Translations under genes and position numbers: made by a program | In this document: positions 1 through 64,000 of the stretch, one piece after another | How the letters are laid out: each line of letters begins with the position of its first letter | Numbering within the stretch: position 1 is the stretch's first letter | Assembly: GCF_001614315.2 (NCBI RefSeq) | Contig: NZ_LVEG02000004.1 | Coordinates: 1-64,000, forward strand | Direction of reading: 5' to 3' | DNA length: 64,000 nt | Source: Halofilum ochraceum | GTDB lineage: Bacteria; Pseudomonadota; Gammaproteobacteria; XJ16; Halofilaceae | The notes under the pieces: generated by a model | Databases searched by the model: none | Told to the model about the DNA's origin: nothing | Seen by the model: only the letters and a program-made list of their open reading frames with translations

Positions 1-169
1 CTGGCGCCTGCGCCTGCGCCGGCGGCGCGGCCGGTGCCGGCGCCGGCGCGGGTGCATGGCTGCCGTGCCTGGAGATGCGTACCGACTCCTCGCCCTCCTG
101 GATCTCGAGCTCCGCAATGCCGGATTCCTCGAGCAGTTCGATCAGTTTTTTGACTTTTCGGATGTCCAT
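1..169 (-). CDS. accB: AccB, biotin carboxyl carrier protein of acetyl-CoA carboxylase (N-terminal part)
   Basis: Only the first 56 codons lie in the window; the gene runs off the left edge. The N-terminus begins [17 protein letters not shown], continues through an acidic amphipathic stretch ([13 protein letters not shown]) and then enters a long Ala/Pro linker, the classic layout of AccB ahead of its biotinyl domain. The biotinyl-lysine motif would lie outside the window. AccB carries biotin between biotin carboxylase and carboxyltransferase in the first step of fatty-acid synthesis. It follows aroQ on the same strand after about 54 bases, the usual aroQ-accB-accC order of gammaproteobacteria, so it is probably cotranscribed with it. 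Confidence 0.9.
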
Positions 170-223
170 CGCGTTATCCGGGTCCGTGGTGTCTGGTGTG
201 GGGGCCGGGTCGTGCCGGCCGTG

Positions 224-664
224 TCAGTTCTCGAATCGGTCCAGAATCGCCTCCAGGGCGAGTTCATAACCGCGCGCGCCGAGTCCGGTAATGACTCCGG
301 TCGCGACGTCGGAGAAATACGAGTGATGGCGAAACGGTTCGCGTGCGTGCACGTTCGACAGGTGGACCTCGATGAACGGGATCGCGGTCGCGAGCAGTGC
401 GTCCCGCAGCGCCACGCTGGTATGGGTGAGCCCCGCCGGGTTGCAGATCGCCCAGGCGACTCCTTCCTCGCGGGCCGCATGCAGTCGGTCGATGAGCGCG
501 TGCTCGGCGTTGGACTGAAAGCTTTCGAGGCTACGCCCCGCCGTTCGCGCGCGCTCGCCGAGTCGCTGGTCGATCGCGGCGAGGCTGGTGTGGCCATACT
601 GATCGGGTTCCCGGCTGCCGAGCAGGTTCAGGTTGGGACCATGCAGTACGAGTATGTCGGCCAT
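224..664 (-). CDS. aroQ: Type II 3-dehydroquinate dehydratase
   Basis: The 146-residue product starts [16 protein letters not shown], the signature of type II dehydroquinases, with the catalytic Tyr in the [11 protein letters not shown] segment and later [16 protein letters not shown] and PFIEVHLSN motifs. It removes water from 3-dehydroquinate in the shikimate pathway, in the cytoplasm, as a dodecamer in known members. An upstream in-frame start would add 11 residues, but the conserved N-terminus begins at this ATG. It lies between tlpA and accB on the same strand and probably forms an operon with accB. Confidence 0.95.
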
Positions 665-795
665 GCCGCGATGTGCCCTTCGCAACTTGGGGCGCAAGTT
701 TGACCGATGTGTTGCCGGGTGTCCAGATCGTGTGTTTTCTCTGCGCGTTTTACGAAGATGGTCGACGATTGGCCGATACTTCCGGCATGCGTGAT

Positions 796-1377
796 CTACA
801 GCCAGGGGGCGACAAGTGCCTGCGCCTCATCGCGCGTCAACGCGCCCTGGTGGGTGGCCCGAATGGTCCCCGAGCGATCGATCACCACGCTGTAGGGGAG
901 CGTGCCGCGGCCGTTGCCGTACTCGGCGGCGATGTCGAAGGCCTCGCGCCCGCCGACCAGCAGCGGATAGCCGACCTCATGTTTCTGCGCGAATGCGCGC
1001 ACGGGTTCCGCGCCTTCGAGCGCCACGCCGACCACGCTGAACCCCTGGTCGCCGAGTGCCTGGTGGAGCCGGTCCAGGGCGGGGATCTCTTCCAGGCAGG
1101 GCGGGCACCATGTCGCCCAGAAGTTCAGCAGGACGACCCGGTCGCCGAAATCGCCGATTGAGCGGGGCTCGCCACTCCGGTCCGGCAGACGGAAATCCGG
1201 GCGCCGCGCGCCCACGACATCGGGCGCTTCGTCCTGCCCGCCGCCAGTGGCGGCCGGTTCGGCCGTCGCCTCCGCGCTCGCGGTTTCCGGGGCGGGCAGC
1301 CAGTGGCGGACCGCAGCGCCCGCGCCGAGACCCAGGGCACCGGCTACGACGACGATGATCCACAGGCGGCTGTTCAA
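796..1377 (-). CDS. TlpA-family thiol:disulfide interchange protein, membrane-anchored thioredoxin
   Basis: The 193-residue protein has one N-terminal membrane helix (about residues 6-27), an acidic/Ala linker and a thioredoxin-like domain with the WCPPC active site at residues 90-94 and the cis-proline region near [10 protein letters not shown]. TlpA/ResA-type proteins reduce periplasmic disulfides, for example in cytochrome maturation. The start is inferred to be TTG at 1377, which overlaps the dsbD stop as TTGA. No ATG suits the domain boundaries better. Its direct coupling to dsbD suggests that DsbD supplies its electrons. The exact substrate cannot be told from sequence. Confidence 0.85.
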
Positions 1378-3209
1378 GACGGCGACTCCGTGCGGCCGAA
1401 TGCCTGGCGGGTGTGCTCGGCGAACTCCGCTGCCCCCTTGTAACCGACGACCCGGTAGCCGCGCCGCTCGACGCCGTCGGTGCCGAAGAACAGCACGGCC
1501 GGCGGGCCGTAGAGGTCGAAGCGTTGCAGCAGCGCCTTGTCGCCCGCGTCGTTCGGCGTCACGTCGGCGCGCAGCAGGACGGCGCCTTCGAGCGCGGCCT
1601 GCACGCGCGGATCGGGGAAGGTAAACGCCTCGAGTTCCTTGCAGGACACGCACCAGTCGGCGTAGACGTCGAGCATGACGGGGCGGCCGGCACGCTGCGC
1701 CGCGGCGAGCTTCTGACGCAGATCCGCGGCATCCTCGACGGGTTCGAAATCCACGGTCTGTTGCGTTGCCGCGCCGCCGCCGATCACGCCGCGCAGGGGC
1801 TGGAGCAGGCTCTGGCCGCCCGCGGTCGCCCCGACCAGCAGGATCGAGCCGTAGAGCACGGCGATCAGGCCGATCCCCTTCCACAGACGCGCCCAACCCG
1901 TCGAGGCGCTCGCCAGCGCCCCAAGCTGGACGCCGACGACGATCAGCAGTACCGCCCAAAGGACCATCGAGACCGGCACCGGCACGACCCGCTGCAACAG
2001 CCAGATCGCGACACCCAGCAGGAGTACGCCGAAGGCGGCCCGGACACGGTTCATCCACGGGCCGGCACGCGGCAGCAGGTGGCCGGCGAATCCGGCCGCG
2101 GCGATCAATGGCAGGCCCATGCCGATGCCGAGCGCGAACAGGGCGAAGCCGCCGGTCAACGGGTCACCGGTGTCCGCGATGTAGATGAGCGCGCCGATCA
2201 GCGGTGGCGTCACGCAGGGGCTGACGACAATCGCGGAGACCACGCCGAGCGCCGCCGCGCCGCCGAAGGATCCGCCCAGCCGGCGCGTGCGGTTCTCCAC
2301 GGCGCCGCGCAGGCGGTCCGGCAACTGCAGGTCGAACAGACCAAACATCGCCAGCGCGAGCAGCACGAACAGCCCGGCGAATACGCCCAGGACCCACGCC
2401 TGCTGGAACCATGCCTGGATCGAGGCGCCGGTGAGGCCGACGACGACGCCGACGGCCGCGTACGTCAGGGCCATCGTGACCACGAACACGGTCGCGAGCC
2501 CCGCGCCGCGGTGCGCGCGCCCGCCGTGCGGATCGCCGGCGATCACGCCGGCGAGGATCGGCACCATCGGCAGCACACAGGGGGTCAGTGTCAGCAGCAG
2601 GCCGAAGCCGATGAAAACGAGTACGGTCAGCCACAGGCCACGGTCGGCGAGTGCCGCGGCGATCTCGCCCTGCTCCGAACGGTTGCCCCCATCGGCGGAT
2701 GCAGACACGGATGCCGGTTCGATCGAGCCGAGATCGATGCTCTTCTCGATGGGTGGATAGCAGACGCCGACCGGGTCGTTGCAGCCCTGGTAAGTGACCT
2801 CCAGGCGCGCGCCCGGATCGGGCTCGCCATTCAGCGGCAGGCGGACCGAGCCCTCGTCGTGAAACACCTCGACCTCGCCGAAGAACGGATCCTGTTTCGT
2901 ATCCGAGGGCGAAAACCGCGGTTTGCCGAGGCTGGCGTTACCCCCATCGACCAGGCGGAATTCGCTGCGGTCGCGGTAGAGGTAATAGTCCTCGGCGATG
3001 GTCCAGTGCAGCACGATCGTGGCGTCCGCCTGGCGCTCCGCGCCCAGCACGAACGCCTCGTCCGCCGGCAGCAGTTGGGGCTGGCTGGCGTTGCCGACGC
3101 TGTCGCCGAGTGTTTCGGCCCCCGCCGGGGCGAACGCGAGGCCGATGAGCAGCGCGATGGCCGGGAGCAGTCGATTCAGGCAGATGGTGTGGTACTCCCC
3201 TCGATCCAC
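1374..3209 (-). CDS. dsbD: DsbD, cytoplasm-to-periplasm thiol:disulfide interchange protein
   Basis: The product is 611 residues from a GTG at 3209. It shows a signal peptide (about residues 11-31), a periplasmic alpha domain with C143 and C150, about eight membrane helices with paired cysteines in TLTPCVLP (C211) and VSPCVTPP, and a C-terminal thioredoxin domain with WCVSC (C520, C523). This is the full DsbD architecture, which passes electrons from cytoplasmic thioredoxin to periplasmic partners. The start is uncertain: the GTG lies inside cutA with no Shine-Dalgarno, while a CTG at 3179 overlaps the cutA stop (CTGA) and begins exactly at the signal peptide, with AGGGGAG upstream. It is coupled downstream to the TlpA-like gene. 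Confidence 0.93.
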   Translation of the reverse strand: MDRGEYHTICLNRLLPAIALLIGLAFAPAGAETLGDSVGNASQPQLLPADEAFVLGAERQADATIVLHWTIAEDYYLYRDRSEFRLVDGGNASLGKPRFSPSDTKQDPFFGEVEVFHDEGSVRLPLNGEPDPGARLEVTYQGCNDPVGVCYPPIEKSIDLGSIEPASVSASADGGNRSEQGEIAAALADRGLWLTVLVFIGFGLLLTLTPCVLPMVPILAGVIAGDPHGGRAHRGAGLATVFVVTMALTYAAVGVVVGLTGASIQAWFQQAWVLGVFAGLFVLLALAMFGLFDLQLPDRLRGAVENRTRRLGGSFGGAAALGVVSAIVVSPCVTPPLIGALIYIADTGDPLTGGFALFALGIGMGLPLIAAAGFAGHLLPRAGPWMNRVRAAFGVLLLGVAIWLLQRVVPVPVSMVLWAVLLIVVGVQLGALASASTGWARLWKGIGLIAVLYGSILLVGATAGGQSLLQPLRGVIGGGAATQQTVDFEPVEDAADLRQKLAAAQRAGRPVMLDVYADWCVSCKELEAFTFPDPRVQAALEGAVLLRADVTPNDAGDKALLQRFDLYGPPAVLFFGTDGVERRGYRVVGYKGAAEFAEHTRQAFGRTESPS

Positions 3210-3532
3210 TGGAGGAATGCGGGCAGGCCCCGCGTCAGTGGGACCGCGACGATCTCCGGCAGTTCATACGGATGCTCGGCCTGCAGGTGGCGTTCGAGCG
3301 CGGGGTACGCGGCCGTCGAGGTCTTCATCAGCAGCATGACCTCGGTCTCGGCCTGTACCCCCGTCTGGCCGGGATCGTCGGCGCCGGCTTCCCAGCGGAA
3401 GACCGACGTCACCGCGGGCAGGATATTGACGCACGCGGCAAGCCCGGCGCCGACGACGCTGTCGGCCAGGCGGCGGGCGGCCTCCGGGCTGTCGACGGTG
3501 GAGAAAACGATCAGTTGTCCGCTGTCGCTCAT
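3176..3532 (-). CDS. cutA: CutA1 divalent-ion tolerance protein
   Basis: The 118-residue protein matches CutA1: it begins with a beta strand (LIVFSTVD), then EAARRLADSVVGAGLAACVN, an EVMLLMKTS strand and the C-terminal HPYELPEIVAVP motif. CutA forms a tight cytoplasmic trimer; it was first linked to copper tolerance in E. coli, but its biochemical role is unsettled. It begins a minus-strand run with dsbD and the TlpA-like gene, the same cutA-dsbD association known in enterobacteria. A GATAAT hexamer sits five bases before the ATG, which may be part of its promoter. Confidence 0.93.
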   Translation of the reverse strand: MSDSGQLIVFSTVDSPEAARRLADSVVGAGLAACVNILPAVTSVFRWEAGADDPGQTGVQAETEVMLLMKTSTAAYPALERHLQAEHPYELPEIVAVPLTRGLPAFLQWIEGSTTPSA

Positions 3533-3633
3533 CGGTCATTATCCGCACGTAATGGGCGCGCGATTCTAACAGGCGCGGGGCACCGGGCTGTACTTACCGT
3601 GCGTTAATTGCATGCGCACTGCCGCCGGCGAAC

Positions 3634-3713
3634 GATCGCGAGCAAGCTCGCTCCTACAGGAAAGTTCCCGCCGAGGTGGCAGGATTCATGCAGGAGCGAG
3701 CTTGCTCGCGATC
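3634..3713. repeat. REP/BIME-like element, family A, inverted pair
   Basis: Two palindromic arms in inverted orientation: GATCGCGAGCAAGCTCGCTC-CTACAGG at 3634-3660 and CAGGAGCGAGCTTGCTCGCG-ATC at 3691-3713. Each arm is itself a hairpin (GCGAGCAAGCTCGC). The linker carries GGTGGCAGGATTCATG, which recurs inverted in the pair at 34105-34183. Single arms occur at 13253 and 57709. It lies in the gap between the divergent cutA and fxsA genes. Confidence 0.85.
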
Positions 3714-3826
3714 CGCTGCTGGTGGCACGTCGGCGTGAATCAGTCTACGGCGAAATACACCCGCCGGGTTGAAACGGGGGGTGCCCGCCTCCAGATGGGC
3801 TGCATCGCATAACGATGGAGGGCGCC

Positions 3827-4273
3827 GTGCCGGCACTCCTGTTGATCTTTATTGTCGTCCCGCTGGTCGAGATCTACGTGCTGATCGAGATCGGGACCAT
3901 CATCGGCGCCCTGCCGACCGTGCTCGCCTGTGTGGGGACCGCCATCCTCGGCGGCGGCCTGCTCCGCTACCAGGGCTTCCAGACCCTGCGCCGGGCCCAG
4001 CGCAACATGGATCGGGGCCAGATTCCCGCTATGGAGATGTTCGAGGGCGTCGCGCTGGCGATGGGCGGCGCGCTGCTGCTCACCCCCGGTTTCGTCACCG
4101 ACATGGCCGGCTTCCTCTGCCTGATCCCCTGGACCCGCCGGGCGCTGATCGCCGCCGCGCTGCGCCGTATGCAGGTGCGCTACACGAGCTCGGGACCGGG
4201 TGGGCCGGATGACCCTGGAGGGACGGGCGGCACCCGCGGCACGATCGAAGGCGAATTCCGCCGTCGCGACTGA
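3827..4273 (+). CDS. fxsA: FxsA-family inner-membrane protein
   Basis: The 148-residue protein has hydrophobic segments near residues 1-18 and 25-45 and another around 75-105, the VPLVEIYVLIEIG signature of FxsA, and a hydrophilic Gly/Arg-rich tail. In E. coli, FxsA overproduction relieves phage T7 exclusion by the F plasmid; its normal job is unknown. GTG at 3827 is preferred because GGAGG lies five bases upstream and the hydrophobic core then starts at once. An ATG at 3815 would add four residues without a ribosome site. It precedes groES on the same strand, as in related genomes, but groES has its own promoter. Confidence 0.88.
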   Translation: MPALLLIFIVVPLVEIYVLIEIGTIIGALPTVLACVGTAILGGGLLRYQGFQTLRRAQRNMDRGQIPAMEMFEGVALAMGGALLLTPGFVTDMAGFLCLIPWTRRALIAAALRRMQVRYTSSGPGGPDDPGGTGGTRGTIEGEFRRRD

Positions 4274-4301
4274 ACCGTTTTCGAGCCGTGAGCGGAGGCT
4301 C

Positions 4302-4329
4302 TTGAAATCCGCTGATTTGCGCCTATCAT
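4302..4329 (+). promoter_or_regulatory. groES promoter, sigma70-like
   Basis: TTGAAA at 4302-4307 and TATCAT at 4324-4329 are separated by 16 bases. CTTGAAA also matches the sigma32 -35 consensus, but no convincing CCCCAT-type -10 follows, so heat-shock sigma use is unproven. The -10 abuts the CIRCE operator, so bound HrcA would block initiation. Confidence 0.7.
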
Positions 4330-4355
4330 TGGCACTCACTTCCAGAGAGTGCTAA
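4329..4355. promoter_or_regulatory. CIRCE operator (HrcA binding site) of groESL
   Basis: TTGGCACTC-N9-GAGTGCTAA differs from the CIRCE consensus TTAGCACTC-N9-GAGTGCTAA by one base in the left arm. It sits immediately downstream of the -10 hexamer and about 55 bases upstream of the groES ATG, the usual position for HrcA repression that is relieved when GroEL is engaged by unfolded protein. The hrcA gene is not in this window. Confidence 0.93.
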
Positions 4356-4409
4356 CAATTACTGTAGGCACTTGATTCAACAGCCGTTATCAGAAAGGAG
4401 AAGGCGTCC

Positions 4410-4700
4410 ATGAATATCCGTCCGTTGCACGATCGCGTCGTCATCAAGCGCCTGGAAGAGGAGCGCACGACCGCGGGCGGCATCGTGATCCCCGACACGG
4501 CGGCCGAAAAGCCGCAGCGGGGCGAGGTCGTTGCCGTCGGCAAGGGCAAGCCCACTGACGACGGCGGTGTCCGCACCCCCGAAGTCCAGACCGGGGACAA
4601 GGTGCTGTTCGGCAAATATGCCGGTACCGAGATCAAGATCGACGACGAGGACTACCTCGTCATGCGCGAAGACGACGTCGTCGCCGTGCTCGAAGGCTGA
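4410..4700 (+). CDS. groES: GroES co-chaperonin
   Basis: The 96-residue protein has all GroES marks: [14 protein letters not shown] at the N-terminus, the mobile loop [19 protein letters not shown] that contacts GroEL, and the C-terminal [20 protein letters not shown] strand set. It caps the GroEL ring for ATP-driven folding in the cytoplasm. The ATG is preceded by AAAGGAGAAGG. groEL follows after 61 bases, with regulation by the CIRCE operator upstream. Confidence 0.98.
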
Positions 4701-4761
4701 GCCCGGCAACACCGATTCAACGCGACTCAGGAACAGAAAACTCCAGTAGAGGGTACGGAAA

Positions 4762-6420
<1,659 letters not shown>

Positions 6421-6452
6421 GCCGTCCGGCTCCTACAGCCGACCGAAGAACG

Positions 6453-6480
6453 AAAGCCCCGCCCCTGGCGGGGCTTTCTT
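6453..6480 (+). terminator. Rho-independent terminator of groESL
   Basis: An 11-bp perfect stem (AAAGCCCCGCC at 6453-6463, GGCGGGGCTTT at 6467-6477) with a 3-base loop is followed by a short T-rich run (CTTCGTTT). It lies 32 bases past the groEL stop. Confidence 0.92.
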
Positions 6481-6565
6481 CGTTTGGGGGATGGCGGCCG
6501 TATTGAACCGGCCGGTATGCCCGGTCATTGTGCAGTCGGGGGATGTCCCGATTCGTGGAGCGGCG

Positions 6566-7825
6566 ATGGATACCGTAATGCAGTTCGAGCGCCTCGGCGT
6601 CGCACTGGCCCTGGGCCTTCTGATCGGGCTGGAACGCGGCTGGAAGCGGCGGAGCGAGGCGGAGGGCGCGCGCGTCGCCGGCCTGCGAACCTTCGGCCTG
6701 ATGGGGCTCCTTGGCGGTATCCTGGCGTTGCTGGCGCACGAACTTGGTGCGCTCGTGCTCGCGGTCGGTTTCGCGGCGCTGGCGGCCGTGCTGGTGCTGG
6801 TCTACCTGCAGAGCGTGCGCGCGCGGGATGAAGCGGATCGAGGGATCACCAGCCTCGTCGCCGGGCTGTTGACGTTGACCCTGGGCGGTCTGGCCGGGGT
6901 GGGTTACACCGGGGTCGCGGCGGCGGGGGCGGTCGTCACCGCGCTCCTGCTGAATCTCAAGCCGACCCTCCATGGCTGGCTCGAGCGCCTGTCCCGGGAT
7001 GAGCTGCTGGCGGTCCTCAAGCTGGGGCTGATCTCGGTGGTGGTGCTGCCGGTCCTGCCGGACCGGGGATATGGGCCGTGGGAGGTATTGAATCCATGGG
7101 CGATCTGGTGGCTGGTCGTGCTGATCGCCGGGATATCGTTCGTGGGCTACTTCGCGATGAAGATGCTCGGGCCGGGACGCGGAATCCCGCTGACCGGTCT
7201 GTTCGGTGGCCTGACCTCATCGACCGCCACCACGCTGAGCTTCGCGCGCATGGGTCGGCGGCAGCCGACGCTGGGGCCGATTCTGGCCAGCGGTATCGCC
7301 ATCGCCGCGGCCACGATGTTCCCGCGTATCCTGCTCGAGGTGGCCGTGGTGAACCCCGCGCTGTTGGCTGCCCTCGCGCCGGTGCTTGCCGTCGTGACCC
7401 TGCTGATGCTGCTCGGGGCGGCGCTGTTGTGGTGGCGCAGCCCCGGTCCGGTGGAGAGCGGGGAGGTCAGTCTGAAGAATCCCTTCGAGATCGCGCCGGC
7501 GCTGCAGTTCGCGGCCCTGTTGGCGGGGGTCATGGTGCTGGCCGAGGCGGCCCGTCAGTGGTTCGGTGACACCGGCGTGTTCGTGCTCGCGGCGGTGTCG
7601 GGGCTGACCGATGTGGATGCGATCACCCTTTCCATGGCGCGCATGGCAAGAGACGGCCTCGCGCCGGATTCGGCGGTGGGGGCAATCCTGATCGCGGCCG
7701 CCGTGAACACGGCGGTGAAGGTCGTCCTTGCCGCCCTGCTCGGGCGGGCCGGGATGGCCCTGCGCCTGACTGTGGTATTCGCCCCGGCGCTCGCCGGCGG
7801 CGGGCTGGTCTGGTATCTGACCTGA
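6566..7825 (+). CDS. MgtC/SapB and DUF4010 domain membrane protein
   Basis: The 419-residue protein is almost wholly hydrophobic, with roughly a dozen membrane segments. Its N-terminal third has the MgtC/SapB signature ALGLLIGLERGWKRR and VAGLRTFGLMGLLGG; the rest matches DUF4010, including GLFGGLTSSTATTLSFARM and GLTDVDAITLSMA. Family members are linked to magnesium homeostasis and stress, but the transport function is unproven. The ATG at 6566 has GGAG at 6557-6560. It follows the groEL terminator and appears monocistronic. Confidence 0.85.
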   Translation: MDTVMQFERLGVALALGLLIGLERGWKRRSEAEGARVAGLRTFGLMGLLGGILALLAHELGALVLAVGFAALAAVLVLVYLQSVRARDEADRGITSLVAGLLTLTLGGLAGVGYTGVAAAGAVVTALLLNLKPTLHGWLERLSRDELLAVLKLGLISVVVLPVLPDRGYGPWEVLNPWAIWWLVVLIAGISFVGYFAMKMLGPGRGIPLTGLFGGLTSSTATTLSFARMGRRQPTLGPILASGIAIAAATMFPRILLEVAVVNPALLAALAPVLAVVTLLMLLGAALLWWRSPGPVESGEVSLKNPFEIAPALQFAALLAGVMVLAEAARQWFGDTGVFVLAAVSGLTDVDAITLSMARMARDGLAPDSAVGAILIAAAVNTAVKVVLAALLGRAGMALRLTVVFAPALAGGGLVWYLT

Positions 7826-7866
7826 TCCGGACCCTCAGGCGTTCGGACCCGGCCGTGCTGACGGGC

Positions 7867-9279
7867 TCAAGGATGCGCCGGCGGGCGGGACGGATTCGCG
7901 CGCGCCGCCGCGGCGGTCTCGAGGTCCGCGAGGTAATTGCGACGCCAGGCGGTCAGGCTGTTGGCGCTGAGCACGTCGATCATGTGCCGCCAGCGTTCGA
8001 GGCGCTCCGCCTGCGACATCGACAGGGCCTGCTCCAGGCCCGCCGCCATGCCCTCGCGGTCGTAGGGATTGACGATCACCGCGGCCTCGAGCTCGGCGGC
8101 GGCGCCCGCCAGTTCGGACAGCACCAGCACGCCGGGATCGGCGGGATCCTGGGCCGCCACGAATTCCTTCGCGACCAGGTTCATGCCATCGCGCAGTGGT
8201 GTGACGAATCCCACGCGCGCGATCCGGAAAAAGCCCAGCAGCGAGCCGCGCGCGAAGGTCTTGTTCATGTAGCGCGTCGGGACCCAGTCGAAATCGGCGA
8301 AGCGGCCATTGATATGGCCTGCGCGTGATTCCAGCGTCTCCCGCAGGGCCTCGTACTCACCGATGTTCTCGCGTGACGGACTCGCGATCTGCATGAAGAC
8401 CGTCCGGCCCCGCCGCCGGCGCTGTTCCTCCAGCAGCCGTTCGTAGGCGTCGAAACGCTGCGGCAGCCCTTTCGAATAATCGAGCCGCTCGGCACCGATG
8501 ATCAGATCGCGGGGCCCAAGGCTCTCCACCAGCCGGTTCACGCGCCGGCTGCCGGTGGAGTCCGCCGCCAGCGCCCCGAGTTCCTCGACGTCCACGCCCA
8601 CCGGGCGTGCGGTCGTGCGGATGACCTGGCCGTCGAGGCGGACCCCGCCCTCGACCCATTCCGCGCCCAGCCCATACACCAGCGAGGTCTCCAGCGCGCG
8701 CCGGTCCTCGGCGGTCTGCAGGCCGACCAGGTCATAGGTCGCCAAAGCGCGCAGCCAGTCGCGCCAGCCCGGCATCGCCTTGAGCAGTCCGTAGCTCGGG
8801 AAGGGGATGTGAAGGAAAAAGCCGATCGGGCGCTCGACGCCGCGCGCGCGCAGTGCCCGCGCGAGCGGCACGAGGTGGTAATCGTTCACCCAGATGAGCT
8901 CGTCTCCCTCGAGCAGCGGCGTGAGCTGGTCGGCGAAGCGCTCGTTGACCGCCTCGTAGCTGCGCCGGTAGTCGCCGTGGTACTCCATGCGGCCGAGCAT
9001 GAAATGGCATAGGGGCCACAGCACCGTGTTCGAGTAGCCGGCGTAGTAGTGGTCGTATTCGTAGGGGGTCAGGGGCGTGGTGGCATAGGTGATGCCGTCC
9101 ACTTCGGTTTTCTCCGCGGCCGCCGGCAGCGTCTCCTCCACGCGCCCGTCCCAGCCGAACCACAGACCGCCGTACTCGGCTAGGGCCCCGGACAGCGCGA
9201 CAGCCAGCCCGCCCGCCTGCGGCTTCTGCCGTGATTTCGGCACGGTCACCCGGTTGGAGACGACGACCAGACGGGTCAA
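7867..9279 (-). CDS. otsA: Trehalose-6-phosphate synthase
   Basis: The 470-residue GT20 enzyme joins UDP-glucose to glucose-6-phosphate. Visible hallmarks are [11 protein letters not shown], the GGLAVAL glycine loop, [10 protein letters not shown], the [10 protein letters not shown] and [10 protein letters not shown] motifs, [11 protein letters not shown] and the C-terminal [17 protein letters not shown] segment. The start is TTG at 9279, supported by GGGAGG seven bases upstream; it overlaps the preceding GH15 stop as TTGA. It is the last gene of an otsB-GH15-otsA operon and probably contributes to osmotic protection through trehalose. Confidence 0.96.
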
Positions 9280-11075
9280 AACGCATCCTCCCAGCGGCGG
9301 CTCAGCGCGAGCGCCGAATTGATCAGCCCCACCATCGAATAGGTCTGCGGGAAGTTGCCCCAGAGTTCGCCGGTCGTCGGGTCCATGTCCTCGGAGAGGA
9401 GACCCAGTCGCGTGGTGGAGGCCAGCATGTTCTCGAACAGCCGCCGCGCTTCCGCCCCCCGCCCGATGGCGGCGAGCGCGTCGATGTACCAGAAGGTGCA
9501 GATATTGAAGGCGTTCTCCGGCGTCCCGAAGTCATCGTCGCCGATATACCGGAACATATGGTCGCCGCGGCGCAGCTCGCCCTCGATCGCCTCGACGGTC
9601 GCTACGAAGCGCGGATCGTCGGCGGCGACGAAATCGAGTTCGTGCAGCAGTAGCAGGCTCGCGTCCAGACGCTCGCCGCCGAAGCTCTCGACAAAGGCAC
9701 CACGGCGCTCGCTCCAACCCTGCTCCGAGATGACCGCGTGCATGTCCCCGGCACGCCGTCGCCATGCATCATGCGCGTCGGGCAGTTCCAGCCGATCGGC
9801 GATGCGGGCAAGCCGGTCGCAGGCGGCCCAGCACATCACCGCGGAGTACGTGTGCACCTTCTCGTGGCCGCGGTATTCCCAGAGGCCCGCGTCGGGCTGG
9901 TCGAACAGGCGTGCGGCGTGCTCGCCCAGCGGCTCCAGCCGCCGGAACAGCGCGACATCCCCCGGCCGCGTGAGGCGTTCGTCGAAGAACGCCTGGGTCA
10001 CGGCCAGCACGACGGCGCCGTAGCTGTCGTGCTGGATCTGGCGGTAGGCATCGTTGCCGATCCGCACCGGTTTCATGCCGCGGTAGCCACCGAGGTGATC
10101 GGCCTCGCTCTCGGTCAGCGTGGTCTCGCCGCCGATGCCGTACAGCGGTTGCAGCAGCGCGTCGTCGCTGCCGGCCACCAGATTGATGATGTAGCGCAGA
10201 TACCGTTCCAGCGTGCCGGTGGCGCCCAGCCGGTTGAGCGCATGGACCACGAAATACGCATCCCGCAGCCAGCAGTAGCGGTAGTCCCAGTTGCGGCCGC
10301 TGTCGGCGACCTCCGGGATCGAGGTGGTCATGGCGGCGACCACCGCGCCGGTATCGTCGAAGGTCGACAGCTTGAGCGTGATCGCGGCCCGGATCACGGC
10401 GGACTGCCAGTCAAACGGGACCGCCAGAGAGCGCACCCACTCATGCCAGTACGTGCGGGTCTCGTCGAAAAAGCGGCGCCCCATCTCGGCCACCGACTCG
10501 GTGACGCTCTCGTCCGGCCCCAGGATCAGGGTCACGTCGCGTTCGAGGACCTGCGCCTGTTCCTGAAGAATGGAGGTCACCGGGGCGTCGGTCGTCAGGC
10601 GCAGGACCTGGTCGTCGAACACGAAACGTACATGATTGCTGCCCTGGGTCACGGTGTGAGTGTCGGCGCCGTAGCCGGCGGTCGGGCGCAGGCGGATCCG
10701 GGCGACGGGCGTGCCGCTCATGACCTCCACGTGTCGTACCAGCATGACCGGCCGGAAGCGGCGGCCGTACTGGGCGAAGCGCGGCGCGAAATCGGTAATG
10801 CGCAGGGCGCCGCCATGGCGGTCGTGCAGTTCCGTGCACAGGATGGGCGTGTTGCGCAGGTAGTACTGGCGGGATGAGGTCTGGTCCTGCAGTTCGATCG
10901 CGAAACGGCCGCGGTCGTTGCCGTCATCGATCAGGTGCGAGAACACGGGCTCGCCATCCAGGCGCGGGAAGCAGCCCCACACGATCGTGCCCTGGGTATC
11001 GACCAGCGCCGATATCTGGCAGTTGCCGATCAGGCCGAGTTCAAGGTCGGGCATCGCGTCCGCCCCGCGGGTCAT
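9276..11075 (-). CDS. Glycoside hydrolase family 15 protein (glucoamylase/trehalase-like)
   Basis: The 599-residue protein has the GH15 layout: an N-terminal beta-rich domain (LIGNCQISALVDTQGTIVW, CFPRLDGEPVF) and an (alpha/alpha)6 barrel with SGRNWDYRYCWLRDA and the late LLSEDMDPTTGELWGNFPQ motif. GH15 enzymes of this bacterial subgroup include glucoamylases and acid trehalases. Because it sits between otsB and otsA with four-base overlaps at both ends, trehalose or a related glucoside is the likeliest substrate; that is inference. The ATG at 11075 overlaps the otsB stop (ATGA). No signal peptide is seen, so it should be cytoplasmic. Confidence 0.9.
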   Translation of the reverse strand: MTRGADAMPDLELGLIGNCQISALVDTQGTIVWGCFPRLDGEPVFSHLIDDGNDRGRFAIELQDQTSSRQYYLRNTPILCTELHDRHGGALRITDFAPRFAQYGRRFRPVMLVRHVEVMSGTPVARIRLRPTAGYGADTHTVTQGSNHVRFVFDDQVLRLTTDAPVTSILQEQAQVLERDVTLILGPDESVTESVAEMGRRFFDETRTYWHEWVRSLAVPFDWQSAVIRAAITLKLSTFDDTGAVVAAMTTSIPEVADSGRNWDYRYCWLRDAYFVVHALNRLGATGTLERYLRYIINLVAGSDDALLQPLYGIGGETTLTESEADHLGGYRGMKPVRIGNDAYRQIQHDSYGAVVLAVTQAFFDERLTRPGDVALFRRLEPLGEHAARLFDQPDAGLWEYRGHEKVHTYSAVMCWAACDRLARIADRLELPDAHDAWRRRAGDMHAVISEQGWSERRGAFVESFGGERLDASLLLLHELDFVAADDPRFVATVEAIEGELRRGDHMFRYIGDDDFGTPENAFNICTFWYIDALAAIGRGAEARRLFENMLASTTRLGLLSEDMDPTTGELWGNFPQTYSMVGLINSALALSRRWEDAF

Positions 11076-11836
11076 GATTGATCCGGCGCCATGGCCTGCA
11101 GCTGTTCCGGCAGGCGGTCCAGCCACTCGAGCGTCGCCGCAACCGAGGGCAGCGTGGCCGTGGCGGCGGTGTCCGGGTGGTGTTCGCCGACCCGGATCGA
11201 GAAGCCGCCGAGGGCGTTCACGGCCGCGAATGCGTCCTCGTCCGTCCGGTCGTCACCAAGGAATACGGGGACGCGGCCCTGAAACGGCGCCTCGGTCATG
11301 AATTCGCGCACCACCCGCCCCTTGTCGCGGCCGACCGGCTTGAGCTCAAATACCTGTTTGCCCGCCTGAATATGGAAACCGTCGCCGAGCAGCCGGCGCT
11401 GGCGTTCGAGGAAGGCCGCGACCTCCTGCTCGCGTTCCGGTGCGCCGCGCCAGTGGAGGGCGAGCGCTCCGCCCTTGTCCTCGGCATACAGCCCCGGCCG
11501 CGCGGCGACAAAGCCGGCGATCGCCTCGCGTACCGCGTCCAGTCGTTCGCGGTCGCGCTCGTCGCTGTGGATGCGTCCCCGGGCGTCGCGCCGTTCAAGG
11601 CCGTGCAGGCCGGCGAGCGGCAGCCGCAGCGGGTGCAGCAGACGCTCGAGATCGGAGAGCGCGCGGCCGCTCACGATCGCGACCGCATCGTCGAGCGCCC
11701 CCTGCAGGTGGCGCAGGCGCTGAGTCATCCCCGGCGGGAGTATCACGTGGTCCGGATGATCCTCGAGTTCGACCAGCGTGCCGTCGAAATCGAGGAACAG
11801 CGCCCAGTCCGGTGCGGGCATTGGCAGGGCATTCAT
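11072..11836 (-). CDS. otsB: Trehalose-6-phosphate phosphatase
   Basis: The 254-residue HAD-superfamily protein begins [20 protein letters not shown], with the nucleophile Asp in DFDGTL at about residues 16-21. It continues with [20 protein letters not shown], the lysine-bearing GRDKGRVV motif and the [10 protein letters not shown] motif. It dephosphorylates trehalose-6-phosphate. A second ATG at 11848 is also possible; neither has a clear ribosome site. It is the first gene of the coupled otsB-GH15-otsA operon and is divergent from nadA with about 170 bases between them. Confidence 0.94.
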
Positions 11837-12010
11837 AGGGGCAACCATAGCGGTCGGCGCGGCGGGCGCCAAGCCGGTCCGGCGAGGACCGCTATCACAC
11901 GCGTATGCGGGGGCTTGCATCCCCGCTGGCATGGCCGCACATTGAAGCTGATGAGCAAGTCGATATCCGGCGGGCAGGGCCCCGCGCGGGCGCCGTGGGG
12001 GAAAATCGCA

Positions 12011-13093
12011 ATGAACGGTATGCTGGACGATCCGGTCGTACGTGCCCGGACCGTGCCGCTGACTGCGGAAGTGGAGCGTGCGCACCCGAATCGCTCCGAT
12101 GATGAACGCACGGCGCTGGTCGAGCGGATCAAAGCGCTGCTTGAGCGCGAAAATGCGGTCCTGGTGGCCCATTACTACACCGATCCGGAGATCCAGGCGC
12201 TGGCCGATGAGACCGGCGGGACGGTGTCCGACTCGCTCGAGATGGCGCGGTTCGGCAATGCCCACCCGGCGCAGACGCTGGTGGTGGCCGGCGTGCGCTT
12301 TATGGGCGAGACCGCGAAGATCCTCAATCCGGAAAAACGCGTGCTCATGCCGACGCTGGAGGCCACCTGTTCGCTCGACCTCGGTTGCCCCGCCGATGAA
12401 TTCGCCGCGTTCTGCGACCAGTACCCGGACCGCACGGTGGTGGTCTACGCCAATACCAGCGCGGCGGTGAAGGCGCGGGCCGATTGGGTCGTCACCTCCA
12501 GTATCGCCCTCGATGTGGTCGAGTATCTGGATGATCGCGGCGAGAAAATCCTCTGGGCGCCGGATCGCCATCTGGGCCGGTATATCGAGCGCGAGACCGG
12601 TGCGGACATGGTCATGTGGCAGGGGTCCTGCATCGTCCACGACGAGTTCCGGGCGCGCGAACTGCACAAGCTCAAGGCCGCGTACCCTGATGCGGGCGTG
12701 CTGGTCCATCCGGAATCACCCGCCGACGTCATCGAGATGGCGGATGTGGTGGGTTCGACCACGCAGCTGATCCGCGGGGCCAAAGAACTGCCCAATGACA
12801 CGTTCATCGTCGCCACCGACCGCGGCATCTTCCACAAGATGCAGCAGGCCGCGCCCGGCAAGCGCTTCATCGACGCCCCGACCGGCGGTGCAGGCGCGAC
12901 CTGCCGCTCCTGCGCGCATTGCCCGTGGATGGCGATGAACGGCCTCGGCAACCTGGCCAATACCCTGGAGTACGGCCTCAACGAGGTCACCGTCCCCGAG
13001 GACGTCCGGGTCGAGGCCCTGCGCTCGGTCCAGCGCATGGTCGACTTCGCCAGCGAGAGCCGGGTGCAGGTGCACGGAACGGGGAACGCCTGA
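12011..13093 (+). CDS. nadA: Quinolinate synthase A
   Basis: The 360-residue protein closely follows E. coli Nad[43 protein letters not shown], the cysteine motifs CSLDLGCP and [11 protein letters not shown], and [15 protein letters not shown] near the C-terminus. These include the three cysteines that bind the [4Fe-4S] cluster. It condenses iminoaspartate with dihydroxyacetone phosphate to quinolinate in NAD synthesis. ATG 12011 fits the family length; an upstream ATG at 11951 would add 20 unconserved residues. The partner nadC lies at 62228; nadB is not in the window. Confidence 0.96.
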
Positions 13094-13252
13094 AGGCTCA
13101 TGACCCCTATCGCCAGCCGATCGTTCCATGGCTGGGTGGGTGATTCGGGCGGTTCCGGCGCTGTCGTTTTTTCTCGCAGAGGCGCGGAGTTCGCCAAGGT
13201 CGCGAAGCAAACCAATTCACGTATTGCGGCGGCCTACGCTCCCCCAAAGCCC

Positions 13253-13278
13253 CTGTAGGAGCGAGCTTGCTCGCGATC
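13253..13278. repeat. REP-like element, family A, single arm
   Basis: CTGTAGGAGCGAGCTTGCTC-GCGATC is the same sequence as the right arms at 3691 and 34160. It is a solitary copy in the nadA-irr gap. Confidence 0.85.
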
Positions 13279-13321
13279 GTGCCCGCTAAGACGGATCGGC
13301 ACCGCCAACGGCTCCATACGC

Positions 13322-13440
13322 CGTAGGCGCGTCTTCGACCGGAGCCACCGCACCGGTCGAATGCGCGTAGCCCGCCAGAAGCGCCTGATCCCGCCGAACC
13401 TCCAAATGCGTGCGTTCGCCTTCGGCGAAAACGCGCCTAC
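13322..13440. repeat. Nested inverted-repeat element (REP-like, family E)
   Basis: GTAGGCGCGT near 13323-13332 is matched by ACGCGCCTAC at 13431-13440. Inside are two smaller hairpins: TTCGACCGG (13334-13342) with CCGGTCGAA (13353-13361), and TTCGCC-TTC-GGCGAA (13415-13429). The layout resembles paired REP hairpins rather than a gene. Confidence 0.65.
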
Positions 13441-13519
13441 AAACCTGCCGCCTGCCGCCAATGCATCCGGTTCATGGCGCGCATGCGAATTCTGCCGTGT
13501 GAGCCCAATGGCACTGCCG

Positions 13520-13528
13520 TGCTATAAT
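13520..13528 (+). promoter_or_regulatory. Extended -10 promoter of the Irr-like gene
   Basis: TGCTATAAT is a perfect extended -10 (TG-N-TATAAT). It ends nine bases before the ATG at 13538, so transcription would begin within about three bases of the start codon. No good -35 hexamer is seen, as is usual for extended -10 promoters. Confidence 0.7.
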
Positions 13529-13537
13529 TTCTTCGCA

Positions 13538-13987
13538 ATGATCGAGCCAATCCACAATTTTCCGCTGAACCGCGACCAGGTCAGCGCCTTGCTTGAGCGC
13601 CACGGGATCCTTCCGACCCAGCAGCGCATCGACATCGCGCACCTGCTGTTCCAGCGCGCCCAGCATCTGGCCGCGGAGCAGGTTCTGGCGAAGGTGAATG
13701 CCGATTACGGGCATGTATCCAAGGCGACGGTCTACAACACGCTCGGTCTGTTCGTGCGGCGCGGCCTCGTGCGCGAGGTGCTGATCGAGCCCGGCCGGAC
13801 GTTCTACGACTCGAACACCCGCGATCATCATCACCTGTATAACGTCGACAGCGGTCAGTTGACCGATATCCCCGCCAGCAGCGTTCAGATCGATGGCGAT
13901 CCCGGACTGCCGAGCGGCACCGAGATCGAGGGGATGGACCTCGTCATCCGTGTCCGCAACCGTGACGACGGCCGCGACCGCCGCTGA
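13538..13987 (+). CDS. irr: Fur-family transcriptional regulator, Irr type
   Basis: The 149-residue protein has a Fur-type winged helix (residues 1-85, with GILPTQQRIDIAHLLF and SKATVYNTLGLFVRRGL) and a dimerisation domain starting RTFYDSNTRDHHHLYN. The HHH at residues 97-99, absence of the CxxC zinc site of Fur, and the DIPASSVQI...GTEIEGMDLVIRVR tail match rhizobial Irr (iron response regulator, haem-sensing) better than Fur, PerR or Zur. Irr is best known from alphaproteobacteria, so finding it here is notable. The function in this organism is inferred. The start sits nine bases past a perfect extended -10, which excludes longer forms and suggests a nearly leaderless transcript. Confidence 0.82.
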   Translation: MIEPIHNFPLNRDQVSALLERHGILPTQQRIDIAHLLFQRAQHLAAEQVLAKVNADYGHVSKATVYNTLGLFVRRGLVREVLIEPGRTFYDSNTRDHHHLYNVDSGQLTDIPASSVQIDGDPGLPSGTEIEGMDLVIRVRNRDDGRDRR

Positions 13988-14181
13988 GGCCGACCCCGGC
14001 CGTTTACCATACTGATCCTCAGGCCCCTGACACAGCTTGCGTCCTGACGGGGACGCATGTACGACATCCAGGCCCTGATCGAGCCCCTCATCGTGTCCCT
14101 GTGCGTACGGATGCCGCCTCGCTTCGTGAATGACCGGCACCATGGCAACGGGACGCGATCCTGTCCGTGCTTCCCGCCGGC

Positions 14182-14190
14182 TGCGATAAT
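14182..14190 (+). promoter_or_regulatory. Extended -10 promoter of glnE
   Basis: TGCGATAAT, one mismatch from the extended -10 consensus, ends nine bases before the glnE ATG at 14200, the same spacing as for the Irr-like gene. The implied transcript is leaderless or has only two or three leader bases. Confidence 0.55.
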
Positions 14191-14199
14191 CGCGCCACC

Positions 14200-17142
14200 A
14201 TGAGCCCTGACCCCGACCGCTTGTCGTCCAACCCGCTGCTGCGGCCGCCGCCCGCGCCGGTCGCCAACGCCGGTGAGCGCGCTTTCGACGCGGTCGCCGC
14301 GGCGGCTTCGGTGCGCGACGCCGGGGTGCCGACCGACGAGCCGTGGTGCGACACCGCGCGTGCGGTGTTCGGGGCCAGCGAGTTCGTGGCCCGGGTCGCC
14401 GAGCGGCAGCCGGCGGCGTTCGCGGAACTGGCCGCTGCGGGTATGCCTGCACCGGGCGACGCCGATGCGCTGGCCCGGCGACTGGAAGAGACGGTCGCGG
14501 CTACGCTCATCGACGCGGAAGACGAGCCTGGCCTGATGCGTGCGCTGCGCCGGTTTCGCGCCCTCGAAAGCGCGCGTATCGCCTGGCGCGACCTCACCGG
14601 CCAGGCCACGATCGACGCGACCCTGGCGGCCCAGTCGGCACTCGCCGATGCCTGTATCCGGGTCACGCTGGCCCGCCTGGAGGTCTGGGCGCAGGCCCGT
14701 CATGGGGTGCCGCGCGATGCGGCCGGACAGCCGCAGTCGCTGGTCGTGCTGGGGATGGGCAAGCTCGGCGGCGGCGAGCTGAACTTCTCCTCCGATATCG
14801 ACCTGATTCTGCTTTACGGCGAACCGGGGACCACCGACGGCGATCGGCCGCTCGAGCACGATGCGTACTTCATGCGGCTCGGCCAACGGCTGATCCGGAT
14901 CCTCGACGAGCGCACGGCCGACGGCTACGTGTTCCGCGTCGACATGCGGCTGCGGCCGTTCGGCACCAGTGGCCCGCTGGTCATGCATACCGCGCAGCTC
15001 GAGCAGTATCTGCTGACGCAGGCGCGCGAGTGGGAGCGCTTCGCCCTGGTCAAGGCACGCCCGATCAGCGGCGACCAGGTCTCCGTGCAGGCGGTCGAAG
15101 AACTCCTGCGGCCGTTCGTCTTCCGCCGGTACCTCGATTTCGGTGCCTTCGAGTCTCTGCGTGATCTCAAGGCGCGACTTGAGCGGGAAATGGCCCGCAA
15201 GGGCCTTCACGGCAACGTCAAGTACGGCCGCGGCGGGATCCGCGAGATCGAGTTCGTCGCCCAGGCCTTCCAGTTGATCCGTGGCGGGCGCGAGCCGCGC
15301 CTGCGCCAGCGCTCGCTGCTCGGTATCCTGGGCGCGCTCGATCAGCTCGGGGAATTGCCGAGCGAAGTGATCGCGGATCTCGCCGCCGCGTACCGCTTCC
15401 TGCGCCGCGTCGAGAACCGGCTGCAGGCGCGTGCGGATGAACGCGTCCATGCGCTGCCGCGCGATCCTGACGGCCGCGCCTGGCTGGCCTGGGTGCTGGG
15501 GCTGGAGGATGAGGCCGATCTGAAGCGCGAACTCGACCATCACACGGGGCGGGTACAGGCCTGCTTCAACGAGGTTTTCAACCTGCCAGGGCCGGAGGGT
15601 GAGGGCGCTGATGACGGAGTCGACGCTGGGCTGGGCCCCGTCTGGGAAGCGGAACTCGCCGAAGACGAGGCCGAAGCGGTGCTGGCACAGGCCGGTTTCA
15701 GCGAGCCGGCGGACGTGCGCCGCCGGCTGACGACGCTGCAGCAGTCCAGTCGTTTCCGCACGCTGAGCGCGACGGCGCGGGCCCGGCTGGACACACTGAT
15801 GCCGCTGCTGCTGGCCGACGTCGCCGCCGTGGCCGCAAACGGCCGCACGCTCGGACGCCTGCTGGCGCTGATCGAGGCCGTCGCCCGGCGCAGCGTGTAT
15901 CTCTCCCTGCTGGCCGAGAACGCCGCCGCCCGGCGGCGCCTGGTCGAGCTGTGCGCGGCGAGCGCCTGGATTGCGGACTTCGTGACCCGTCACCCGATCC
16001 TGCTGGATGAGCTGATCGATCCGGATTCGCTCTACGAGCCGCTCGATCGCGCTGCGGTCGCGGCGGAGATCGAGGAGGCGCTGGTCGGCGTCGACAGCGA
16101 CGACCTGGAGGCGCAGATGGACGCGCTGCGCCGCGTCCGGCAGACCAACGTGCTGCGGGTCGCCGCCGTCGATATCACGGGACGGCTGCCGCTGATGCGG
16201 GTTTCCGATTATCTGACCTGGATCGCCGAGGCGGTGCTGGAAGCCGTTCATCGCCTGGTCTACAACCAGACCGTTGCCCGCTATGGCCGGCCGCGTTCCC
16301 GGCTCGACGGCGTGGAGCGCGAACCGGCGTTCGGTATCGTCGCCTACGGCAAACTGGGTGGTATCGAACTCGGATACGGTTCCGATCTGGACCTCGTATT
16401 CCTGTACGACGCCGAGGGCGAGGATCTGGGCACGGACGGCGAGCGCGAACTGGACAACGCCACCTTCTTCGCGCGTCTCGCCCAGCGCATCATCCATTTC
16501 CTCAATACGCCGACGCCGGCGGGTGTGCTCTACGAGATCGACACGCGCCTGCGCCCGAACGGCTCGGCCGGCATGCTGGTGAGCACGCTGGATGCATTCA
16601 CCCGCTATCAGCACGAGAACGCCTGGACCTGGGAACACCAGGCGCTCGTGCGGGCGCGGATGGTCGTCGGTGACGAAACCCTGGCGACGCGTTTCGAGAC
16701 CGTGCGTGCCGAGGTGCTGCAGCGCCCGCGCGATCCGGATACGCTGCGCGATGAGGTGGTCTCGATGCGGGAGCGGATGCGTCGGGAACTCGCCCGCGGC
16801 GGCCGCGACCGGTTCGATCTCAAGCAGGACCGCGGCGGTGTTGCGGATATTGAATTTATGGTCCAATACGGCGTGCTGGCCGGGGCCTGCGCGACACCCG
16901 CGCTGGCCGAATATACCGATAATATCCGTCTGATCGAGGCGCTGGCCGCGCATGACCACCTCGATGCCGACGAGGCGCGTCTGCTGGCCGACGCATACCG
17001 GGGCTTCCGTACCCGTATCCATCGCCTTGCCCTGCTCGACGAGCCGGCCGTGGTAGAGCCGGACGACGAGCTTGCCGCTTATGTCGATACGATCGCCGCG
17101 CTCTGGGAGCGCCGGATGGGCGGCGCGGTCAACGAACAGTAA
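14200..17142 (+). CDS. glnE: GlnE, bifunctional glutamine synthetase adenylyltransferase/deadenylase
   Basis: The 980-residue protein carries two nucleotidyltransferase domains. The first has GMGKLGGGELNFSSDIDL near residue 185, the second AYGKLGGIELGYGSDLDL near residue 714; each is followed by RVDMRLRPFG or EIDTRLRPNG motifs. The N-terminal domain removes and the C-terminal domain adds AMP on glutamine synthetase, tuning nitrogen assimilation in response to PII. The length suits the family. It is followed by ilvE after 25 bases, the same order as in Pseudomonas, and probably cotranscribed. Confidence 0.97.
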   Translation: MSPDPDRLSSNPLLRPPPAPVANAGERAFDAVAAAASVRDAGVPTDEPWCDTARAVFGASEFVARVAERQPAAFAELAAAGMPAPGDADALARRLEETVAATLIDAEDEPGLMRALRRFRALESARIAWRDLTGQATIDATLAAQSALADACIRVTLARLEVWAQARHGVPRDAAGQPQSLVVLGMGKLGGGELNFSSDIDLILLYGEPGTTDGDRPLEHDAYFMRLGQRLIRILDERTADGYVFRVDMRLRPFGTSGPLVMHTAQLEQYLLTQAREWERFALVKARPISGDQVSVQAVEELLRPFVFRRYLDFGAFESLRDLKARLEREMARKGLHGNVKYGRGGIREIEFVAQAFQLIRGGREPRLRQRSLLGILGALDQLGELPSEVIADLAAAYRFLRRVENRLQARADERVHALPRDPDGRAWLAWVLGLEDEADLKRELDHHTGRVQACFNEVFNLPGPEGEGADDGVDAGLGPVWEAELAEDEAEAVLAQAGFSEPADVRRRLTTLQQSSRFRTLSATARARLDTLMPLLLADVAAVAANGRTLGRLLALIEAVARRSVYLSLLAENAAARRRLVELCAASAWIADFVTRHPILLDELIDPDSLYEPLDRAAVAAEIEEALVGVDSDDLEAQMDALRRVRQTNVLRVAAVDITGRLPLMRVSDYLTWIAEAVLEAVHRLVYNQTVARYGRPRSRLDGVEREPAFGIVAYGKLGGIELGYGSDLDLVFLYDAEGEDLGTDGERELDNATFFARLAQRIIHFLNTPTPAGVLYEIDTRLRPNGSAGMLVSTLDAFTRYQHENAWTWEHQALVRARMVVGDETLATRFETVRAEVLQRPRDPDTLRDEVVSMRERMRRELARGGRDRFDLKQDRGGVADIEFMVQYGVLAGACATPALAEYTDNIRLIEALAAHDHLDADEARLLADAYRGFRTRIHRLALLDEPAVVEPDDELAAYVDTIAALWERRMGGAVNEQ

Positions 17143-17167
17143 CCCACTGATTCCGGGAGAGGGGCGC

Positions 17168-18091
17168 ATGTCCTTCGATGATCATGACGGCACCATCTGG
17201 TTCGATGGTGAATTCGTCCCATGGCGCGAGGCCCGCGTCCATGTACTGACCCACACCCTGCATTACGGCATGGGCGTCTTCGAGGGCGTACGGGCGTACA
17301 AAACCGAACAGGGCGCCCAGATCTTTCGGCTGGACGCGCATACCCGGCGGTTGTTCGATTCGGCGAAGATCATGGGCATGACCATCCCCTGGGACGCCGA
17401 GACCCTGAACGAAGCCCAGAAGGCCGTGGTCCGCGACAACGGGCTCGAATCCGCCTACATCCGCCCGATGTGCTTCCTCGGCTCCGAGGGCATGGGTCTG
17501 CGCGCCGACAATCTGAAGGTCCACTGCATCGTCGCGGCATGGCACTGGGGCGCGTACCTCGGTGACGAGAGTATCGAGCGCGGCATTCGCGTGCGCACCT
17601 CGTCCTACTCGCGCCATCATGTGAACGTGTCCATGTGCCGCGCCAAGGCCAACGGGCACTACATCAACTCCATGCTCGCGCTGGGCGAAGCGACCGCGGA
17701 CGGATACGACGAGGCGCTGCTGCTCGATGTCGACGGCTATGCCGCCGAGGGCAGCGGCGAGAACCTGTTCGTCGTGCGCGACGGCACGCTGTACACGCCC
17801 GAACTGACCTCCGCGCTCAATGGCATTACGCGTGACACCATCCTGCACTTTGCGCAGGAGATCGACGTGCCCGTGGTCGAGAAACGAATAACGCGGGACG
17901 AGGTCTATATCGCCGACGAGGCGTTTTTCACGGGCACGGCGGCCGAGGTGACCCCGATCCGCGAGATCGACCGGCGCACGATCGGATCGGGGCGGCGCGG
18001 GCCGGTGACCGAGCGCCTGCAGCAGATGTATTTCGATCAGGTCGAGGGCCGCCGCAGCCAGTATCCGGACTGGCTGACGCCGGTCCGTTAG
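17168..18091 (+). CDS. ilvE: Branched-chain amino acid aminotransferase
   Basis: The 307-residue class IV PLP aminotransferase shows the family pattern: IWFDGEFVPWREARVHVLTH, LHYGMGVFEGVRAY, the PLP-lysine region RAKANGHYINSMLALGEA, EGSGENLFVV and the C-terminal FFTGTAAEVTPI motif. It interconverts leucine, isoleucine and valine with their keto acids. GGGAGAGGGG precedes the ATG. Related genomes have glnE-ilvE next to the waaF/waaC/waaG LPS core genes. Here the sulfotransferase/glycosyltransferase cluster begins in that place. Confidence 0.97.
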   Translation: MSFDDHDGTIWFDGEFVPWREARVHVLTHTLHYGMGVFEGVRAYKTEQGAQIFRLDAHTRRLFDSAKIMGMTIPWDAETLNEAQKAVVRDNGLESAYIRPMCFLGSEGMGLRADNLKVHCIVAAWHWGAYLGDESIERGIRVRTSSYSRHHVNVSMCRAKANGHYINSMLALGEATADGYDEALLLDVDGYAAEGSGENLFVVRDGTLYTPELTSALNGITRDTILHFAQEIDVPVVEKRITRDEVYIADEAFFTGTAAEVTPIREIDRRTIGSGRRGPVTERLQQMYFDQVEGRRSQYPDWLTPVR

Positions 18092-18177
18092 GAGCCTGTC
18101 CGGCCACGGGCAACGCTGCGCGGGCGACCCCGTGGTATTCTGGGCTGATTACCGTGCGCCATGGAGCGCAGACGGCC

Positions 18178-18240
18178 GTAGGTCGGGCTTTAGCCCGACA
18201 GATCAGCGGCTTGCCAGCGTCGGGTGACACCCGAGCTACA
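18178..18240. repeat. REP/BIME-like element, family B
   Basis: GTAGGTCGGGCTTTAGCCCG-ACAG (18178-18201) is a hairpin with stem TCGGGCT/AGCCCGA. It is followed after about 17 bases by a second, inverted arm, TCGGGTGACACCCGAGCTAC-A, ending at 18240. Other copies occur at 57082 and 63202-63272. It lies between ilvE and the zinc-finger gene. Confidence 0.8.
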
Positions 18241-18313
18241 GGAATGCGGTTGAACGCGCGGGACAACAACGATCAGATGTGCCTTGGCGCGCCAGCAGAA
18301 GGAGTCATCCGCG

Positions 18314-18535
18314 ATGCCGAATCCAGAGACAGCGAAGCAGCAGGGCCTGCGCATGCCCAACGACGAGAACCGCTACGAGGTGACCGCCGCTGATCTGCCG
18401 ATCCAGTGTCCGCTGCCCGGGAGCAGCCTGTGGAACTCGCATCCGCGCATTTACATCGCGCTCGATGAAGAGGGTTTCGGCAAGTGCCTCTACTGCGGCG
18501 CCGAATACGTACGCACGGATATGGACAGTGACTGA
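18314..18535 (+). CDS. Small zinc-finger protein, zf-CHCC family
   Basis: The 73-residue protein has the NDUFS6/zf-CHCC layout: a Cys in PIQCPLPG, a His in SHPRIYI and a C-terminal CLYCG pair, giving a C-H-C-C zinc site. In mitochondria and some bacteria such domains associate with respiratory complex I; a bacterial role is unproven. The ATG at 18314 is chosen because AGGAG lies ten bases upstream. It sits between ilvE and the LPS-region genes, where this small gene is also found in other gammaproteobacteria. Confidence 0.85.
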   Translation: MPNPETAKQQGLRMPNDENRYEVTAADLPIQCPLPGSSLWNSHPRIYIALDEEGFGKCLYCGAEYVRTDMDSD

Positions 18536-18562
18536 CACGATGGCCCCGTCACCGGTTCAACG

Positions 18563-19549
18563 GTGGCCCCGTACGCCAACCGGCATGCCGAAAACACCTT
18601 GAATACCACCGCTCCAACCCCCGCCCGTATCCCCGCAAGCGCGATCAAACGTCGGATGCTCGTCCTGGCCGGACCGCACTCTGGCGGCAGCCTGGTGCGC
18701 CGCCTGCTCGGCGGCTACCCGGGCGTGTACGACTTCGGCGAGAGCGGCGTATTCTCCGAACTGTCCGGGCAGCCGCGTCGCTATCGACCCTGGACCATGG
18801 TCGGCCTGTCGATCGGGCGCGAGCGTCGGCGGCTCGGGGAACTGCTCGACCGCGCTTACGCCGAATGCGCGGCCGACGCACCGACCCTGCCGCCGCGCGA
18901 GGCCCGTCTCCGAACCGCCTTTGCCGGCACCGTCGCGACTTTTGATCGTGTGGCCCTGGCCTCCGGTTGCCGCAGCTGGGTCGAACACACGCCCGGCCTC
19001 GCCCTTCAGGCACGCCCGCTCGAACGCCTCATTCCGCGATTGCGCATCGTCCATGTCATTCGCGATGGCCGCGACGTGGTCGCCTCCCACTGTGCCCAGA
19101 CGGCCAGGCAACGCGGCCGCTACAGCCGCGCCAACGATGCGCGCAGCGCCATCGAGTGCTGGAATCGCGCGCTGGCCGTGCATGCACGCTGTTTCGGGCG
19201 CAGCGGGCACAGCTTCGTCTTCTACGAAGACCTGATCCATTACCCGCATCGCGAACTCACGCGCCTCGCGCACGAATGCGGTCTCAATGTCGAGAGCGGT
19301 GCCACGGAAGCGGCCGTCGAGAAAGTCGATGTCGCGCCGCCGCGCGCCGCCCGCTCCCGTTTCCGCGAACTGTTCGATGTCGCCGGACGTCGCCGCATCG
19401 AGGCCCGCCTCGACCTGGAGCGCTATGGCGCGCTGGCCGAACGCCTCCATGCACTGCGGGTGGACCGTTACGCGTTCCCGGCCGTCGAGCCCGCCGTTTC
19501 CGATATGTCCACCCGGGGCCCCGCGACGGGTAACGACGTCCTGCGTTGA
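18563..19549 (+). CDS. Sulfotransferase-family protein 1
   Basis: The 328-residue product has the sulfotransferase core. A 5'-phosphosulfate-binding-like loop, VLAGPHSGGSLVRRLLGG, is followed by FGESGVF; a 3'-phosphate-binding segment, RIVHVIRDGRDVVASH, lies near the middle. Such enzymes move sulfate from PAPS to a hydroxyl or amine of a glycan or other acceptor. The acceptor here is unknown. The start is uncertain: GTG 18563 gives the longest form, while TTG 18599 or ATG 18656 would start just before the loop. It is the first of four such genes in the glycan cluster and converges on a GT4 gene. Confidence 0.8.
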   Translation: MAPYANRHAENTLNTTAPTPARIPASAIKRRMLVLAGPHSGGSLVRRLLGGYPGVYDFGESGVFSELSGQPRRYRPWTMVGLSIGRERRRLGELLDRAYAECAADAPTLPPREARLRTAFAGTVATFDRVALASGCRSWVEHTPGLALQARPLERLIPRLRIVHVIRDGRDVVASHCAQTARQRGRYSRANDARSAIECWNRALAVHARCFGRSGHSFVFYEDLIHYPHRELTRLAHECGLNVESGATEAAVEKVDVAPPRAARSRFRELFDVAGRRRIEARLDLERYGALAERLHALRVDRYAFPAVEPAVSDMSTRGPATGNDVLR

Positions 19550-19590
19550 CCGGCAGCGGCATGAAGGCCTGCGCCCGTTATATTTGCTTG

Positions 19591-20787
19591 TCAGATGCTC
19601 CGGTTACGAACTTGTCTGGCCCCGGCCCGCGCGGGCTTCATGTTTCGTTCGTTCGTTCGTTCGTTCGTTCGATCCAGACCCATGGCCATGATGTAGCTTG
19701 CCGCGCTACGCGCGACGGAGTAGCGCTCATGCGCAGAGTGTCGCAGTGTGTCGGGGTCCACGGGGTCATCCCAGGCCTCTGTCATCGAACGCGCGAGTTC
19801 AGCGGCATCGCCAACGGGGGCCAGTGGTCCCAGACGCCCATCCTTAAGGATCTCGGATGGTCCGCTCGGGCAGTTCGTGGAAACGACGGGAGTGCCGACG
19901 GCCATCGCTTCTATCAAGACGTTGCCGAGCCCCTCCCATGCCGACGACATCACCAACATGCGGCTTCGGGAAAGATAAGCGTACACATTGTCCGCGAACC
20001 CGGGCATGTCGATATCGGCTGCTACGCCGTGCTCCCGTGCCAGCGCTTCAAGCGTGCCGCGCAAGCGGCCCTCTCCGAGGATGACGAGGCGGGCGGCGTG
20101 CTGCTGCCGGAACAGGGCGAAGGCGCGGATCAGGGTCGGGAAATCCTTCGGTTCCGCCAGCCGCCCGATACTGAGTACGACCGGCGGACCGTCGTCCTGG
20201 AACCAAGTGTGGTCGACCGGTTCGCGGGCTAGTTCCTCGATCCCGGGCGTGATTACCGGGTTCGGGATGATGTGAATCGCCTCGACGGGCCACCGCATCA
20301 GCGCGGCGTGATCCTCCGCCACGCCGTGGGAGACGGCTATCATGCCGTCATTGCGCGCAAAATACTTGCGAATGCGTGCCAGGCGCTTGCGTTGTTCCCG
20401 CGGGGGGTATGACGATACCGAGCGGGATTCGTGGGTGTCCCCGGTCGCGTAGATGCGCGTCAACACACGCGCTAGGGCGCGGGCCCGGTGCGCCAGTACG
20501 GTGACCCGGATTCGCTGGCTGAGCAGGGCCTTCGGACGGCTCCGTCGCAGGTACAGTGCAAGGGAAGGTGCCGCGAACACGGCATGCGTAGTGCCGAGTC
20601 TTACCACGCGAATGCTCGGGTTCAGGGGCAACTGGTGCTCGCCCTTGTGCTTGCCGAGCACGAGATCCACCGTGTAACCGGCCTCGGCGAGCGCGTTCAT
20701 CAGGTTAATCCGCATCTTGCCCATGCCGCCACTACCAATTTCGGACATCAGGACGGCGAGATCGGGTTTCCGCTCAGGCGACGCCAT
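19591..20787 (-). CDS. Glycosyltransferase family 4 protein with repeat-encoded C-terminal tail
   Basis: The 398-residue GT-B enzyme has the GT4 donor domain: VVLSIGRLAEPKDFPTLIRA, LGEGRLRGTLEALA and WEGLGNVLIEAMAVGTPVV, with the conserved E-x7-E. An N-terminal GSGGMGKMRINLMNAL loop lies in the acceptor domain. It closely resembles the four other GT4 proteins in this cluster. The last residues, DRTNERTNERN and beyond, are encoded by a (CGAA)7 tract and look like an add-on after the normal end at about MAMGL. It is the only minus-strand gene of the cluster and is divergent from the sulfotransferase gene at 20936. Donor and acceptor sugars cannot be told. Confidence 0.88.
   Translation of the reverse strand: MASPERKPDLAVLMSEIGSGGMGKMRINLMNALAEAGYTVDLVLGKHKGEHQLPLNPSIRVVRLGTTHAVFAAPSLALYLRRSRPKALLSQRIRVTVLAHRARALARVLTRIYATGDTHESRSVSSYPPREQRKRLARIRKYFARNDGMIAVSHGVAEDHAALMRWPVEAIHIIPNPVITPGIEELAREPVDHTWFQDDGPPVVLSIGRLAEPKDFPTLIRAFALFRQQHAARLVILGEGRLRGTLEALAREHGVAADIDMPGFADNVYAYLSRSRMLVMSSAWEGLGNVLIEAMAVGTPVVSTNCPSGPSEILKDGRLGPLAPVGDAAELARSMTEAWDDPVDPDTLRHSAHERYSVARSAASYIMAMGLDRTNERTNERNMKPARAGARQVRNRSI
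19644..19671. repeat. Tetranucleotide tandem repeat (TTCG)7
   Basis: Seven perfect TTCG units, 28 bases, lie inside the 3' end of the GT4 gene. Loss of one unit would end the protein two codons after the tract; gain of one would replace the tail with about 14 other residues. All phases stop soon and leave the catalytic fold intact, so this is not a simple on/off switch. Confidence 0.95.
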
Positions 20788-20935
20788 TTAGGTTCCAAGA
20801 ACAGGCGGACAAGATAGGTTGCTGGAAAGGTAGCACTTTCCGAGTTCGTCTCCCAACCAAGTGTCGGTGCCCTGCTGGCTGGCCATGGCTCAAACGGGGC
20901 GGTATCCTTCGCTCTTTTGACAGAAGCTGTAGCGA

Positions 20936-21982
20936 ATGTCGTTCTCGCGGATTGTAATCCATATCGGGCTGCACAAGACCGCGACCCGGTTTCTTCAGCG
21001 GGCGGTCTTTCGGCAACTGGATGACGAGCAGTTCCTGGTCAACCCTGAACCCCTGTTCCATGATCTTCGCCAGGCCGTGCGGCATCCCCGGGATCCAGAC
21101 TGGGCGGCGGCCGCCAAGCGTGCCGCTGAGAAAGTCCGCCAAGAGGCCGGCGGGCGGACGCTCGTGTTATCCGACCCTTCGATTTCGGGGGATATGTACA
21201 GCAGTCACGTGGACTATCAAGCGAATCTCGACCTTGTCAGTCATCTGTTCCCCGATGCGCGGATCCTGTATTTCGTGCGGCGTCAGTCGGACTGGCTGCA
21301 GTCGGCGTATCGACAGTCTCTGGTCAAGGGCAAGGGAATCCCGATCGAGCGCTTCCTGAATTTCTATGACGGCGATTTCAGGGCGCGGGTCGGCCGACGC
21401 GTCTACGGCGCACGCACGATCGAAGCAATGACTCTTCGTTTCCTGGAGATATACCGCGCTTATGCCGAGTGCTTCGGCGCTGAGAGTGTTTATCTGTTTC
21501 GCCAGGAGGATCTGCGCCGATCTCCCGATGCCGTGTATGCACGCTTGGCCGAGGCCCTCGGAATCGACGTGCTGCCGCCTGCTCCGGCACGTGTCAGTGG
21601 CAACCGAGCGTTCTCTGCACTCGCCATTCATTTATTCTTCCGGGGTGTCCGCAGTGCGCCCGCGGCCCCGCCGGCGTCCGCCGCCGATACGCCGGCTGAT
21701 GGCTCCCTGCCCCGGCTGCTTTCGCTTGGGCGACAGCTCCGCACGAACCTTATTCGTCATGGTTTCGACCGGATCGTATACCGCGACTGGGACTTGCTCG
21801 AAAGTCACGGCATGCGCGATCGAATCGAAAGCCACTATGAACGGGAATGGGCGAGGCTGACTGCCGTGGCCGATGAACTACTGCAGAACGGTCCGGGGGA
21901 TCACGTATTGGCGCACGCCGCAGAGCGGGAATCGGCGACCGGGAACGAGGTGAGTTCGGATCGCCGGATGGGCGGTCGATGA
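20936..21982 (+). CDS. Sulfotransferase-family protein 2
   Basis: The 348-residue product starts MSFSRIVIHIGLHKTATRFLQ; HKTATRFLQ is the PAPS 5'-phosphosulfate loop. ARILYFVRRQSDWLQSAYRQ provides the 3'-phosphate-binding Arg/Ser. The middle matches bacterial sulfotransferases acting on carbohydrates, with KGKGIPIERFLNFY. There is no signal peptide, so it should be cytoplasmic. It starts a plus-strand run of glycan genes and is divergent from the GT4 gene. The acceptor is unknown; adjacency to glycosyltransferases points to a glycan. Confidence 0.82.
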   Translation: MSFSRIVIHIGLHKTATRFLQRAVFRQLDDEQFLVNPEPLFHDLRQAVRHPRDPDWAAAAKRAAEKVRQEAGGRTLVLSDPSISGDMYSSHVDYQANLDLVSHLFPDARILYFVRRQSDWLQSAYRQSLVKGKGIPIERFLNFYDGDFRARVGRRVYGARTIEAMTLRFLEIYRAYAECFGAESVYLFRQEDLRRSPDAVYARLAEALGIDVLPPAPARVSGNRAFSALAIHLFFRGVRSAPAAPPASAADTPADGSLPRLLSLGRQLRTNLIRHGFDRIVYRDWDLLESHGMRDRIESHYEREWARLTAVADELLQNGPGDHVLAHAAERESATGNEVSSDRRMGGR

Positions 21983-22043
21983 GCATCGCTGACATCAACA
22001 CTTGTGTTGGGGTATCAACATCCGGGGGGCAGGAGCCGTGAGT

Positions 22044-23417
22044 ATGATGGCAATGCGCCTGGCGCGGGTGACGAGGACTCGTTTCGCGGCACCTGCGGCT
22101 CTGGCGGCCTTGGCCCTGCTTCTGTTGTTCGGCTTGCGCAGCCCGCCCGCGTTCTATCTTAGCCTCGTGATCGGCCTCGCCGCGTTCCTGGCCGAGGGCC
22201 GCGAGCGCATTGCGCGCTTTTTGTCCTTCCCCGCCGTATGGTTTGCACTGATTTTGTGGGCGGCCGTCCTGCTTCGTGGTTGGTTCGATCCGGCGGTTGT
22301 AGCAGGGTCGGGCGATGGCGAGGCGCTTGACTCCGTGTGGCATCACGCACGCTATTCGCTGCTGATACCGCTCCTCTTCGGTTGGCTGCTGTGTGAACAG
22401 TGGCGATGGCGCGGTCCGTTCGTGTTGATATTGATCGCCGGGGCGTTCATCTACTTTAAGGCGGAGTGGGGTATGATCGCCCAGCGCGCTGCCGGGACAA
22501 TCGGCCCGGTACAAGAGCTTGGTGCTACCGCAAGCGTCATGTTTTTCATCGCGATCGGGGTCATCGCGTGGTGTAGGGAACACTGGGCGGATGGGGGCGC
22601 GCGTAAGCGCTGGTCCGTTCTCGTAATCGGCGGTGCGCTAATGGGGAGCAGTGCGGTCTGCCTGGTTCTGTCGGCCTCGCGTTCCGCGTGGTTGGTGACG
22701 CTGGCGGGGCTCGGGGTGCTTGCCGTCATTCTGTGGCGATGGCAGCGCACGGAAGGAACGGCCCGCCGGACTTCCAGCCCGAGCGTTTTGGCCGCCGGGT
22801 TGCTTTTCCTGATCGTGATCGTGATTCTTTTCCGGGATGCGGTCATGGATCGACTCCTTGCTGATGCCGACGTGGTCGCAGCTCTTGTCGATGGGCGGTT
22901 CGATTCTGAAATCGGCGGGTCGTGGGCGATTCGCCTACGCATGATCCTTCAGGGAGGGGCCGACATTGCTGCGCACCCGCTGCTCGGTATCGGTCCCGCC
23001 TCAGTGCGCGATGCCCTCCAGCAGATCTGGGGCCAAGAGGGTTGGGGATACGGTAATTACCATAATACGTACATCAATCTCGCCGTGGCGATGGGCCTCC
23101 CCTGGGCGATACTGTGGATACTCGCGCACAGCTGGGTCGTGTGGCGCGGTCTGGGATGGGTGATTGTTGTCGATCGCGAGTTGGCATTGGCACTCGGAAT
23201 CGCCGGCGCGCTGCTGAGCCACTTCGGTGACCTTCTCTTCGAGGTGCGCTTTTGGAATTCCACCGGTGCAGCGCTCTACGTCATCGTTATGACGTTCACA
23301 TGCGCGACCTATTTCCGGAGTGCGCGGTCCCGGGCTTCGGCGTTGCGCGATGCGGCGGAGGTCACGTCCACTGTAGACGGCGATACCGGTCGACTACGCA
23401 TGGGGAGTGACGAATGA
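22044..23417 (+). CDS. O-antigen ligase/polymerase-like membrane protein (WaaL/Wzy_C family)
   Basis: The 457-residue protein has about ten to twelve predicted membrane segments. Its large periplasmic region ends in LLGIGPASVRDALQQIW and GYGNYHNTYINLAVAMGLPW, the Wzy_C signature with the conserved HN. Family members join undecaprenyl-linked O-antigen to lipid A-core or polymerise repeat units. GC-rich LPS core genes nearby favour ligase, but polymerase cannot be ruled out. ATG 22044 is chosen because AGGAG lies eight bases upstream; GTG 22038 is too close to it. It is within the sulfotransferase/GT4 cluster. Confidence 0.82.
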   Translation: MMAMRLARVTRTRFAAPAALAALALLLLFGLRSPPAFYLSLVIGLAAFLAEGRERIARFLSFPAVWFALILWAAVLLRGWFDPAVVAGSGDGEALDSVWHHARYSLLIPLLFGWLLCEQWRWRGPFVLILIAGAFIYFKAEWGMIAQRAAGTIGPVQELGATASVMFFIAIGVIAWCREHWADGGARKRWSVLVIGGALMGSSAVCLVLSASRSAWLVTLAGLGVLAVILWRWQRTEGTARRTSSPSVLAAGLLFLIVIVILFRDAVMDRLLADADVVAALVDGRFDSEIGGSWAIRLRMILQGGADIAAHPLLGIGPASVRDALQQIWGQEGWGYGNYHNTYINLAVAMGLPWAILWILAHSWVVWRGLGWVIVVDRELALALGIAGALLSHFGDLLFEVRFWNSTGAALYVIVMTFTCATYFRSARSRASALRDAAEVTSTVDGDTGRLRMGSDE

Positions 23418-23475
23418 CGGGATGGCTGCGTTGCGCTCCCATGTTTGAACTGCCGTCCGTGCAAGGATCGGGCAA

Positions 23476-24636
23476 ATGAATCGTCGTCGTGTCGATATTG
23501 CCGTGTTCGGCACGTTCGAGGCCGCCGGTGGCGTTGCGCGCCTGTTGATGAACTATATCCGTTGCTGGGAGCAATGGGGCTACCGCGTCGACGTCGTTGG
23601 CTTCCGCGACTCGACCATGTTTTACGCTGATGAAGCGCCGGCCGATACTTGTTTTCTCGATCTTGGTACGAATAGCAAGTGGTCGACATTGCTTCGACTC
23701 TGGCGGTACGAGCGCAGATGTCGACCGCGTATTGTCATTGGCACGGGGCACCTGTCCAATCTGGTCGTTGCGTATCTGAAACGACTCCCGGGTGTCCGGG
23801 CGCGATGTGTCCTGACTGTGCACAGTTCCCCGACGGTGAGCGTGCGCCCGGAACGGGCACACCGCCGAAACGAACGTCTTCGGGAAATCCGCCGGATATA
23901 TCGGCATGCCGATGACGTGGTCGCCGTTTCGCGGGGGCTCGCAGCGGAATTGCGCGACGTCGTGGGACTGCGGGGAGTTCCGATCCATGCGATTTACAAC
24001 GGCGTCCTGATGCAGGACCTGCCCGAACGGGCTCGAAAACCGGTCGACCACCGGTGGTTCCACAATCGGGGATGCCCGGTCATTCTCAGTGCCGGCCACC
24101 TCGCGCTCGTCAAGGACTACGCCACGCTGGTCGAGGCGTTCGCTCGATTGCGGCGACGGATTGACTGTCGGCTGATTATTATCGGGGAAGGGGCACAGCG
24201 CCACGCGCTGCAGGCGCGGATCCGGCAGCTTGGGATAGAGAACGAGGTGGACCTGGCCGGCTACGCGGAAAATCCGTACGCGTGGATGGCCCGTGCCGAT
24301 CTGTTCGTGCTCTCATCCCGCTCCGAGGGAATGAGCAACGTGGTAGCGGAAGCGCTCGGTCTCGGCCTTCGGATCGTGTCCACCGATTGTCGGAGTGGAC
24401 CGAGGGAGATCCTCGCAGACGGTGCCTGGGGCCGACTCGTGCCTGTCGGTGATGTCGCTGCGCTCGCGGACGCGATGGAAATGGCGCTGACCGACGGCCA
24501 CTCGCCACAGATTCCGGAAAATGCTATTCGACCATTTCGGGCGGACTATGCGGCGCGTCGGTATCTGGCGCTTTCCGGGCTGATCGATCACGCAACTGCC
24601 GAGGAGCCTGGTTGTCCGCAGGCGACGGACCGGTGA
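23476..24636 (+). CDS. Glycosyltransferase family 4 protein
   Basis: The 386-residue GT-B protein begins with a Rossmann strand (DIAVFGTFEAAGGVARLLMN) and has the donor-side motifs LSAGHLALVKDYATLVEAFA, IIGEGAQRHALQARI and RSEGMSNVVAEALGLGLRIVS. It is a paralogue of the other four GT4 proteins; all share the VDH-x-WF segment before the second domain and a GPREIL or GPAEIL motif. GCAAGGATCG precedes the ATG. The sugar donor is not predictable. It is 58 bases downstream of the ligase-like gene and probably cotranscribed. Confidence 0.87.
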   Translation: MNRRRVDIAVFGTFEAAGGVARLLMNYIRCWEQWGYRVDVVGFRDSTMFYADEAPADTCFLDLGTNSKWSTLLRLWRYERRCRPRIVIGTGHLSNLVVAYLKRLPGVRARCVLTVHSSPTVSVRPERAHRRNERLREIRRIYRHADDVVAVSRGLAAELRDVVGLRGVPIHAIYNGVLMQDLPERARKPVDHRWFHNRGCPVILSAGHLALVKDYATLVEAFARLRRRIDCRLIIIGEGAQRHALQARIRQLGIENEVDLAGYAENPYAWMARADLFVLSSRSEGMSNVVAEALGLGLRIVSTDCRSGPREILADGAWGRLVPVGDVAALADAMEMALTDGHSPQIPENAIRPFRADYAARRYLALSGLIDHATAEEPGCPQATDR

Positions 24637-24667
24637 AATCCTCACTGTGGAAACACGGAGTTTGTTC

Positions 24668-25786
24668 ATGAAGGTCGCCTTCGTGGCGCCGATGAAGTCT
24701 TACGGCGGAATAGAACGCACGCTGATGACGCTCGTGCGCGAGTTCCGCAGGCGCGATGTGACTGTGATACTCGCAATGCTTCGGGACAGTCAGACACCGT
24801 ATCCGGAGGAATTGCCGAGCGATGTCGCCGTGTATGATCTCGACACCCGGTCAAAACTCGACGGAATCGGAAAGGTTGCCACGTTCCTGAGAGATCAGCA
24901 GCCCGACGCGGTTATAACTGCCAAGGATCATGGTGCTCAGGTCACGTTGCTCGCGCGCATGATCTATCACCTGGAAGTGCCCGTGTATGTCACGGTGACC
25001 AATATGTGGAGCCTCGTTATTTCCCGCCGGGTTCAGCGACTTTTCGTGCGCTGGCTCTACCCGAAGGCCGACGGGATTATCGCGGTCTCCCAAGGAGTGA
25101 AACGGGATTTGTGCCACCATTTCGGGATTCCGGAACATCTCGTGCAGGTGATCTACAATCCAGTCGAAACGGCCGGCGAATCAGGTGACGTCGCTACGGT
25201 TGTATCGACGGCCCCGAATGCGCCGTACGAGGAAGCCGATCGCGTTCCGGTAATCCTTGGGATTGGTCGTCTGGAACCGCAAAAGGACTTCGCGCTCCTC
25301 GTACGCGCCTTTGCCCGTCTCCGCGCACAACGCCGCTGCCGGTTGCTTATCCTCGGAGAAGGTTCTCAGCGCTCCGTCCTTGAATCGCTCGCTGCCGAAC
25401 TCGGCGTCGCCGATGACGTTGACCTCCCCGGCCAAGTTTCAAGCGCTATTCCCTATCTTCGGGGGGCAGCTCTGTTCGCACTTTCTTCCCGCTGGGAGGG
25501 GTTCGGCATCGTTCTCGCCGAGGCGCTGGCCGCGGGGACGCCGGTGGTCGCGACCGATTGCCCGAGCGGTCCGGCGGAAATTCTGGAAGCGGGGCGTTTC
25601 GGCCCACTCGTGCCGGTGGGCGATGTCGCGGCGTTCGCGGAGGCGATGGCGCAGGTACTGGATGCGCCGCCGGATAGCGAAGTCTTGATGCGTGCTGCCG
25701 ATCGTTTTGCGCCGAGCCGGGTGGCCGACGCCTACCTCGCGGCTCTCGGGATAGGGTCGCGAGCCTCCGTGAGGATACGGCCATGA
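24668..25786 (+). CDS. Glycosyltransferase family 4 protein
   Basis: The 372-residue protein starts MKVAFVAPMKSYGGIERTLM, with the Gly-Gly loop of GT-B acceptor domains. It has ILGIGRLEPQKDFALLVRAF, ILGEGSQRSVLESLA and RWEGFGIVLAEALAAGTPVV. The ATG at 24668 has GGAG nine bases upstream; an in-frame ATG at 24647 lacks one. Its stop overlaps the next GT4 start (ATGA), so the two are translationally coupled. It lacks the VDH-x-WF motif found in several paralogues but keeps GPAEILEAGRFGPLVPVGD. Confidence 0.88.
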   Translation: MKVAFVAPMKSYGGIERTLMTLVREFRRRDVTVILAMLRDSQTPYPEELPSDVAVYDLDTRSKLDGIGKVATFLRDQQPDAVITAKDHGAQVTLLARMIYHLEVPVYVTVTNMWSLVISRRVQRLFVRWLYPKADGIIAVSQGVKRDLCHHFGIPEHLVQVIYNPVETAGESGDVATVVSTAPNAPYEEADRVPVILGIGRLEPQKDFALLVRAFARLRAQRRCRLLILGEGSQRSVLESLAAELGVADDVDLPGQVSSAIPYLRGAALFALSSRWEGFGIVLAEALAAGTPVVATDCPSGPAEILEAGRFGPLVPVGDVAAFAEAMAQVLDAPPDSEVLMRAADRFAPSRVADAYLAALGIGSRASVRIRP

Positions 25787-26895
25787 AACGGATTGCTCTA
25801 TTGTTTGTTACGTCGGGGCACAGCGGTGTGGATCGTGTACTTGCCAACCTCCTGCCGGAATTGGCCAACGCGGGTTGCGAATTCGATCTGCTGACGGTGG
25901 CCGGACACGGTCCCTATATCGATATCCTTCCCGACAATGTGACCCATCGACCTCTGCGGGCAGCCCATCGGGGTACGGTTCTGTTTCCGTTGATCGCGTA
26001 TCTTCGATGCGAACGGCCGGCAGCACTGATCACGGCGAGTCATAAGCTGAACCGAGCAGCACTGCTGGCGCGGATAATCAGTCGCGTGCCGATGAGAGTA
26101 ACAATCCGTATGGGCATGTCCGTTACGGGGCTCGCGGCATCGATGAGGCCACATCAAAGCCGTCGACTGTTTCGCTCCATGCGTCGCTGGTACCCGTACG
26201 CCGACGCCGCAATCGTGCCATCAGAAGGCGTCGCCCGTGATTTGCTGGACTATGCCGGGGTATCGCCGGAGCGTCTGCACGTGATCCCGAATCCGATCGT
26301 CAACGAGCACCTTGATCATGCCGCAACGGAACCTCTGGATGATCCCTGGTTTGCACCGGACGCACCGCCTGTGATTCTGGGCGTCGGATCGTTGGAACCG
26401 CGCAAAGACTTCGCAACCCTCGTGCGGGCCTTCGGGCTTCTCCGAAGGACTCGCGTTCTGCGCCTGGTCATCCTGGGTCAGGGCGGGGAACGTGGAAGGC
26501 TTGAGGCACTTGCACGTGAGTTGGGAGTCAGCGAAGACATGCGTCTTCCGGGCTTTGAGAGCAACCCGTATCGCTGGATGCGAAGAGCCGCAGTATTCGT
26601 GCTCTGTTCACGGCGTGAGGGGTCGGGAGCTGTGCTCGTCGAAGCGCTGGCATGCGGTACCCCGGCTGTCGCAACCGACTGTCCGACGGGCCCTGGCGAC
26701 ATTCTTCAGCATGGACGCATTGGTCCGGTTATACCAGTCGGCGACGAACAAAAACTGACCACCGCCATCGAACAGATGCTCGATCAGCCACCGCCAGCGG
26801 AAACACTGCGGGCGGCGGTCGAATCGTTCGACGCGCGCGCTTCCGCGCGGCGCTACCTTCAGGTCATGGGTTGCCCTTCAGGAGATGGGATATGA
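25783..26895 (+). CDS. Glycosyltransferase family 4 protein
   Basis: The 370-residue GT4 protein opens IALLFVTSGHSGVDRVLANLL and carries ILGVGSLEPRKDFATLVRAF, ILGQGGERGRLEALA and RREGSGAVLVEALACGTPAV. In place of the usual SSxWEG it reads CSRREGSG, a small change near the donor pocket. It is coupled upstream to a GT4 gene and downstream to a sulfotransferase by ATGA overlaps, which places glycosyl transfer and sulfation on one transcript. Base composition is lower in GC than the flanking housekeeping genes. Confidence 0.88.
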   Translation: MKRIALLFVTSGHSGVDRVLANLLPELANAGCEFDLLTVAGHGPYIDILPDNVTHRPLRAAHRGTVLFPLIAYLRCERPAALITASHKLNRAALLARIISRVPMRVTIRMGMSVTGLAASMRPHQSRRLFRSMRRWYPYADAAIVPSEGVARDLLDYAGVSPERLHVIPNPIVNEHLDHAATEPLDDPWFAPDAPPVILGVGSLEPRKDFATLVRAFGLLRRTRVLRLVILGQGGERGRLEALARELGVSEDMRLPGFESNPYRWMRRAAVFVLCSRREGSGAVLVEALACGTPAVATDCPTGPGDILQHGRIGPVIPVGDEQKLTTAIEQMLDQPPPAETLRAAVESFDARASARRYLQVMGCPSGDGI

Positions 26896-27779
26896 CGACC
26901 GGTCGCCCGCCCATAATCATAATCGGCATGCATCGCTCGGGAACCAGCCTTTTGACGCGCGTATTGGGGCAGGCCGGCCTGTTCATGGGGCGGGGCGCAA
27001 GTCGGAACGAGGAGGCTGGGTTCACCAATGCCGTCAATGCCTGGCTGTTACACCAGGCCTCCGCAACCTGGGATCGTCCGGAGTCGGTCGATTGGCTGCT
27101 CGAGGACGAGTCATTGCGACCGTGGTTGACCGATTATTTGGGCGGAATCGTCCGGGGACCGGCCTCGGTTCGTTTTCTCGGTGCGCGCCGCTGGCTGCGT
27201 TATCGGGGACTCGACCAGGTTGCTGAGCCGTGGGGCTGGAAGGACCCGCGCAATACCTGCACGCTGCCGCTCTGGCTGGACCTGTTTCCTGAGGCGCGCG
27301 TCCTTCATATAGTGCGCCACGGTGTCGATGTTGCCGAGAGCCTGCGGGTACGGCGAGAGCGCGAGGTAGGTCGGCGCACGCGCCGGTACGAGCGACACCG
27401 TAACCTGTATTGCTGGAATCCGTTTGCGCCCAAGCGCCGCGGTTTCGGCCCCCAGGCGCGCTGCGCCACGCTCGACGGGGCCTTCGATCTATGGGAGTAC
27501 TACGTTGCGCGTGCCCGAGAGCATACTACGGTCCTTGGATCTCGCGCGCTCGAAGTCCAATACGAGTCGGTATTGCTGAATCCGCGTGACGAGCTCTCCC
27601 GCGTACTGAGTTTCTGCGGGGTCGAACTGAGTGCGGATCAGATCAACGAGATCGGCGCACGGGTCGATCCATCGCGTGCCTATGCGTTTCGCCGCAATCG
27701 AGCCACGAGTGCCTTCGCGGACGAGGTCGCGTCGCGGCTGGAACGCCTTGGATACCATTCGGCGCCGGGGAGCGCATGA
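26892..27779 (+). CDS. Sulfotransferase-family protein 3
   Basis: The 295-residue protein begins MTTGRPPIIIIGMHRSGTSL, where GMHRSGTSLLTRVL is the PAPS-binding loop. GWKDPRNTCTLPLW and ARVLHIVRHGVDVAESLRVR supply the 3'-phosphate site. This HRSGTS type is common among bacterial sulfotransferases encoded in capsule and LPS clusters. The ATG at 26892 overlaps the upstream GT4 stop, and its own stop overlaps the next GT4 start (ATGA). The acceptor is unknown; a growing sugar chain is the likeliest. Confidence 0.85.
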   Translation: MTTGRPPIIIIGMHRSGTSLLTRVLGQAGLFMGRGASRNEEAGFTNAVNAWLLHQASATWDRPESVDWLLEDESLRPWLTDYLGGIVRGPASVRFLGARRWLRYRGLDQVAEPWGWKDPRNTCTLPLWLDLFPEARVLHIVRHGVDVAESLRVRREREVGRRTRRYERHRNLYCWNPFAPKRRGFGPQARCATLDGAFDLWEYYVARAREHTTVLGSRALEVQYESVLLNPRDELSRVLSFCGVELSADQINEIGARVDPSRAYAFRRNRATSAFADEVASRLERLGYHSAPGSA

Positions 27780-28915
27780 AATCGTCGCGCTTTGTTCCCC
27801 CGACGGATGTTGCCGTGCTGGTGTCCTACTCCGGTGATGGCGGCGTCGAACGAATGATCAACAACCTTGTACAGGGGTTGCTCGATGCCGGGTGCGTCGT
27901 GGACGTAATCGTGTTGAGAAATGAGGGCGGTCACATTTATGCGCTCCCGGCGGGCGCGAACGTCGTTCGTTTAGGTACGCGCCATGCGGTGTTCGCCCTG
28001 CCTGGGCTTGTGCTCTACCTGCGGCGGGCGCGCCCGCGTGCGTTGCTCGCGGCGAAGGACCGTGCCGGGCGTGTGGCCATCCGGGCACGGCGCTTGGCCG
28101 GCGTGCCGACGCGGATCGTCGTGCGCATTGGTAATACCCTTTCACAATCGCTCGCAGGCCGGAGCCGACTGCGCAGGATGCTGCGCTATGGCCCGATTCG
28201 TCGACTGTATCCACTCGCTGACGCGATTGTGGCGGTCTCCCAAGGCGTGGCCGACGACGTGGTGGCGACCAGCGGTGTCGATCGGGCGCGGGTTGCAGTG
28301 TTGCCCAATCCCGTTATTACGCGCGAACTGGATGAACGCGCGCGCGAATCCGTAGACCATCCTTGGCTCTGTGAGGGCGCGGCGCCGGTGATCCTGAGCG
28401 TCGGCCGCCTTACGCGGCAGAAGGATTTCCCCACCCTGCTGAAGGCCTTTGCTCGGGTCCGTCGGCAACGCGAAGCGCGTCTGCTTATCCTTGGCGAGGG
28501 GGAAGACCGGCGGGCACTGGAACGCCTGGCGGACGAACTCGGCATCGCCGATGCGCTGGATCTGGCCGGGTTCGCCGCCAACCCGTACGCATACATGGTC
28601 CGAGCCGACCTGTTCGTGCTTTCGTCCGCCTGGGAAGGCTCGCCCAACGCGCTGACCGAGGCGATGCATCTCGGCGTGCCAGTGGTCGCGACCGACTGCC
28701 GCAGTGGCCCGCGCGAGGTGCTGGATGGCGGACGTATCGCCCCGTTGGTACCGGTCGGCGACTTCGAGGCGATGGCCGCGGCTATCGTCGCCACGCTCGA
28801 CGCGCCGCCGGACGGCGCTACACTGCGCGTCGCTGTCGCCGGATACACCCGCGAGCGCAGCACCGCGCGTTATCTCGAAGTCCTCGGCATCGAACCGCCG
28901 AAGTCGCCATGCTGA
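27776..28915 (+). CDS. Glycosyltransferase family 4 protein
   Basis: The 379-residue GT4 protein is the closest relative in this window of the one at 19591-20787. Both have VVRLGTxHAVFAxPxLxLYLRR in the first domain, PNPVITxxxxExARExVDHxW at the hinge and KDFPTLxxAF in the second. Donor motifs are LSVGRLTRQKDFPTLLKAF, LGEGEDRRALERLA and WEGSPNALTEAMHLGVPVV. GGGGAG lies shortly before the ATG. The stop overlaps the following sulfotransferase start by seven bases. Confidence 0.89.
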   Translation: MKSSRFVPPTDVAVLVSYSGDGGVERMINNLVQGLLDAGCVVDVIVLRNEGGHIYALPAGANVVRLGTRHAVFALPGLVLYLRRARPRALLAAKDRAGRVAIRARRLAGVPTRIVVRIGNTLSQSLAGRSRLRRMLRYGPIRRLYPLADAIVAVSQGVADDVVATSGVDRARVAVLPNPVITRELDERARESVDHPWLCEGAAPVILSVGRLTRQKDFPTLLKAFARVRRQREARLLILGEGEDRRALERLADELGIADALDLAGFAANPYAYMVRADLFVLSSAWEGSPNALTEAMHLGVPVVATDCRSGPREVLDGGRIAPLVPVGDFEAMAAAIVATLDAPPDGATLRVAVAGYTRERSTARYLEVLGIEPPKSPC

Positions 28916-29568
28916 TCTCGCATCCCCACAACTTCCTGTTCGTGCACATCGCAAAGACGGGGGGCACGAGTGTACGGCGGGCGCTGCGTCCTTATCGATG
29001 GTCCGGTCGCTACGCGCCGGCACTGTTTTTCGCGAGCATGATGAGCCAGATGACTTGTCCGCGGCACCGCTTGGGCGTCAAGTTCCCGCGGCATGCCAAG
29101 TGCATCGCGGCGAAGGAGATGATCCCGGCCGAAGTGTTTGATTCGATGTTCAAGTTCGTGTTCGTGCGCAATCCGTGGGATCTGCAGGTCAGTTCGTGGC
29201 ATCACATCGGGCGCGAGAAACCGCACGTGCTGGAGGGTGTGAAGACGTTCCCGGAATTCCTGCGCCGCAAGTTCGATCCGGAACGGCCGTACGACTACAT
29301 GCTCGACATCTCGCGCGAATTGCAGTCGGACTACATCGTAGATTTACACGGGAACACGATCGTCGATTTCATCGGCCGCTACGAAAACCTGCAGACCGAC
29401 TTCGACACCGCCTGCGACCGCATCGGTATCCCGCGCATACAACTACCGCATGAACGCCGCGCGGTCGACCGCGACGACTACCGCCGATACTATGACGACG
29501 AATCCCGCGAACTGGTCGCCCGACACTACGCGCCCGATATCGAGCGACTCGGATATACGTTCGATTGA
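28909..29568 (+). CDS. Sulfotransferase family 2 protein
   Basis: The 219-residue protein has the Sulfotransfer_2 pattern (carbohydrate sulfotransferases such as chondroitin and heparan 2-O-sulfotransferases): NFLFVHIAKTGGTSVRRAL for the 5'-phosphosulfate loop and FKFVFVRNPWDLQVSSWHH for the 3'-phosphate site, then VDFIGRYENLQTDF and a YDDESRELV-x8-IERLGY ending typical of the family. It belongs to a different sulfotransferase subfamily from the three upstream genes, so the cluster may sulfate more than one position. It ends the coupled plus-strand run. Confidence 0.87.
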   Translation: MLISHPHNFLFVHIAKTGGTSVRRALRPYRWSGRYAPALFFASMMSQMTCPRHRLGVKFPRHAKCIAAKEMIPAEVFDSMFKFVFVRNPWDLQVSSWHHIGREKPHVLEGVKTFPEFLRRKFDPERPYDYMLDISRELQSDYIVDLHGNTIVDFIGRYENLQTDFDTACDRIGIPRIQLPHERRAVDRDDYRRYYDDESRELVARHYAPDIERLGYTFD

Positions 29569-29580
29569 GGTTGTTTTCTG

Positions 29581-29762
29581 GAACCACGAATGAACACGAA
29601 TGGACACGAATGGACACGAATGGCTCGCGGGGGTCAGACCGCTTTGGGGAGCTTCGCTGATGTGTGGGTCCCGCATTACACGCGAATCGGAACCAAAGCC
29701 TGTCAGCGAAGCTCCCGGAAGGCCGATGATGCACGAGAACCATTCGTGTTCATTCGTGGTTC
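29581..29762. repeat. 23-bp perfect inverted repeat flanking a 136-bp spacer
   Basis: The left arm at 29581-29603 reads GAACCACGAATGAACACGAA-TGG and the right arm at 29740-29762 is its exact complement. The left side also repeats the unit GGACACGAAT. Inside, GGGAGCTTCGCTGA (29647-29660) is complementary to 29703-29716. No open reading frame or transposase is present, so it resembles a small non-coding mobile or folded RNA element. It separates the glycan cluster from hldE. Confidence 0.85.
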
Positions 29763-29812
29763 TAACAGCAGTTTCGCAGTGGTTCGCGTAACCCCGGAGT
29801 GAGCGTCCGCCA

Positions 29813-31261
29813 ATGATCCCCGATCAACAATCCCTGTCCACCGCCCGGGTGCTGCTCGTCGGCGATGTAATGCTGGACCGGTACTGGGCCGGCGGGACGA
29901 AGCGGATTTCGCCCGAGGCGCCGGTGCCGGTGGTGGACGTCAATGACTTCCGGGCGTTGCCGGGCGGCGCGGCGAACGTGGCGTTGAACGTGGCCACGCT
30001 GGGCGCGCGGGCGACGCTGATCGGGATGGTCGGGGCGGACGAGGCGGCGGATGTGCTGCGCGCCGGGCTGGAATCCGCCGGGGTCGCGCACGATCTGGTC
30101 ATCGTTCCCGGCTCGCCGACGATCACCAAGATGCGGGTCCTGAGCCGCAATCAACACCTGATGCGGCTCGATATCGAGGATGGCTTCACCACGGTGGATC
30201 ACGCGCCGTTGCTTGATCGCGTGCGCGCGCGCGTGACCGAGGCTGATGTCGTGGTGATCTCCGATTACGCCAAAGGCACGCTGGGATCCGCCGTCCGTGA
30301 CGTCATCGCGATCGCCCGGGACGCCGGCTGCCGGGTCCTGGTCGACCCCAAGGGCGATGATTTCGAGCGCTACCGTGGCGCCCACCTGATCACCCCGAAT
30401 CGCGGCGAGTTCGAGCGTGTCGTGGGGCCGTGCGCGGATGTCGAGACGCTGGAGGCGCGAGCACGTGAACTGGTGGGGGGCCTCGGGCTCGAAGCGCTGC
30501 TGGTGACGCGCAGCGAGGAGGGACTGAGTCTCATCGCGTCTGATGAGCGCGGGCTGCACATCCCCGCGCATCGCCTCGAGGTGTTCGACGTGACCGGCGC
30601 CGGCGACACGGTCATCGGCGTCATCGCGGCCGCCACCGCCGCGGGCGTCGCGCTGGCGGATGCCGTGCGGCTGGCGAACCACGCGGCGGCGATCGTGGTC
30701 TCGCGGCTCGGTGCGAGCCAGGTCACCTACGATGAGCTCCGCCACGCCGTCGAGACCGTCGACCGCCCCGGCGACCGGCGCATCGTCGATGCGGCCGGGC
30801 TGGTCACCGAGGTCGAGGCGGCGCGCGGACGCGGTGAGCGCGTGGTCATGACCAACGGCTGTTTCGATCTGCTCCACGTCGGTCACCTGCAATCGTTGCG
30901 GGCCATGCGTGCGCTCGGCGATCGACTGGTCGTCGCGGTCAATGACGACGCGTCGGTTGCCCGCCTCAAGGGTCCGGAGCGGCCGGTGACGCCGCTCGCG
31001 GACCGGATGGCGATGCTGGTGGCGCTCGACTGCGTCGATCTCGTCGCGCCGTTCTCCGAGGATACCCCCGCGGAGTTGATCGCCCGGGTCCGCCCGGATG
31101 TGCTGGCCAAGGGTGGGGACTACGAGCCCGAGTCGATTGCCGGTTATGACGCCGTGACCGCCTACGGGGGGAAGGTCCGTGTCGTCGATTTTGCAGCAGG
31201 TTACTCGACCACCGATCTGATTGCCCGGATCGCGGCGGAACGGTCTGCCCATTGGTCGTAA
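29813..31261 (+). CDS. hldE: HldE, bifunctional heptose-7-phosphate kinase/heptose-1-phosphate adenylyltransferase
   Basis: The 482-residue fusion has a PfkB-type kinase (residues 1-330: VGDVMLDRYWAGGTKRISPE, LPGGAANVALNVATLG, VTGAGDTVIGVIAAA) and a nucleotidyltransferase (from about residue 345: MTNGCFDLLHVGHLQSL, with the HxGH motif, and VLAKGGDY). It makes ADP-heptose for the LPS inner core. A GGAG lies fourteen bases before the ATG, further than usual. It is a key hint that the region builds heptose-containing LPS. Confidence 0.96.
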   Translation: MIPDQQSLSTARVLLVGDVMLDRYWAGGTKRISPEAPVPVVDVNDFRALPGGAANVALNVATLGARATLIGMVGADEAADVLRAGLESAGVAHDLVIVPGSPTITKMRVLSRNQHLMRLDIEDGFTTVDHAPLLDRVRARVTEADVVVISDYAKGTLGSAVRDVIAIARDAGCRVLVDPKGDDFERYRGAHLITPNRGEFERVVGPCADVETLEARARELVGGLGLEALLVTRSEEGLSLIASDERGLHIPAHRLEVFDVTGAGDTVIGVIAAATAAGVALADAVRLANHAAAIVVSRLGASQVTYDELRHAVETVDRPGDRRIVDAAGLVTEVEAARGRGERVVMTNGCFDLLHVGHLQSLRAMRALGDRLVVAVNDDASVARLKGPERPVTPLADRMAMLVALDCVDLVAPFSEDTPAELIARVRPDVLAKGGDYEPESIAGYDAVTAYGGKVRVVDFAAGYSTTDLIARIAAERSAHWS

Positions 31262-31335
31262 ACCGCCAGGAACTGGGATCACGGCGCCTCCGGCGGCCCG
31301 TGCAGAGTACTGAACGACGGCGTGCGGGATAACAC

Positions 31336-32073
31336 ATGTTCTATCTCAAGGGCGAGCGCCCCGTCGGTCCGGCCCGCTTTGAGGGGGGACGCCTCCGGGG
31401 GGAGATAGTGCTGGATTACAATTCTCCAGCATTGCGCTGCGTGCTCGCCGATCCACTCGCGTTCACTCATTCGGACGCGGTCACGGTACTCAAGGACAAC
31501 GCCCGTTCACGGGTCGTGCATGGTCGCATCGACGGGCGCGACGTGGTGGTCAAGCAAAGCCACGCCAAGACGGCGTCGAAGGCGTTCAAACGCGCTTTCC
31601 TGCCGAGCCGGGCGGCACGCGGCTGGTATGCGGCCCATACCGTCGAAGCGTTCGGGGTGCCGACCGCGAGCGCGATCGCGTATGTCGACGCCCGGCACGG
31701 CCCGTTCCGCGGTCGGTCTTGGTTGATTTCGGAGTGGGTGTCCGGCCAGGACGCACGCACCTGTCTGACGGCTCCGGACATCGACCCGGGTGAGCGTACC
31801 CGGCTGATCAAGGCGATCGTGGATATTTATGCGCGTCTGCATCGTGCGCGGATTACCCACGGTGACAACCGGCCTGAAAACTTCATGATTCATGAGGGCC
31901 GGCCCGTGTTGATCGATCTCGACGTGACCGTGCGCCATCCGCCCTGGTCGCTCGTCTTTCGGCGTTATGCGCGGCGCGATGTACGGCAACTCGTCGAGCG
32001 CTGGCACAAAGAGCTTTCGATCGCCGAGGAGTTCCGGCGCGCGTTTCGGGATTACGGACTTGAGGGGGCCTGA
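31336..32073 (+). CDS. LPS core kinase, WaaP/InaA-like
   Basis: The 245-residue protein has a small eukaryotic-like kinase fold: VVVKQSHAKTASKAFKRAF for the ATP lysine, LISEWVSGQDART for the hinge, and a catalytic loop THGDNRPENFMI near residue 175 followed by PVLIDLDVTV as the metal-binding Asp motif. These fit the WaaP/RfaP/InaA group, which phosphorylates heptose or related LPS sugars. The exact acceptor cannot be read from sequence. Its 3' end overlaps the convergent heptosyltransferase gene by 22 bases. Confidence 0.78.
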   Translation: MFYLKGERPVGPARFEGGRLRGEIVLDYNSPALRCVLADPLAFTHSDAVTVLKDNARSRVVHGRIDGRDVVVKQSHAKTASKAFKRAFLPSRAARGWYAAHTVEAFGVPTASAIAYVDARHGPFRGRSWLISEWVSGQDARTCLTAPDIDPGERTRLIKAIVDIYARLHRARITHGDNRPENFMIHEGRPVLIDLDVTVRHPPWSLVFRRYARRDVRQLVERWHKELSIAEEFRRAFRDYGLEGA

Positions 32074-33119
32074 TGGTTGGCCAGGAGCGCATCGAGGCGG
32101 GCCGTGACATCGTCAACGCTGATCCGCTGCATCGCGGCGGGGTCACGCACCCGCCGCCCCCAGCGCGTGTCTTCCGGGTGTAGCCCCGTCTCCGCGGCCA
32201 ATGCCTCGGGGTAGCGGTCGACGACCCATTCGCGCCAGCGATACGGGCCCGTGCGCCAGGGATTCGAGGTGGCGTACAGCCCGATGACCGGCGTTCCCGC
32301 CGCCGCCGCGATGTGCAGCGGTCCGGTGTCCGGCGCGATTGCGAGGTCCGCGCGTCCCAGAACCGCGAGCAGTTCCTTCGGCCGGGTGGCGCCGACCAGG
32401 TCGATCACCGGATGCTGTGCGCGGGACGCGATCGCAGTGGCCATCGCGCGTTCCGCGGGGGCGGGGCCGCCGGTCAGGACCGTGCGCAGGCCATGTGCGG
32501 TCGCGGCGTAATCGGCGACGGCCGCGTAGCGCTCCGCCGACCAGTTGCGCCAGTTGTTCACGCGCGCGCTCGTGCAGGCGTTGATCGCAAGATAGCGTTC
32601 GCCGTCCGGTAAGTGCCTTCGGGCGAAATCCGCCGCGTCCTCCGGTACCGGGATATCCCAGCGCAGTTCGCGTTCCTCGATTCCCAGGGCACGGAGGAAA
32701 TCGAAGAAACCGTCGAGCACGTGCACACGCGGGTTGTCCTCGATCCGCCGGTTCACGAACAGCCCATGGCCGTCCCGCGAACGGGCGCGGTCGAAACCGA
32801 TCCGCAGGGGCGCGCGCACGAGCCGGCCCGCGATATTCGCTCGCAGTGCGACCTGCATCTGCAGCAGCACGTCGAACCGGCGGCCGCGCAGTTGGCGATA
32901 CAGGTCCCGGTACGACGCGAAACCGCGGCCCTTGTCGAAGACGATGAACTCGACACCCGGCAGGTCGCCGACGAGCTCGGCCTCGAGCCGGCCGATGATC
33001 CACGTCAGGCGCGTCTCCGGCCAGGCCTTCTGCAGGGTGCGCACGACCGGCACGGCATGGGTTACGTCGCCCAGTGCAGACAGGCGCAGCAGACACAGGC
33101 TTGAAGGCGGCGTTTCCAT
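32052..33119 (-). CDS. waaC: Lipopolysaccharide heptosyltransferase (GT9), WaaC-like
   Basis: The 355-residue GT9 protein begins LCLLRLSALGDVTHAVPVVR and has FDKGRGFASYRDLYRQLR, PLRIGFDRARSRDGH and the donor motif LLAVLGRADLAIAPDTGPLH with AAAAGTPVIGLYATSNP. These match heptosyltransferase I (WaaC), which adds the first heptose to Kdo. WaaF or another GT9 remains possible, so the symbol is tentative. It is divergent from kdkA (165 bases apart) and convergent with the WaaP-like gene. Confidence 0.85.
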   Translation of the reverse strand: METPPSSLCLLRLSALGDVTHAVPVVRTLQKAWPETRLTWIIGRLEAELVGDLPGVEFIVFDKGRGFASYRDLYRQLRGRRFDVLLQMQVALRANIAGRLVRAPLRIGFDRARSRDGHGLFVNRRIEDNPRVHVLDGFFDFLRALGIEERELRWDIPVPEDAADFARRHLPDGERYLAINACTSARVNNWRNWSAERYAAVADYAATAHGLRTVLTGGPAPAERAMATAIASRAQHPVIDLVGATRPKELLAVLGRADLAIAPDTGPLHIAAAAGTPVIGLYATSNPWRTGPYRWREWVVDRYPEALAAETGLHPEDTRWGRRVRDPAAMQRISVDDVTARLDALLANHQAPSSP

Positions 33120-33284
33120 CGGTGATCGGCCAGCGGGATGAGGGCGCCGATTCTCGGCCATCGGCGGCCCGCTTGAAAGTCCGGCCGCGCTTTGGGGTCG
33201 CATCGTGGCAACGCCTGCCGCAGACTCGCGGGCCATGAACGAAGCGTCCACACGAATCGCCGGTCCGCCCCGGGAGAACTGCCG

Positions 33285-34043
33285 GTGAACGATACCGAGG
33301 GAAACCAGACCTGCAACCTGCGGCTGGAGGTCCGGGGCGGCACGTTCGTCGTCTGGCCCGACAACGGCCCGCGCCCCGACGACGCCTGGTTCGATCCGGC
33401 CGCGCTGGCCGCGGCGGGGCATACGGGGGCCAGCGGCACGGCCGGGCGCGGCGCCACCGTCCTGTTCGAGGCCAATGGTCGTCGCCTCGTCCTGCGCCAC
33501 TACCGCCGTGGCGGTCTCATCCGGCATCTGAGTGACGATCTCTATGTGCGCACGGGGCTGCGCAATAGTCGCCCCTGGCGTGAACTCGCGCTGCTTACGC
33601 GCCTGTATGCGGGTGGTATGCCGGTACCGGCGCCGGTCGCCGCGCGCATCGCACCGACCGGCCCGCTGTCGCCCTGGTATCGTGGCGATCTGGTGACCGG
33701 GTATCTGCCCGGTACCCGTACGCTGGCCGAGGCCCTGACTCAGGGGCCGCTGGACGTGGCCACCTGGCCGGAGATCGGCTTCACGATCGCCCGCTTCCAT
33801 GCACTCGCCGTCGATCACGCGGACCTGAATGCGCACAACGTGCTGCTCGATGACGCGGGGAAGGTCTATCTGATTGATTTCGATCGCGCCCGCCTGCGGC
33901 TGCGGCCACGCGGGCGCTGGAGCCATGGCAACCTGGCGCGTCTGCATCGCTCGCTCGGCAAGCTGCGGGCGGGGGATCCGGACTTCGGCTTTGGTGAGGG
34001 CGAGTGGCAGCGGCTGCTGGCGGGGTATCGGTCGGCGGGGTGA
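33285..34043 (+). CDS. kdkA: 3-deoxy-D-manno-octulosonic acid kinase
   Basis: The 252-residue protein fits KdkA: LVLRHYRRGGLIRHLSDDLY near residue 70, RPWRELALLTRLYAGGMPVP, the catalytic loop VDHADLNAHNVLL near residue 176 and KVYLIDFDRARLR. KdkA phosphorylates Kdo at position 4 in LPS with a single Kdo. GTG 33285 is chosen as start because GGGAG lies about nine bases upstream. It sits among hldE, waaC and waaA, completing an inner-core module. Family REP elements follow it. Confidence 0.88.
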   Translation: MNDTEGNQTCNLRLEVRGGTFVVWPDNGPRPDDAWFDPAALAAAGHTGASGTAGRGATVLFEANGRRLVLRHYRRGGLIRHLSDDLYVRTGLRNSRPWRELALLTRLYAGGMPVPAPVAARIAPTGPLSPWYRGDLVTGYLPGTRTLAEALTQGPLDVATWPEIGFTIARFHALAVDHADLNAHNVLLDDAGKVYLIDFDRARLRLRPRGRWSHGNLARLHRSLGKLRAGDPDFGFGEGEWQRLLAGYRSAG

Positions 34044-34104
34044 ATGATGGCAGCACCGCGTCGCTCTGCGGCGGGATTTCGGTCCCGGGACGGTGGCGGG
34101 CGTT

Positions 34105-34183
34105 GATCGCGAGCGAGCTCGCTCCTACATGAATCCTGCCACCCGGTTGCAGCTTTATCTGTAGGAGCGAGCTTGCTCGCGAT
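34105..34183. repeat. REP/BIME-like element, family A, inverted pair
   Basis: Arms GATCGCGAGCGAGCTCGCTC-CTACA (34105-34129) and TGTAGGAGCGAGCTTGCTCG-CGAT (34160-34183) face each other. The linker begins ATGAATCCTGCCACC, the inverse of the linker segment in the 3634-3713 pair. It lies between the convergent kdkA and waaA genes. Confidence 0.85.
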
Positions 34184-34194
34184 TGCTCTCTGGA

Positions 34195-35472
34195 TTATCC
34201 GCGGCCCGACTGAGCGGTACCGCGTTCCGGATCGGACAATTCCGGCACGGCCCTGAGCAGGGCACGCAGATAGCGTTCGCCCATATCCGCTTCGCGTTCC
34301 ATCAGTTCCCGCCCGGCCGCGCCCATCCGCTGGAGCTCGTCCGGCGCCGCCAGCAGTCCGGTGACGGCCGCGATGACCTCCGACGCATCGGCCCGGCGCA
34401 GCAACGCGCCCGCCGCCTCGAGCCGCTCCGTTTCATCGGCGAAGTTGAACATGTGCGGGCCGGTCACGATGGGCCGTCCGGCACGCGCGGGTTCAAGCAC
34501 GTTCTGGCCGCCGCGGGGAATCAGCGAACCGCCCATTATGACCGCCTCGGCCCCGGCGATCAGTCCGGTGAGCTCGCCCAGCGTATCGGCCAGATAGATT
34601 GAGCCGGGCGTACCCGCGGGCTCGCCCTGGCTCCGGCGCCGTACCTCGAAGCTCTCGGCACGCAGGGCCGACGCGATGTCGGCGCCGCGGTCCGGGTGCC
34701 GTGGCGCGATCACCAGCAGATGCTCACCGGAACCCGCCTCGGCCCAGGCGCGGGCGAGCTGCAGTTCCTCGTCCTCGTGGGTGGATGCGGCGAGCACGAA
34801 CGGGGCGCCCGGCTCGATGGCCGTGGCCGGCGCGCCACCCGGCGCGGCGAACTTCAGGTTGCCGACGACCTCCAGCCGGTCCGGATCGACCCCGAGATCC
34901 CGGAAACGGTCGCGATCCGTGTCCGAGCGCGCCAGCACCTGGCGGATGCGCCGCAGGCACCACGCGGCGGTGTGGCGCCACCACGCGGGGGCCTCGAGTG
35001 TCCGTGGCGACAGGCGGCCATTGACCAGCGCGATCGGGACCGCCTGGTCTTCGAGCGCCCCGAACAGATGTGGCCAGAGTTCGGTTTCGAGGATCAGCGC
35101 GGCCCGCGGGCGCGTGCGCTCAAGAAACCGGCGCACGGGGCCGGGACGGTCCACCGGCAGGTAGGCGACGGCCGCCCCGGCAGGGGCCTGGGCGCGGGCC
35201 CGCGTCTGACCGGTCGGTGTGGCCGTCGAAATCAGCAGCGGGCCGATCCCGTGGTCGTCGAGTTCGCGCAACAACGGCGCCGCGGCCGCGACTTCCCCGA
35301 CCGATGCGCAGTGAATCCACACGGCGCCGTCGGTGCGGGTGCCGGTATAGCCGTAGCGCCCGTACAGATAGGCGGCACCCCCGTCGCGTGCGGTGCGCAC
35401 CAGCGTATAGCCGGCGAGCGGGAGGGCGAGGCCCAGGCTCGCCAGGCGGTAGCGCAGCGGGGGGCGGCTCAT
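34195..35472 (-). CDS. waaA: WaaA (KdtA), Kdo transferase
   Basis: The 425-residue protein has an N-terminal membrane anchor and the GT30 motifs AVWIHCASVGEVAAAAPLLREL, LLISTATPTGQTRA, VAYLPVDRPGPVRRFLERTRP, LILETELWPHL and, in the second domain, VIMGGSLIPRGGQNVLEPARA with GRPIVTGPHMFNF. It transfers Kdo from CMP-Kdo to lipid A precursor on the inner face of the inner membrane. With kdkA present, it could be a mono-Kdo enzyme, but that is inference. It is coupled to the upstream acyltransferase gene by ATGA. Confidence 0.96.
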   Translation of the reverse strand: MSRPPLRYRLASLGLALPLAGYTLVRTARDGGAAYLYGRYGYTGTRTDGAVWIHCASVGEVAAAAPLLRELDDHGIGPLLISTATPTGQTRARAQAPAGAAVAYLPVDRPGPVRRFLERTRPRAALILETELWPHLFGALEDQAVPIALVNGRLSPRTLEAPAWWRHTAAWCLRRIRQVLARSDTDRDRFRDLGVDPDRLEVVGNLKFAAPGGAPATAIEPGAPFVLAASTHEDEELQLARAWAEAGSGEHLLVIAPRHPDRGADIASALRAESFEVRRRSQGEPAGTPGSIYLADTLGELTGLIAGAEAVIMGGSLIPRGGQNVLEPARAGRPIVTGPHMFNFADETERLEAAGALLRRADASEVIAAVTGLLAAPDELQRMGAAGRELMEREADMGERYLRALLRAVPELSDPERGTAQSGRG

Positions 35473-36416
35473 CGGTACGGACTCGGGTCGCCCTTGCGCA
35501 CCGGCTTAAAGCGGCGGTGGGACCACAGGTACTGCTCGGGCGCGGCGCGGACATGGGCCTCGATGGTGTCATTGACCCGTTGTGTCGCCGCCTCGATATC
35601 CTTGCCGGGGAATTCGGCCAATGGTGGCTCGAGCCGCAGTTCGTAGCGGCCGTCCGGCAGTCGCACCGGGTGATACGGCACCACCGCGGCACCGCTGATC
35701 CGGGCCAGTTTCGCCGTCGCCGTGTTGGTCTGGGCCGGTTGCCCGAAGAATCGGGCCTGGATCCCGGCCCCATGCTTCGCGACCTGATCGGGGCCGTGCC
35801 AGACGATCTCGTTGTCGGCCAGTGCGCGCAGGATCGTCCGGACTTCGGCATGGTGGATCTGGCGTTGGATGAAGCGCCCGCGCACGCGCTCGGTCATGGC
35901 GCGCATGACCGGGTTTTTGGGCGGTGCGTAGGTCGCCGTGAATGCGACCTCCATGCCGAGGATCTGTCCGGCGATGTCCGTGGTCAGGAAGTGCCCCTGC
36001 AGCAGGATGACGCCCCGGCCGCGTGCGAGCGCGGCATCCAGGTGTTCCCGCCCGACGATGGCGCCGAGGCGTTGCAGGCGGCGGGCCGGACCCCACCAGC
36101 CGTAGGCCATCTCGAACACGCTCTCGCCGAGCATCGCGAAATGGGCCCGGACCAGGCGCTCGCGCTCCCGATCATCGAGTTCCGGGAAGCAGAGTCGGAA
36201 ATTGATCCGCGTAACCCGTCGACGCTCCCGGGACAGCGCATAGAGCAGGAGACCGATACCGCGCCCGATCGGCCGCTGGATCCGCAGCGGCAAATGGCCG
36301 ATGACCCACAGCAGGCCGATGCCCAGCCAGCTTGGCCACCAGCGTGGCAAGGCCAGGGCCGCGCCGCTCGCGTGGTGTGGCTTGCGGGAGCCGCGTTTAC
36401 GCCTGGCGGTGCTCAC
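35469..36416 (-). CDS. LpxL/LpxM-type lipid A acyltransferase
   Basis: The 315-residue protein has an N-terminal hydrophobic anchor (WLGIGLLWVIGHLPL) and the lysophospholipid acyltransferase motifs: HFLTTD, the catalytic H-x4-D, in GVILLQGHFLTTDIAGQI, then TYAPPKNPVM, WHGPDQVAKHGAGIQARFFG and AAVVPYHPVRLPDGRYEL. It adds a secondary acyl chain to Kdo-lipid A. Whether it is LpxL, LpxP or LpxM cannot be settled. The start is GTG, overlapping the upstream stop as GTGA. The lpxL-waaA pair is cotranscribed. Confidence 0.9.
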   Translation of the reverse strand: MSTARRKRGSRKPHHASGAALALPRWWPSWLGIGLLWVIGHLPLRIQRPIGRGIGLLLYALSRERRRVTRINFRLCFPELDDRERERLVRAHFAMLGESVFEMAYGWWGPARRLQRLGAIVGREHLDAALARGRGVILLQGHFLTTDIAGQILGMEVAFTATYAPPKNPVMRAMTERVRGRFIQRQIHHAEVRTILRALADNEIVWHGPDQVAKHGAGIQARFFGQPAQTNTATAKLARISGAAVVPYHPVRLPDGRYELRLEPPLAEFPGKDIEAATQRVNDTIEAHVRAAPEQYLWSHRRFKPVRKGDPSPYR

Positions 36417-36976
36417 TGGATCAGCGAGGTGACGGCCCGGAAATGTTCATGGCGTGCATCGCGCAGCCACTCGAACAGGCAGGACTCGCGGTTGGTGACC
36501 GTAATGCCGCCATGACCGAGTCGCCCGAGCGCGTTGTCGCGATGGGTCGGCGAGCGTGAGCAGACACCGTCGGAGACCACGAAGGGCGTGTACCCCAGTG
36601 CGTCGAGCCGGGCGGCCGTCTGCAGGACGCAGACATGGGCCTCCATGCCGCACACGACCACCTGATTCCGCCCCGTCATGTCCAGGGCGTCGCGCACGCC
36701 GTCCGCGTCAGCCGAAGAGAAGGCCGTCTTGTCGACCGTCACGCTCGCGTCGGGCAACACCGTGGCGACCTCCGGGACGGTGTCGCCCAGGCCTTTGGGG
36801 TACTGGCGAGTGACGATAACGGGGAGGTCGAGGATGTCCGCGGCCCGGGCCAGCAGCACGGCCGTCGCCCGGGTGTCGGCCCAGGCGTCGGCGGGCATGG
36901 CGGCCCCGAGGCGGGTCTGCATGTCCACGATCAGCAGGACCGAATCCTCGGCATCGAGCAGCATGGGGCGTGTCAT
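36413..36976 (-). CDS. Isochorismatase-family cysteine hydrolase
   Basis: The 187-residue protein has the family pattern SVLLIVDMQTRL (catalytic Asp), VIVTRQYPKGLGDTV (Lys) and VVCGMEAHVCVLQTAARL with the nucleophile Cys. Members hydrolyse diverse amides and ethers; it is closest to the YcaC/stand-alone hydrolase type, and the substrate is unknown. A GGAGG lies thirteen bases upstream of this ATG; an in-frame start at 37000 would lie before it. It is sandwiched between tolC and lpxL, coupled to the latter, with no obvious link to lipid A. Confidence 0.87.
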   Translation of the reverse strand: MTRPMLLDAEDSVLLIVDMQTRLGAAMPADAWADTRATAVLLARAADILDLPVIVTRQYPKGLGDTVPEVATVLPDASVTVDKTAFSSADADGVRDALDMTGRNQVVVCGMEAHVCVLQTAARLDALGYTPFVVSDGVCSRSPTHRDNALGRLGHGGITVTNRESCLFEWLRDARHEHFRAVTSLIQ

Positions 36977-37019
36977 GGCGTGGCTCGTTCCTCCCAGCAC
37001 GGGTGCCGCGGCGGCTGAA

Positions 37020-38372
37020 TCAGCCTGCGTTGTCGCCTTCCTCGGCCTCCTGAAGCCAGGCGTTCACCGCCCGCACGTCCTCCACCGTCAGCGTGCCGGC
37101 GGCCTGTTTCAGCCGCAGCCGGTTGAGGATGTAATTGTACCGCGCGTCGGCATAATCGCGTTGGGCGCCGTAGAGATCGCGCAGGGCCGAGAGGACGTCG
37201 ACCGCCGTGCGCGTACCGACCCGGAAGCCGGCGCGCTCGGCCTCGACCGCCGCCTCATTCGATTCCACCGCCTGCGCGAGGGCCTCCACCTGGCTGATGG
37301 CCGAGGAGAGGCCGCGGAATGCGTCGCGTGTGCTCTGACTCGCCCCGCGGCGCGCCTCGACCATGCGCGATTGCGCGGCCTGGAACAGCGAGCGCGACTG
37401 ATCGGTCCGCGAGCTGGTCGCGCCGCCGGCAAACAGATTCCAGCTCAGTTCCACGCCGATCGAGTCGGTGGTCGAATCCAGCGACTGCCCCTGCGATCCC
37501 ACACCATCCACGGAGGAATCGGAGTCACTGCGCCGGGCGTAGAGATCGACCTCCGGATAATGCCCCGCGCGGGCCTGCTGAATATCCTCACGCGCGACCT
37601 CGGCGTTGGCCCGGGCTGCCAGAAAATTCGGGTTCTGCTCGAGTGCGCGCTCGACCCAGGCCTCGACATTGTTCGGTTCCGGGCGGGTCAGCGGCAGGTC
37701 ATCCGAAACGATATCCAGCCGGCCGGGCGGGCGGTCGATCACCGTGCGCAGTGCCTCGCGGGCGTTCTGGAGCGCGTTCTCCGCCTCGATCTCCCGCGAG
37801 ACCGCCAGATCGTAACTGGCCTGCGCGGATTTCACGTCGGTGATCGGGATCAGGCCCACTTCGAAGCGCTGCTGAGCCTGTTCGAGCTGGCGTGCGATCG
37901 CTTCCTTCTCCGCTCTGGCGAAGCGGACACCGTCGCGCGCGCTCAGCACCTCGAAATAGGCCTCGGATACCCGCAGGATCAGGTCCTGTTTCGCCGCGGC
38001 CAGATTCGCCTCGGCCCGTCCGATCCGGGCATCGGCCCGATCCAGTCCCGCGAACGCCGCCCAGTCGAACAGCGGCTGGCGCAGCTCGATCTGGTACTGC
38101 TCGCGGGTGTAATCACTCTCCACCCGGCCGCTGTCTTCGGTGTTGTCGGAATACCCGGCCGAGGCGTTGATCTGTGGCAGCAGTGCCGCGCGGGCCTGGG
38201 GCCGGGCCTCCAGCTCGGCTTCGTATTCGGATTCGGCGGCGGCGAACGTGGGGTCGTTGCGCAACGCCATTTCGTAGATGGAGACGAGGTCTGCCGCGTG
38301 CAGCGCCGTGGCCGGCAACAGGCCGAGCGCGACCGCGCAGGCGGTGGTTCGCAGAGGGCGATCAAAAAACAT
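37020..38372 (-). CDS. tolC: TolC-family outer-membrane channel
   Basis: The 450-residue protein has a cleavable signal peptide (MFFDRPLRTTACAVALGLLP to ALHAADL) and the two-fold repeated TolC architecture: ASAGYSDNTED, QIELRQPLFDWAAFAGLDRAD, then, in the second half, SIGVELSWNLFAGGATSSRTDQ and GFRVGTRTAVDVLSALRDLY. It forms the outer-membrane tunnel for type I secretion and RND pumps. ATG 38372 has GGAG ten bases upstream; an upstream GTG at 38411 is less likely. It heads a tolC-isochorismatase-lpxL-waaA run. It could serve the RND pump encoded at 40-44 kb. Confidence 0.95.
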   Translation of the reverse strand: MFFDRPLRTTACAVALGLLPATALHAADLVSIYEMALRNDPTFAAAESEYEAELEARPQARAALLPQINASAGYSDNTEDSGRVESDYTREQYQIELRQPLFDWAAFAGLDRADARIGRAEANLAAAKQDLILRVSEAYFEVLSARDGVRFARAEKEAIARQLEQAQQRFEVGLIPITDVKSAQASYDLAVSREIEAENALQNAREALRTVIDRPPGRLDIVSDDLPLTRPEPNNVEAWVERALEQNPNFLAARANAEVAREDIQQARAGHYPEVDLYARRSDSDSSVDGVGSQGQSLDSTTDSIGVELSWNLFAGGATSSRTDQSRSLFQAAQSRMVEARRGASQSTRDAFRGLSSAISQVEALAQAVESNEAAVEAERAGFRVGTRTAVDVLSALRDLYGAQRDYADARYNYILNRLRLKQAAGTLTVEDVRAVNAWLQEAEEGDNAG

Positions 38373-38571
38373 CGATACGGTACTCCGTGGGGCCTTCCGG
38401 GCGGTATTCACGAGTCACGATGGCCATCCCGGGCGGGCCGCCGACGTGGCATCCGCCGCCCCGCCAACGGTCGCTACGCGGACCATGGTCGCGGCGCGGC
38501 GCATCCGCTCAGGCCGGCGCGCACTGGATGGGATCATGCTGACGCGCAAAGACTCCCGGCTGCGGCGATGT

Positions 38572-39240
38572 TCAGAATTCGAAACGTCGGGGCCGGCTGG
38601 TGTTCTCCAGCGGCGCGATCCACGTCTCGAACAGGCTCTCGACCGACCATTCCTCGTCGCCCACGCGGGTGATCTGTATCGCCTCCATCACCGGCTGGCT
38701 GGTGTCGCCGATAATCGCGAACAGCCGGCCACCCGGCGTCAGGGCCTGGCGGTAGGCATCGGGTACGGCCGGCACGGACCCGGTCAGGGCGATCGCGTCG
38801 AACCGATGACCGCCATTCCAGCCCGCCGCGGCGTCGCCGGTTGCCAGGGTGACGTTATCGATGTCCAGTTCGCGCAGACGCTCCCGCGCGGATGCAGTGA
38901 ACTCCTCGTGGATGTCCACTGATTCCACCGAATGCACCATGCCGGCGAGGCAGGCCGTGACATAGCCGCTGCCGGTGCCGATCTCGAGCACGTTTTCGTC
39001 CCCGGTCAGTTCCAGCGCCTGCAGCAGGCGTCCTTCCACGACCGGTGGCATCATCGTGTGACCATGGCCCAACGGTATGCGGGTATCGGAGTAGGCGAGC
39101 CGGCGGTAATCCGGTGGCACGAAGCGTTCACGCGGGAGGGCGCCGAGCGTGCGCAGCACGGACGGGTCGAGCACGGACCACGGCCGGATCTGCTGCTCGA
39201 TCATGTTGTAGCGCGCGCGCTCGAAGTTCATTTCGTCCAT
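38572..39240 (-). CDS. Protein-L-isoaspartate O-methyltransferase-like protein
   Basis: The 222-residue protein begins with the PCMT pattern FERARYNMIEQQIRPWSV, then LPRERFVPPDYRRLAYSDTRIPLGHG and the SAM-binding VLEIGTGSGYVTACLAG motif. It resembles the short Pcm-like group found next to tolC, whose substrate may not be isoaspartate. AGGGGA precedes the ATG by seven bases. The gap to tolC (about 200 bases) shows no gene or clear signal. Confidence 0.85.
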   Translation of the reverse strand: MDEMNFERARYNMIEQQIRPWSVLDPSVLRTLGALPRERFVPPDYRRLAYSDTRIPLGHGHTMMPPVVEGRLLQALELTGDENVLEIGTGSGYVTACLAGMVHSVESVDIHEEFTASARERLRELDIDNVTLATGDAAAGWNGGHRFDAIALTGSVPAVPDAYRQALTPGGRLFAIIGDTSQPVMEAIQITRVGDEEWSVESLFETWIAPLENTSRPRRFEF

Positions 39241-39318
39241 GCCCGTGTCCCCTATACCGTCAGCCCGCCGAGGGTACGGTCTTTGCGTGAGACCGGCAAG
39301 GCGCGCCCCGCCGGGGTT

Positions 39319-39373
39319 TTGCGCTTGCCGATCAGCTGGCGTAAACTGCGCCGCTGACCGATCGGTCGGTCAG
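39319..39373 (+). promoter_or_regulatory. Promoter and TetR operator of the RND operon
   Basis: TTGCGC (39319-39324) and TAAACT (39342-39347) are 17 bases apart. Straight after lies the palindrome CTGACC-N8-GGTCAG (39354-39373) with the perfect core GACCGATCGGTC (39356-39367). It covers the expected transcription start, so the TetR protein encoded 17 bases downstream probably binds here and represses itself and the pump. Confidence 0.75.
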
Positions 39374-39389
39374 CCGGAGTATAGATCAC

Positions 39390-40040
39390 ATGCCGCAGTC
39401 GCCGCAAAACCAGTCCGCCGGTCGGGACGAAATCCTCCGCGCGGCGACCGACCTGTTCGCCGAGTCCGGGTTCGATGCCGTTTCGATGAATTCGATCGCC
39501 GTGCGCGCGGGCACGAGCAAGGCCAACGTGTTCCATCACTTCGGCAGCAAGGACGCGCTGTACCTGGCGGTCATGCGCGATGCCTGCGGCCGGTTTGAAA
39601 CCTCGATCGACGCATTCGAGGGGGAGCGCAGTGATTTCGGGCAGCGGCTGGCGGATTTCGTGCGCGCGGACCTGGCGACCATGGCAGCGCAGTCGGATTA
39701 CTCTCATCTGATCCTGCGCGAGATCCTCGACAGCGGACCGCGCCGCGGTCAGGCGCTCGCCACGGAGGTCTTCGACGATGCATTCGGCCGCATCGTGGCC
39801 GTGCTGGAGCGAGGGCAGGCCCGCGGCGAGATCGCGGGCGATGTGCCGCCGGCCCTGGCGGCGTCGATGCTGCTCGCCTGTAATGTGTTCATGTTCCAGT
39901 CGCAGCATGTACTGAAACACCTGCCGGGCGTTGATTTCGTCGACGATCCGGCGCGTTATGCGGCGCTGGTCGGTCGCGTACTGTTTGACGGTCTGCGCCC
40001 GCGGGAGCACGGGGGCGACGGGGAAGGGGATAACGAATGA
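39390..40040 (+). CDS. TetR/AcrR-family repressor of the RND pump
   Basis: The 216-residue protein has an N-terminal TetR helix-turn-helix (DEILRAATDLFAESGFDAVSMNSIAVRAGTS, then KANVFHHFGSKDALYLAVMR) and a ligand-binding C-terminal domain. Its stop overlaps the start of the pump adaptor (ATGA), and a palindrome sits just upstream of its own ATG. Together these indicate an autoregulated local repressor of the efflux operon. The inducing ligand is unknown. Confidence 0.92.
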   Translation: MPQSPQNQSAGRDEILRAATDLFAESGFDAVSMNSIAVRAGTSKANVFHHFGSKDALYLAVMRDACGRFETSIDAFEGERSDFGQRLADFVRADLATMAAQSDYSHLILREILDSGPRRGQALATEVFDDAFGRIVAVLERGQARGEIAGDVPPALAASMLLACNVFMFQSQHVLKHLPGVDFVDDPARYAALVGRVLFDGLRPREHGGDGEGDNE

Positions 40041-41164
40041 AGAAGCGCATGTTCTTCACCCTGCTGGGGTGCCTGATCATCTTCGGGGGCGTGTTCGGCT
40101 ATAAGGCGTGGGTGGCGCGCATGACCGAGCAGGCGATGTCGAACCAACCGGCCCCGGTGCACACCGTCAGTGCCACGGAGGCCGCGGTGACGACCTGGAA
40201 GCCGGTCATCAGCGCCGTGGGATCGCTCACCGCCGTGCGCGGCGTCGACATCACCGCCGAGATCGACGGGCGGGTGACCGCGGTCGAGGTGGACGACGGT
40301 GCCGTCGTCGAGGAAGGGCAGGTGCTGGTTGAGCTGGATGCCGACGGTCTGCGCGCCGAGCTGCGCGGTGCCCAGGCCGAGGCCCGGCTCGCCGAGCTTG
40401 AGCTCGAGCGCCAGCGGCGCCTGCGGCAGCAGAACGCCAACTCCGAGTCGGACGTGGACCGCGCCCAGAGCCAGCTGGAACAGGCCCGTGCGCGCGTCGA
40501 TGCGGTTCGGGCCTCGCTCGACAAGAAGACGATCCGGGCGCCGTTCGCGGGCCGCATCGGCATCATCAACGTCGATCGGGGTCAGTACCTCGATATCGGT
40601 GCGGGCGTGGTCACGTTGCAGACGCTCGATCCGATCAACGTCGATTTCAACGTGCCGCAGCAGGAACTCTCGCGTATCGAGGCGGGGCAGCCCGTCCGCG
40701 CGCGGGTCGATGCCTGGGGCAACGAGACCTTTACCGGGCAGATCACCGCGATCAGTCCGAAGGTGGAGCAGTCGACACGCAATGTCGCGGTCCGCGCCCG
40801 CATCGGCAACCCGGAGGGCCGGTTGCGTCCCGGCATGTTCGTGCAGACCGCCGTGCAGTTGCCGCAGGAATCCGACGTCGTGACGCTCCCGCAGACGGCG
40901 ATCACCTATAACCCGTACGGCGATTCCGTTTTCCTCGTCAACGAGACGCAGACCGAAGGCGGCGAGACGCAGCTGACTGTCGAGCGCAAGTTCGTGCAGA
41001 CCGGTGCGAGTCGCGGCGACCAGGTGCAGGTCACGCAGGGTGTGGAGCCCGGCCAGCGGGTCGTCACCAGTGGCCAGATCAAGCTGCGCAACGGATCGAA
41101 GGTGAAGATCGACAACACGCCCGAGCCGACGAACGATCCGTCGCCCGAGCTCGGTAACCAGTAG
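40037..41164 (+). CDS. RND efflux periplasmic adaptor (membrane fusion protein)
   Basis: The 375-residue protein has an N-terminal membrane anchor (FFTLLGCLIIFGGVFGYKAW), a lipoyl-like half-motif (DITAEIDGRVTAVEVDDGAVV), a coiled-coil hairpin (about residues 105-160), the second lipoyl half with IRAPFAGRIGI and beta-barrel domains ending in GNPEGRLRPGMFVQT. It bridges the inner-membrane pump to an outer-membrane channel. It is coupled to the TetR gene upstream and followed by the RND gene after 21 bases. Confidence 0.94.
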   Translation: MKKRMFFTLLGCLIIFGGVFGYKAWVARMTEQAMSNQPAPVHTVSATEAAVTTWKPVISAVGSLTAVRGVDITAEIDGRVTAVEVDDGAVVEEGQVLVELDADGLRAELRGAQAEARLAELELERQRRLRQQNANSESDVDRAQSQLEQARARVDAVRASLDKKTIRAPFAGRIGIINVDRGQYLDIGAGVVTLQTLDPINVDFNVPQQELSRIEAGQPVRARVDAWGNETFTGQITAISPKVEQSTRNVAVRARIGNPEGRLRPGMFVQTAVQLPQESDVVTLPQTAITYNPYGDSVFLVNETQTEGGETQLTVERKFVQTGASRGDQVQVTQGVEPGQRVVTSGQIKLRNGSKVKIDNTPEPTNDPSPELGNQ

Positions 41165-41185
41165 GCCGGCGGTCGAGGTCACTCC

Positions 41186-44100
41186 ATGTACTTTACCGAC
41201 ATCTTCATCCGCCGGCCGGTCCTCGCCACGGTCATCAGCCTGCTGATCGTGCTCGTGGGCGTGCGCTCGTATCTCGGCCTGACCGTGCGCGAATATCCGC
41301 AGGCCGAGAACGCCTCTATCACCATCCAGACGGTCTACACCGGCGCCAACGCGGACCTGGTCAAGGGATTCATCACGACCCCGCTGGAGACCGAGATCGC
41401 CACCGCTCAGGGGATCGACTACATCGAGTCGACGAGTGTGCAGGGCGTGTCGATCATCACGGCCAATCTCGAACTCAACTACAACCCGTATGACGCGCTG
41501 ACCCAGATCACGTCCAAGGTGAACCAGGTCCGCAGCGACCTGCCGCAGGAAGCCCAGGCGCCGACGCTGGACCTGCAGGTCGGCGAGTCGACCTCGCTCA
41601 TGTACATGAGCTTCTTCTCCGACGTGCTGGAGAACAACCAGATCACCGATTACCTGGTGCGCGTCGTGCAACCGAAGCTGAACACCGTCGCGGGTGTGCA
41701 GCAGGCGCGGATCATCGGTGCGCGCACATTCGCGATGCGCGTCTGGCTGCAGCCCGACAAAATGGCCTCGCTCGGCGTGACGGCCGCGCAGGTACGCCAG
41801 GTGCTCGAGGAGAACAACTTCCAGGCAGCGGTGGGCTCCACACGCGGGCAGATGATCACGGTCGATCTGACCGCGGACACCGACCTCAATTCGACCGAGG
41901 CGTTCCGCGACCTCGTCATCAAGCGGACCGAGGGCGCCACGATCCGCATGTCCGACGTGGCCGATATCGAACTCGGGGCCGAGAGCTACGACACCTCGGT
42001 GAACTTCAACGGCACGCCGGCGACGTTCATCGGCATCGATCCGGCGCCCGGCGCCAACGTGCTGGATGTCGCGGCGGGTGTGCGCGAGGCCTACGCCGAT
42101 ATCAAGTCGCAGCTGCCCACGGGGCTCGAGTCGGCGATCCCCTACGATGCGACCGAGGCGGTGCAGGAATCGATCAACGAGGTCGTCATGACCCTGATCG
42201 AGGCGATCGTGATCGTGATCGTGGTGATCTTCGCCTTCCTCGGCTCACTGCGCAGTGTCGCTATCCCGGTGATCGCCGTGCCACTGTCGATCGTCGGCAC
42301 GGCATTCATCATGCTGACGCTCGGGTACTCCATTAACCTGCTGACCCTGCTGGCGATGGTGCTGGCGATCGGCCTCGTGGTGGACGACGCGATCATCGTC
42401 GTCGAGAACATCCATCGCCATATCGAGGAGGGCATGACGCCCTACGAGGCGGCGATCAAGGGTACGCGCGAGCTCGGCGGCCCCATCATCGCGATGACGA
42501 TCACGCTGCTGGCCGTGTTCGCGCCGATCGGTTTCGTCGGCGGGCTCACCGGTACGCTGTTCTCCGAGTTCGCCTTCTCGCTCGCCGGCGCCGTGATTAT
42601 CTCCGGCATCGTGGCGCTCACGCTGTCGCCGATGATGTGCTCTAAGATCCTCAAGGGGCACGGTAACGGTGAGCAGCGCGGACGCCTGGAGGCGTTTCTC
42701 GATCGCGTTTTCGACAAATTCCAGGGCGCCTATGAGCGGCGGCTGCACGGTGCGCTGAACACGCTGCCCGTGATCCTCGTCTTCGGCGCCGTCGTGCTGG
42801 TCAGCTGCGTGTTCCTGTTCACCAGCGCGAAGTCGCAACTGGCGCCCGACGAGGACCAGGGCTTCGTGCTGGTCAAGTCCGACGGTGCGCCCACCGCGTC
42901 GCTCGATCAGACCGAGCTGTTCACTTCGGAAATCACGGACATGGCGATGGACATGGACGCCGTGGCCCGTGTATTCCAGTTCAACGGCGTCGCCTTCGGC
43001 GGTCCGCCGAAGTCGAACACGGCCATTACCGGCATGGCGTTCGTGCCCTGGAGCGAGCGAGAGAAGACCTCGGGTGAACTCAAGAACGAGTTGCAGGCCA
43101 AGGCATCGCAGGTGCCGGGCATGGACTCGGTCGCGTTCGAGCCGCCGGTGCTGCCCGGTTCCAGCGGTGGCCTGCCGGTGCAGTTCGTGATCGGCACCAC
43201 CGATGAGGCCCGCCAGCTCTACGACGTATCGCAGGAAATGCTGCGCAAGGCGCAGGAGTCGGGCCTGTTCGTGTTCGCCAGCTCGAACATGAACTACGAC
43301 AAGCCGCGCGTGAGCATCCAGATCGACCGCGAGAAGGCCGCCGACCTCGGTATCACCATGGCCGAAATCGGCCGCGAGCTCGGCTCGATGATGAGCGGTG
43401 GTTTCGTCAACCGCTTCAGCATCCAGGGCCGCAGCTACAAGGTCACGCCGCAGGTCACGCGCATGGAGCGCCTGAATCCGGAGCAGCTGCAGGACTACCA
43501 CATCCGTGCAAGCAACGGCGAACTGGTGCCGATGTCGACGCTGGTCACGCTGGAGCGGACCGTACAGCCCCAGGAACTGCGCCGCTTCCAGCAGTTGAAC
43601 TCGGCCAAGATCGAGGGCGTGCCGCGCCCGGGTGTTTCGCTCGGCGAGGCCATCGGGTTCCTGCAGCAGGCCGCCGAGGAGACCCTGCCGCGCGGGTACA
43701 CCGTCGACTACGCCGGCAGCTCGCGGCAGTACGTGCAGGAGGGCAGCGCGCTGGTCGTGACCTTCTTTATCGCGATCGCCGTGATCTTCCTGGTACTGGC
43801 GGCGCAGTTCGAGAGTTTCCGTGACCCGCTCATCATCCTCGTAACGGTGCCAATGGCGGTGGCCGGTGCGCTGATCTTCGTCACGCTCGGCGGTACACCG
43901 ATGATCCCGTGGGACGCGTCGATCAACATCTACACCCAGGTCGGACTGGTTACGCTGATCGGCGTGATCTCCAAACACGGCATCCTGATCGTGCAGTTCG
44001 CGAATCAGCTGCAGCGCGAGGGTTATGACAAACGGACCGCCATCGAGCACGCCTCGGCGATTCGCCTGCGGCCGGTGCTCATGACCACGGCGGCGCTGGT

Positions 44101-44278
44101 GCTGGCGGTGGTCCCGCTGATCCTGGCGACCGGTGCCGGTGCCGGTGCCCGCTTCAACATGGGCCTGGTGATCGCCAGCGGCATGACGATCGGCACGCTG
44201 TTCACGCTGTTCGTGTTGCCAGGGGTCTACCTCGTGCTCGCCCGCGAGCATCAGGCCGAGGAGCCGGTCGAGGTCTGA
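41186..44278 (+). CDS. RND multidrug efflux permease, HAE1 family
   Basis: The 1030-residue protein is a full RND transporter with two sets of six membrane helices and two large periplasmic loops. It begins MYFTDIFIRRPVLATVISLL and has the proton-relay Asp pair in ALLAMVLAIGLVVDDAIIVVEN and the second-half GLVTLIGVISKHGILIVQFAN. It resembles MexF/AcrB-type pumps. No outer-membrane factor gene follows; tolC at 37020 may supply it. A long hairpin follows the stop. Confidence 0.95.
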   Translation: MYFTDIFIRRPVLATVISLLIVLVGVRSYLGLTVREYPQAENASITIQTVYTGANADLVKGFITTPLETEIATAQGIDYIESTSVQGVSIITANLELNYNPYDALTQITSKVNQVRSDLPQEAQAPTLDLQVGESTSLMYMSFFSDVLENNQITDYLVRVVQPKLNTVAGVQQARIIGARTFAMRVWLQPDKMASLGVTAAQVRQVLEENNFQAAVGSTRGQMITVDLTADTDLNSTEAFRDLVIKRTEGATIRMSDVADIELGAESYDTSVNFNGTPATFIGIDPAPGANVLDVAAGVREAYADIKSQLPTGLESAIPYDATEAVQESINEVVMTLIEAIVIVIVVIFAFLGSLRSVAIPVIAVPLSIVGTAFIMLTLGYSINLLTLLAMVLAIGLVVDDAIIVVENIHRHIEEGMTPYEAAIKGTRELGGPIIAMTITLLAVFAPIGFVGGLTGTLFSEFAFSLAGAVIISGIVALTLSPMMCSKILKGHGNGEQRGRLEAFLDRVFDKFQGAYERRLHGALNTLPVILVFGAVVLVSCVFLFTSAKSQLAPDEDQGFVLVKSDGAPTASLDQTELFTSEITDMAMDMDAVARVFQFNGVAFGGPPKSNTAITGMAFVPWSEREKTSGELKNELQAKASQVPGMDSVAFEPPVLPGSSGGLPVQFVIGTTDEARQLYDVSQEMLRKAQESGLFVFASSNMNYDKPRVSIQIDREKAADLGITMAEIGRELGSMMSGGFVNRFSIQGRSYKVTPQVTRMERLNPEQLQDYHIRASNGELVPMSTLVTLERTVQPQELRRFQQLNSAKIEGVPRPGVSLGEAIGFLQQAAEETLPRGYTVDYAGSSRQYVQEGSALVVTFFIAIAVIFLVLAAQFESFRDPLIILVTVPMAVAGALIFVTLGGTPMIPWDASINIYTQVGLVTLIGVISKHGILIVQFANQLQREGYDKRTAIEHASAIRLRPVLMTTAALVLAVVPLILATGAGAGARFNMGLVIASGMTIGTLFTLFVLPGVYLVLAREHQAEEPVEV

Positions 44279-44290
44279 TTCCCCCCCGTT

Positions 44291-44328
44291 CGCCCGCGCC
44301 GGGTTACGGAGTGAACCCGGCGCGGGCG
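44291..44328 (+). terminator. Long hairpin after the RND operon, probable terminator
   Basis: CGCCCGCGCCGGGTT (44291-44305) and AACCCGGCGCGGGCG (44314-44328) form a perfect 15-bp stem with an 8-base loop. No strong T-run follows, so termination efficiency is uncertain. It lies between the RND gene and the TPP riboswitch. Confidence 0.7.
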
Positions 44329-44366
44329 GTTGTGCCCCGCCCCTGCCTGGGTTAGCTTGCCGTCAT

Positions 44367-46419
<2,053 letters not shown>

Positions 46420-46572
46420 GGCCGGTCGGCCGGTTTGATCAGGGCTTTCGTGGACGGCGGCCCGGGTGCGGGAGAGGCACCCGGGTGGCCCGTGGCCGGC
46501 GCCGCCGATGGAAAGCGATGGGGCGATATTTCGCGCGCGTGTATCATGCCGGTAAGGACACTCGCCTGCGCA

Positions 46573-47175
46573 ATGGAATCCCTGATGGCCGATCCAAATT
46601 CGATATACGGGCGAGAGGACGGAACCGAACCCGCGCGGCCCGCCACGTTCTCGCAGCAACTCGCGGAGAGCATTCGTTATTACCGTCACCATCGTGGGCT
46701 CTCGCTGTCCGAGCTTTCCCGTCGAGCCGGTGTCGCCAAGGGCACCCTGTCACGGCTCGAGGTCGGCGAGGGCAATCCAACGATCATGACGCTGGCCGCG
46801 CTGGCCGGGGAACTGCACGTCACGCCCAGCGACTTTTTCGTGCGTAACGACGGTCAGAGCGGCGAATCACCGCGGCTCGAGGGACCCGGTCTCGGCATGC
46901 AGTTCATTGGCAGTATCCGCACCGCGTCGATCTGGGAGCTCTACGAAACGGTGATCCCCTGGACCGATGAGCCGATCTATTCGCCCACCCACGGTGGGAC
47001 CGAACATCTGCTGCTGCTGGATGGCGCGGCGGAGGTCGGTCCGGTCGAGCGCCCCGTGCATTTGACCGCCGGTTGCCACACGAGCTTCCCCGGTGACGAA
47101 GCACATCTGTACTGGTCGAAAGACGGGCTCTCCCGGGCCCTGCTCATCATGGATTATCCCGCCGAAACCGATTGA
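46573..47175 (+). CDS. XRE-family regulator with C-terminal cupin domain
   Basis: The 200-residue protein has an N-terminal helix-turn-helix (QLAESIRYYRHHRGLSLSEL, then SRRAGVAKGTLSRLEVGEGNP) and a cupin domain (TEHLLLLDGAAEVGPVERPV, CHTSFPGDEAHLYWS). HTH-cupin regulators usually sense small metabolites and control adjacent catabolic or transport genes. The start is uncertain; ATG 46585 is an alternative. It converges on the SDR-putP-decarboxylase operon, whose palindromic site at 50344 is a candidate target. Confidence 0.85.
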   Translation: MESLMADPNSIYGREDGTEPARPATFSQQLAESIRYYRHHRGLSLSELSRRAGVAKGTLSRLEVGEGNPTIMTLAALAGELHVTPSDFFVRNDGQSGESPRLEGPGLGMQFIGSIRTASIWELYETVIPWTDEPIYSPTHGGTEHLLLLDGAAEVGPVERPVHLTAGCHTSFPGDEAHLYWSKDGLSRALLIMDYPAETD

Positions 47176-47205
47176 CCCCCGGTCATCGGGACGGCGCATC
47201 GGGTG

Positions 47206-47973
47206 CTAGATCGCGACCCACCCACCGTCCACGTTCAGGGTGTGGCCGGTGACGTAGGAGGCGGCATCGGATGCGAGGAAGACCGTGGCGCCGCCGATCT
47301 CCCGCGGCTCACCCACGCGGCCGAGCGGGATCTTCGAACGGGTGAGGCGTTCCATGTAGCCGGGATCCGAGGTGTAGCGCTCGGTCATTTCCGTGAACAT
47401 ATAACCGGGTGCGATCGCATTCGCGCGGATGCCTGCCGGGGCGAGTTCCACTGCCAGGTTGCGCGTCAGCTGGATTACCGCGGCCTTGCTCGCGTCGTAG
47501 ACGGCCGAGGTCGGACCGTCTACGACCATGCCGCCGATCGACGCGATATTGATGATGCTGCCGCCACGGCCCACGCGCGTCATCAATCCGGCCACGTCAC
47601 GGCTCATGGCGAACAGGCCGCGCAGGTTGACGGCCATCGTCCGGTCGAAATCCGCGAGTGGGTAATCGATCAGGGGCGCCGGCATCGACACCGCCGCATT
47701 GTTGCTCAGGATATCGATGCCGCCGAATTCCCGTTCGCAGTGCTGCACGCAGGCCGCGATCCGCTGTTCGTCGGTGATATCGAGTTCGAGTGTCGTCAGG
47801 CGCCGGAAGGGTGCTGCGGTCCGCGCGAGTCGGCGCTTGATCGGTTCGGGATCCAGGTCCGTGGCGACGACATGGGCCCCGGCCTGCATCAGGGCGTCGA
47901 CCTGGGCGGTGCCCAGACCACCGGCCGCCCCCGTGACGAGCGCGGTACGGCCGGTCAGATCGAACGTCTCCAT
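47206..47973 (-). CDS. Short-chain dehydrogenase/reductase
   Basis: The 255-residue SDR has the NAD(P) loop TGAAGGLG, the NNAA motif (ILSNNAAVSM), the catalytic YDASK and the late DGGWVAI end. The Asp after the second strand (ATDLD) favours NAD. The specific substrate is unknown; it is not clearly 3-hydroxybutyrate dehydrogenase. GGGGAG lies six bases before this ATG. It is the third gene of the decarboxylase-putP-SDR run. Confidence 0.88.
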   Translation of the reverse strand: METFDLTGRTALVTGAAGGLGTAQVDALMQAGAHVVATDLDPEPIKRRLARTAAPFRRLTTLELDITDEQRIAACVQHCEREFGGIDILSNNAAVSMPAPLIDYPLADFDRTMAVNLRGLFAMSRDVAGLMTRVGRGGSIINIASIGGMVVDGPTSAVYDASKAAVIQLTRNLAVELAPAGIRANAIAPGYMFTEMTERYTSDPGYMERLTRSKIPLGRVGEPREIGGATVFLASDAASYVTGHTLNVDGGWVAI

Positions 47974-48041
47974 CGTTTTCTCCCCGGCCACGGCGGTACT
48001 CATACCGCCGTGGCCGCGCAGCGGGTCGATCGGTCGGCCGG

Positions 48042-49544
48042 CTATTCGTGCGCGCTGCCCACGAGGTCGGTGGCCTGTTTCGAGGGCAGCGATGCGCTCG
48101 TGATCACGCTCACCACGACGATCGCGACACCGCTCAGGACGAAGGCGGGGACCATTTCGTACAGCCCCATTGGGGTACCGAGCTGGCGCCACAGCACGAC
48201 CACACCCGCGCCGACGATCATCCCCGCGAGTGCACCGTTGCGCGTAACCCCGCGCCAGTACAGCGACAGCAGCACCAGCGGTCCGAACGCCGCGCCGAAG
48301 CCGGCCCATGCATAGGCGACCAGATCGAGCACGCCACCGCCCTGGAGGGCCAGTACGAATGCGACGATCGCCACCGCCACGACCGTAAAGCGGCCGATCC
48401 ACACGAGGCTGTCGTCCGAGGCGTCCCGTTTCATGAACGCCCGATAGAAATCCTCGGTGAGTGCCGATGAGGCCACGAGCAGCTGCGAATCCGCCGTGGA
48501 CATGATGGCCGCCAGCACCGCCGCCAGCAGGAAGCCGCCGATCCATGGGTTGATAAGCGCGTCGATGAGTTCCAGAAAGACCGTTTCCGGATCGCCCAGT
48601 GGCGCGTCGAAGTACACGATGCCGGCGAGGCCGACCAGCAGCGCCCCCAGCATCGAGGTGATGACCCAGGTCATGCCGATCCGTCGGGCCGATCGAATGT
48701 GGGCCGCGGAGCGGATGCCCATGAAACGCGCGAGGATGTGCGGCTGACCGAAGTAGCCGAGCCCCCATGCCATGCTCGAGATGATCGCGATCAGGCCGAA
48801 GGCGCCACCGGCTTCCCAGATCCCCGTCTCGGCGTTGAACGACGCCTGTCGTCCGATCGCGAGCAGCGCCGGTTCCTTCGCGGCGATGCCACTGAACAGT
48901 GGCGTGAAACCGCCGATGGCCGCGACCGCGACGAGGGGCACGATCACCAGTGCGACGACCATCAGCATGCCCTGCACGACGTCCGTGTAACTGACGGCGA
49001 GGAAGCCGCCGATGAACGTGTAGATGACGATCACCCCGACCGACACGGCCATGGCGGTCGTGGCGTCCATCCCGAACACCTTGCCGAACAGCAGCCCGCC
49101 GGCCACGAGGCCGGAAGAGACGTAGAGCGTGTAGAACACGAGAATGATGACCGCCGAGAACAGACGCAGCATTCGCGAGCGGTCCTCGAAACGGTATTCG
49201 AAGAAGGCCGACAGGGTCAGGGCGTCATCCGCTTTGGCCGTGTATACGCGCAGCCGGCTGGCGACCAGCAGCCAGGACATATAGATGCCGATCGCGAGCC
49301 CTACGATCATCCAGATCGCGTCCATGCCCGCCGCGTAGGCCCAGCCGGGTAACCCGAGCAGCAACCAGCCGCTGCTGTCGCTTGCGTGTGCGCTCAATGC
49401 GGCGGTCGTACTGTTGAGGCTGCGCCCGCCGAGCACGAAGTCGCCGAGCGTATGCGTGCGGCGATAGACGTACACGCCGATCATGATCATGCCGATGAGA
49501 TAGATCGCGAAGGTGACCAGGGCCGGTATCGGGATGTTTTCCAT
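48042..49544 (-). CDS. putP: Sodium/proline symporter PutP
   Basis: The 500-residue protein has about 13 membrane helices and follows E. coli PutP closely: GDFVLGGRSLNSTTAALSAH, ASDSSGWLLLGLPGWAYAAG, WGLGYFGQPHILARFM and SYTDVVQG. In salt-adapted bacteria PutP-like systems import proline as nutrient or osmolyte. AGAGGAAAG precedes the ATG. It sits between the decarboxylase-like gene (50 bases upstream) and the SDR gene, so the transported compound may be a substrate of those enzymes rather than proline. Confidence 0.9.
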   Translation of the reverse strand: MENIPIPALVTFAIYLIGMIMIGVYVYRRTHTLGDFVLGGRSLNSTTAALSAHASDSSGWLLLGLPGWAYAAGMDAIWMIVGLAIGIYMSWLLVASRLRVYTAKADDALTLSAFFEYRFEDRSRMLRLFSAVIILVFYTLYVSSGLVAGGLLFGKVFGMDATTAMAVSVGVIVIYTFIGGFLAVSYTDVVQGMLMVVALVIVPLVAVAAIGGFTPLFSGIAAKEPALLAIGRQASFNAETGIWEAGGAFGLIAIISSMAWGLGYFGQPHILARFMGIRSAAHIRSARRIGMTWVITSMLGALLVGLAGIVYFDAPLGDPETVFLELIDALINPWIGGFLLAAVLAAIMSTADSQLLVASSALTEDFYRAFMKRDASDDSLVWIGRFTVVAVAIVAFVLALQGGGVLDLVAYAWAGFGAAFGPLVLLSLYWRGVTRNGALAGMIVGAGVVVLWRQLGTPMGLYEMVPAFVLSGVAIVVVSVITSASLPSKQATDLVGSAHE

Positions 49545-49594
49545 CTGGCTTTCCTCTGGTTAGCGGGTATCCGATCTGGATAGAAAAAGCCTCG

Positions 49595-50311
49595 TTACCG
49601 TCCCGGGGCGAGGTCGGCCAGAATCCGGCCGTGGGTCAGGAGAAAATCGCTCACGACAAGCTCAGCGCCGACGATGTGGCGAACGCCAAGCCGGTGAAGC
49701 GGATCGTCGGCGTTGCCGTCGAGCCGGAGTTCGGCGTCGCCGGTAAAGCGCGCGCACAGCGAGGGGTTCTGCAGGTCGTTGCGGACGACCTGGTAGTAGT
49801 CGAGGCCTTGGCCGTCGGCGCGGGCGAAGAGTTTGATCTGCAGGCGCGGCTGCATGGCGGGTTTTTCGAACTGGCGGTCGGCGGGGGTGAACTGCACGTC
49901 GATCAGCGTTTGACCGCGGCGGCTGACATGGCCGCGGACACTGCGATCGTCGGCTTCGTCGAACGAGACGGCGGCGAGTTTCTTCGGATACCCCCAGATC
50001 TCGCGTCCGGCGCACAGCGCATCGTCGGTGGTGACGTATTCGAGACTGACGTGCGCACCGTCCGTGCCGTCGTAGCGGACCGGGATCACGAGCCCCGCCT
50101 CGTCATAGCTGCCGAGCGCGCCGGCATCCGGTGCCTGCATCACGAATACCTCGCAGACATCCCCCAGCAGCTCGAACTCGGGCGGCAGGAAGGCCTCCAG
50201 TGACGCGCGGTCGCAGCGGCAGAACGCACTGAGTTTGCGGATGCCGCGATAGTGATACGGCAGTTCCGGGTAGAGCGGTGCAGTGTGAGGCGTGCTGTAC
50301 GGCCAGGGCAT
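49595..50311 (-). CDS. Acetoacetate decarboxylase-family protein
   Basis: The 238-residue protein fits the ADC family: RCDRASLEAFLPPEFELLGD, VSLEYVTTDDALCAGREIWGY and PKKLA, where GYPKKLA carries the Schiff-base Lys pair of the family. Many members act on substrates other than acetoacetate, so the chemistry is not certain. GGGAG lies nine bases before the ATG. It is the first gene of the operon and has the inverted repeat at 50344-50365 in its leader. Confidence 0.86.
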   Translation of the reverse strand: MPWPYSTPHTAPLYPELPYHYRGIRKLSAFCRCDRASLEAFLPPEFELLGDVCEVFVMQAPDAGALGSYDEAGLVIPVRYDGTDGAHVSLEYVTTDDALCAGREIWGYPKKLAAVSFDEADDRSVRGHVSRRGQTLIDVQFTPADRQFEKPAMQPRLQIKLFARADGQGLDYYQVVRNDLQNPSLCARFTGDAELRLDGNADDPLHRLGVRHIVGAELVVSDFLLTHGRILADLAPGR

Positions 50312-50343
50312 GTCGCGTCTCCCGCTGGAATGGACTTGTCAAT

Positions 50344-50365
50344 ATCGTTCAATAAAATGAACGAT
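50344..50365. promoter_or_regulatory. Operator-like inverted repeat upstream of the decarboxylase operon
   Basis: ATCGTTCA-N6-TGAACGAT is a perfect 8-bp palindrome, strikingly AT-rich against its surroundings, 33 bases before the decarboxylase-like ATG. It could bind the XRE-cupin regulator encoded at the other end of the operon or another factor. No clear -35/-10 pair could be fixed around it. Confidence 0.6.
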
Positions 50366-50538
50366 TACACAAACCCTGCGAGTAGTCAAAAGAGGAGCGA
50401 TCGGTGAGGAACCCTCCTGCCGTCCGACTCCCAGAGCGCGCGCACGGCAGGGAACGGACGGGCGGGCCGCCAGGCGGCGCCGGATGAAAACCCGTGCCGG
50501 TCCTTGCGGGCGCGCGTCGTTGACGGTCCAATACCCGT

Positions 50539-51345
50539 ATGACGTCTCCCGCTCCAATCGGTGTTTTCGATTCCGGCTTCGGCGGCCTGTCCGTGCTGCG
50601 GGCAATCCGCTCGAGGCTGCCTTCGGAGGATCTGATCTACTGCGCCGATCACGCCTGGATGCCCTGGGGCGAGCGCGACCCGGACGTCGTGCGTGCCCGC
50701 TGCCGTCATATCGCCGGTGGGCTGATCGATGCGGGCGTGCGCGCCCTGGTCATCGCCTGCAATACGGCGACGGCCGCCGCCGCGGATGATCTGCGGGCTG
50801 CGTTCGATCTGCCCGTTATCGGCATGGAGCCGGCCGTCAAGCCGGCAGCGACCGCGACCCGCAGTGGGATCGTGGGGATTCTGGGCACCGGGGGGACGCT
50901 CGCGAGTTCGCGCTTCTCGGCCCTGCTGGAACGCTACGGCTCGGGGCTCGAGGTCATCACCCGTCCCGCGCCGGAACTCGTCACCGCGGTCGAACGGGAC
51001 AATTCAGAGACCAGGCGGGAACTGGTGGTCGCGGCGGTTGAGCCGCTGCTCGCGCGCGGCGCGGACGTGATCGTGCTCGGCTGCACGCATTTCCCGTTTC
51101 TGCGTGCCGAGATCGAGGCGGTGGCCGGTCGCGATGTCACCATCATCGACACGGGCACGGCGGTGGCCCGTGAGCTGGAGCGCCGGGTCCAGACTGCAGG
51201 ATCAAGCGCGCCGCATGATCGCAAGGGGCATGAACGGTTCTGGACAACGGGCGATGTCGAGGCGCTCACGCCGACCCTGCAAAGGCTCTGGGGCAGTGGA
51301 CGGGTCGAAGCGATGCCGGCGGCGCTCCCGGGACTTGCCGAATGA
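50539..51345 (+). CDS. murI: Glutamate racemase
   Basis: The 268-residue protein makes D-glutamate for peptidoglycan. It has IGVFDSGFGGLSVLRAI, an IYCADHAWMPWGER segment, the first catalytic Cys in VIACNTATAAA and the second in VLGCTHFPFL. DSGFGG and MPWG vary slightly from the usual DSGVGG and PYG. It is divergent from the decarboxylase operon and convergent with tpx. Confidence 0.93.
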   Translation: MTSPAPIGVFDSGFGGLSVLRAIRSRLPSEDLIYCADHAWMPWGERDPDVVRARCRHIAGGLIDAGVRALVIACNTATAAAADDLRAAFDLPVIGMEPAVKPAATATRSGIVGILGTGGTLASSRFSALLERYGSGLEVITRPAPELVTAVERDNSETRRELVVAAVEPLLARGADVIVLGCTHFPFLRAEIEAVAGRDVTIIDTGTAVARELERRVQTAGSSAPHDRKGHERFWTTGDVEALTPTLQRLWGSGRVEAMPAALPGLAE

Positions 51346-51373
51346 CCGGCCGCGACGCGGCGTGGTCACGCGA

Positions 51374-51417
51374 CCCAACGCCGGCGGGACTCCTACAGGA
51401 GTCCTGTCGCCGTTGGG
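51374..51417. repeat. Long imperfect hairpin between murI and tpx
   Basis: Outer strands CCCAACG (51374-51380) and CGTTGGG (51411-51417) flank an inner stem GGACTCC/GGAGTCC with a TACA loop. It lies between convergent genes and may act as a two-way terminator or be a further REP-like element. Confidence 0.6.
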
Positions 51418-51465
51418 GCCACTCCCGTCGGAAAGGACGTCTTCGCCGAGCGGCTGGACGGACTG

Positions 51466-51966
51466 TCAGCCGAGCGCCTTCAGCACCGCCTCGTAATCGG
51501 GTTCCTCGGAGATCTCCGGTACCAGCTGGGTGTACTGCACGACGTCGTTCTCATCGAGCACCATCACCGCGCGTGCACAGATACCGGCCAGCGGGCCCTC
51601 TGTCAGCGCCACGCCATACGCATCACCGAAATCCTGCGAGCGGACGATCGACAGCGTCTCGAGGTTGTCGATGTTCTCGGTCTCGCAGAAACGGTTCTGC
51701 GCGAAGGGCAGATCCGCCGAGATCACCAGCACCTGCGTATTGTCGAGGCCGGCCGCCTCCTCGTTGAAGCGTCGCGCCTGGGCGGCGCAGACCGGGGTGT
51801 CCAGACTCGGGACGATGTTCAGCACTTTGCGCTTGCCGGCGTAATCGGCCAGCGAGCGCTCGTTGAGCTCGCGGTCGACCAGGCGGAAGTCCGGCGCTTT
51901 GCTGCCCTGGGACGGCAGGTCGCCGCTGGTGTGGATCGGGTTGCCCTGTAATGTGACAGTCGCCAT
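51466..51966 (-). CDS. tpx: Thiol peroxidase Tpx
   Basis: The 166-residue peroxiredoxin has [15 protein letters not shown], the peroxidatic Cys in [15 protein letters not shown] and the resolving Cys in [11 protein letters not shown], the spacing of atypical 2-Cys Tpx enzymes. It reduces hydrogen and alkyl peroxides with thioredoxin. The ATG at 51966 has GGAGG five bases upstream. It appears to be a single gene. Confidence 0.96.
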
Positions 51967-52070
51967 CAATGCCTCCGCATGCCGGTGTTCGGGGAAGTGA
52001 AACGGGGTCATAAGGAACGCGCAGGGTAGCGCATTGATCCGCTCACGCGAATCGTTTCGGCCGATCCGGT

Positions 52071-52808
52071 ATGATCGAAACCGCGCCAGTTCCGGACCAC
52101 TGCATGGCCGACGGGGAAATCCAGATCCGCACCTCGCGCCGGGCCCGCCGCCTGCGCATCGACGTGACCGCCCGCCGCGGGGTAGTCGTTGTCGCTCCCG
52201 AGGGTACGCCCAGCGAGGTGATCAACCGATTCGTGCTCGACAAGCGCGACTGGATCCGGCGCGCGCGCAATCGGGTGGCTGCCGAGGCCGCCGCCCGGGC
52301 GCCCGCGGATACGGCGGCGCTGCCGGATCAGCTGGAACTGCGCGCGCTCGATCGCAGCCTGCCGGTGCAGACCATGGAGGCGGATCGGCAACGGGTCGTC
52401 GATGCCGGCGACCACCTGCGGCTGGAGGGGGTCACCGACCCCGCGGACGGCCGGGCGCGGCTGGAGGCGTGGCTCAAGGCCGAGGCCAAACGCGCGCTCG
52501 TGCCGCGGCTGGGCGAACTGGCTCAAAGCCACAACCTGCGATTCGAGCGCACCACCGTGCGTGGCCAGCGCACGCGCTGGGCGAGTTGCTCGGGGCGCGG
52601 CACCATCAGCCTCAATTTCCGTCTGCTGTTCCTGCCTTGGCGGCTGGTCGAGCACGTCATGCTCCATGAGCTCGCCCACACCCGTCATCTCAACCACTCG
52701 CGGCACTTCTGGGCACTGCTGGCCCGACTCGATCCCGAGTGGCGCCGCAACCACGACGAATTGCGCGACGCCCGCCGGTGGGTCCCGGCCTGGGTGGAAA
52801 TGGACTGA
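52071..52808 (+). CDS. YgjP-like (DUF45) metallopeptidase domain protein
   Basis: The 245-residue protein has the DUF45/SprT-like pattern: [13 protein letters not shown] at the N-terminus, [20 protein letters not shown] and the zinc site [16 protein letters not shown] (HExxH plus a downstream His). The cellular substrate is unknown. The start may be ATG 52104, since TATGAT at 52070-52075 resembles a -10 hexamer and the conserved region begins just after 52104. It lies between tpx and a Tiki/ChaN-like gene. Confidence 0.87.
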
Positions 52809-52900
52809 AGGCCGCGACCACGGGCCGGCTTGCGGCGGCACCGCCGCCGGCGTATAGATAGGGGTATCGGCGGCCGCGGGGCGACGGAGCCCGCGCGCAC

Positions 52901-53923
52901 ATGATCCGACTCTGCCTCATCGTTCTCGCCTGGCCGCTCGTCGTGGTGGCGCTCGTGAGCGGCTATCAGTGGTATCGGACGGCGTTCCCGGAGCCGCCCG
53001 AGGCCCGGTTCTCGGGCACGACGGTCGATTATCCGCGGGCGCGCCGTGTCGGCCGGGAGGCGCTGGAGCAGTTCGAGCAGTTGGCCCCGGCCGAGCAGGA
53101 GGCCGTCCTTGTCACGCTCGCACGGACGGTCGTATCGCCGCAGCGCTGGCTGCGCAACCTTCGCCGTGCGAATTATGGCGTCCTCTGCGTCGGCGAGATT
53201 CACGAGCCGGATACCCGTGCCTTTCTGGCCGAGTTCTTCTTCAGCCGCTACCCGACCGATCGGCTCCTGCTCGAGGTGCGCCCGCCCGAGCTGCGGCGCA
53301 TCCACCAGCAAGTGGCGAAGGGCCGGGAATATACCCCGCTGCTGGACGCCGATATCGGCGCCGTTATCCGCCAGGCGCGCAGCGCCAATCCGGATGTCCG
53401 CATCCACGGGATCGAGGAGACGCGCGAACAGTACCGGGCGCGCCAGAGCGCGGAGGGTTCGCGCGACCGATCGCTGGCACGGAACTTCTGGCGCCATTTC
53501 CGCCCGGGGGAGAATCACGTCGTACTCTACGGCGCGCTCCACTGTGCCGACGAGCCGGGGTGGCTGTATGGGCATCTGCGAGCCCAGGCCGGCGAGCGGC
53601 AGGCGGTGTCGATGCGCAACATCCAGGTGCTGGGGGAATATCAGTTTGAGCCGCTGGCGGCGTTCCTCTACTTCCTCGACCACATCGGCATCGCGCCCGG
53701 TCATTTCGTGATCGAGGACACGGCACGCCTGCACCCACTTCTCGGGGACTGGTTCGGGCTGCTCAACCAGCACGTACTGAGCCGTTATGACGCGCTGGTC
53801 GTTTTCCACGAAAGCCCACCAGAATCAGGCGGCACCATCGCGGTCGAGCAACGCAATGAAGCGGGTAGCGCTACGGCTGCCACGCGATCGGCGGTTCATC
53901 GAGTGCGCCAAGCTGTTCCCTGA
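52901..53923 (+). CDS. Membrane-anchored ChaN/Tiki-like protein, function unknown
   Basis: The 340-residue protein has an N-terminal membrane helix (residues 3-20) and a domain with the GxxH pattern VLCVGEIHEPDTRAFL (G98, H101) and a late VVLYGALHC, features of the Tiki/TraB/ChaN/EreA fold. Family members include haem-binding proteins and metal-dependent hydrolases; no substrate can be assigned here. The ATG has GGAG twelve bases upstream. Its last 53 bases overlap the convergent srkA gene. Confidence 0.65.
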   Translation: MIRLCLIVLAWPLVVVALVSGYQWYRTAFPEPPEARFSGTTVDYPRARRVGREALEQFEQLAPAEQEAVLVTLARTVVSPQRWLRNLRRANYGVLCVGEIHEPDTRAFLAEFFFSRYPTDRLLLEVRPPELRRIHQQVAKGREYTPLLDADIGAVIRQARSANPDVRIHGIEETREQYRARQSAEGSRDRSLARNFWRHFRPGENHVVLYGALHCADEPGWLYGHLRAQAGERQAVSMRNIQVLGEYQFEPLAAFLYFLDHIGIAPGHFVIEDTARLHPLLGDWFGLLNQHVLSRYDALVVFHESPPESGGTIAVEQRNEAGSATAATRSAVHRVRQAVP

Positions 53924-54854
53924 GCGTCAGTACGTGATCTTCCCACCAGCGCGGCTGCAGCAGCCAGGGGAACGCCTGGCGGAAAGCCGGCTCGTTCGCG
54001 CGCGTCGCGATCCAGCCGGCGTAGTGGATCAGGCGCAGCGTGCGCAGCGGCTCGATGAGCGACAGCTCCATCGGGTCGAAATCGCGGAATGACGTGTAGC
54101 CGCTGAGCAGGGCTCCCAGCGCGGCTTCGCGCTCCTCGCGCTCGCCGGGGAGGAACATCCAAAGGTCCTGGACTGCCGGCCCCATGCGGGCGTCATCGAG
54201 ATCGACGATCGCCGCGGCATCGTCGCGCCAGATGACATTGCCGGGGTGGAAATCGCCGTGCAGGCGCAGCGGCGTAAACGGGATCTGTTCCAGCGTCGTC
54301 TCGATGCGCGCCAGCAGATCATCGACCAGCGTGCCGTAGGCGTCCTGCAGAAATGCCGGCAGCAGATCGCCGTCCAGCACCGCCCGGCTGGGCCGGCGTC
54401 CGAAATGCTCCACGTCGATCCGGGGCCGCTCGAAGAAACGGCCGGTCGCGCTCACGTTGTGCAGCCGCCCAAGCAGACGGCCGATCACCCGGTGGGCCGC
54501 CGGGTCGTCGAGGGGCGGGGCATGGCCGCCGTAGCGCGGGAACAGCGTGAAGCGGAAGCCGGCGTGGCGGTGAAGCGTCACGCCATCACGCGCGAGCGGT
54601 GCGATCACGGGGAGATCGTGATCGGCGCATTCGCCGGCGAACGCGTGTTCCTCCGCGATCTGCTCATCCGACCAGCGCCCGTGGCGGTAGAACTTGGCGA
54701 TCACCGGCGTATCGTCCTCGAGCCCGACCTGATACACCCGATTCTCGAAGCTGTTCAGCTGCAGCAGGCGGCCGTCGCAGACGAAACCGAGCGACTCGAC
54801 CGCGTCGAGGACCACACTGGGGCCGAGATCGGCAAACGTGGGTGTCGCGGTCAT
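53871..54854 (-). CDS. srkA: SrkA (YihE) stress-response serine/threonine kinase
   Basis: The 327-residue protein has the YihE/SrkA pattern: LQLNSFENRVYQVGLEDD, VIAKFYRHGRWSDEQIAEEH, then the catalytic loop LRLHGDFHPGNVIW and AAAIVDLDDARMGPAVQDLW. SrkA counters stress-induced death, possibly as a kinase opposing toxins such as MazF. GGAG lies six bases before the ATG. Its end overlaps the Tiki-like gene on the other strand; it is divergent from the DUF815 ATPase. Confidence 0.94.
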   Translation of the reverse strand: MTATPTFADLGPSVVLDAVESLGFVCDGRLLQLNSFENRVYQVGLEDDTPVIAKFYRHGRWSDEQIAEEHAFAGECADHDLPVIAPLARDGVTLHRHAGFRFTLFPRYGGHAPPLDDPAAHRVIGRLLGRLHNVSATGRFFERPRIDVEHFGRRPSRAVLDGDLLPAFLQDAYGTLVDDLLARIETTLEQIPFTPLRLHGDFHPGNVIWRDDAAAIVDLDDARMGPAVQDLWMFLPGEREEREAALGALLSGYTSFRDFDPMELSLIEPLRTLRLIHYAGWIATRANEPAFRQAFPWLLQPRWWEDHVLTLREQLGALDEPPIAWQP

Positions 54855-54976
54855 CGAGGACTCCGGAGTACGGTGCCGGCGGGCGTGAACCACCCGGGCA
54901 CGGCCGCCAATCCTGGCATCGTTGGGGTACGGATGACAGCACGGCTACACTGATGCCGCACACAGGGAGACGCCAA

Positions 54977-55858
54977 GTGATCTTCAACAGCGACCGCCTG
55001 AACCGCATCCTCGACCGGGCCGACGAACTCATGGGCCGGATCGAGCGCGCCCTGCCGCCGCCGCCCCCGCCGGCGACCCCGAAAGGTGACGCCGTCGCGT
55101 GGCGCTGGCGCCGCATCGGCCAGCGCGGCGGTGGGTTTCAGCCGGTCCGCAATCCGGCGACGGTTCGGCTCGACGATCTCCGCGGGATCGACGACCAGAA
55201 GGCCGAACTGGACCGCAATACACGCCAGTTCATGCGCGGCCTGCCGAGCAACAATGCGCTCCTGTGGGGCGCCCGGGGCACCGGCAAGTCGTCCGTCGTC
55301 AAGGCGTTGCTTCGCGAGTACCAGCGCGATGGGCTGCGCATGATCCAGGTCGATGCCACCGATCTCGTCGACCTGCCCGATATCGTCGAACCGCTCGTCG
55401 ACCGGAAAGAGCGCTTCATCGTGTTCGCCGATGATCTCGCGTTCGACGCCGACGACGCCGGCTATCGTGCCCTCAAGGCGATACTCGAAGGCTCCGTCGC
55501 CGGCGCGCCGGATAACGTCATCGTCTACGCCACCTCCAATCGGCGCCATCTCATGCCCGAGTTCATGGAAGACAATCGTGACACCCGCGCGGTCGACGGC
55601 GAGATCCATCCCGGCGAGGCGATCGAGGAAAAGGTCTCCCTGTCCGAGCGCTTCGGTCTCTGGCTCTCGTTCCACCCGTTTCGCCAGGACGACTACCTGG
55701 ACATCGTCGAGGCCTGGCTGCAGCGCCTTGATCCCGAGTTGCCGTTTGACGACGACGCGCGTCAGGCCGCCCTGCAGTGGGCGCTGGCCCGCGGATCCCG
55801 AAGCGGCCGCGTGGCGCGTCAGTTCGCGCTCGACTGGGCCGGCCGGGCGCGCCTGTAA
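54977..55858 (+). CDS. DUF815-family AAA+ ATPase
   Basis: The 293-residue protein shows a proline-rich spacer (ALPPPPPPATPK), Walker A ALLWGARGTGKSS near residue 97, Walker B FIVFADDLAF near 150, sensor ATSNRRHL and the C-terminal SGRVARQFALDWAGR. DUF815 proteins are widespread uncharacterised ATPases. GTG 54977 is chosen for its GGGAG eight bases upstream. A J-domain protein gene follows after 19 bases, hinting at a chaperone-type role; that is inference. Confidence 0.9.
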   Translation: MIFNSDRLNRILDRADELMGRIERALPPPPPPATPKGDAVAWRWRRIGQRGGGFQPVRNPATVRLDDLRGIDDQKAELDRNTRQFMRGLPSNNALLWGARGTGKSSVVKALLREYQRDGLRMIQVDATDLVDLPDIVEPLVDRKERFIVFADDLAFDADDAGYRALKAILEGSVAGAPDNVIVYATSNRRHLMPEFMEDNRDTRAVDGEIHPGEAIEEKVSLSERFGLWLSFHPFRQDDYLDIVEAWLQRLDPELPFDDDARQAALQWALARGSRSGRVARQFALDWAGRARL

Positions 55859-55877
55859 AAGGCGCCCTGCAACGGCT

Positions 55878-56462
55878 ATGGGAGCGATCAACGCCGATAC
55901 CCTGGAACCGCTGGTCGAGCGGATTCTGCTGGATCACCCCGAAGGGCTCGACGAACAGGCCTGCCTGCAGCGCCTGCGCGCGCATCCGGACAGTGGATTC
56001 GAAGCGCAACGCCAGATCAGCGGGCTCGGTCTGTTCCGCAGTCATTTCCTGTTGTTTCATGTCCTCTATCGACTGCGCGACCGCCTGCGTCAGAGCGGCA
56101 CCGGCGGTATCGAGATCGATCCGATGTGTATTCGCCGTCGCGGCTATGTGCCGGGCGAATCCGCCGTGAGTTCGCACGACAGCCTGCGCGCTTACTATCT
56201 CGATCTGAATAACCTCGAGAACATGGATGCCGCCGACGTGGCCCGCATGCTGAAGGGCTTCGATGCCCGGCTGCGCCGCCGCGAGCACCGCGCGCATGCG
56301 CTGGCGACACTGGAGCTCACCGAACCGTTCGACGAGGCGAGCGTCCGTCGCCAATACCGGCGCCTCGCCATGCGCCATCATCCCGACCGGGGCGGTGATG
56401 CCGAACGCCTGCAGGCGATCAATCGGGCGTTCCGGACCTTACTGCCGCGCGCCTCGGATTAA
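55878..56462 (+). CDS. DnaJ-related (DNAJ_related plus J-domain) protein
   Basis: The 194-residue protein has an N-terminal DNAJ_related domain (LFRSHFLLFHVLYRLRDRL, IRRRGYVPGESAVSSHDSL, RAYYLDLNNLENM) and a C-terminal J-domain whose MRHHPDRGGD contains the HPD triad at about residues 168-170. The J-domain is unusually at the C-terminus. It should stimulate an Hsp70 partner, but none is encoded nearby. It follows the DUF815 gene closely and is probably cotranscribed. Confidence 0.88.
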   Translation: MGAINADTLEPLVERILLDHPEGLDEQACLQRLRAHPDSGFEAQRQISGLGLFRSHFLLFHVLYRLRDRLRQSGTGGIEIDPMCIRRRGYVPGESAVSSHDSLRAYYLDLNNLENMDAADVARMLKGFDARLRRREHRAHALATLELTEPFDEASVRRQYRRLAMRHHPDRGGDAERLQAINRAFRTLLPRASD

Positions 56463-56508
56463 CGCTGCCGAGCCTGTCGCGAAGCACAAGGCATTCGTCC
56501 GCTTGCCG

Positions 56509-56514
56509 TATAAT
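56509..56514 (+). promoter_or_regulatory. -10 hexamer of the DUF2721 gene
   Basis: TATAAT, a perfect -10, lies 63 bases before the DUF2721 start. The -35 region (17 bases upstream, around ACAAGG) is weak, so only the -10 is called. Confidence 0.5.
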
Positions 56515-56576
56515 ACTTACGCTGAGTCGGGCGACCGGCCCGATCTCCCTGCAGCTGCATGATGGTTCCGTAACCG

Positions 56577-56990
56577 ATGGATCTGACACTCGCCACACCC
56601 TCGCTGCTGTTCCCGGCGATCTCCCTGTTGCTGCTGGCCTACACCAATCGATTCCTCGGCCTGGCGTCATTGATCCGGGAGCTGCACGCGAAATATGTAG
56701 AACGCCCGGATCGGGTCATCTGGCGCCAGATCGCCAACCTCCGGCGGCGCGTGTTGCTCATCCGGAACATGCAGGTGGCCGGAGCGGCGAGTCTGCTGTT
56801 GTGCGTGCTGTGCATGTTCCTGCTTTTTGGTGGCCTGCTGACGGCTGCGCAGTACACGTTCGGCGCGAGTCTCGTGTTGATGATGCTGTCGCTGGCCCTG
56901 TCGATCCAGGAGATCCGGATCTCGGTGCAGGCGCTGCACCTGGAACTGAGCGATATGGCCGGAGATCACGATGATGATCGCGATGACTGA
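56577..56990 (+). CDS. DUF2721 family membrane protein
   Basis: The 137-residue protein has membrane segments at about residues 8-30 and two adjacent ones at 65-110, with a basic RVIWRQIANLRRRVLLIRNMQ loop between them. This is the DUF2721 pattern. The function is unknown. It ends with an acidic tail, DHDDDRDD. It has its own promoter -10 upstream and appears to be monocistronic, between the J-domain gene and rraA. Confidence 0.8.
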   Translation: MDLTLATPSLLFPAISLLLLAYTNRFLGLASLIRELHAKYVERPDRVIWRQIANLRRRVLLIRNMQVAGAASLLLCVLCMFLLFGGLLTAAQYTFGASLVLMMLSLALSIQEIRISVQALHLELSDMAGDHDDDRDD

Positions 56991-57081
56991 ACCGCGCGCG
57001 CCCCGGCTGAATGAAGGAGCGATGCGCCCTGATATCTGGATTACGGATACGCCGGAAGGAAATCCCTGATTGCAGGGTTAC

Positions 57082-57173
57082 GTAGGTCGGGCTTACAGCC
57101 CGACACTCGCAAGCCCCTGATCTATCCGACTGAAAGGCCGGTTGGTCGAATCCCGACAATCGCAAGCCCCTGA
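57082..57173. repeat. REP-like element, family B, plus a 20-base direct repeat
   Basis: GTAGGTCGGGCTTACAGCCC-GACA at 57082-57105 is a family B hairpin. CGACACTCGCAAGCCCCTGA (57101-57120) recurs with one mismatch at 57154-57173, next to a degenerate second hairpin. It occupies the DUF2721-rraA gap. Confidence 0.75.
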
Positions 57174-57191
57174 AGCCTGAATGGAGGCCAC

Positions 57192-57683
57192 ATGACCGAT
57201 ACGATCTCGACCCCCGATCTCTGCGACGCATACCCCGATCTGGTGCGCGTGCTGGAGCCGATGCTGGCGAACTTCGGTGGCATCGATGCCTTCGGCGGGG
57301 CGGCGGTGACCGTGAAGTGTTTCGAGGACAACTCGGTCGTCAAGGAACTCGTCGCCTCGCCCGGTGAGGGGCGCGTGATCGTCGTGGACGGCGGGGGTTC
57401 GATGCGCCGCGCGCTGCTGGGCGATCAGGTGGCGGCGCAGGCGGCGAAAAACGGCTGGGCCGGCCTGGTGATTTTCGGTTGTGTGCGTGACGTGGACGAA
57501 CTGGCCGAGACCGAACTGGGTATCCAGGCGATCGGCTCGGTACCGGTGAAAACCGAGAAGCGCGGTATCGGCGATCGCGATGTGCCGGTGACGTTCGGGG
57601 GCGTGACGGTGAGGCCCGGTGACTGGGTTTATGCGGATAACAATGGCGTGATCGTGGCCGATCGGGAGCTTGTGCCTGAGTGA
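57192..57683 (+). CDS. rraA: RraA, ribonuclease E activity regulator
   Basis: The 163-residue protein closely matches Rra[75 protein letters not shown] and [12 protein letters not shown]. It binds RNase E and inhibits RNA decay in E. coli; related proteins are aldolases or decarboxylases, but those lack parts of this signature. GGAGG lies four bases upstream of the ATG. It converges on the FAH-family gene. Confidence 0.92.
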
Positions 57684-57708
57684 GGACGTGATCGATCCTC
57701 GGGGCGGT

Positions 57709-57733
57709 TCGCGAGCAAGCTCGCTCCTACAGG
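57709..57733. repeat. REP-like element, family A, single arm
   Basis: TCGCGAGCAAGCTCGCTCCT-ACAGG, the left-arm form of family A, lies just after rraA. Confidence 0.85.
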
Positions 57734-57755
57734 GGGGATGATCGTGTTGCGCGGC

Positions 57756-57784
57756 GCCCGGATGGAGTGAAACGCAATCCGGGG
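57756..57784. repeat. REP-like element, family C
   Basis: GCCCGGATGGAGTGAAACGC-AATCCGGGG forms an interrupted hairpin (CCCGGAT/ATCCGGG). Two more copies occur at 58689-58793. Confidence 0.75.
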
Positions 57785-57805
57785 AATGATGGTTATTCCC
57801 GGATC

Positions 57806-58660
57806 CTATTCACTGATCGTGTTGCGCAGTGCGCCGAGCCCTTCGATGTGACATTCGACGACGTCGCCGGTGTGCAGATACTCCGGCGGTGTCCGTGCGA
57901 AGCCGACGCCGGCCGGCGTCCCGGTGGCGATGATGTCGCCGGGCAGCAGGGTCATGACGGTCGACAGTTCCTCGATGATGCGCGGGATGTCGAAGATCAG
58001 GTTCCGCGTGCTGGAGTCCTGCTTCACGTCGCCATTGACGGTACTGCTGATCGCGAGCGCGTGCGGATCGGGGACCGCGTCGGCGGTGGTGATCCAGGGC
58101 CCCATCGGGCAGCTCGCGTCCATGCTCTTGCCGAGGAAGAACTGTTTGTGGTGCTTCTGGCGTTCGCGCGCCGATAGATCGTTCACGATCGTGTAGCCGA
58201 ACACGTGTTGCATCGCCTCGCTCCGGGCGATGAAGCGACCGCCGCGACCGATGACGAAGGCCAGCTCGACCTCCCAGTCGAGCCGGCGGGTCACGCGTGA
58301 ATCCACGGGGATGTCCGCGTAAGGGCCGGTTACCGTCGTCGTGGCCTTCGTGAATACGACCGGTGACCGGGGCAACTCGACCTGGTCGGGCGTCGTACCC
58401 TGCGACTCGGCCGCGTGGTCCGCATAGTTCAGACCGAGGCACATGACGTTGCGCCGCGGTTCCGGGATCGGGGCGCGCAGTTCGCAGTCCGCCAGTGGAA
58501 TGTGCTCCCAGTCCGCCGTGTCCGGCAGATCGCCGCCCGCTTCGATCAGGGCACGCAGGCTGGCCGGCGCAGCGCCATCCCCAGGCGCGAGGTACACCGT
58601 CGATCCGTCAACGACACCCCAGCGCTCCGATTGTCCCACCCGCATACTTGCGAACTGCAT
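57806..58660 (-). CDS. Fumarylacetoacetate hydrolase-family protein
   Basis: The 284-residue protein matches the FAH family: RRNVMCLGLNYADHAAES, PVVFTKATTTVTGP, LDWEVELAFVIGRGGRFI with the metal-binding Glu residues, GYTIVNDLSARERQ and LLPGDIIATGTPAGVGFA. Members include ureidoglycolate lyase, oxaloacetate tautomerases and acylpyruvases; the substrate here is unknown. GGAGG lies four bases before the ATG. Family C repeats flank it. Confidence 0.92.
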   Translation of the reverse strand: MQFASMRVGQSERWGVVDGSTVYLAPGDGAAPASLRALIEAGGDLPDTADWEHIPLADCELRAPIPEPRRNVMCLGLNYADHAAESQGTTPDQVELPRSPVVFTKATTTVTGPYADIPVDSRVTRRLDWEVELAFVIGRGGRFIARSEAMQHVFGYTIVNDLSARERQKHHKQFFLGKSMDASCPMGPWITTADAVPDPHALAISSTVNGDVKQDSSTRNLIFDIPRIIEELSTVMTLLPGDIIATGTPAGVGFARTPPEYLHTGDVVECHIEGLGALRNTISE

Positions 58661-58688
58661 GACGCCTCCAGTTGTTGTTCCCCGCATC

Positions 58689-58793
58689 GTAGCCCGGATG
58701 AAGTGAAACGGAATCCGGGAAACGTCTGCACGGCATCGCCCGGAATCGTGTTCGAACAAGCCCCCGGATTCCGTTCCACTCCATCCGGGCTAC
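58689..58793. repeat. REP-like element, family C, inverted pair
   Basis: GTAGCCCGGATGAAGTGAAA-CGGAATCCGGGA (58689-58720) and its inverted counterpart CCCCGGATTCCGTTCCACTC-CATCCGGGCTAC (58762-58793) face each other across 41 bases, upstream of the FAH-family gene. Confidence 0.8.
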
Positions 58794-58869
58794 TGCGCTA
58801 TGCCATTGGATCGCGAATCCGGCTCAGAATCGACCGGAGTCCCTGAAATGGACTCCGGGGATCGCCCGT

Positions 58870-59520
58870 TTACTCGTCCGGCAACAAACGGATCCTGCCG
58901 TACCGGGCCACCGAACGACTGTCCGTATTGTCGCTGTCGGTCATGATCGCGATGCCGTGGATCGTCCCGGGCGCTTCGCCAAACGCCGCCTGCCAGTCCT
59001 CACGCAGATCGCGCCGGTAGGTGACCCACTCGCCGCGGCGTTCATCGCCCCGTTCGACCGAGATCATGTGCGCCCGCCCGGTGAAGGCATTGGGCCATTG
59101 GGTGCCGGGCGCGAGTTCGCGTGACCAGACGTAGTTCAGCGCGCGTGCACTGAGTTTGCCGAAGAATCCTTCCTGGACCACGTAGATGCGGGCGCCGTAG
59201 TCATCGCCGGCTTTCTCGCGTTCACTGGCCTCGCCCTGCGGCAGCTCATCGACCCGCCAGCTCCATTCCAGCCAGGGCGTCTCGCTGACGTCGATCTCGA
59301 TCTCGTGGTACAGCGCCGTGGCGCCATCCTCCGCGACGGCCTCCACCGCCGGCCGATCGTCCTCGGCCAGGCGATACGTGACCGCCCCGTCGAACTCGCG
59401 CTGCGGCCAATCCGCGATCTCCGCGGGCGTGAACTCGAGCCGGTCCGGTGCCTCGTCCGCGAACGCGGCGGGCAGGGCGGTCAGCGCCAGGATGGCGAGC
59501 GGCAGAATGCGCGGGAACAT
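58870..59520 (-). CDS. DUF3047 family periplasmic protein
   Basis: The 216-residue protein has a signal peptide (MFPRILPLAILALTALPAAF, cleavage near AFA-DE) and the DUF3047 pattern: WLEWSWRVDELPQGE, GARIYVVQEGFFGKLSARAL, NYVWSRELAPGTQWPNAFT and IHGIAIMTDSDNTDSRSVA. The function is unknown; the fold resembles carbohydrate-binding beta-sandwiches. It begins four bases past the lipoprotein gene, so the two are cotranscribed. Confidence 0.85.
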   Translation of the reverse strand: MFPRILPLAILALTALPAAFADEAPDRLEFTPAEIADWPQREFDGAVTYRLAEDDRPAVEAVAEDGATALYHEIEIDVSETPWLEWSWRVDELPQGEASEREKAGDDYGARIYVVQEGFFGKLSARALNYVWSRELAPGTQWPNAFTGRAHMISVERGDERRGEWVTYRRDLREDWQAAFGEAPGTIHGIAIMTDSDNTDSRSVARYGRIRLLPDE

Positions 59521-59524
59521 GGCT

Positions 59525-61066
59525 TTATTCCGGTTCCAGCAGGCGTTCCAGCAGCCGCGGGTCGTCGAAATGGCGGCGCCCGACGAAGGCGATGGCATGC
59601 GTTCCCCACTGACGCATCGCGCCAGCGCTGGGGACGCCGAAAGGCCAGAAGAAGAAGCGTTCCAGGCGCGCGCTGGACGGGATCAGGCCATCCGGCGCGA
59701 ACGCGCTGGCGTTACCACCGTCCGGGCGGGACAGGGACCGAAGTTGCCCGAAGGGCAGCGGTGCGAGTGCCGTGATGTCACCGGCCGGGCGCTCGACCGA
59801 TTCGAGTCCCGCGAGGTAATGCGTGGCGCTGTCCGCCCGCACCACCAGCCGCTCGTCCGCGGAATAGTCCGGTGCACGTACGGGGCTTGCGACCGGCTCG
59901 GCGTCACCGGGCATATCGGCGACGCGCCAGCCATCGGTCGGGAACAGCGTGTAGTAACAGCCGCAGGGGTGGATGCTGTCGTAGGCCAGCGGTTCGCCGT
60001 CCGGCCCGAGCGTGACGCGCCAGATCAGGCCGTCGAGATGGCCGCCGTACATATCGATGGCGCCTTCCTTCGGCCGTTCCGGGAACCAGATCATGTAGTT
60101 GAGCTGCAGCAGCACCTCGTCGCCGAAACGGGTCCATGACAGGCGCCGGTATTCAGCCGGTCGGTTGGTATCGGCGGCCGGGCGCTCGCCGTCGGTGAGC
60201 CGCAGTGCGCCGGGGTGATCGGAGTCGCTGGTCGTGGAGATCTCCCACACGGGGGCATGCGCATCGAACAGCCGAGCGGCCTCCGAGCGCGTCGGAGCGG
60301 GAATGCCGAGTGCATCGCGCTCGACTGCGCGCGCCGTTTCCACGGCGTCGCGACGGCCTTCGCTGTCGACCGCGTAGCGCCGGACGGGCTCATCGGCCGG
60401 TTCGCCGAACACCGCGTCACGCTCTGCCTGGTAATCGACGATCTGCGGTCGCGCGACCAGCCGGGCGATGGGATAGAAGCCGACGACGCGCTGCCAGGTG
60501 ATGTATTCATCGGGCGCGACCGCCGCCTCGCGGAGGCGCTCCCGCGCCGCCTCTCCCGCGAACGTGTCGCGATTCAGGTGTTCCCGGCAGGCGGCCAGTC
60601 CGGATTCGAGACCGGTGGGCAGGCCGGCCTCCGCCGCTGCCGGTGCCCATGTATCGGTCAGTCCTTCCCTGCGCGCCTGCGGCAGGTTCGCGAGTTCGTG
60701 CCGGCGGGCATCCGCGGCGGTCTCCCCGAGCCGCCCGAGCCAGGCTTCGAATCGCCGATCGGAATCGGTCTCGTCGGCGAAGGAGGCGAGCGGCCGGGTC
60801 ACGCGCAGCCAGGGGAAGCCCTCGATGCGTTTCGCGCCCGCGTCTTCCACGTCCGCGCCGGCCACGGCCGCATCCACACGCGCGATCTGCGCACGGCACA
60901 GGCCGACGCGGTCGGCCGGATCTTCCGGGAGCGGTGCGGTGGTGGCGCAACCGCCGAGCAGTAGCAGCGCGAGCGCCGTGGCGCCCGCGCGGCCGCAACG
61001 GCGCTCAGAGTTCGCCGCCGGCCTGGCTCCACTCGCTGGGCGTGTAGGCACGGATGGATACGGCAT
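59525..61066 (-). CDS. Uncharacterised lipoprotein
   Basis: I do not recognise this 513-residue protein. It has a lipoprotein signal peptide (TALALLLLGGC, Cys at about residue 36-41) and no membrane span thereafter. Two patches look conserved: LSWTRFGDEVLLQLNYMIWF and the Cys-rich IHPCGCYYTLFPTDGW, plus FFFWPFGVP near the end. The start is uncertain; ATG 61066 and GTG 61051 both lie inside bolA. It is coupled to DUF3047 downstream, suggesting an outer-membrane or periplasmic pair. Confidence 0.7.
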   Translation of the reverse strand: MPYPSVPTRPASGARPAANSERRCGRAGATALALLLLGGCATTAPLPEDPADRVGLCRAQIARVDAAVAGADVEDAGAKRIEGFPWLRVTRPLASFADETDSDRRFEAWLGRLGETAADARRHELANLPQARREGLTDTWAPAAAEAGLPTGLESGLAACREHLNRDTFAGEAARERLREAAVAPDEYITWQRVVGFYPIARLVARPQIVDYQAERDAVFGEPADEPVRRYAVDSEGRRDAVETARAVERDALGIPAPTRSEAARLFDAHAPVWEISTTSDSDHPGALRLTDGERPAADTNRPAEYRRLSWTRFGDEVLLQLNYMIWFPERPKEGAIDMYGGHLDGLIWRVTLGPDGEPLAYDSIHPCGCYYTLFPTDGWRVADMPGDAEPVASPVRAPDYSADERLVVRADSATHYLAGLESVERPAGDITALAPLPFGQLRSLSRPDGGNASAFAPDGLIPSSARLERFFFWPFGVPSAGAMRQWGTHAIAFVGRRHFDDPRLLERLLEPE

Positions 61067-61256
61067 GGACTTCGCCCGATTTGATCTGATCGTCCAGCGC
61101 CGCATAGACCAGGCGGTGCTTCGCGAGGATGCTCTTGCCTTCGAAGGCGTCGCTGATGACCGTCGCCTCGAACTTGCCGCCACCTCCCTCGACCTTCGCT
61201 TTGGCGTCCGGGATATAGGCTTCGATCAGGCGGGCGTACTCTTCGGTCTGCGACAT
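61005..61256 (-). CDS. BolA-family protein (IbaG/YrbA-like)
   Basis: The 83-residue protein has the BolA fold pattern: LIEAYIPDAKAKVEGGGGKF, ATVISDAFEGKSILAKHRLV and YAALDDQIKSGEVHAVSI with the conserved H-R and the final His of the BolA-monothiol glutaredoxin cluster site. BolA-type proteins bind [2Fe-2S] clusters with Grx4. GGAGG lies four bases before the ATG. It overlaps the start of the lipoprotein gene. Confidence 0.93.
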   Translation of the reverse strand: MSQTEEYARLIEAYIPDAKAKVEGGGGKFEATVISDAFEGKSILAKHRLVYAALDDQIKSGEVHAVSIRAYTPSEWSQAGGEL

Positions 61257-61321
61257 GGGGCCTCCGTCGGTTGCGTGCGGCCGATTATAGCCCCCTGGCG
61301 GGGTCGGACCGAAGCCGTGAC

Positions 61322-62176
61322 CTACAGACTGCGCAACTCGACGTGCTCGATGCCGACGTATTCCTCGATCACCGGCATCAATTCATGAATGCGCTGCTGA
61401 ACGCGATCGGCGAGGAGCAGGGTGCGGTCGATGCCCTCGGTCCAGCCGTAGATCGAATGAGTCAGCTGGTCGGGCGTGCGCACGTTCTGCTGGATGTCGT
61501 TCAGCAGCTTGCGGAACTCGGATGGCGTCGGCTGCACGCCGAGCTCGCGAAACAGCGCGCCGAGGTGCTCCATCAGCTCGTCCGCTTCCGGGCCGAGACC
61601 GAAGTCGGCGGACTCGTAATCGCTCTCGCCGACCGATGCCTTCGGCACCCATGCGCTGAAGCTCGCCTTCTGCAGCGAGTGGTAGAGCGACTCCTCGGAG
61701 ATCAGCAGGACCAGCAGATTCTGCGGATTGGCGCTGAACGTGGCATCGCGGAAATGCCATTCGGCCGCGGTCAGGAACTCGTACAGGCGGATATGTTCGC
61801 GGAAGTCCGCCGCCTGCAGCTGGTCCAGGATGAGGATCGTCTTCTCGCCCTCGGAATACGCGCAGGCGTCGCTCATCACGCGCTCGAACGCCGGGATGGG
61901 TGGCTCTTCCCGCCCGTCCTCATCCTTCGACGGCGGCGGGATCACCTTCGGCGGCGGCTCGTTCTGCTGGGTGAAGTCGTGGTACACGCGCTGCGGATAA
62001 TCCAGCGCCGAGGCCAGCGCGGAGGCGAAGGCCGTCTTGCGGCGCCCGGAGTCGCCCTCGACATTCAGGGCCGGCACCTGCTCGGTCGGCTGCGACAGCA
62101 CGCAGCGCAGGTGATACCCGTAGTCGATATTCGACTCGAAGCCGAAATCCGCCATCCGTTCGCGCAGCGTCGCCAT
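61322..62176 (-). CDS. Uncharacterised P-loop-like ATPase
   Basis: I do not recognise this 284-residue protein. A Walker A-like GDSGRRKT at residues 41-48 has Arg where Gly is expected (Gx4GK[ST]). A Walker B-like KTILILDQ and a QNLLVLLISEESLYHS segment follow. There is a Pro/Lys-rich insert (PPPKVIPPPSKDEDGREEPP). No signal peptide or membrane span is present. The ATG at 62176 has GGAG five bases upstream. It lies between nadC and bolA on the same strand. Confidence 0.75.
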   Translation of the reverse strand: MATLRERMADFGFESNIDYGYHLRCVLSQPTEQVPALNVEGDSGRRKTAFASALASALDYPQRVYHDFTQQNEPPPKVIPPPSKDEDGREEPPIPAFERVMSDACAYSEGEKTILILDQLQAADFREHIRLYEFLTAAEWHFRDATFSANPQNLLVLLISEESLYHSLQKASFSAWVPKASVGESDYESADFGLGPEADELMEHLGALFRELGVQPTPSEFRKLLNDIQQNVRTPDQLTHSIYGWTEGIDRTLLLADRVQQRIHELMPVIEEYVGIEHVELRSL

Positions 62177-62227
62177 GGTCTCTCCAGCGTTCACGCGGAC
62201 CCCAGTGTACCGTCCGGCTCCCGCGTG

Positions 62228-63136
62228 TCAGGCGCCGCCCGTCGGCGCGTTGCCCCCGGACACCCCGTCACCGGCGAACCGCATGGACAGATCCAGCGCC
62301 GCGATATCCTTGGTCAGCGCCCCGATCGAGATACAGTCGACGCCGGTTTCGGCGACCGCGCGGACGTTCGCCAGCGTGATGCCGCCGGACGCCTCCAGCC
62401 ACGCGCGCCCCGCGTTGTCGCTGACGGCGGTGCGCAGATCATCGAGGGAGAAGTTGTCGAGCAGGAGGCGGTCGGCGCCGGCCGCGAGCGCCTCGCGGAC
62501 CTGGTCGAGCGTTTCCACCTCGACCGTCAGCGGGGCCTCGGGATGCTCCGCGCGCAGCGCCTGCACGGCGGCCGTGATGCCGCCGGCGGCGTGCAGGTGG
62601 TTCTCCTTGAGCATCGCCGCGTCGTACAGGCCCATCCGGTGGTTCGCGCCGCCGCCGCAGGCGACCGCGTACTTCTGCGCCTGGCGCAGCCCCGGCAGTG
62701 TCTTGCGGGTATCAAGGATGGCCGTATCGGTGCCCGCGACGGCGTCGACATAGGCGCGGGTCGCCGTCGCGACGCCGGACAGCAGCTGCAGGAAATTCAG
62801 CGCGCTGCGCTCGGCCGTGAACAGCGCCCGCGCCGGCCCCTCCAGCGAGCACAGCGCCGTCTCCGCCGCGACCGAGGCGCCCTCGTCGACATGCCATTCG
62901 ATCGTTACCCGTGGATCGACCGAATGGAACACCCCGTCGAACCACGGCCGCCCGCAGACCACGCCGGGTGCCCGCGCGATTACCCGCGCGCGCTCGATGC
63001 GGTCGGCGGGGATCGCCGCGGCGCTGAGGTCGCCGCCGCCCACGTCTTCCGCAAGGGCGCGGGCGATGTCGTCATCCACACTGGCGGGTTGCCGCAAGAC
63101 TGCTTCCTCCGTTTCGGGCACGCGATTGGACGTCAT
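62228..63136 (-). CDS. nadC: Nicotinate-nucleotide pyrophosphorylase (quinolinate phosphoribosyltransferase)
   Basis: The 302-residue protein has the NadC pattern: [90 protein letters not shown] and [10 protein letters not shown]. It converts quinolinate and PRPP to nicotinate mononucleotide in NAD synthesis and partners the nadA product at 12011. An upstream ATG at 63172 would add 12 residues. Neither has a clear ribosome site. Confidence 0.95.
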
Positions 63137-63201
63137 GGCCGCCGGCGTTGCAAGCGTACAGCCCACAGACATGCGCGCCGCCGGTGGAATCCTGACAGCC
63201 G

Positions 63202-63272
63202 TGTCGGACTGAAGTCCGACCTACGGTGTATCAAAGCGCTTCTGGAGCCGTAGGTCGGGCTTAAGCCCGACA
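63202..63272. repeat. REP/BIME-like element, family B, inverted pair
   Basis: TGTCGGACTGAAGTCCGACC-TAC (63202-63224) and GTAGGTCGGGCTTAAGCCCG-ACA (63250-63272) are opposite copies of family B, upstream of nadC. Confidence 0.82.
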
Positions 63273-63378
63273 CCGCCGCAGCACAAGAATCCCGTCTTGC
63301 ATACCGATCCACAGGATTCCCCAGCCCGTTCAACCGACCGTCATCAACCGCCCACCACCACAAAGCCACGCACCCAGG

Positions 63379-64000
63379 TCACCCCTTCGCCGGCCCTTCA
63401 TCGAGCTCGCTGCCGCCGCGACCCGCATCACGGTCCTGGTGATCCACACACCCCTCGCCATACTCGATCTGCAGCGTGACGTGTTCCACCCCGAAGCGCT
63501 CCAGCAGCACGGCCTTGATCCGCGCGACCAGCGCATCGTGCGCCACCGCGCCATCCGCACGGGCGTGCAGACTCATCATCGGCCGCTCGCCGGACAGGCT
63601 CCAGGCATGGATGTGGTGGACGTCGATCAGCCCCTCGACCGCGGTCGGCAGCACCCGCTCGATCTCATGCGGATCCACCCCCGGCGGCGCACCTTCAAGC
63701 AGAACATGGGTGGCCTCGCGCAGCACGAACCAGGCGGCGCGCAGCACCAGCAACGCCACCAGCAGCGACAGAATCGGATCGATCGGCGTCCAGCCGGTCA
63801 CCAGGATCACGCCGGCCGCGAGAATCGCGCCCACCGAACCGAGCAGATCCCCGAGCACATGCACCGCCGCACCGCGCATATTGAGGTTATCCCGCGAGCC
63901 ACCGTGCAACAGTGCGAAGGCAACGATATTCACTAGCAGACCGACGACCGCGATCGCCAGCATCGTCCCGCCCATCACCGGCGTCGGTTCCAGCAACCGG
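63379..64000 (-). CDS. Cation diffusion facilitator transporter (C-terminal part)
   Basis: At least 207 residues are present; the N-terminal part lies past the right edge. It has membrane segments AIAVVGLLVNIVAFALL and ILAAGVILVTG, the metal-site HVLGDLLGS helix (Hx3D), and the cytoplasmic domain with LIDVHHIHAWSLSG and VEHVTLQIEYGEGC. These indicate a zinc/cobalt/cadmium exporter of the ZitB/CzcD type. The metal cannot be fixed. Confidence 0.92.
   Translation of the reverse strand, partial: RLLEPTPVMGGTMLAIAVVGLLVNIVAFALLHGGSRDNLNMRGAAVHVLGDLLGSVGAILAAGVILVTGWTPIDPILSLLVALLVLRAAWFVLREATHVLLEGAPPGVDPHEIERVLPTAVEGLIDVHHIHAWSLSGERPMMSLHARADGAVAHDALVARIKAVLLERFGVEHVTLQIEYGEGCVDHQDRDAGRGGSELDEGPAKG

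Follow-up and report, generated by a model that had tools for sequence, protein, structure and literature searches.

Between glnE-ilvE and hldE-waaC-waaA of Halofilum ochraceum, four sulfotransferase genes, five genes for family 4 glycosyltransferases (GT4) and one O-antigen-ligase-like gene were found, and this interval is probably a variable lipopolysaccharide (LPS) outer-core locus whose PAPS-dependent sulfotransferases sulfate core sugars. With regard to ST2d, the last of these sulfotransferases, we lean slightly towards regarding it as the founder of a family of LPS-core sulfotransferases that has so far gone undescribed, is passed on mainly by vertical descent, is coupled to the glycosyltransferase GT4e and occurs in approximately one tenth of the sampled gammaproteobacterial genomes, and towards sulfated cores being common but overlooked in this class. 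Sulfate is a fixed negative charge and could change cation bridging, the binding of antimicrobial peptides and phages, and the immune recognition of LPS. Moreover, a sulfotransferase/glycosyltransferase pair that many families conserve within their core locus would offer a single genetic handle, usable in cultured species, on how general LPS-core sulfation is.

The window, i.e. the whole stretch of 64,000 nt that was analysed, is the start of contig C4 (NZ_LVEG02000004.1) of a 3.64 Mb genome. The ten genes from ST3a to ST2d are preceded by glnE and ilvE and followed by hldE, a kinase gene, a heptosyltransferase gene, waaA and lpxL (Table 1). The five GT4 genes and the WaaL/Wzy-like gene of the initial annotation were borne out by Pfam, with best E-values of 1e-31 or lower for the GT4 proteins, which share pairwise identities of 35-46%. 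The neighbouring hldE, waaC-like and waaA genes were likewise present, whereas the LPS kinases mentioned there were reduced to one gene. Three of the four sulfotransferase assignments were supported by Pfam; the fourth protein, STb, stayed under every sulfotransferase family cut-off (best E-value 1.1e-4), yet both PAPS-binding motifs are kept in it. Instead of the two subfamilies proposed, the four proteins form three groups, the sole BLAST match among them being that of ST3c to ST3a (27% identity over 135 aa). Since the NCBIfam profiles gave no name to any of the four sulfotransferases and no GT4 protein reached an equivalog cut-off, acceptor sugars are not assignable. A flippase, an initiating transferase or a nucleotide-sugar gene was not recognised among the ten genes. 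Four further Wzy_C matches were found in the genome, so that the Wzy_C protein of the locus could be a ligase or a polymerase; it is probably an O-antigen ligase (WaaL).

Table 1. Features of the locus and its borders, with positions in the window.
Feature	Position	Strand	Basis
ilvE, left border of the locus	17168..18091	+	NCBIfam profile search
ST3a, Sulfotransfer_3, PHSGGS replacing the usual R/K-containing PAPS loop	18563..19549	+	Pfam E 2.8e-15; motif; dN/dS 0.13 vs G002 ortholog
GT4a, glycosyltransferase family 4	19591..20787	-	Pfam E 8.1e-34; 46% identical to GT4e
STb, divergent sulfotransferase, HKTAT PAPS loop	20936..21982	+	Under Pfam cut-offs; motifs kept in relatives
Wzy_C membrane protein, probable O-antigen ligase (WaaL)	22047..23417; longest frame from 22002	+	Pfam E 1.2e-15
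GT4b glycosyltransferase	23476..24636	+	Pfam
GT4c glycosyltransferase	24647..25786	+	Pfam
GT4d glycosyltransferase; 4 nt overlap with the neighbour on each side	25783..26895	+	Pfam; sequence
ST3c, Sulfotransfer_3, intact GMHRSGTS loop	26892..27779	+	Pfam E 1.9e-21 for longer frame; relatives' loci; fold
GT4e glycosyltransferase, conserved ST2d partner	27776..28915	+	Directly upstream of ST2d in 23/32 outside loci
ST2d, Sulfotransfer_2 sulfotransferase, 219 residues	28909..29568	+	Pfam E 1.3e-11, over cut-off; orthologs in 24 families; fold
hldE, ADP-heptose synthesis	29813..31261	+	NCBIfam equivalog over cut-off
Kdo/WaaP-family LPS core kinase	31336..32073	+	PF06293 over cut-off
GT9 heptosyltransferase, WaaC-like; start approximate, open frame to 33947	32052..33206	-	Best NCBIfam heptosyltransferase I, under its cut-off
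waaA, Kdo transferase	34195..35472	-	NCBIfam

An alternation of sulfotransferase and GT4 genes had been described, and the last part of the locus truly interleaves: from GT4c to ST2d (24647-29568) consecutive genes share 4, 4, 4 and 7 nt at their junctions (25783, 26892, 27776 and 28909), as had also been read before. At the left end the alternation breaks down because GT4a lies on the minus strand, convergent with ST3a; one alternating operon was therefore ruled out. Sulfation during chain assembly, which had been concluded from the overlaps, does not follow from them, since gene overlap stands for translational coupling and says nothing on reaction order. The G+C content is approximately 0.62 in the middle of the locus, whereas most of the nearby flanking sequence has 0.66-0.70, and such a drop is common for variable surface-sugar loci. 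The gap between ST2d and hldE contains 10-nt tandem units and a perfect inverted repeat whose 23-nt arms are 136 nt apart (29581-29762); it has no second copy in the window and resembles a REP-like or other small mobile element.

The order holding the genome is represented in the sample by three genomes, all of one genus, namely that of the window (G000), G001 and G002. In G001 the interval reads glnE-ilvE, Sulfotransfer_1, Sulfotransfer_2, GT4c, GT4b, GT4d, ST3c, GT4e, ST2d and hldE, with waaC and waaA after it. G002 has an IlvE of 98% identity and retains ST3a (84% identity), ST2d (92%) and hldE (92%), but its middle differs, with another sulfotransferase, other GT4 genes, a Wzy_C protein of 28% identity and no ST3c. 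One contig of the latter genome opens with another copy of ST2d, which is incomplete and 89% identical (G002:C35:3-443). The locus is thus placed among inner-core and lipid A genes and holds several glycosyltransferases, and its content varies in the three genomes within conserved borders; kept ends around a variable interior are consistent with an outer-core locus.

The LPS-core context of ST2d extends beyond the genus. Among 369 sampled Gammaproteobacteria, 37 clear orthologs with identities of 53-100% were found in 24 families, and all remaining ST2d matches had identities of 39% or lower; 19 such distant ST2 relatives (39% identity or less) served as control set. Five of the ortholog loci (G000, G001, G002, G091 and G237) were read directly, and the other 32 were counted as outside loci. 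At least one of the LPS markers glnE, ilvE, hldE, waaC, waaA and lpxL was present within the retrieved flanking sequence (up to about 9 kb per side) in 22 of these 32 loci, three of them counted solely on a weak heptosyltransferase match, and in none of the 19 controls (Fisher p 6e-7). The approximately ten loci without a marker include several on short contigs. The gene immediately upstream of ST2d is a GT4e relative in 23/32 outside loci versus 0/19 controls (Fisher p 2e-7) and, with the directly read loci included, in 28/37, four of the misses being at contig ends. A comparison with related genomes, as the initial annotation had proposed, thus links the ST2d orthologs, and not the distant ST2 relatives, with LPS-core markers and with one and the same GT4 neighbour. 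The sulfated LPS/O-glycan locus suggested there is best read as a putative sulfated LPS outer-core locus, by the context of ST2d in 24 families; 'O-glycan' has no advantage over LPS core as a reading. Since this context is kept in other families and the sulfotransferase genes of the genome are grouped on four contigs, the presence of four of them in 11 kb is not due to chance.

The distances between ST2d sequences correlate with those of GT4e (r 0.62, 26 loci) and of ilvE (r 0.71, 17 loci), which suggests that ST2d is mainly vertically inherited; in these correlations the shared species history is inseparable from a coupling of ST2d and GT4e. In a sample of 399 genomes drawn from the phylum, no genome outside the class gave an ortholog-level match, and plasmids and viral contigs gave only matches of approximately 33% or less, so that no mobile ortholog was seen among them. 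ST3c is rare in comparison (9/369 genomes), and its best named relatives are metagenome-assembled Ectothiorhodospiraceae. As a side observation, an AsnB (asparagine-synthase-like) gene recurs in many ST2d LPS loci, e.g. L079, L081, L084 and L097.

Whole-genome statements rest on targeted searches of the contigs of the genome. The initial annotation correctly gave the window as free of PAPS-synthesis genes; one is encoded elsewhere, as contig C20 codes for a fused ATP sulfurylase/APS kinase that contains the single APS kinase domain of the genome. This accounts for the missing PAPS synthesis in the window and rules out that the genome is unable to make PAPS. The C20 locus is capsule-type and contains, besides a Wzx-like flippase and UDP-sugar dehydrogenases, GT4 genes and several further sulfotransferases, most of these names being given by reading the translations. 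Its minus strand encodes two proteins, 650 and 681 aa long (G000:C20:15997-17949 and 18392-20437; L129:498-2450 and 2893-4938), with Sulfotransfer_3 behind a long N-terminal part, a layout like that of N-deacetylase/N-sulfotransferases; the N-terminal part resembles a polysaccharide deacetylase by eye, and no deacetylase was found in it by Pfam. Contig C18 has three Sulfotransfer_3 matches, and a large protein encoded on it combines tetratricopeptide repeats with a Sulfotransfer_3 domain (L008:6617-8521).

The presence of PAPS synthase together with more sulfotransferases in a capsule-type locus raises the question of whether the sulfotransferases of the window act on O-antigen or another lipid-linked polysaccharide, made by this locus or by the capsule-type one, with the core itself unsulfated. 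We regard this as rather unlikely. It would agree with the Wzy_C protein within the locus, with the occurrence of ST3c relatives in Wzx-type loci, besides those in the LPS loci of G001, G091, G123 and G237, and with the sulfated O-polysaccharides known in Cobetia (PMC10974088). The lack of any recognised flippase, initiating transferase or nucleotide-sugar gene among the ten genes argues against it, as does the fact that ST2d-GT4e tracks LPS-core markers in many families.

Both PAPS motifs, the 5′-phosphosulfate loop and the 3′-phosphate motif, are kept in ST3c and STb, and 23 of 23 aligned ST2d sequences keep most of two PAPS-binding blocks (residues ~9-21 and 82-96). ST3a retains the second motif, but a His replaces Arg/Lys in the first one, and this is so in each of the two species of the genus with an ST3a gene. 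The dN/dS values against the orthologs of G002 were 0.09 for ST2d (equal to hldE), 0.13 for ST3a and 0.23 for STb, the latter with dS near saturation; by these estimates the three sulfotransferases are under purifying selection. AlphaFold models of ST2d and ST3c reached mean pLDDT values of 78.6 and 77.9 from shallow alignments of 8 and 6 rows (window sequences and related loci). The listed matches of both models were structures of the sulfotransferase superfamily; the ST2d model resembles PAP-bound sulfotransferases, heparan sulfate 6-O-sulfotransferase among them, and tyrosylprotein sulfotransferases came first for the ST3c model, with TM-scores of approximately 0.5 at best in both cases, which supports a sulfotransferase fold of the predicted structures and not a substrate. 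Tyrosylprotein sulfotransferases are the closest solved structures for ST3a and ST3c, and for STb no solved relative was found by sequence. The PAPS-site check proposed earlier thus gave intact motifs in three of four proteins and matches to PAPS sulfotransferases for both modelled ones, with ST3a departing by its His.

PAPS is available in the genome of the window through the fused enzyme. Strong APS kinase matches were found in 30/37 ST2d carriers versus 10/20 non-carriers (p 0.03), the latter being unmatched for genome size. In G273 the genes for ST2d and for the same kind of fused ATP sulfurylase/APS kinase are approximately 4 kb apart, in a locus that also contains waaA, and a contig binned as Desulfobulbaceae has an APS kinase gene near an ST3c relative. 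Between GT4e and the PAPS synthase of G273 lies the gene for a Sulfatase-family protein (PF00884; L092:10929-12554) with a hydrophobic N-terminus, perhaps a phosphoethanolamine transferase. APS kinase was not found in seven of the 37 ST2d-bearing assemblies, both genus relatives (G001 and G002) included, and its apparent absence from these relatives is the most serious difficulty. Loss to an assembly gap is plausible for G002, because its counterpart of the gene bordering the C20 locus in the genome of the window is followed, after approximately 400 bases, by the end of the contig; in G001 other genes occupy the place of that locus. That some or all of the genes are not active carbohydrate sulfotransferases here, the acceptor being a protein or small molecule or PAPS lacking in many hosts, is improbable: these seven assemblies, the His in the PAPS loop of ST3a and the tyrosylprotein sulfotransferases as closest structures speak for it, and it is opposed by the tight pairing of ST2d with a GT4 gene in LPS-core loci, the strictly conserved PAPS-binding residues of ST2d, the purifying selection and the PAPS synthase in the genome.

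Assembly of the LPS core at the cytosolic face of the membrane and its export by MsbA are established. For the sulfated outer core that we favour, WaaA, the heptosyltransferase and the Kdo/WaaP kinase would make the inner core, to which the GT4 enzymes would add outer-core sugars at the cytosolic face, where soluble sulfotransferases would sulfate core sugars from cytosolic PAPS, supplied by the fused ATP sulfurylase/APS kinase, before export by MsbA. ST2d would most likely sulfate the sugar placed by its partner GT4e, a step that may be widespread in the class, with ST3a, STb and ST3c as putative locus-specific additions, and the Wzy_C protein would probably act as a ligase attaching O-antigen or another chain. 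Because ST2d and GT4e share an LPS locus in many other Gammaproteobacteria, sulfated LPS cores may be commoner than reported.

Among known systems, the lipooligosaccharide outer-core (OC) locus of Acinetobacter baumannii, located between ilvE and aspS, is alike in that it begins at ilvE, contains several glycosyltransferases and has a conserved end and a remainder that varies between strains; it differs in that no 'sulf-' term appears in its description (PMC4172580), whereas sulfotransferases are a main part here, and in that hldE-waaC-waaA lie on the other side here. The capsule cluster with PAPS genes of Vibrio sp. KMM 8419 (PMC11641403) and the clusters for sulfated O-polysaccharides of Cobetia (PMC10974088) share with the window sulfotransferases among glycosyltransferases and PAPS synthesis in the genome. 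However, they make capsule or O-antigen with their own transport and nucleotide-sugar genes, which the window locus does not have; it is the C20 locus, with its flippase and related genes, that resembles them. The nearest functional precedent is LpsS of Sinorhizobium meliloti, for which PAPS-dependent LPS sulfation, as proposed here, is reported (cited in PMC5498481 and PMC6192434). None of the four sulfotransferases matched Stf0 (PF09037) at E 0.1 in Pfam. LpsS, which is alphaproteobacterial, is presumably a member of that family and thereby unlike the four proteins. The literature found describes LPS sulfation mainly for rhizobia and for some marine O-antigens, and no description of a gammaproteobacterial LPS-core sulfotransferase of Sulfotransfer_2 type was found in the open-access part of it. 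ST2d exceeds the cut-off of the Sulfotransfer_2 family (PF03567) and its model is like PAP-bound sulfotransferases, but it forms a gammaproteobacterial ortholog group apart from other relatives (53% or more versus 39% or less). A putative LPS-core sulfotransferase of this type would be new with respect to the open-access literature and has good comparative support.
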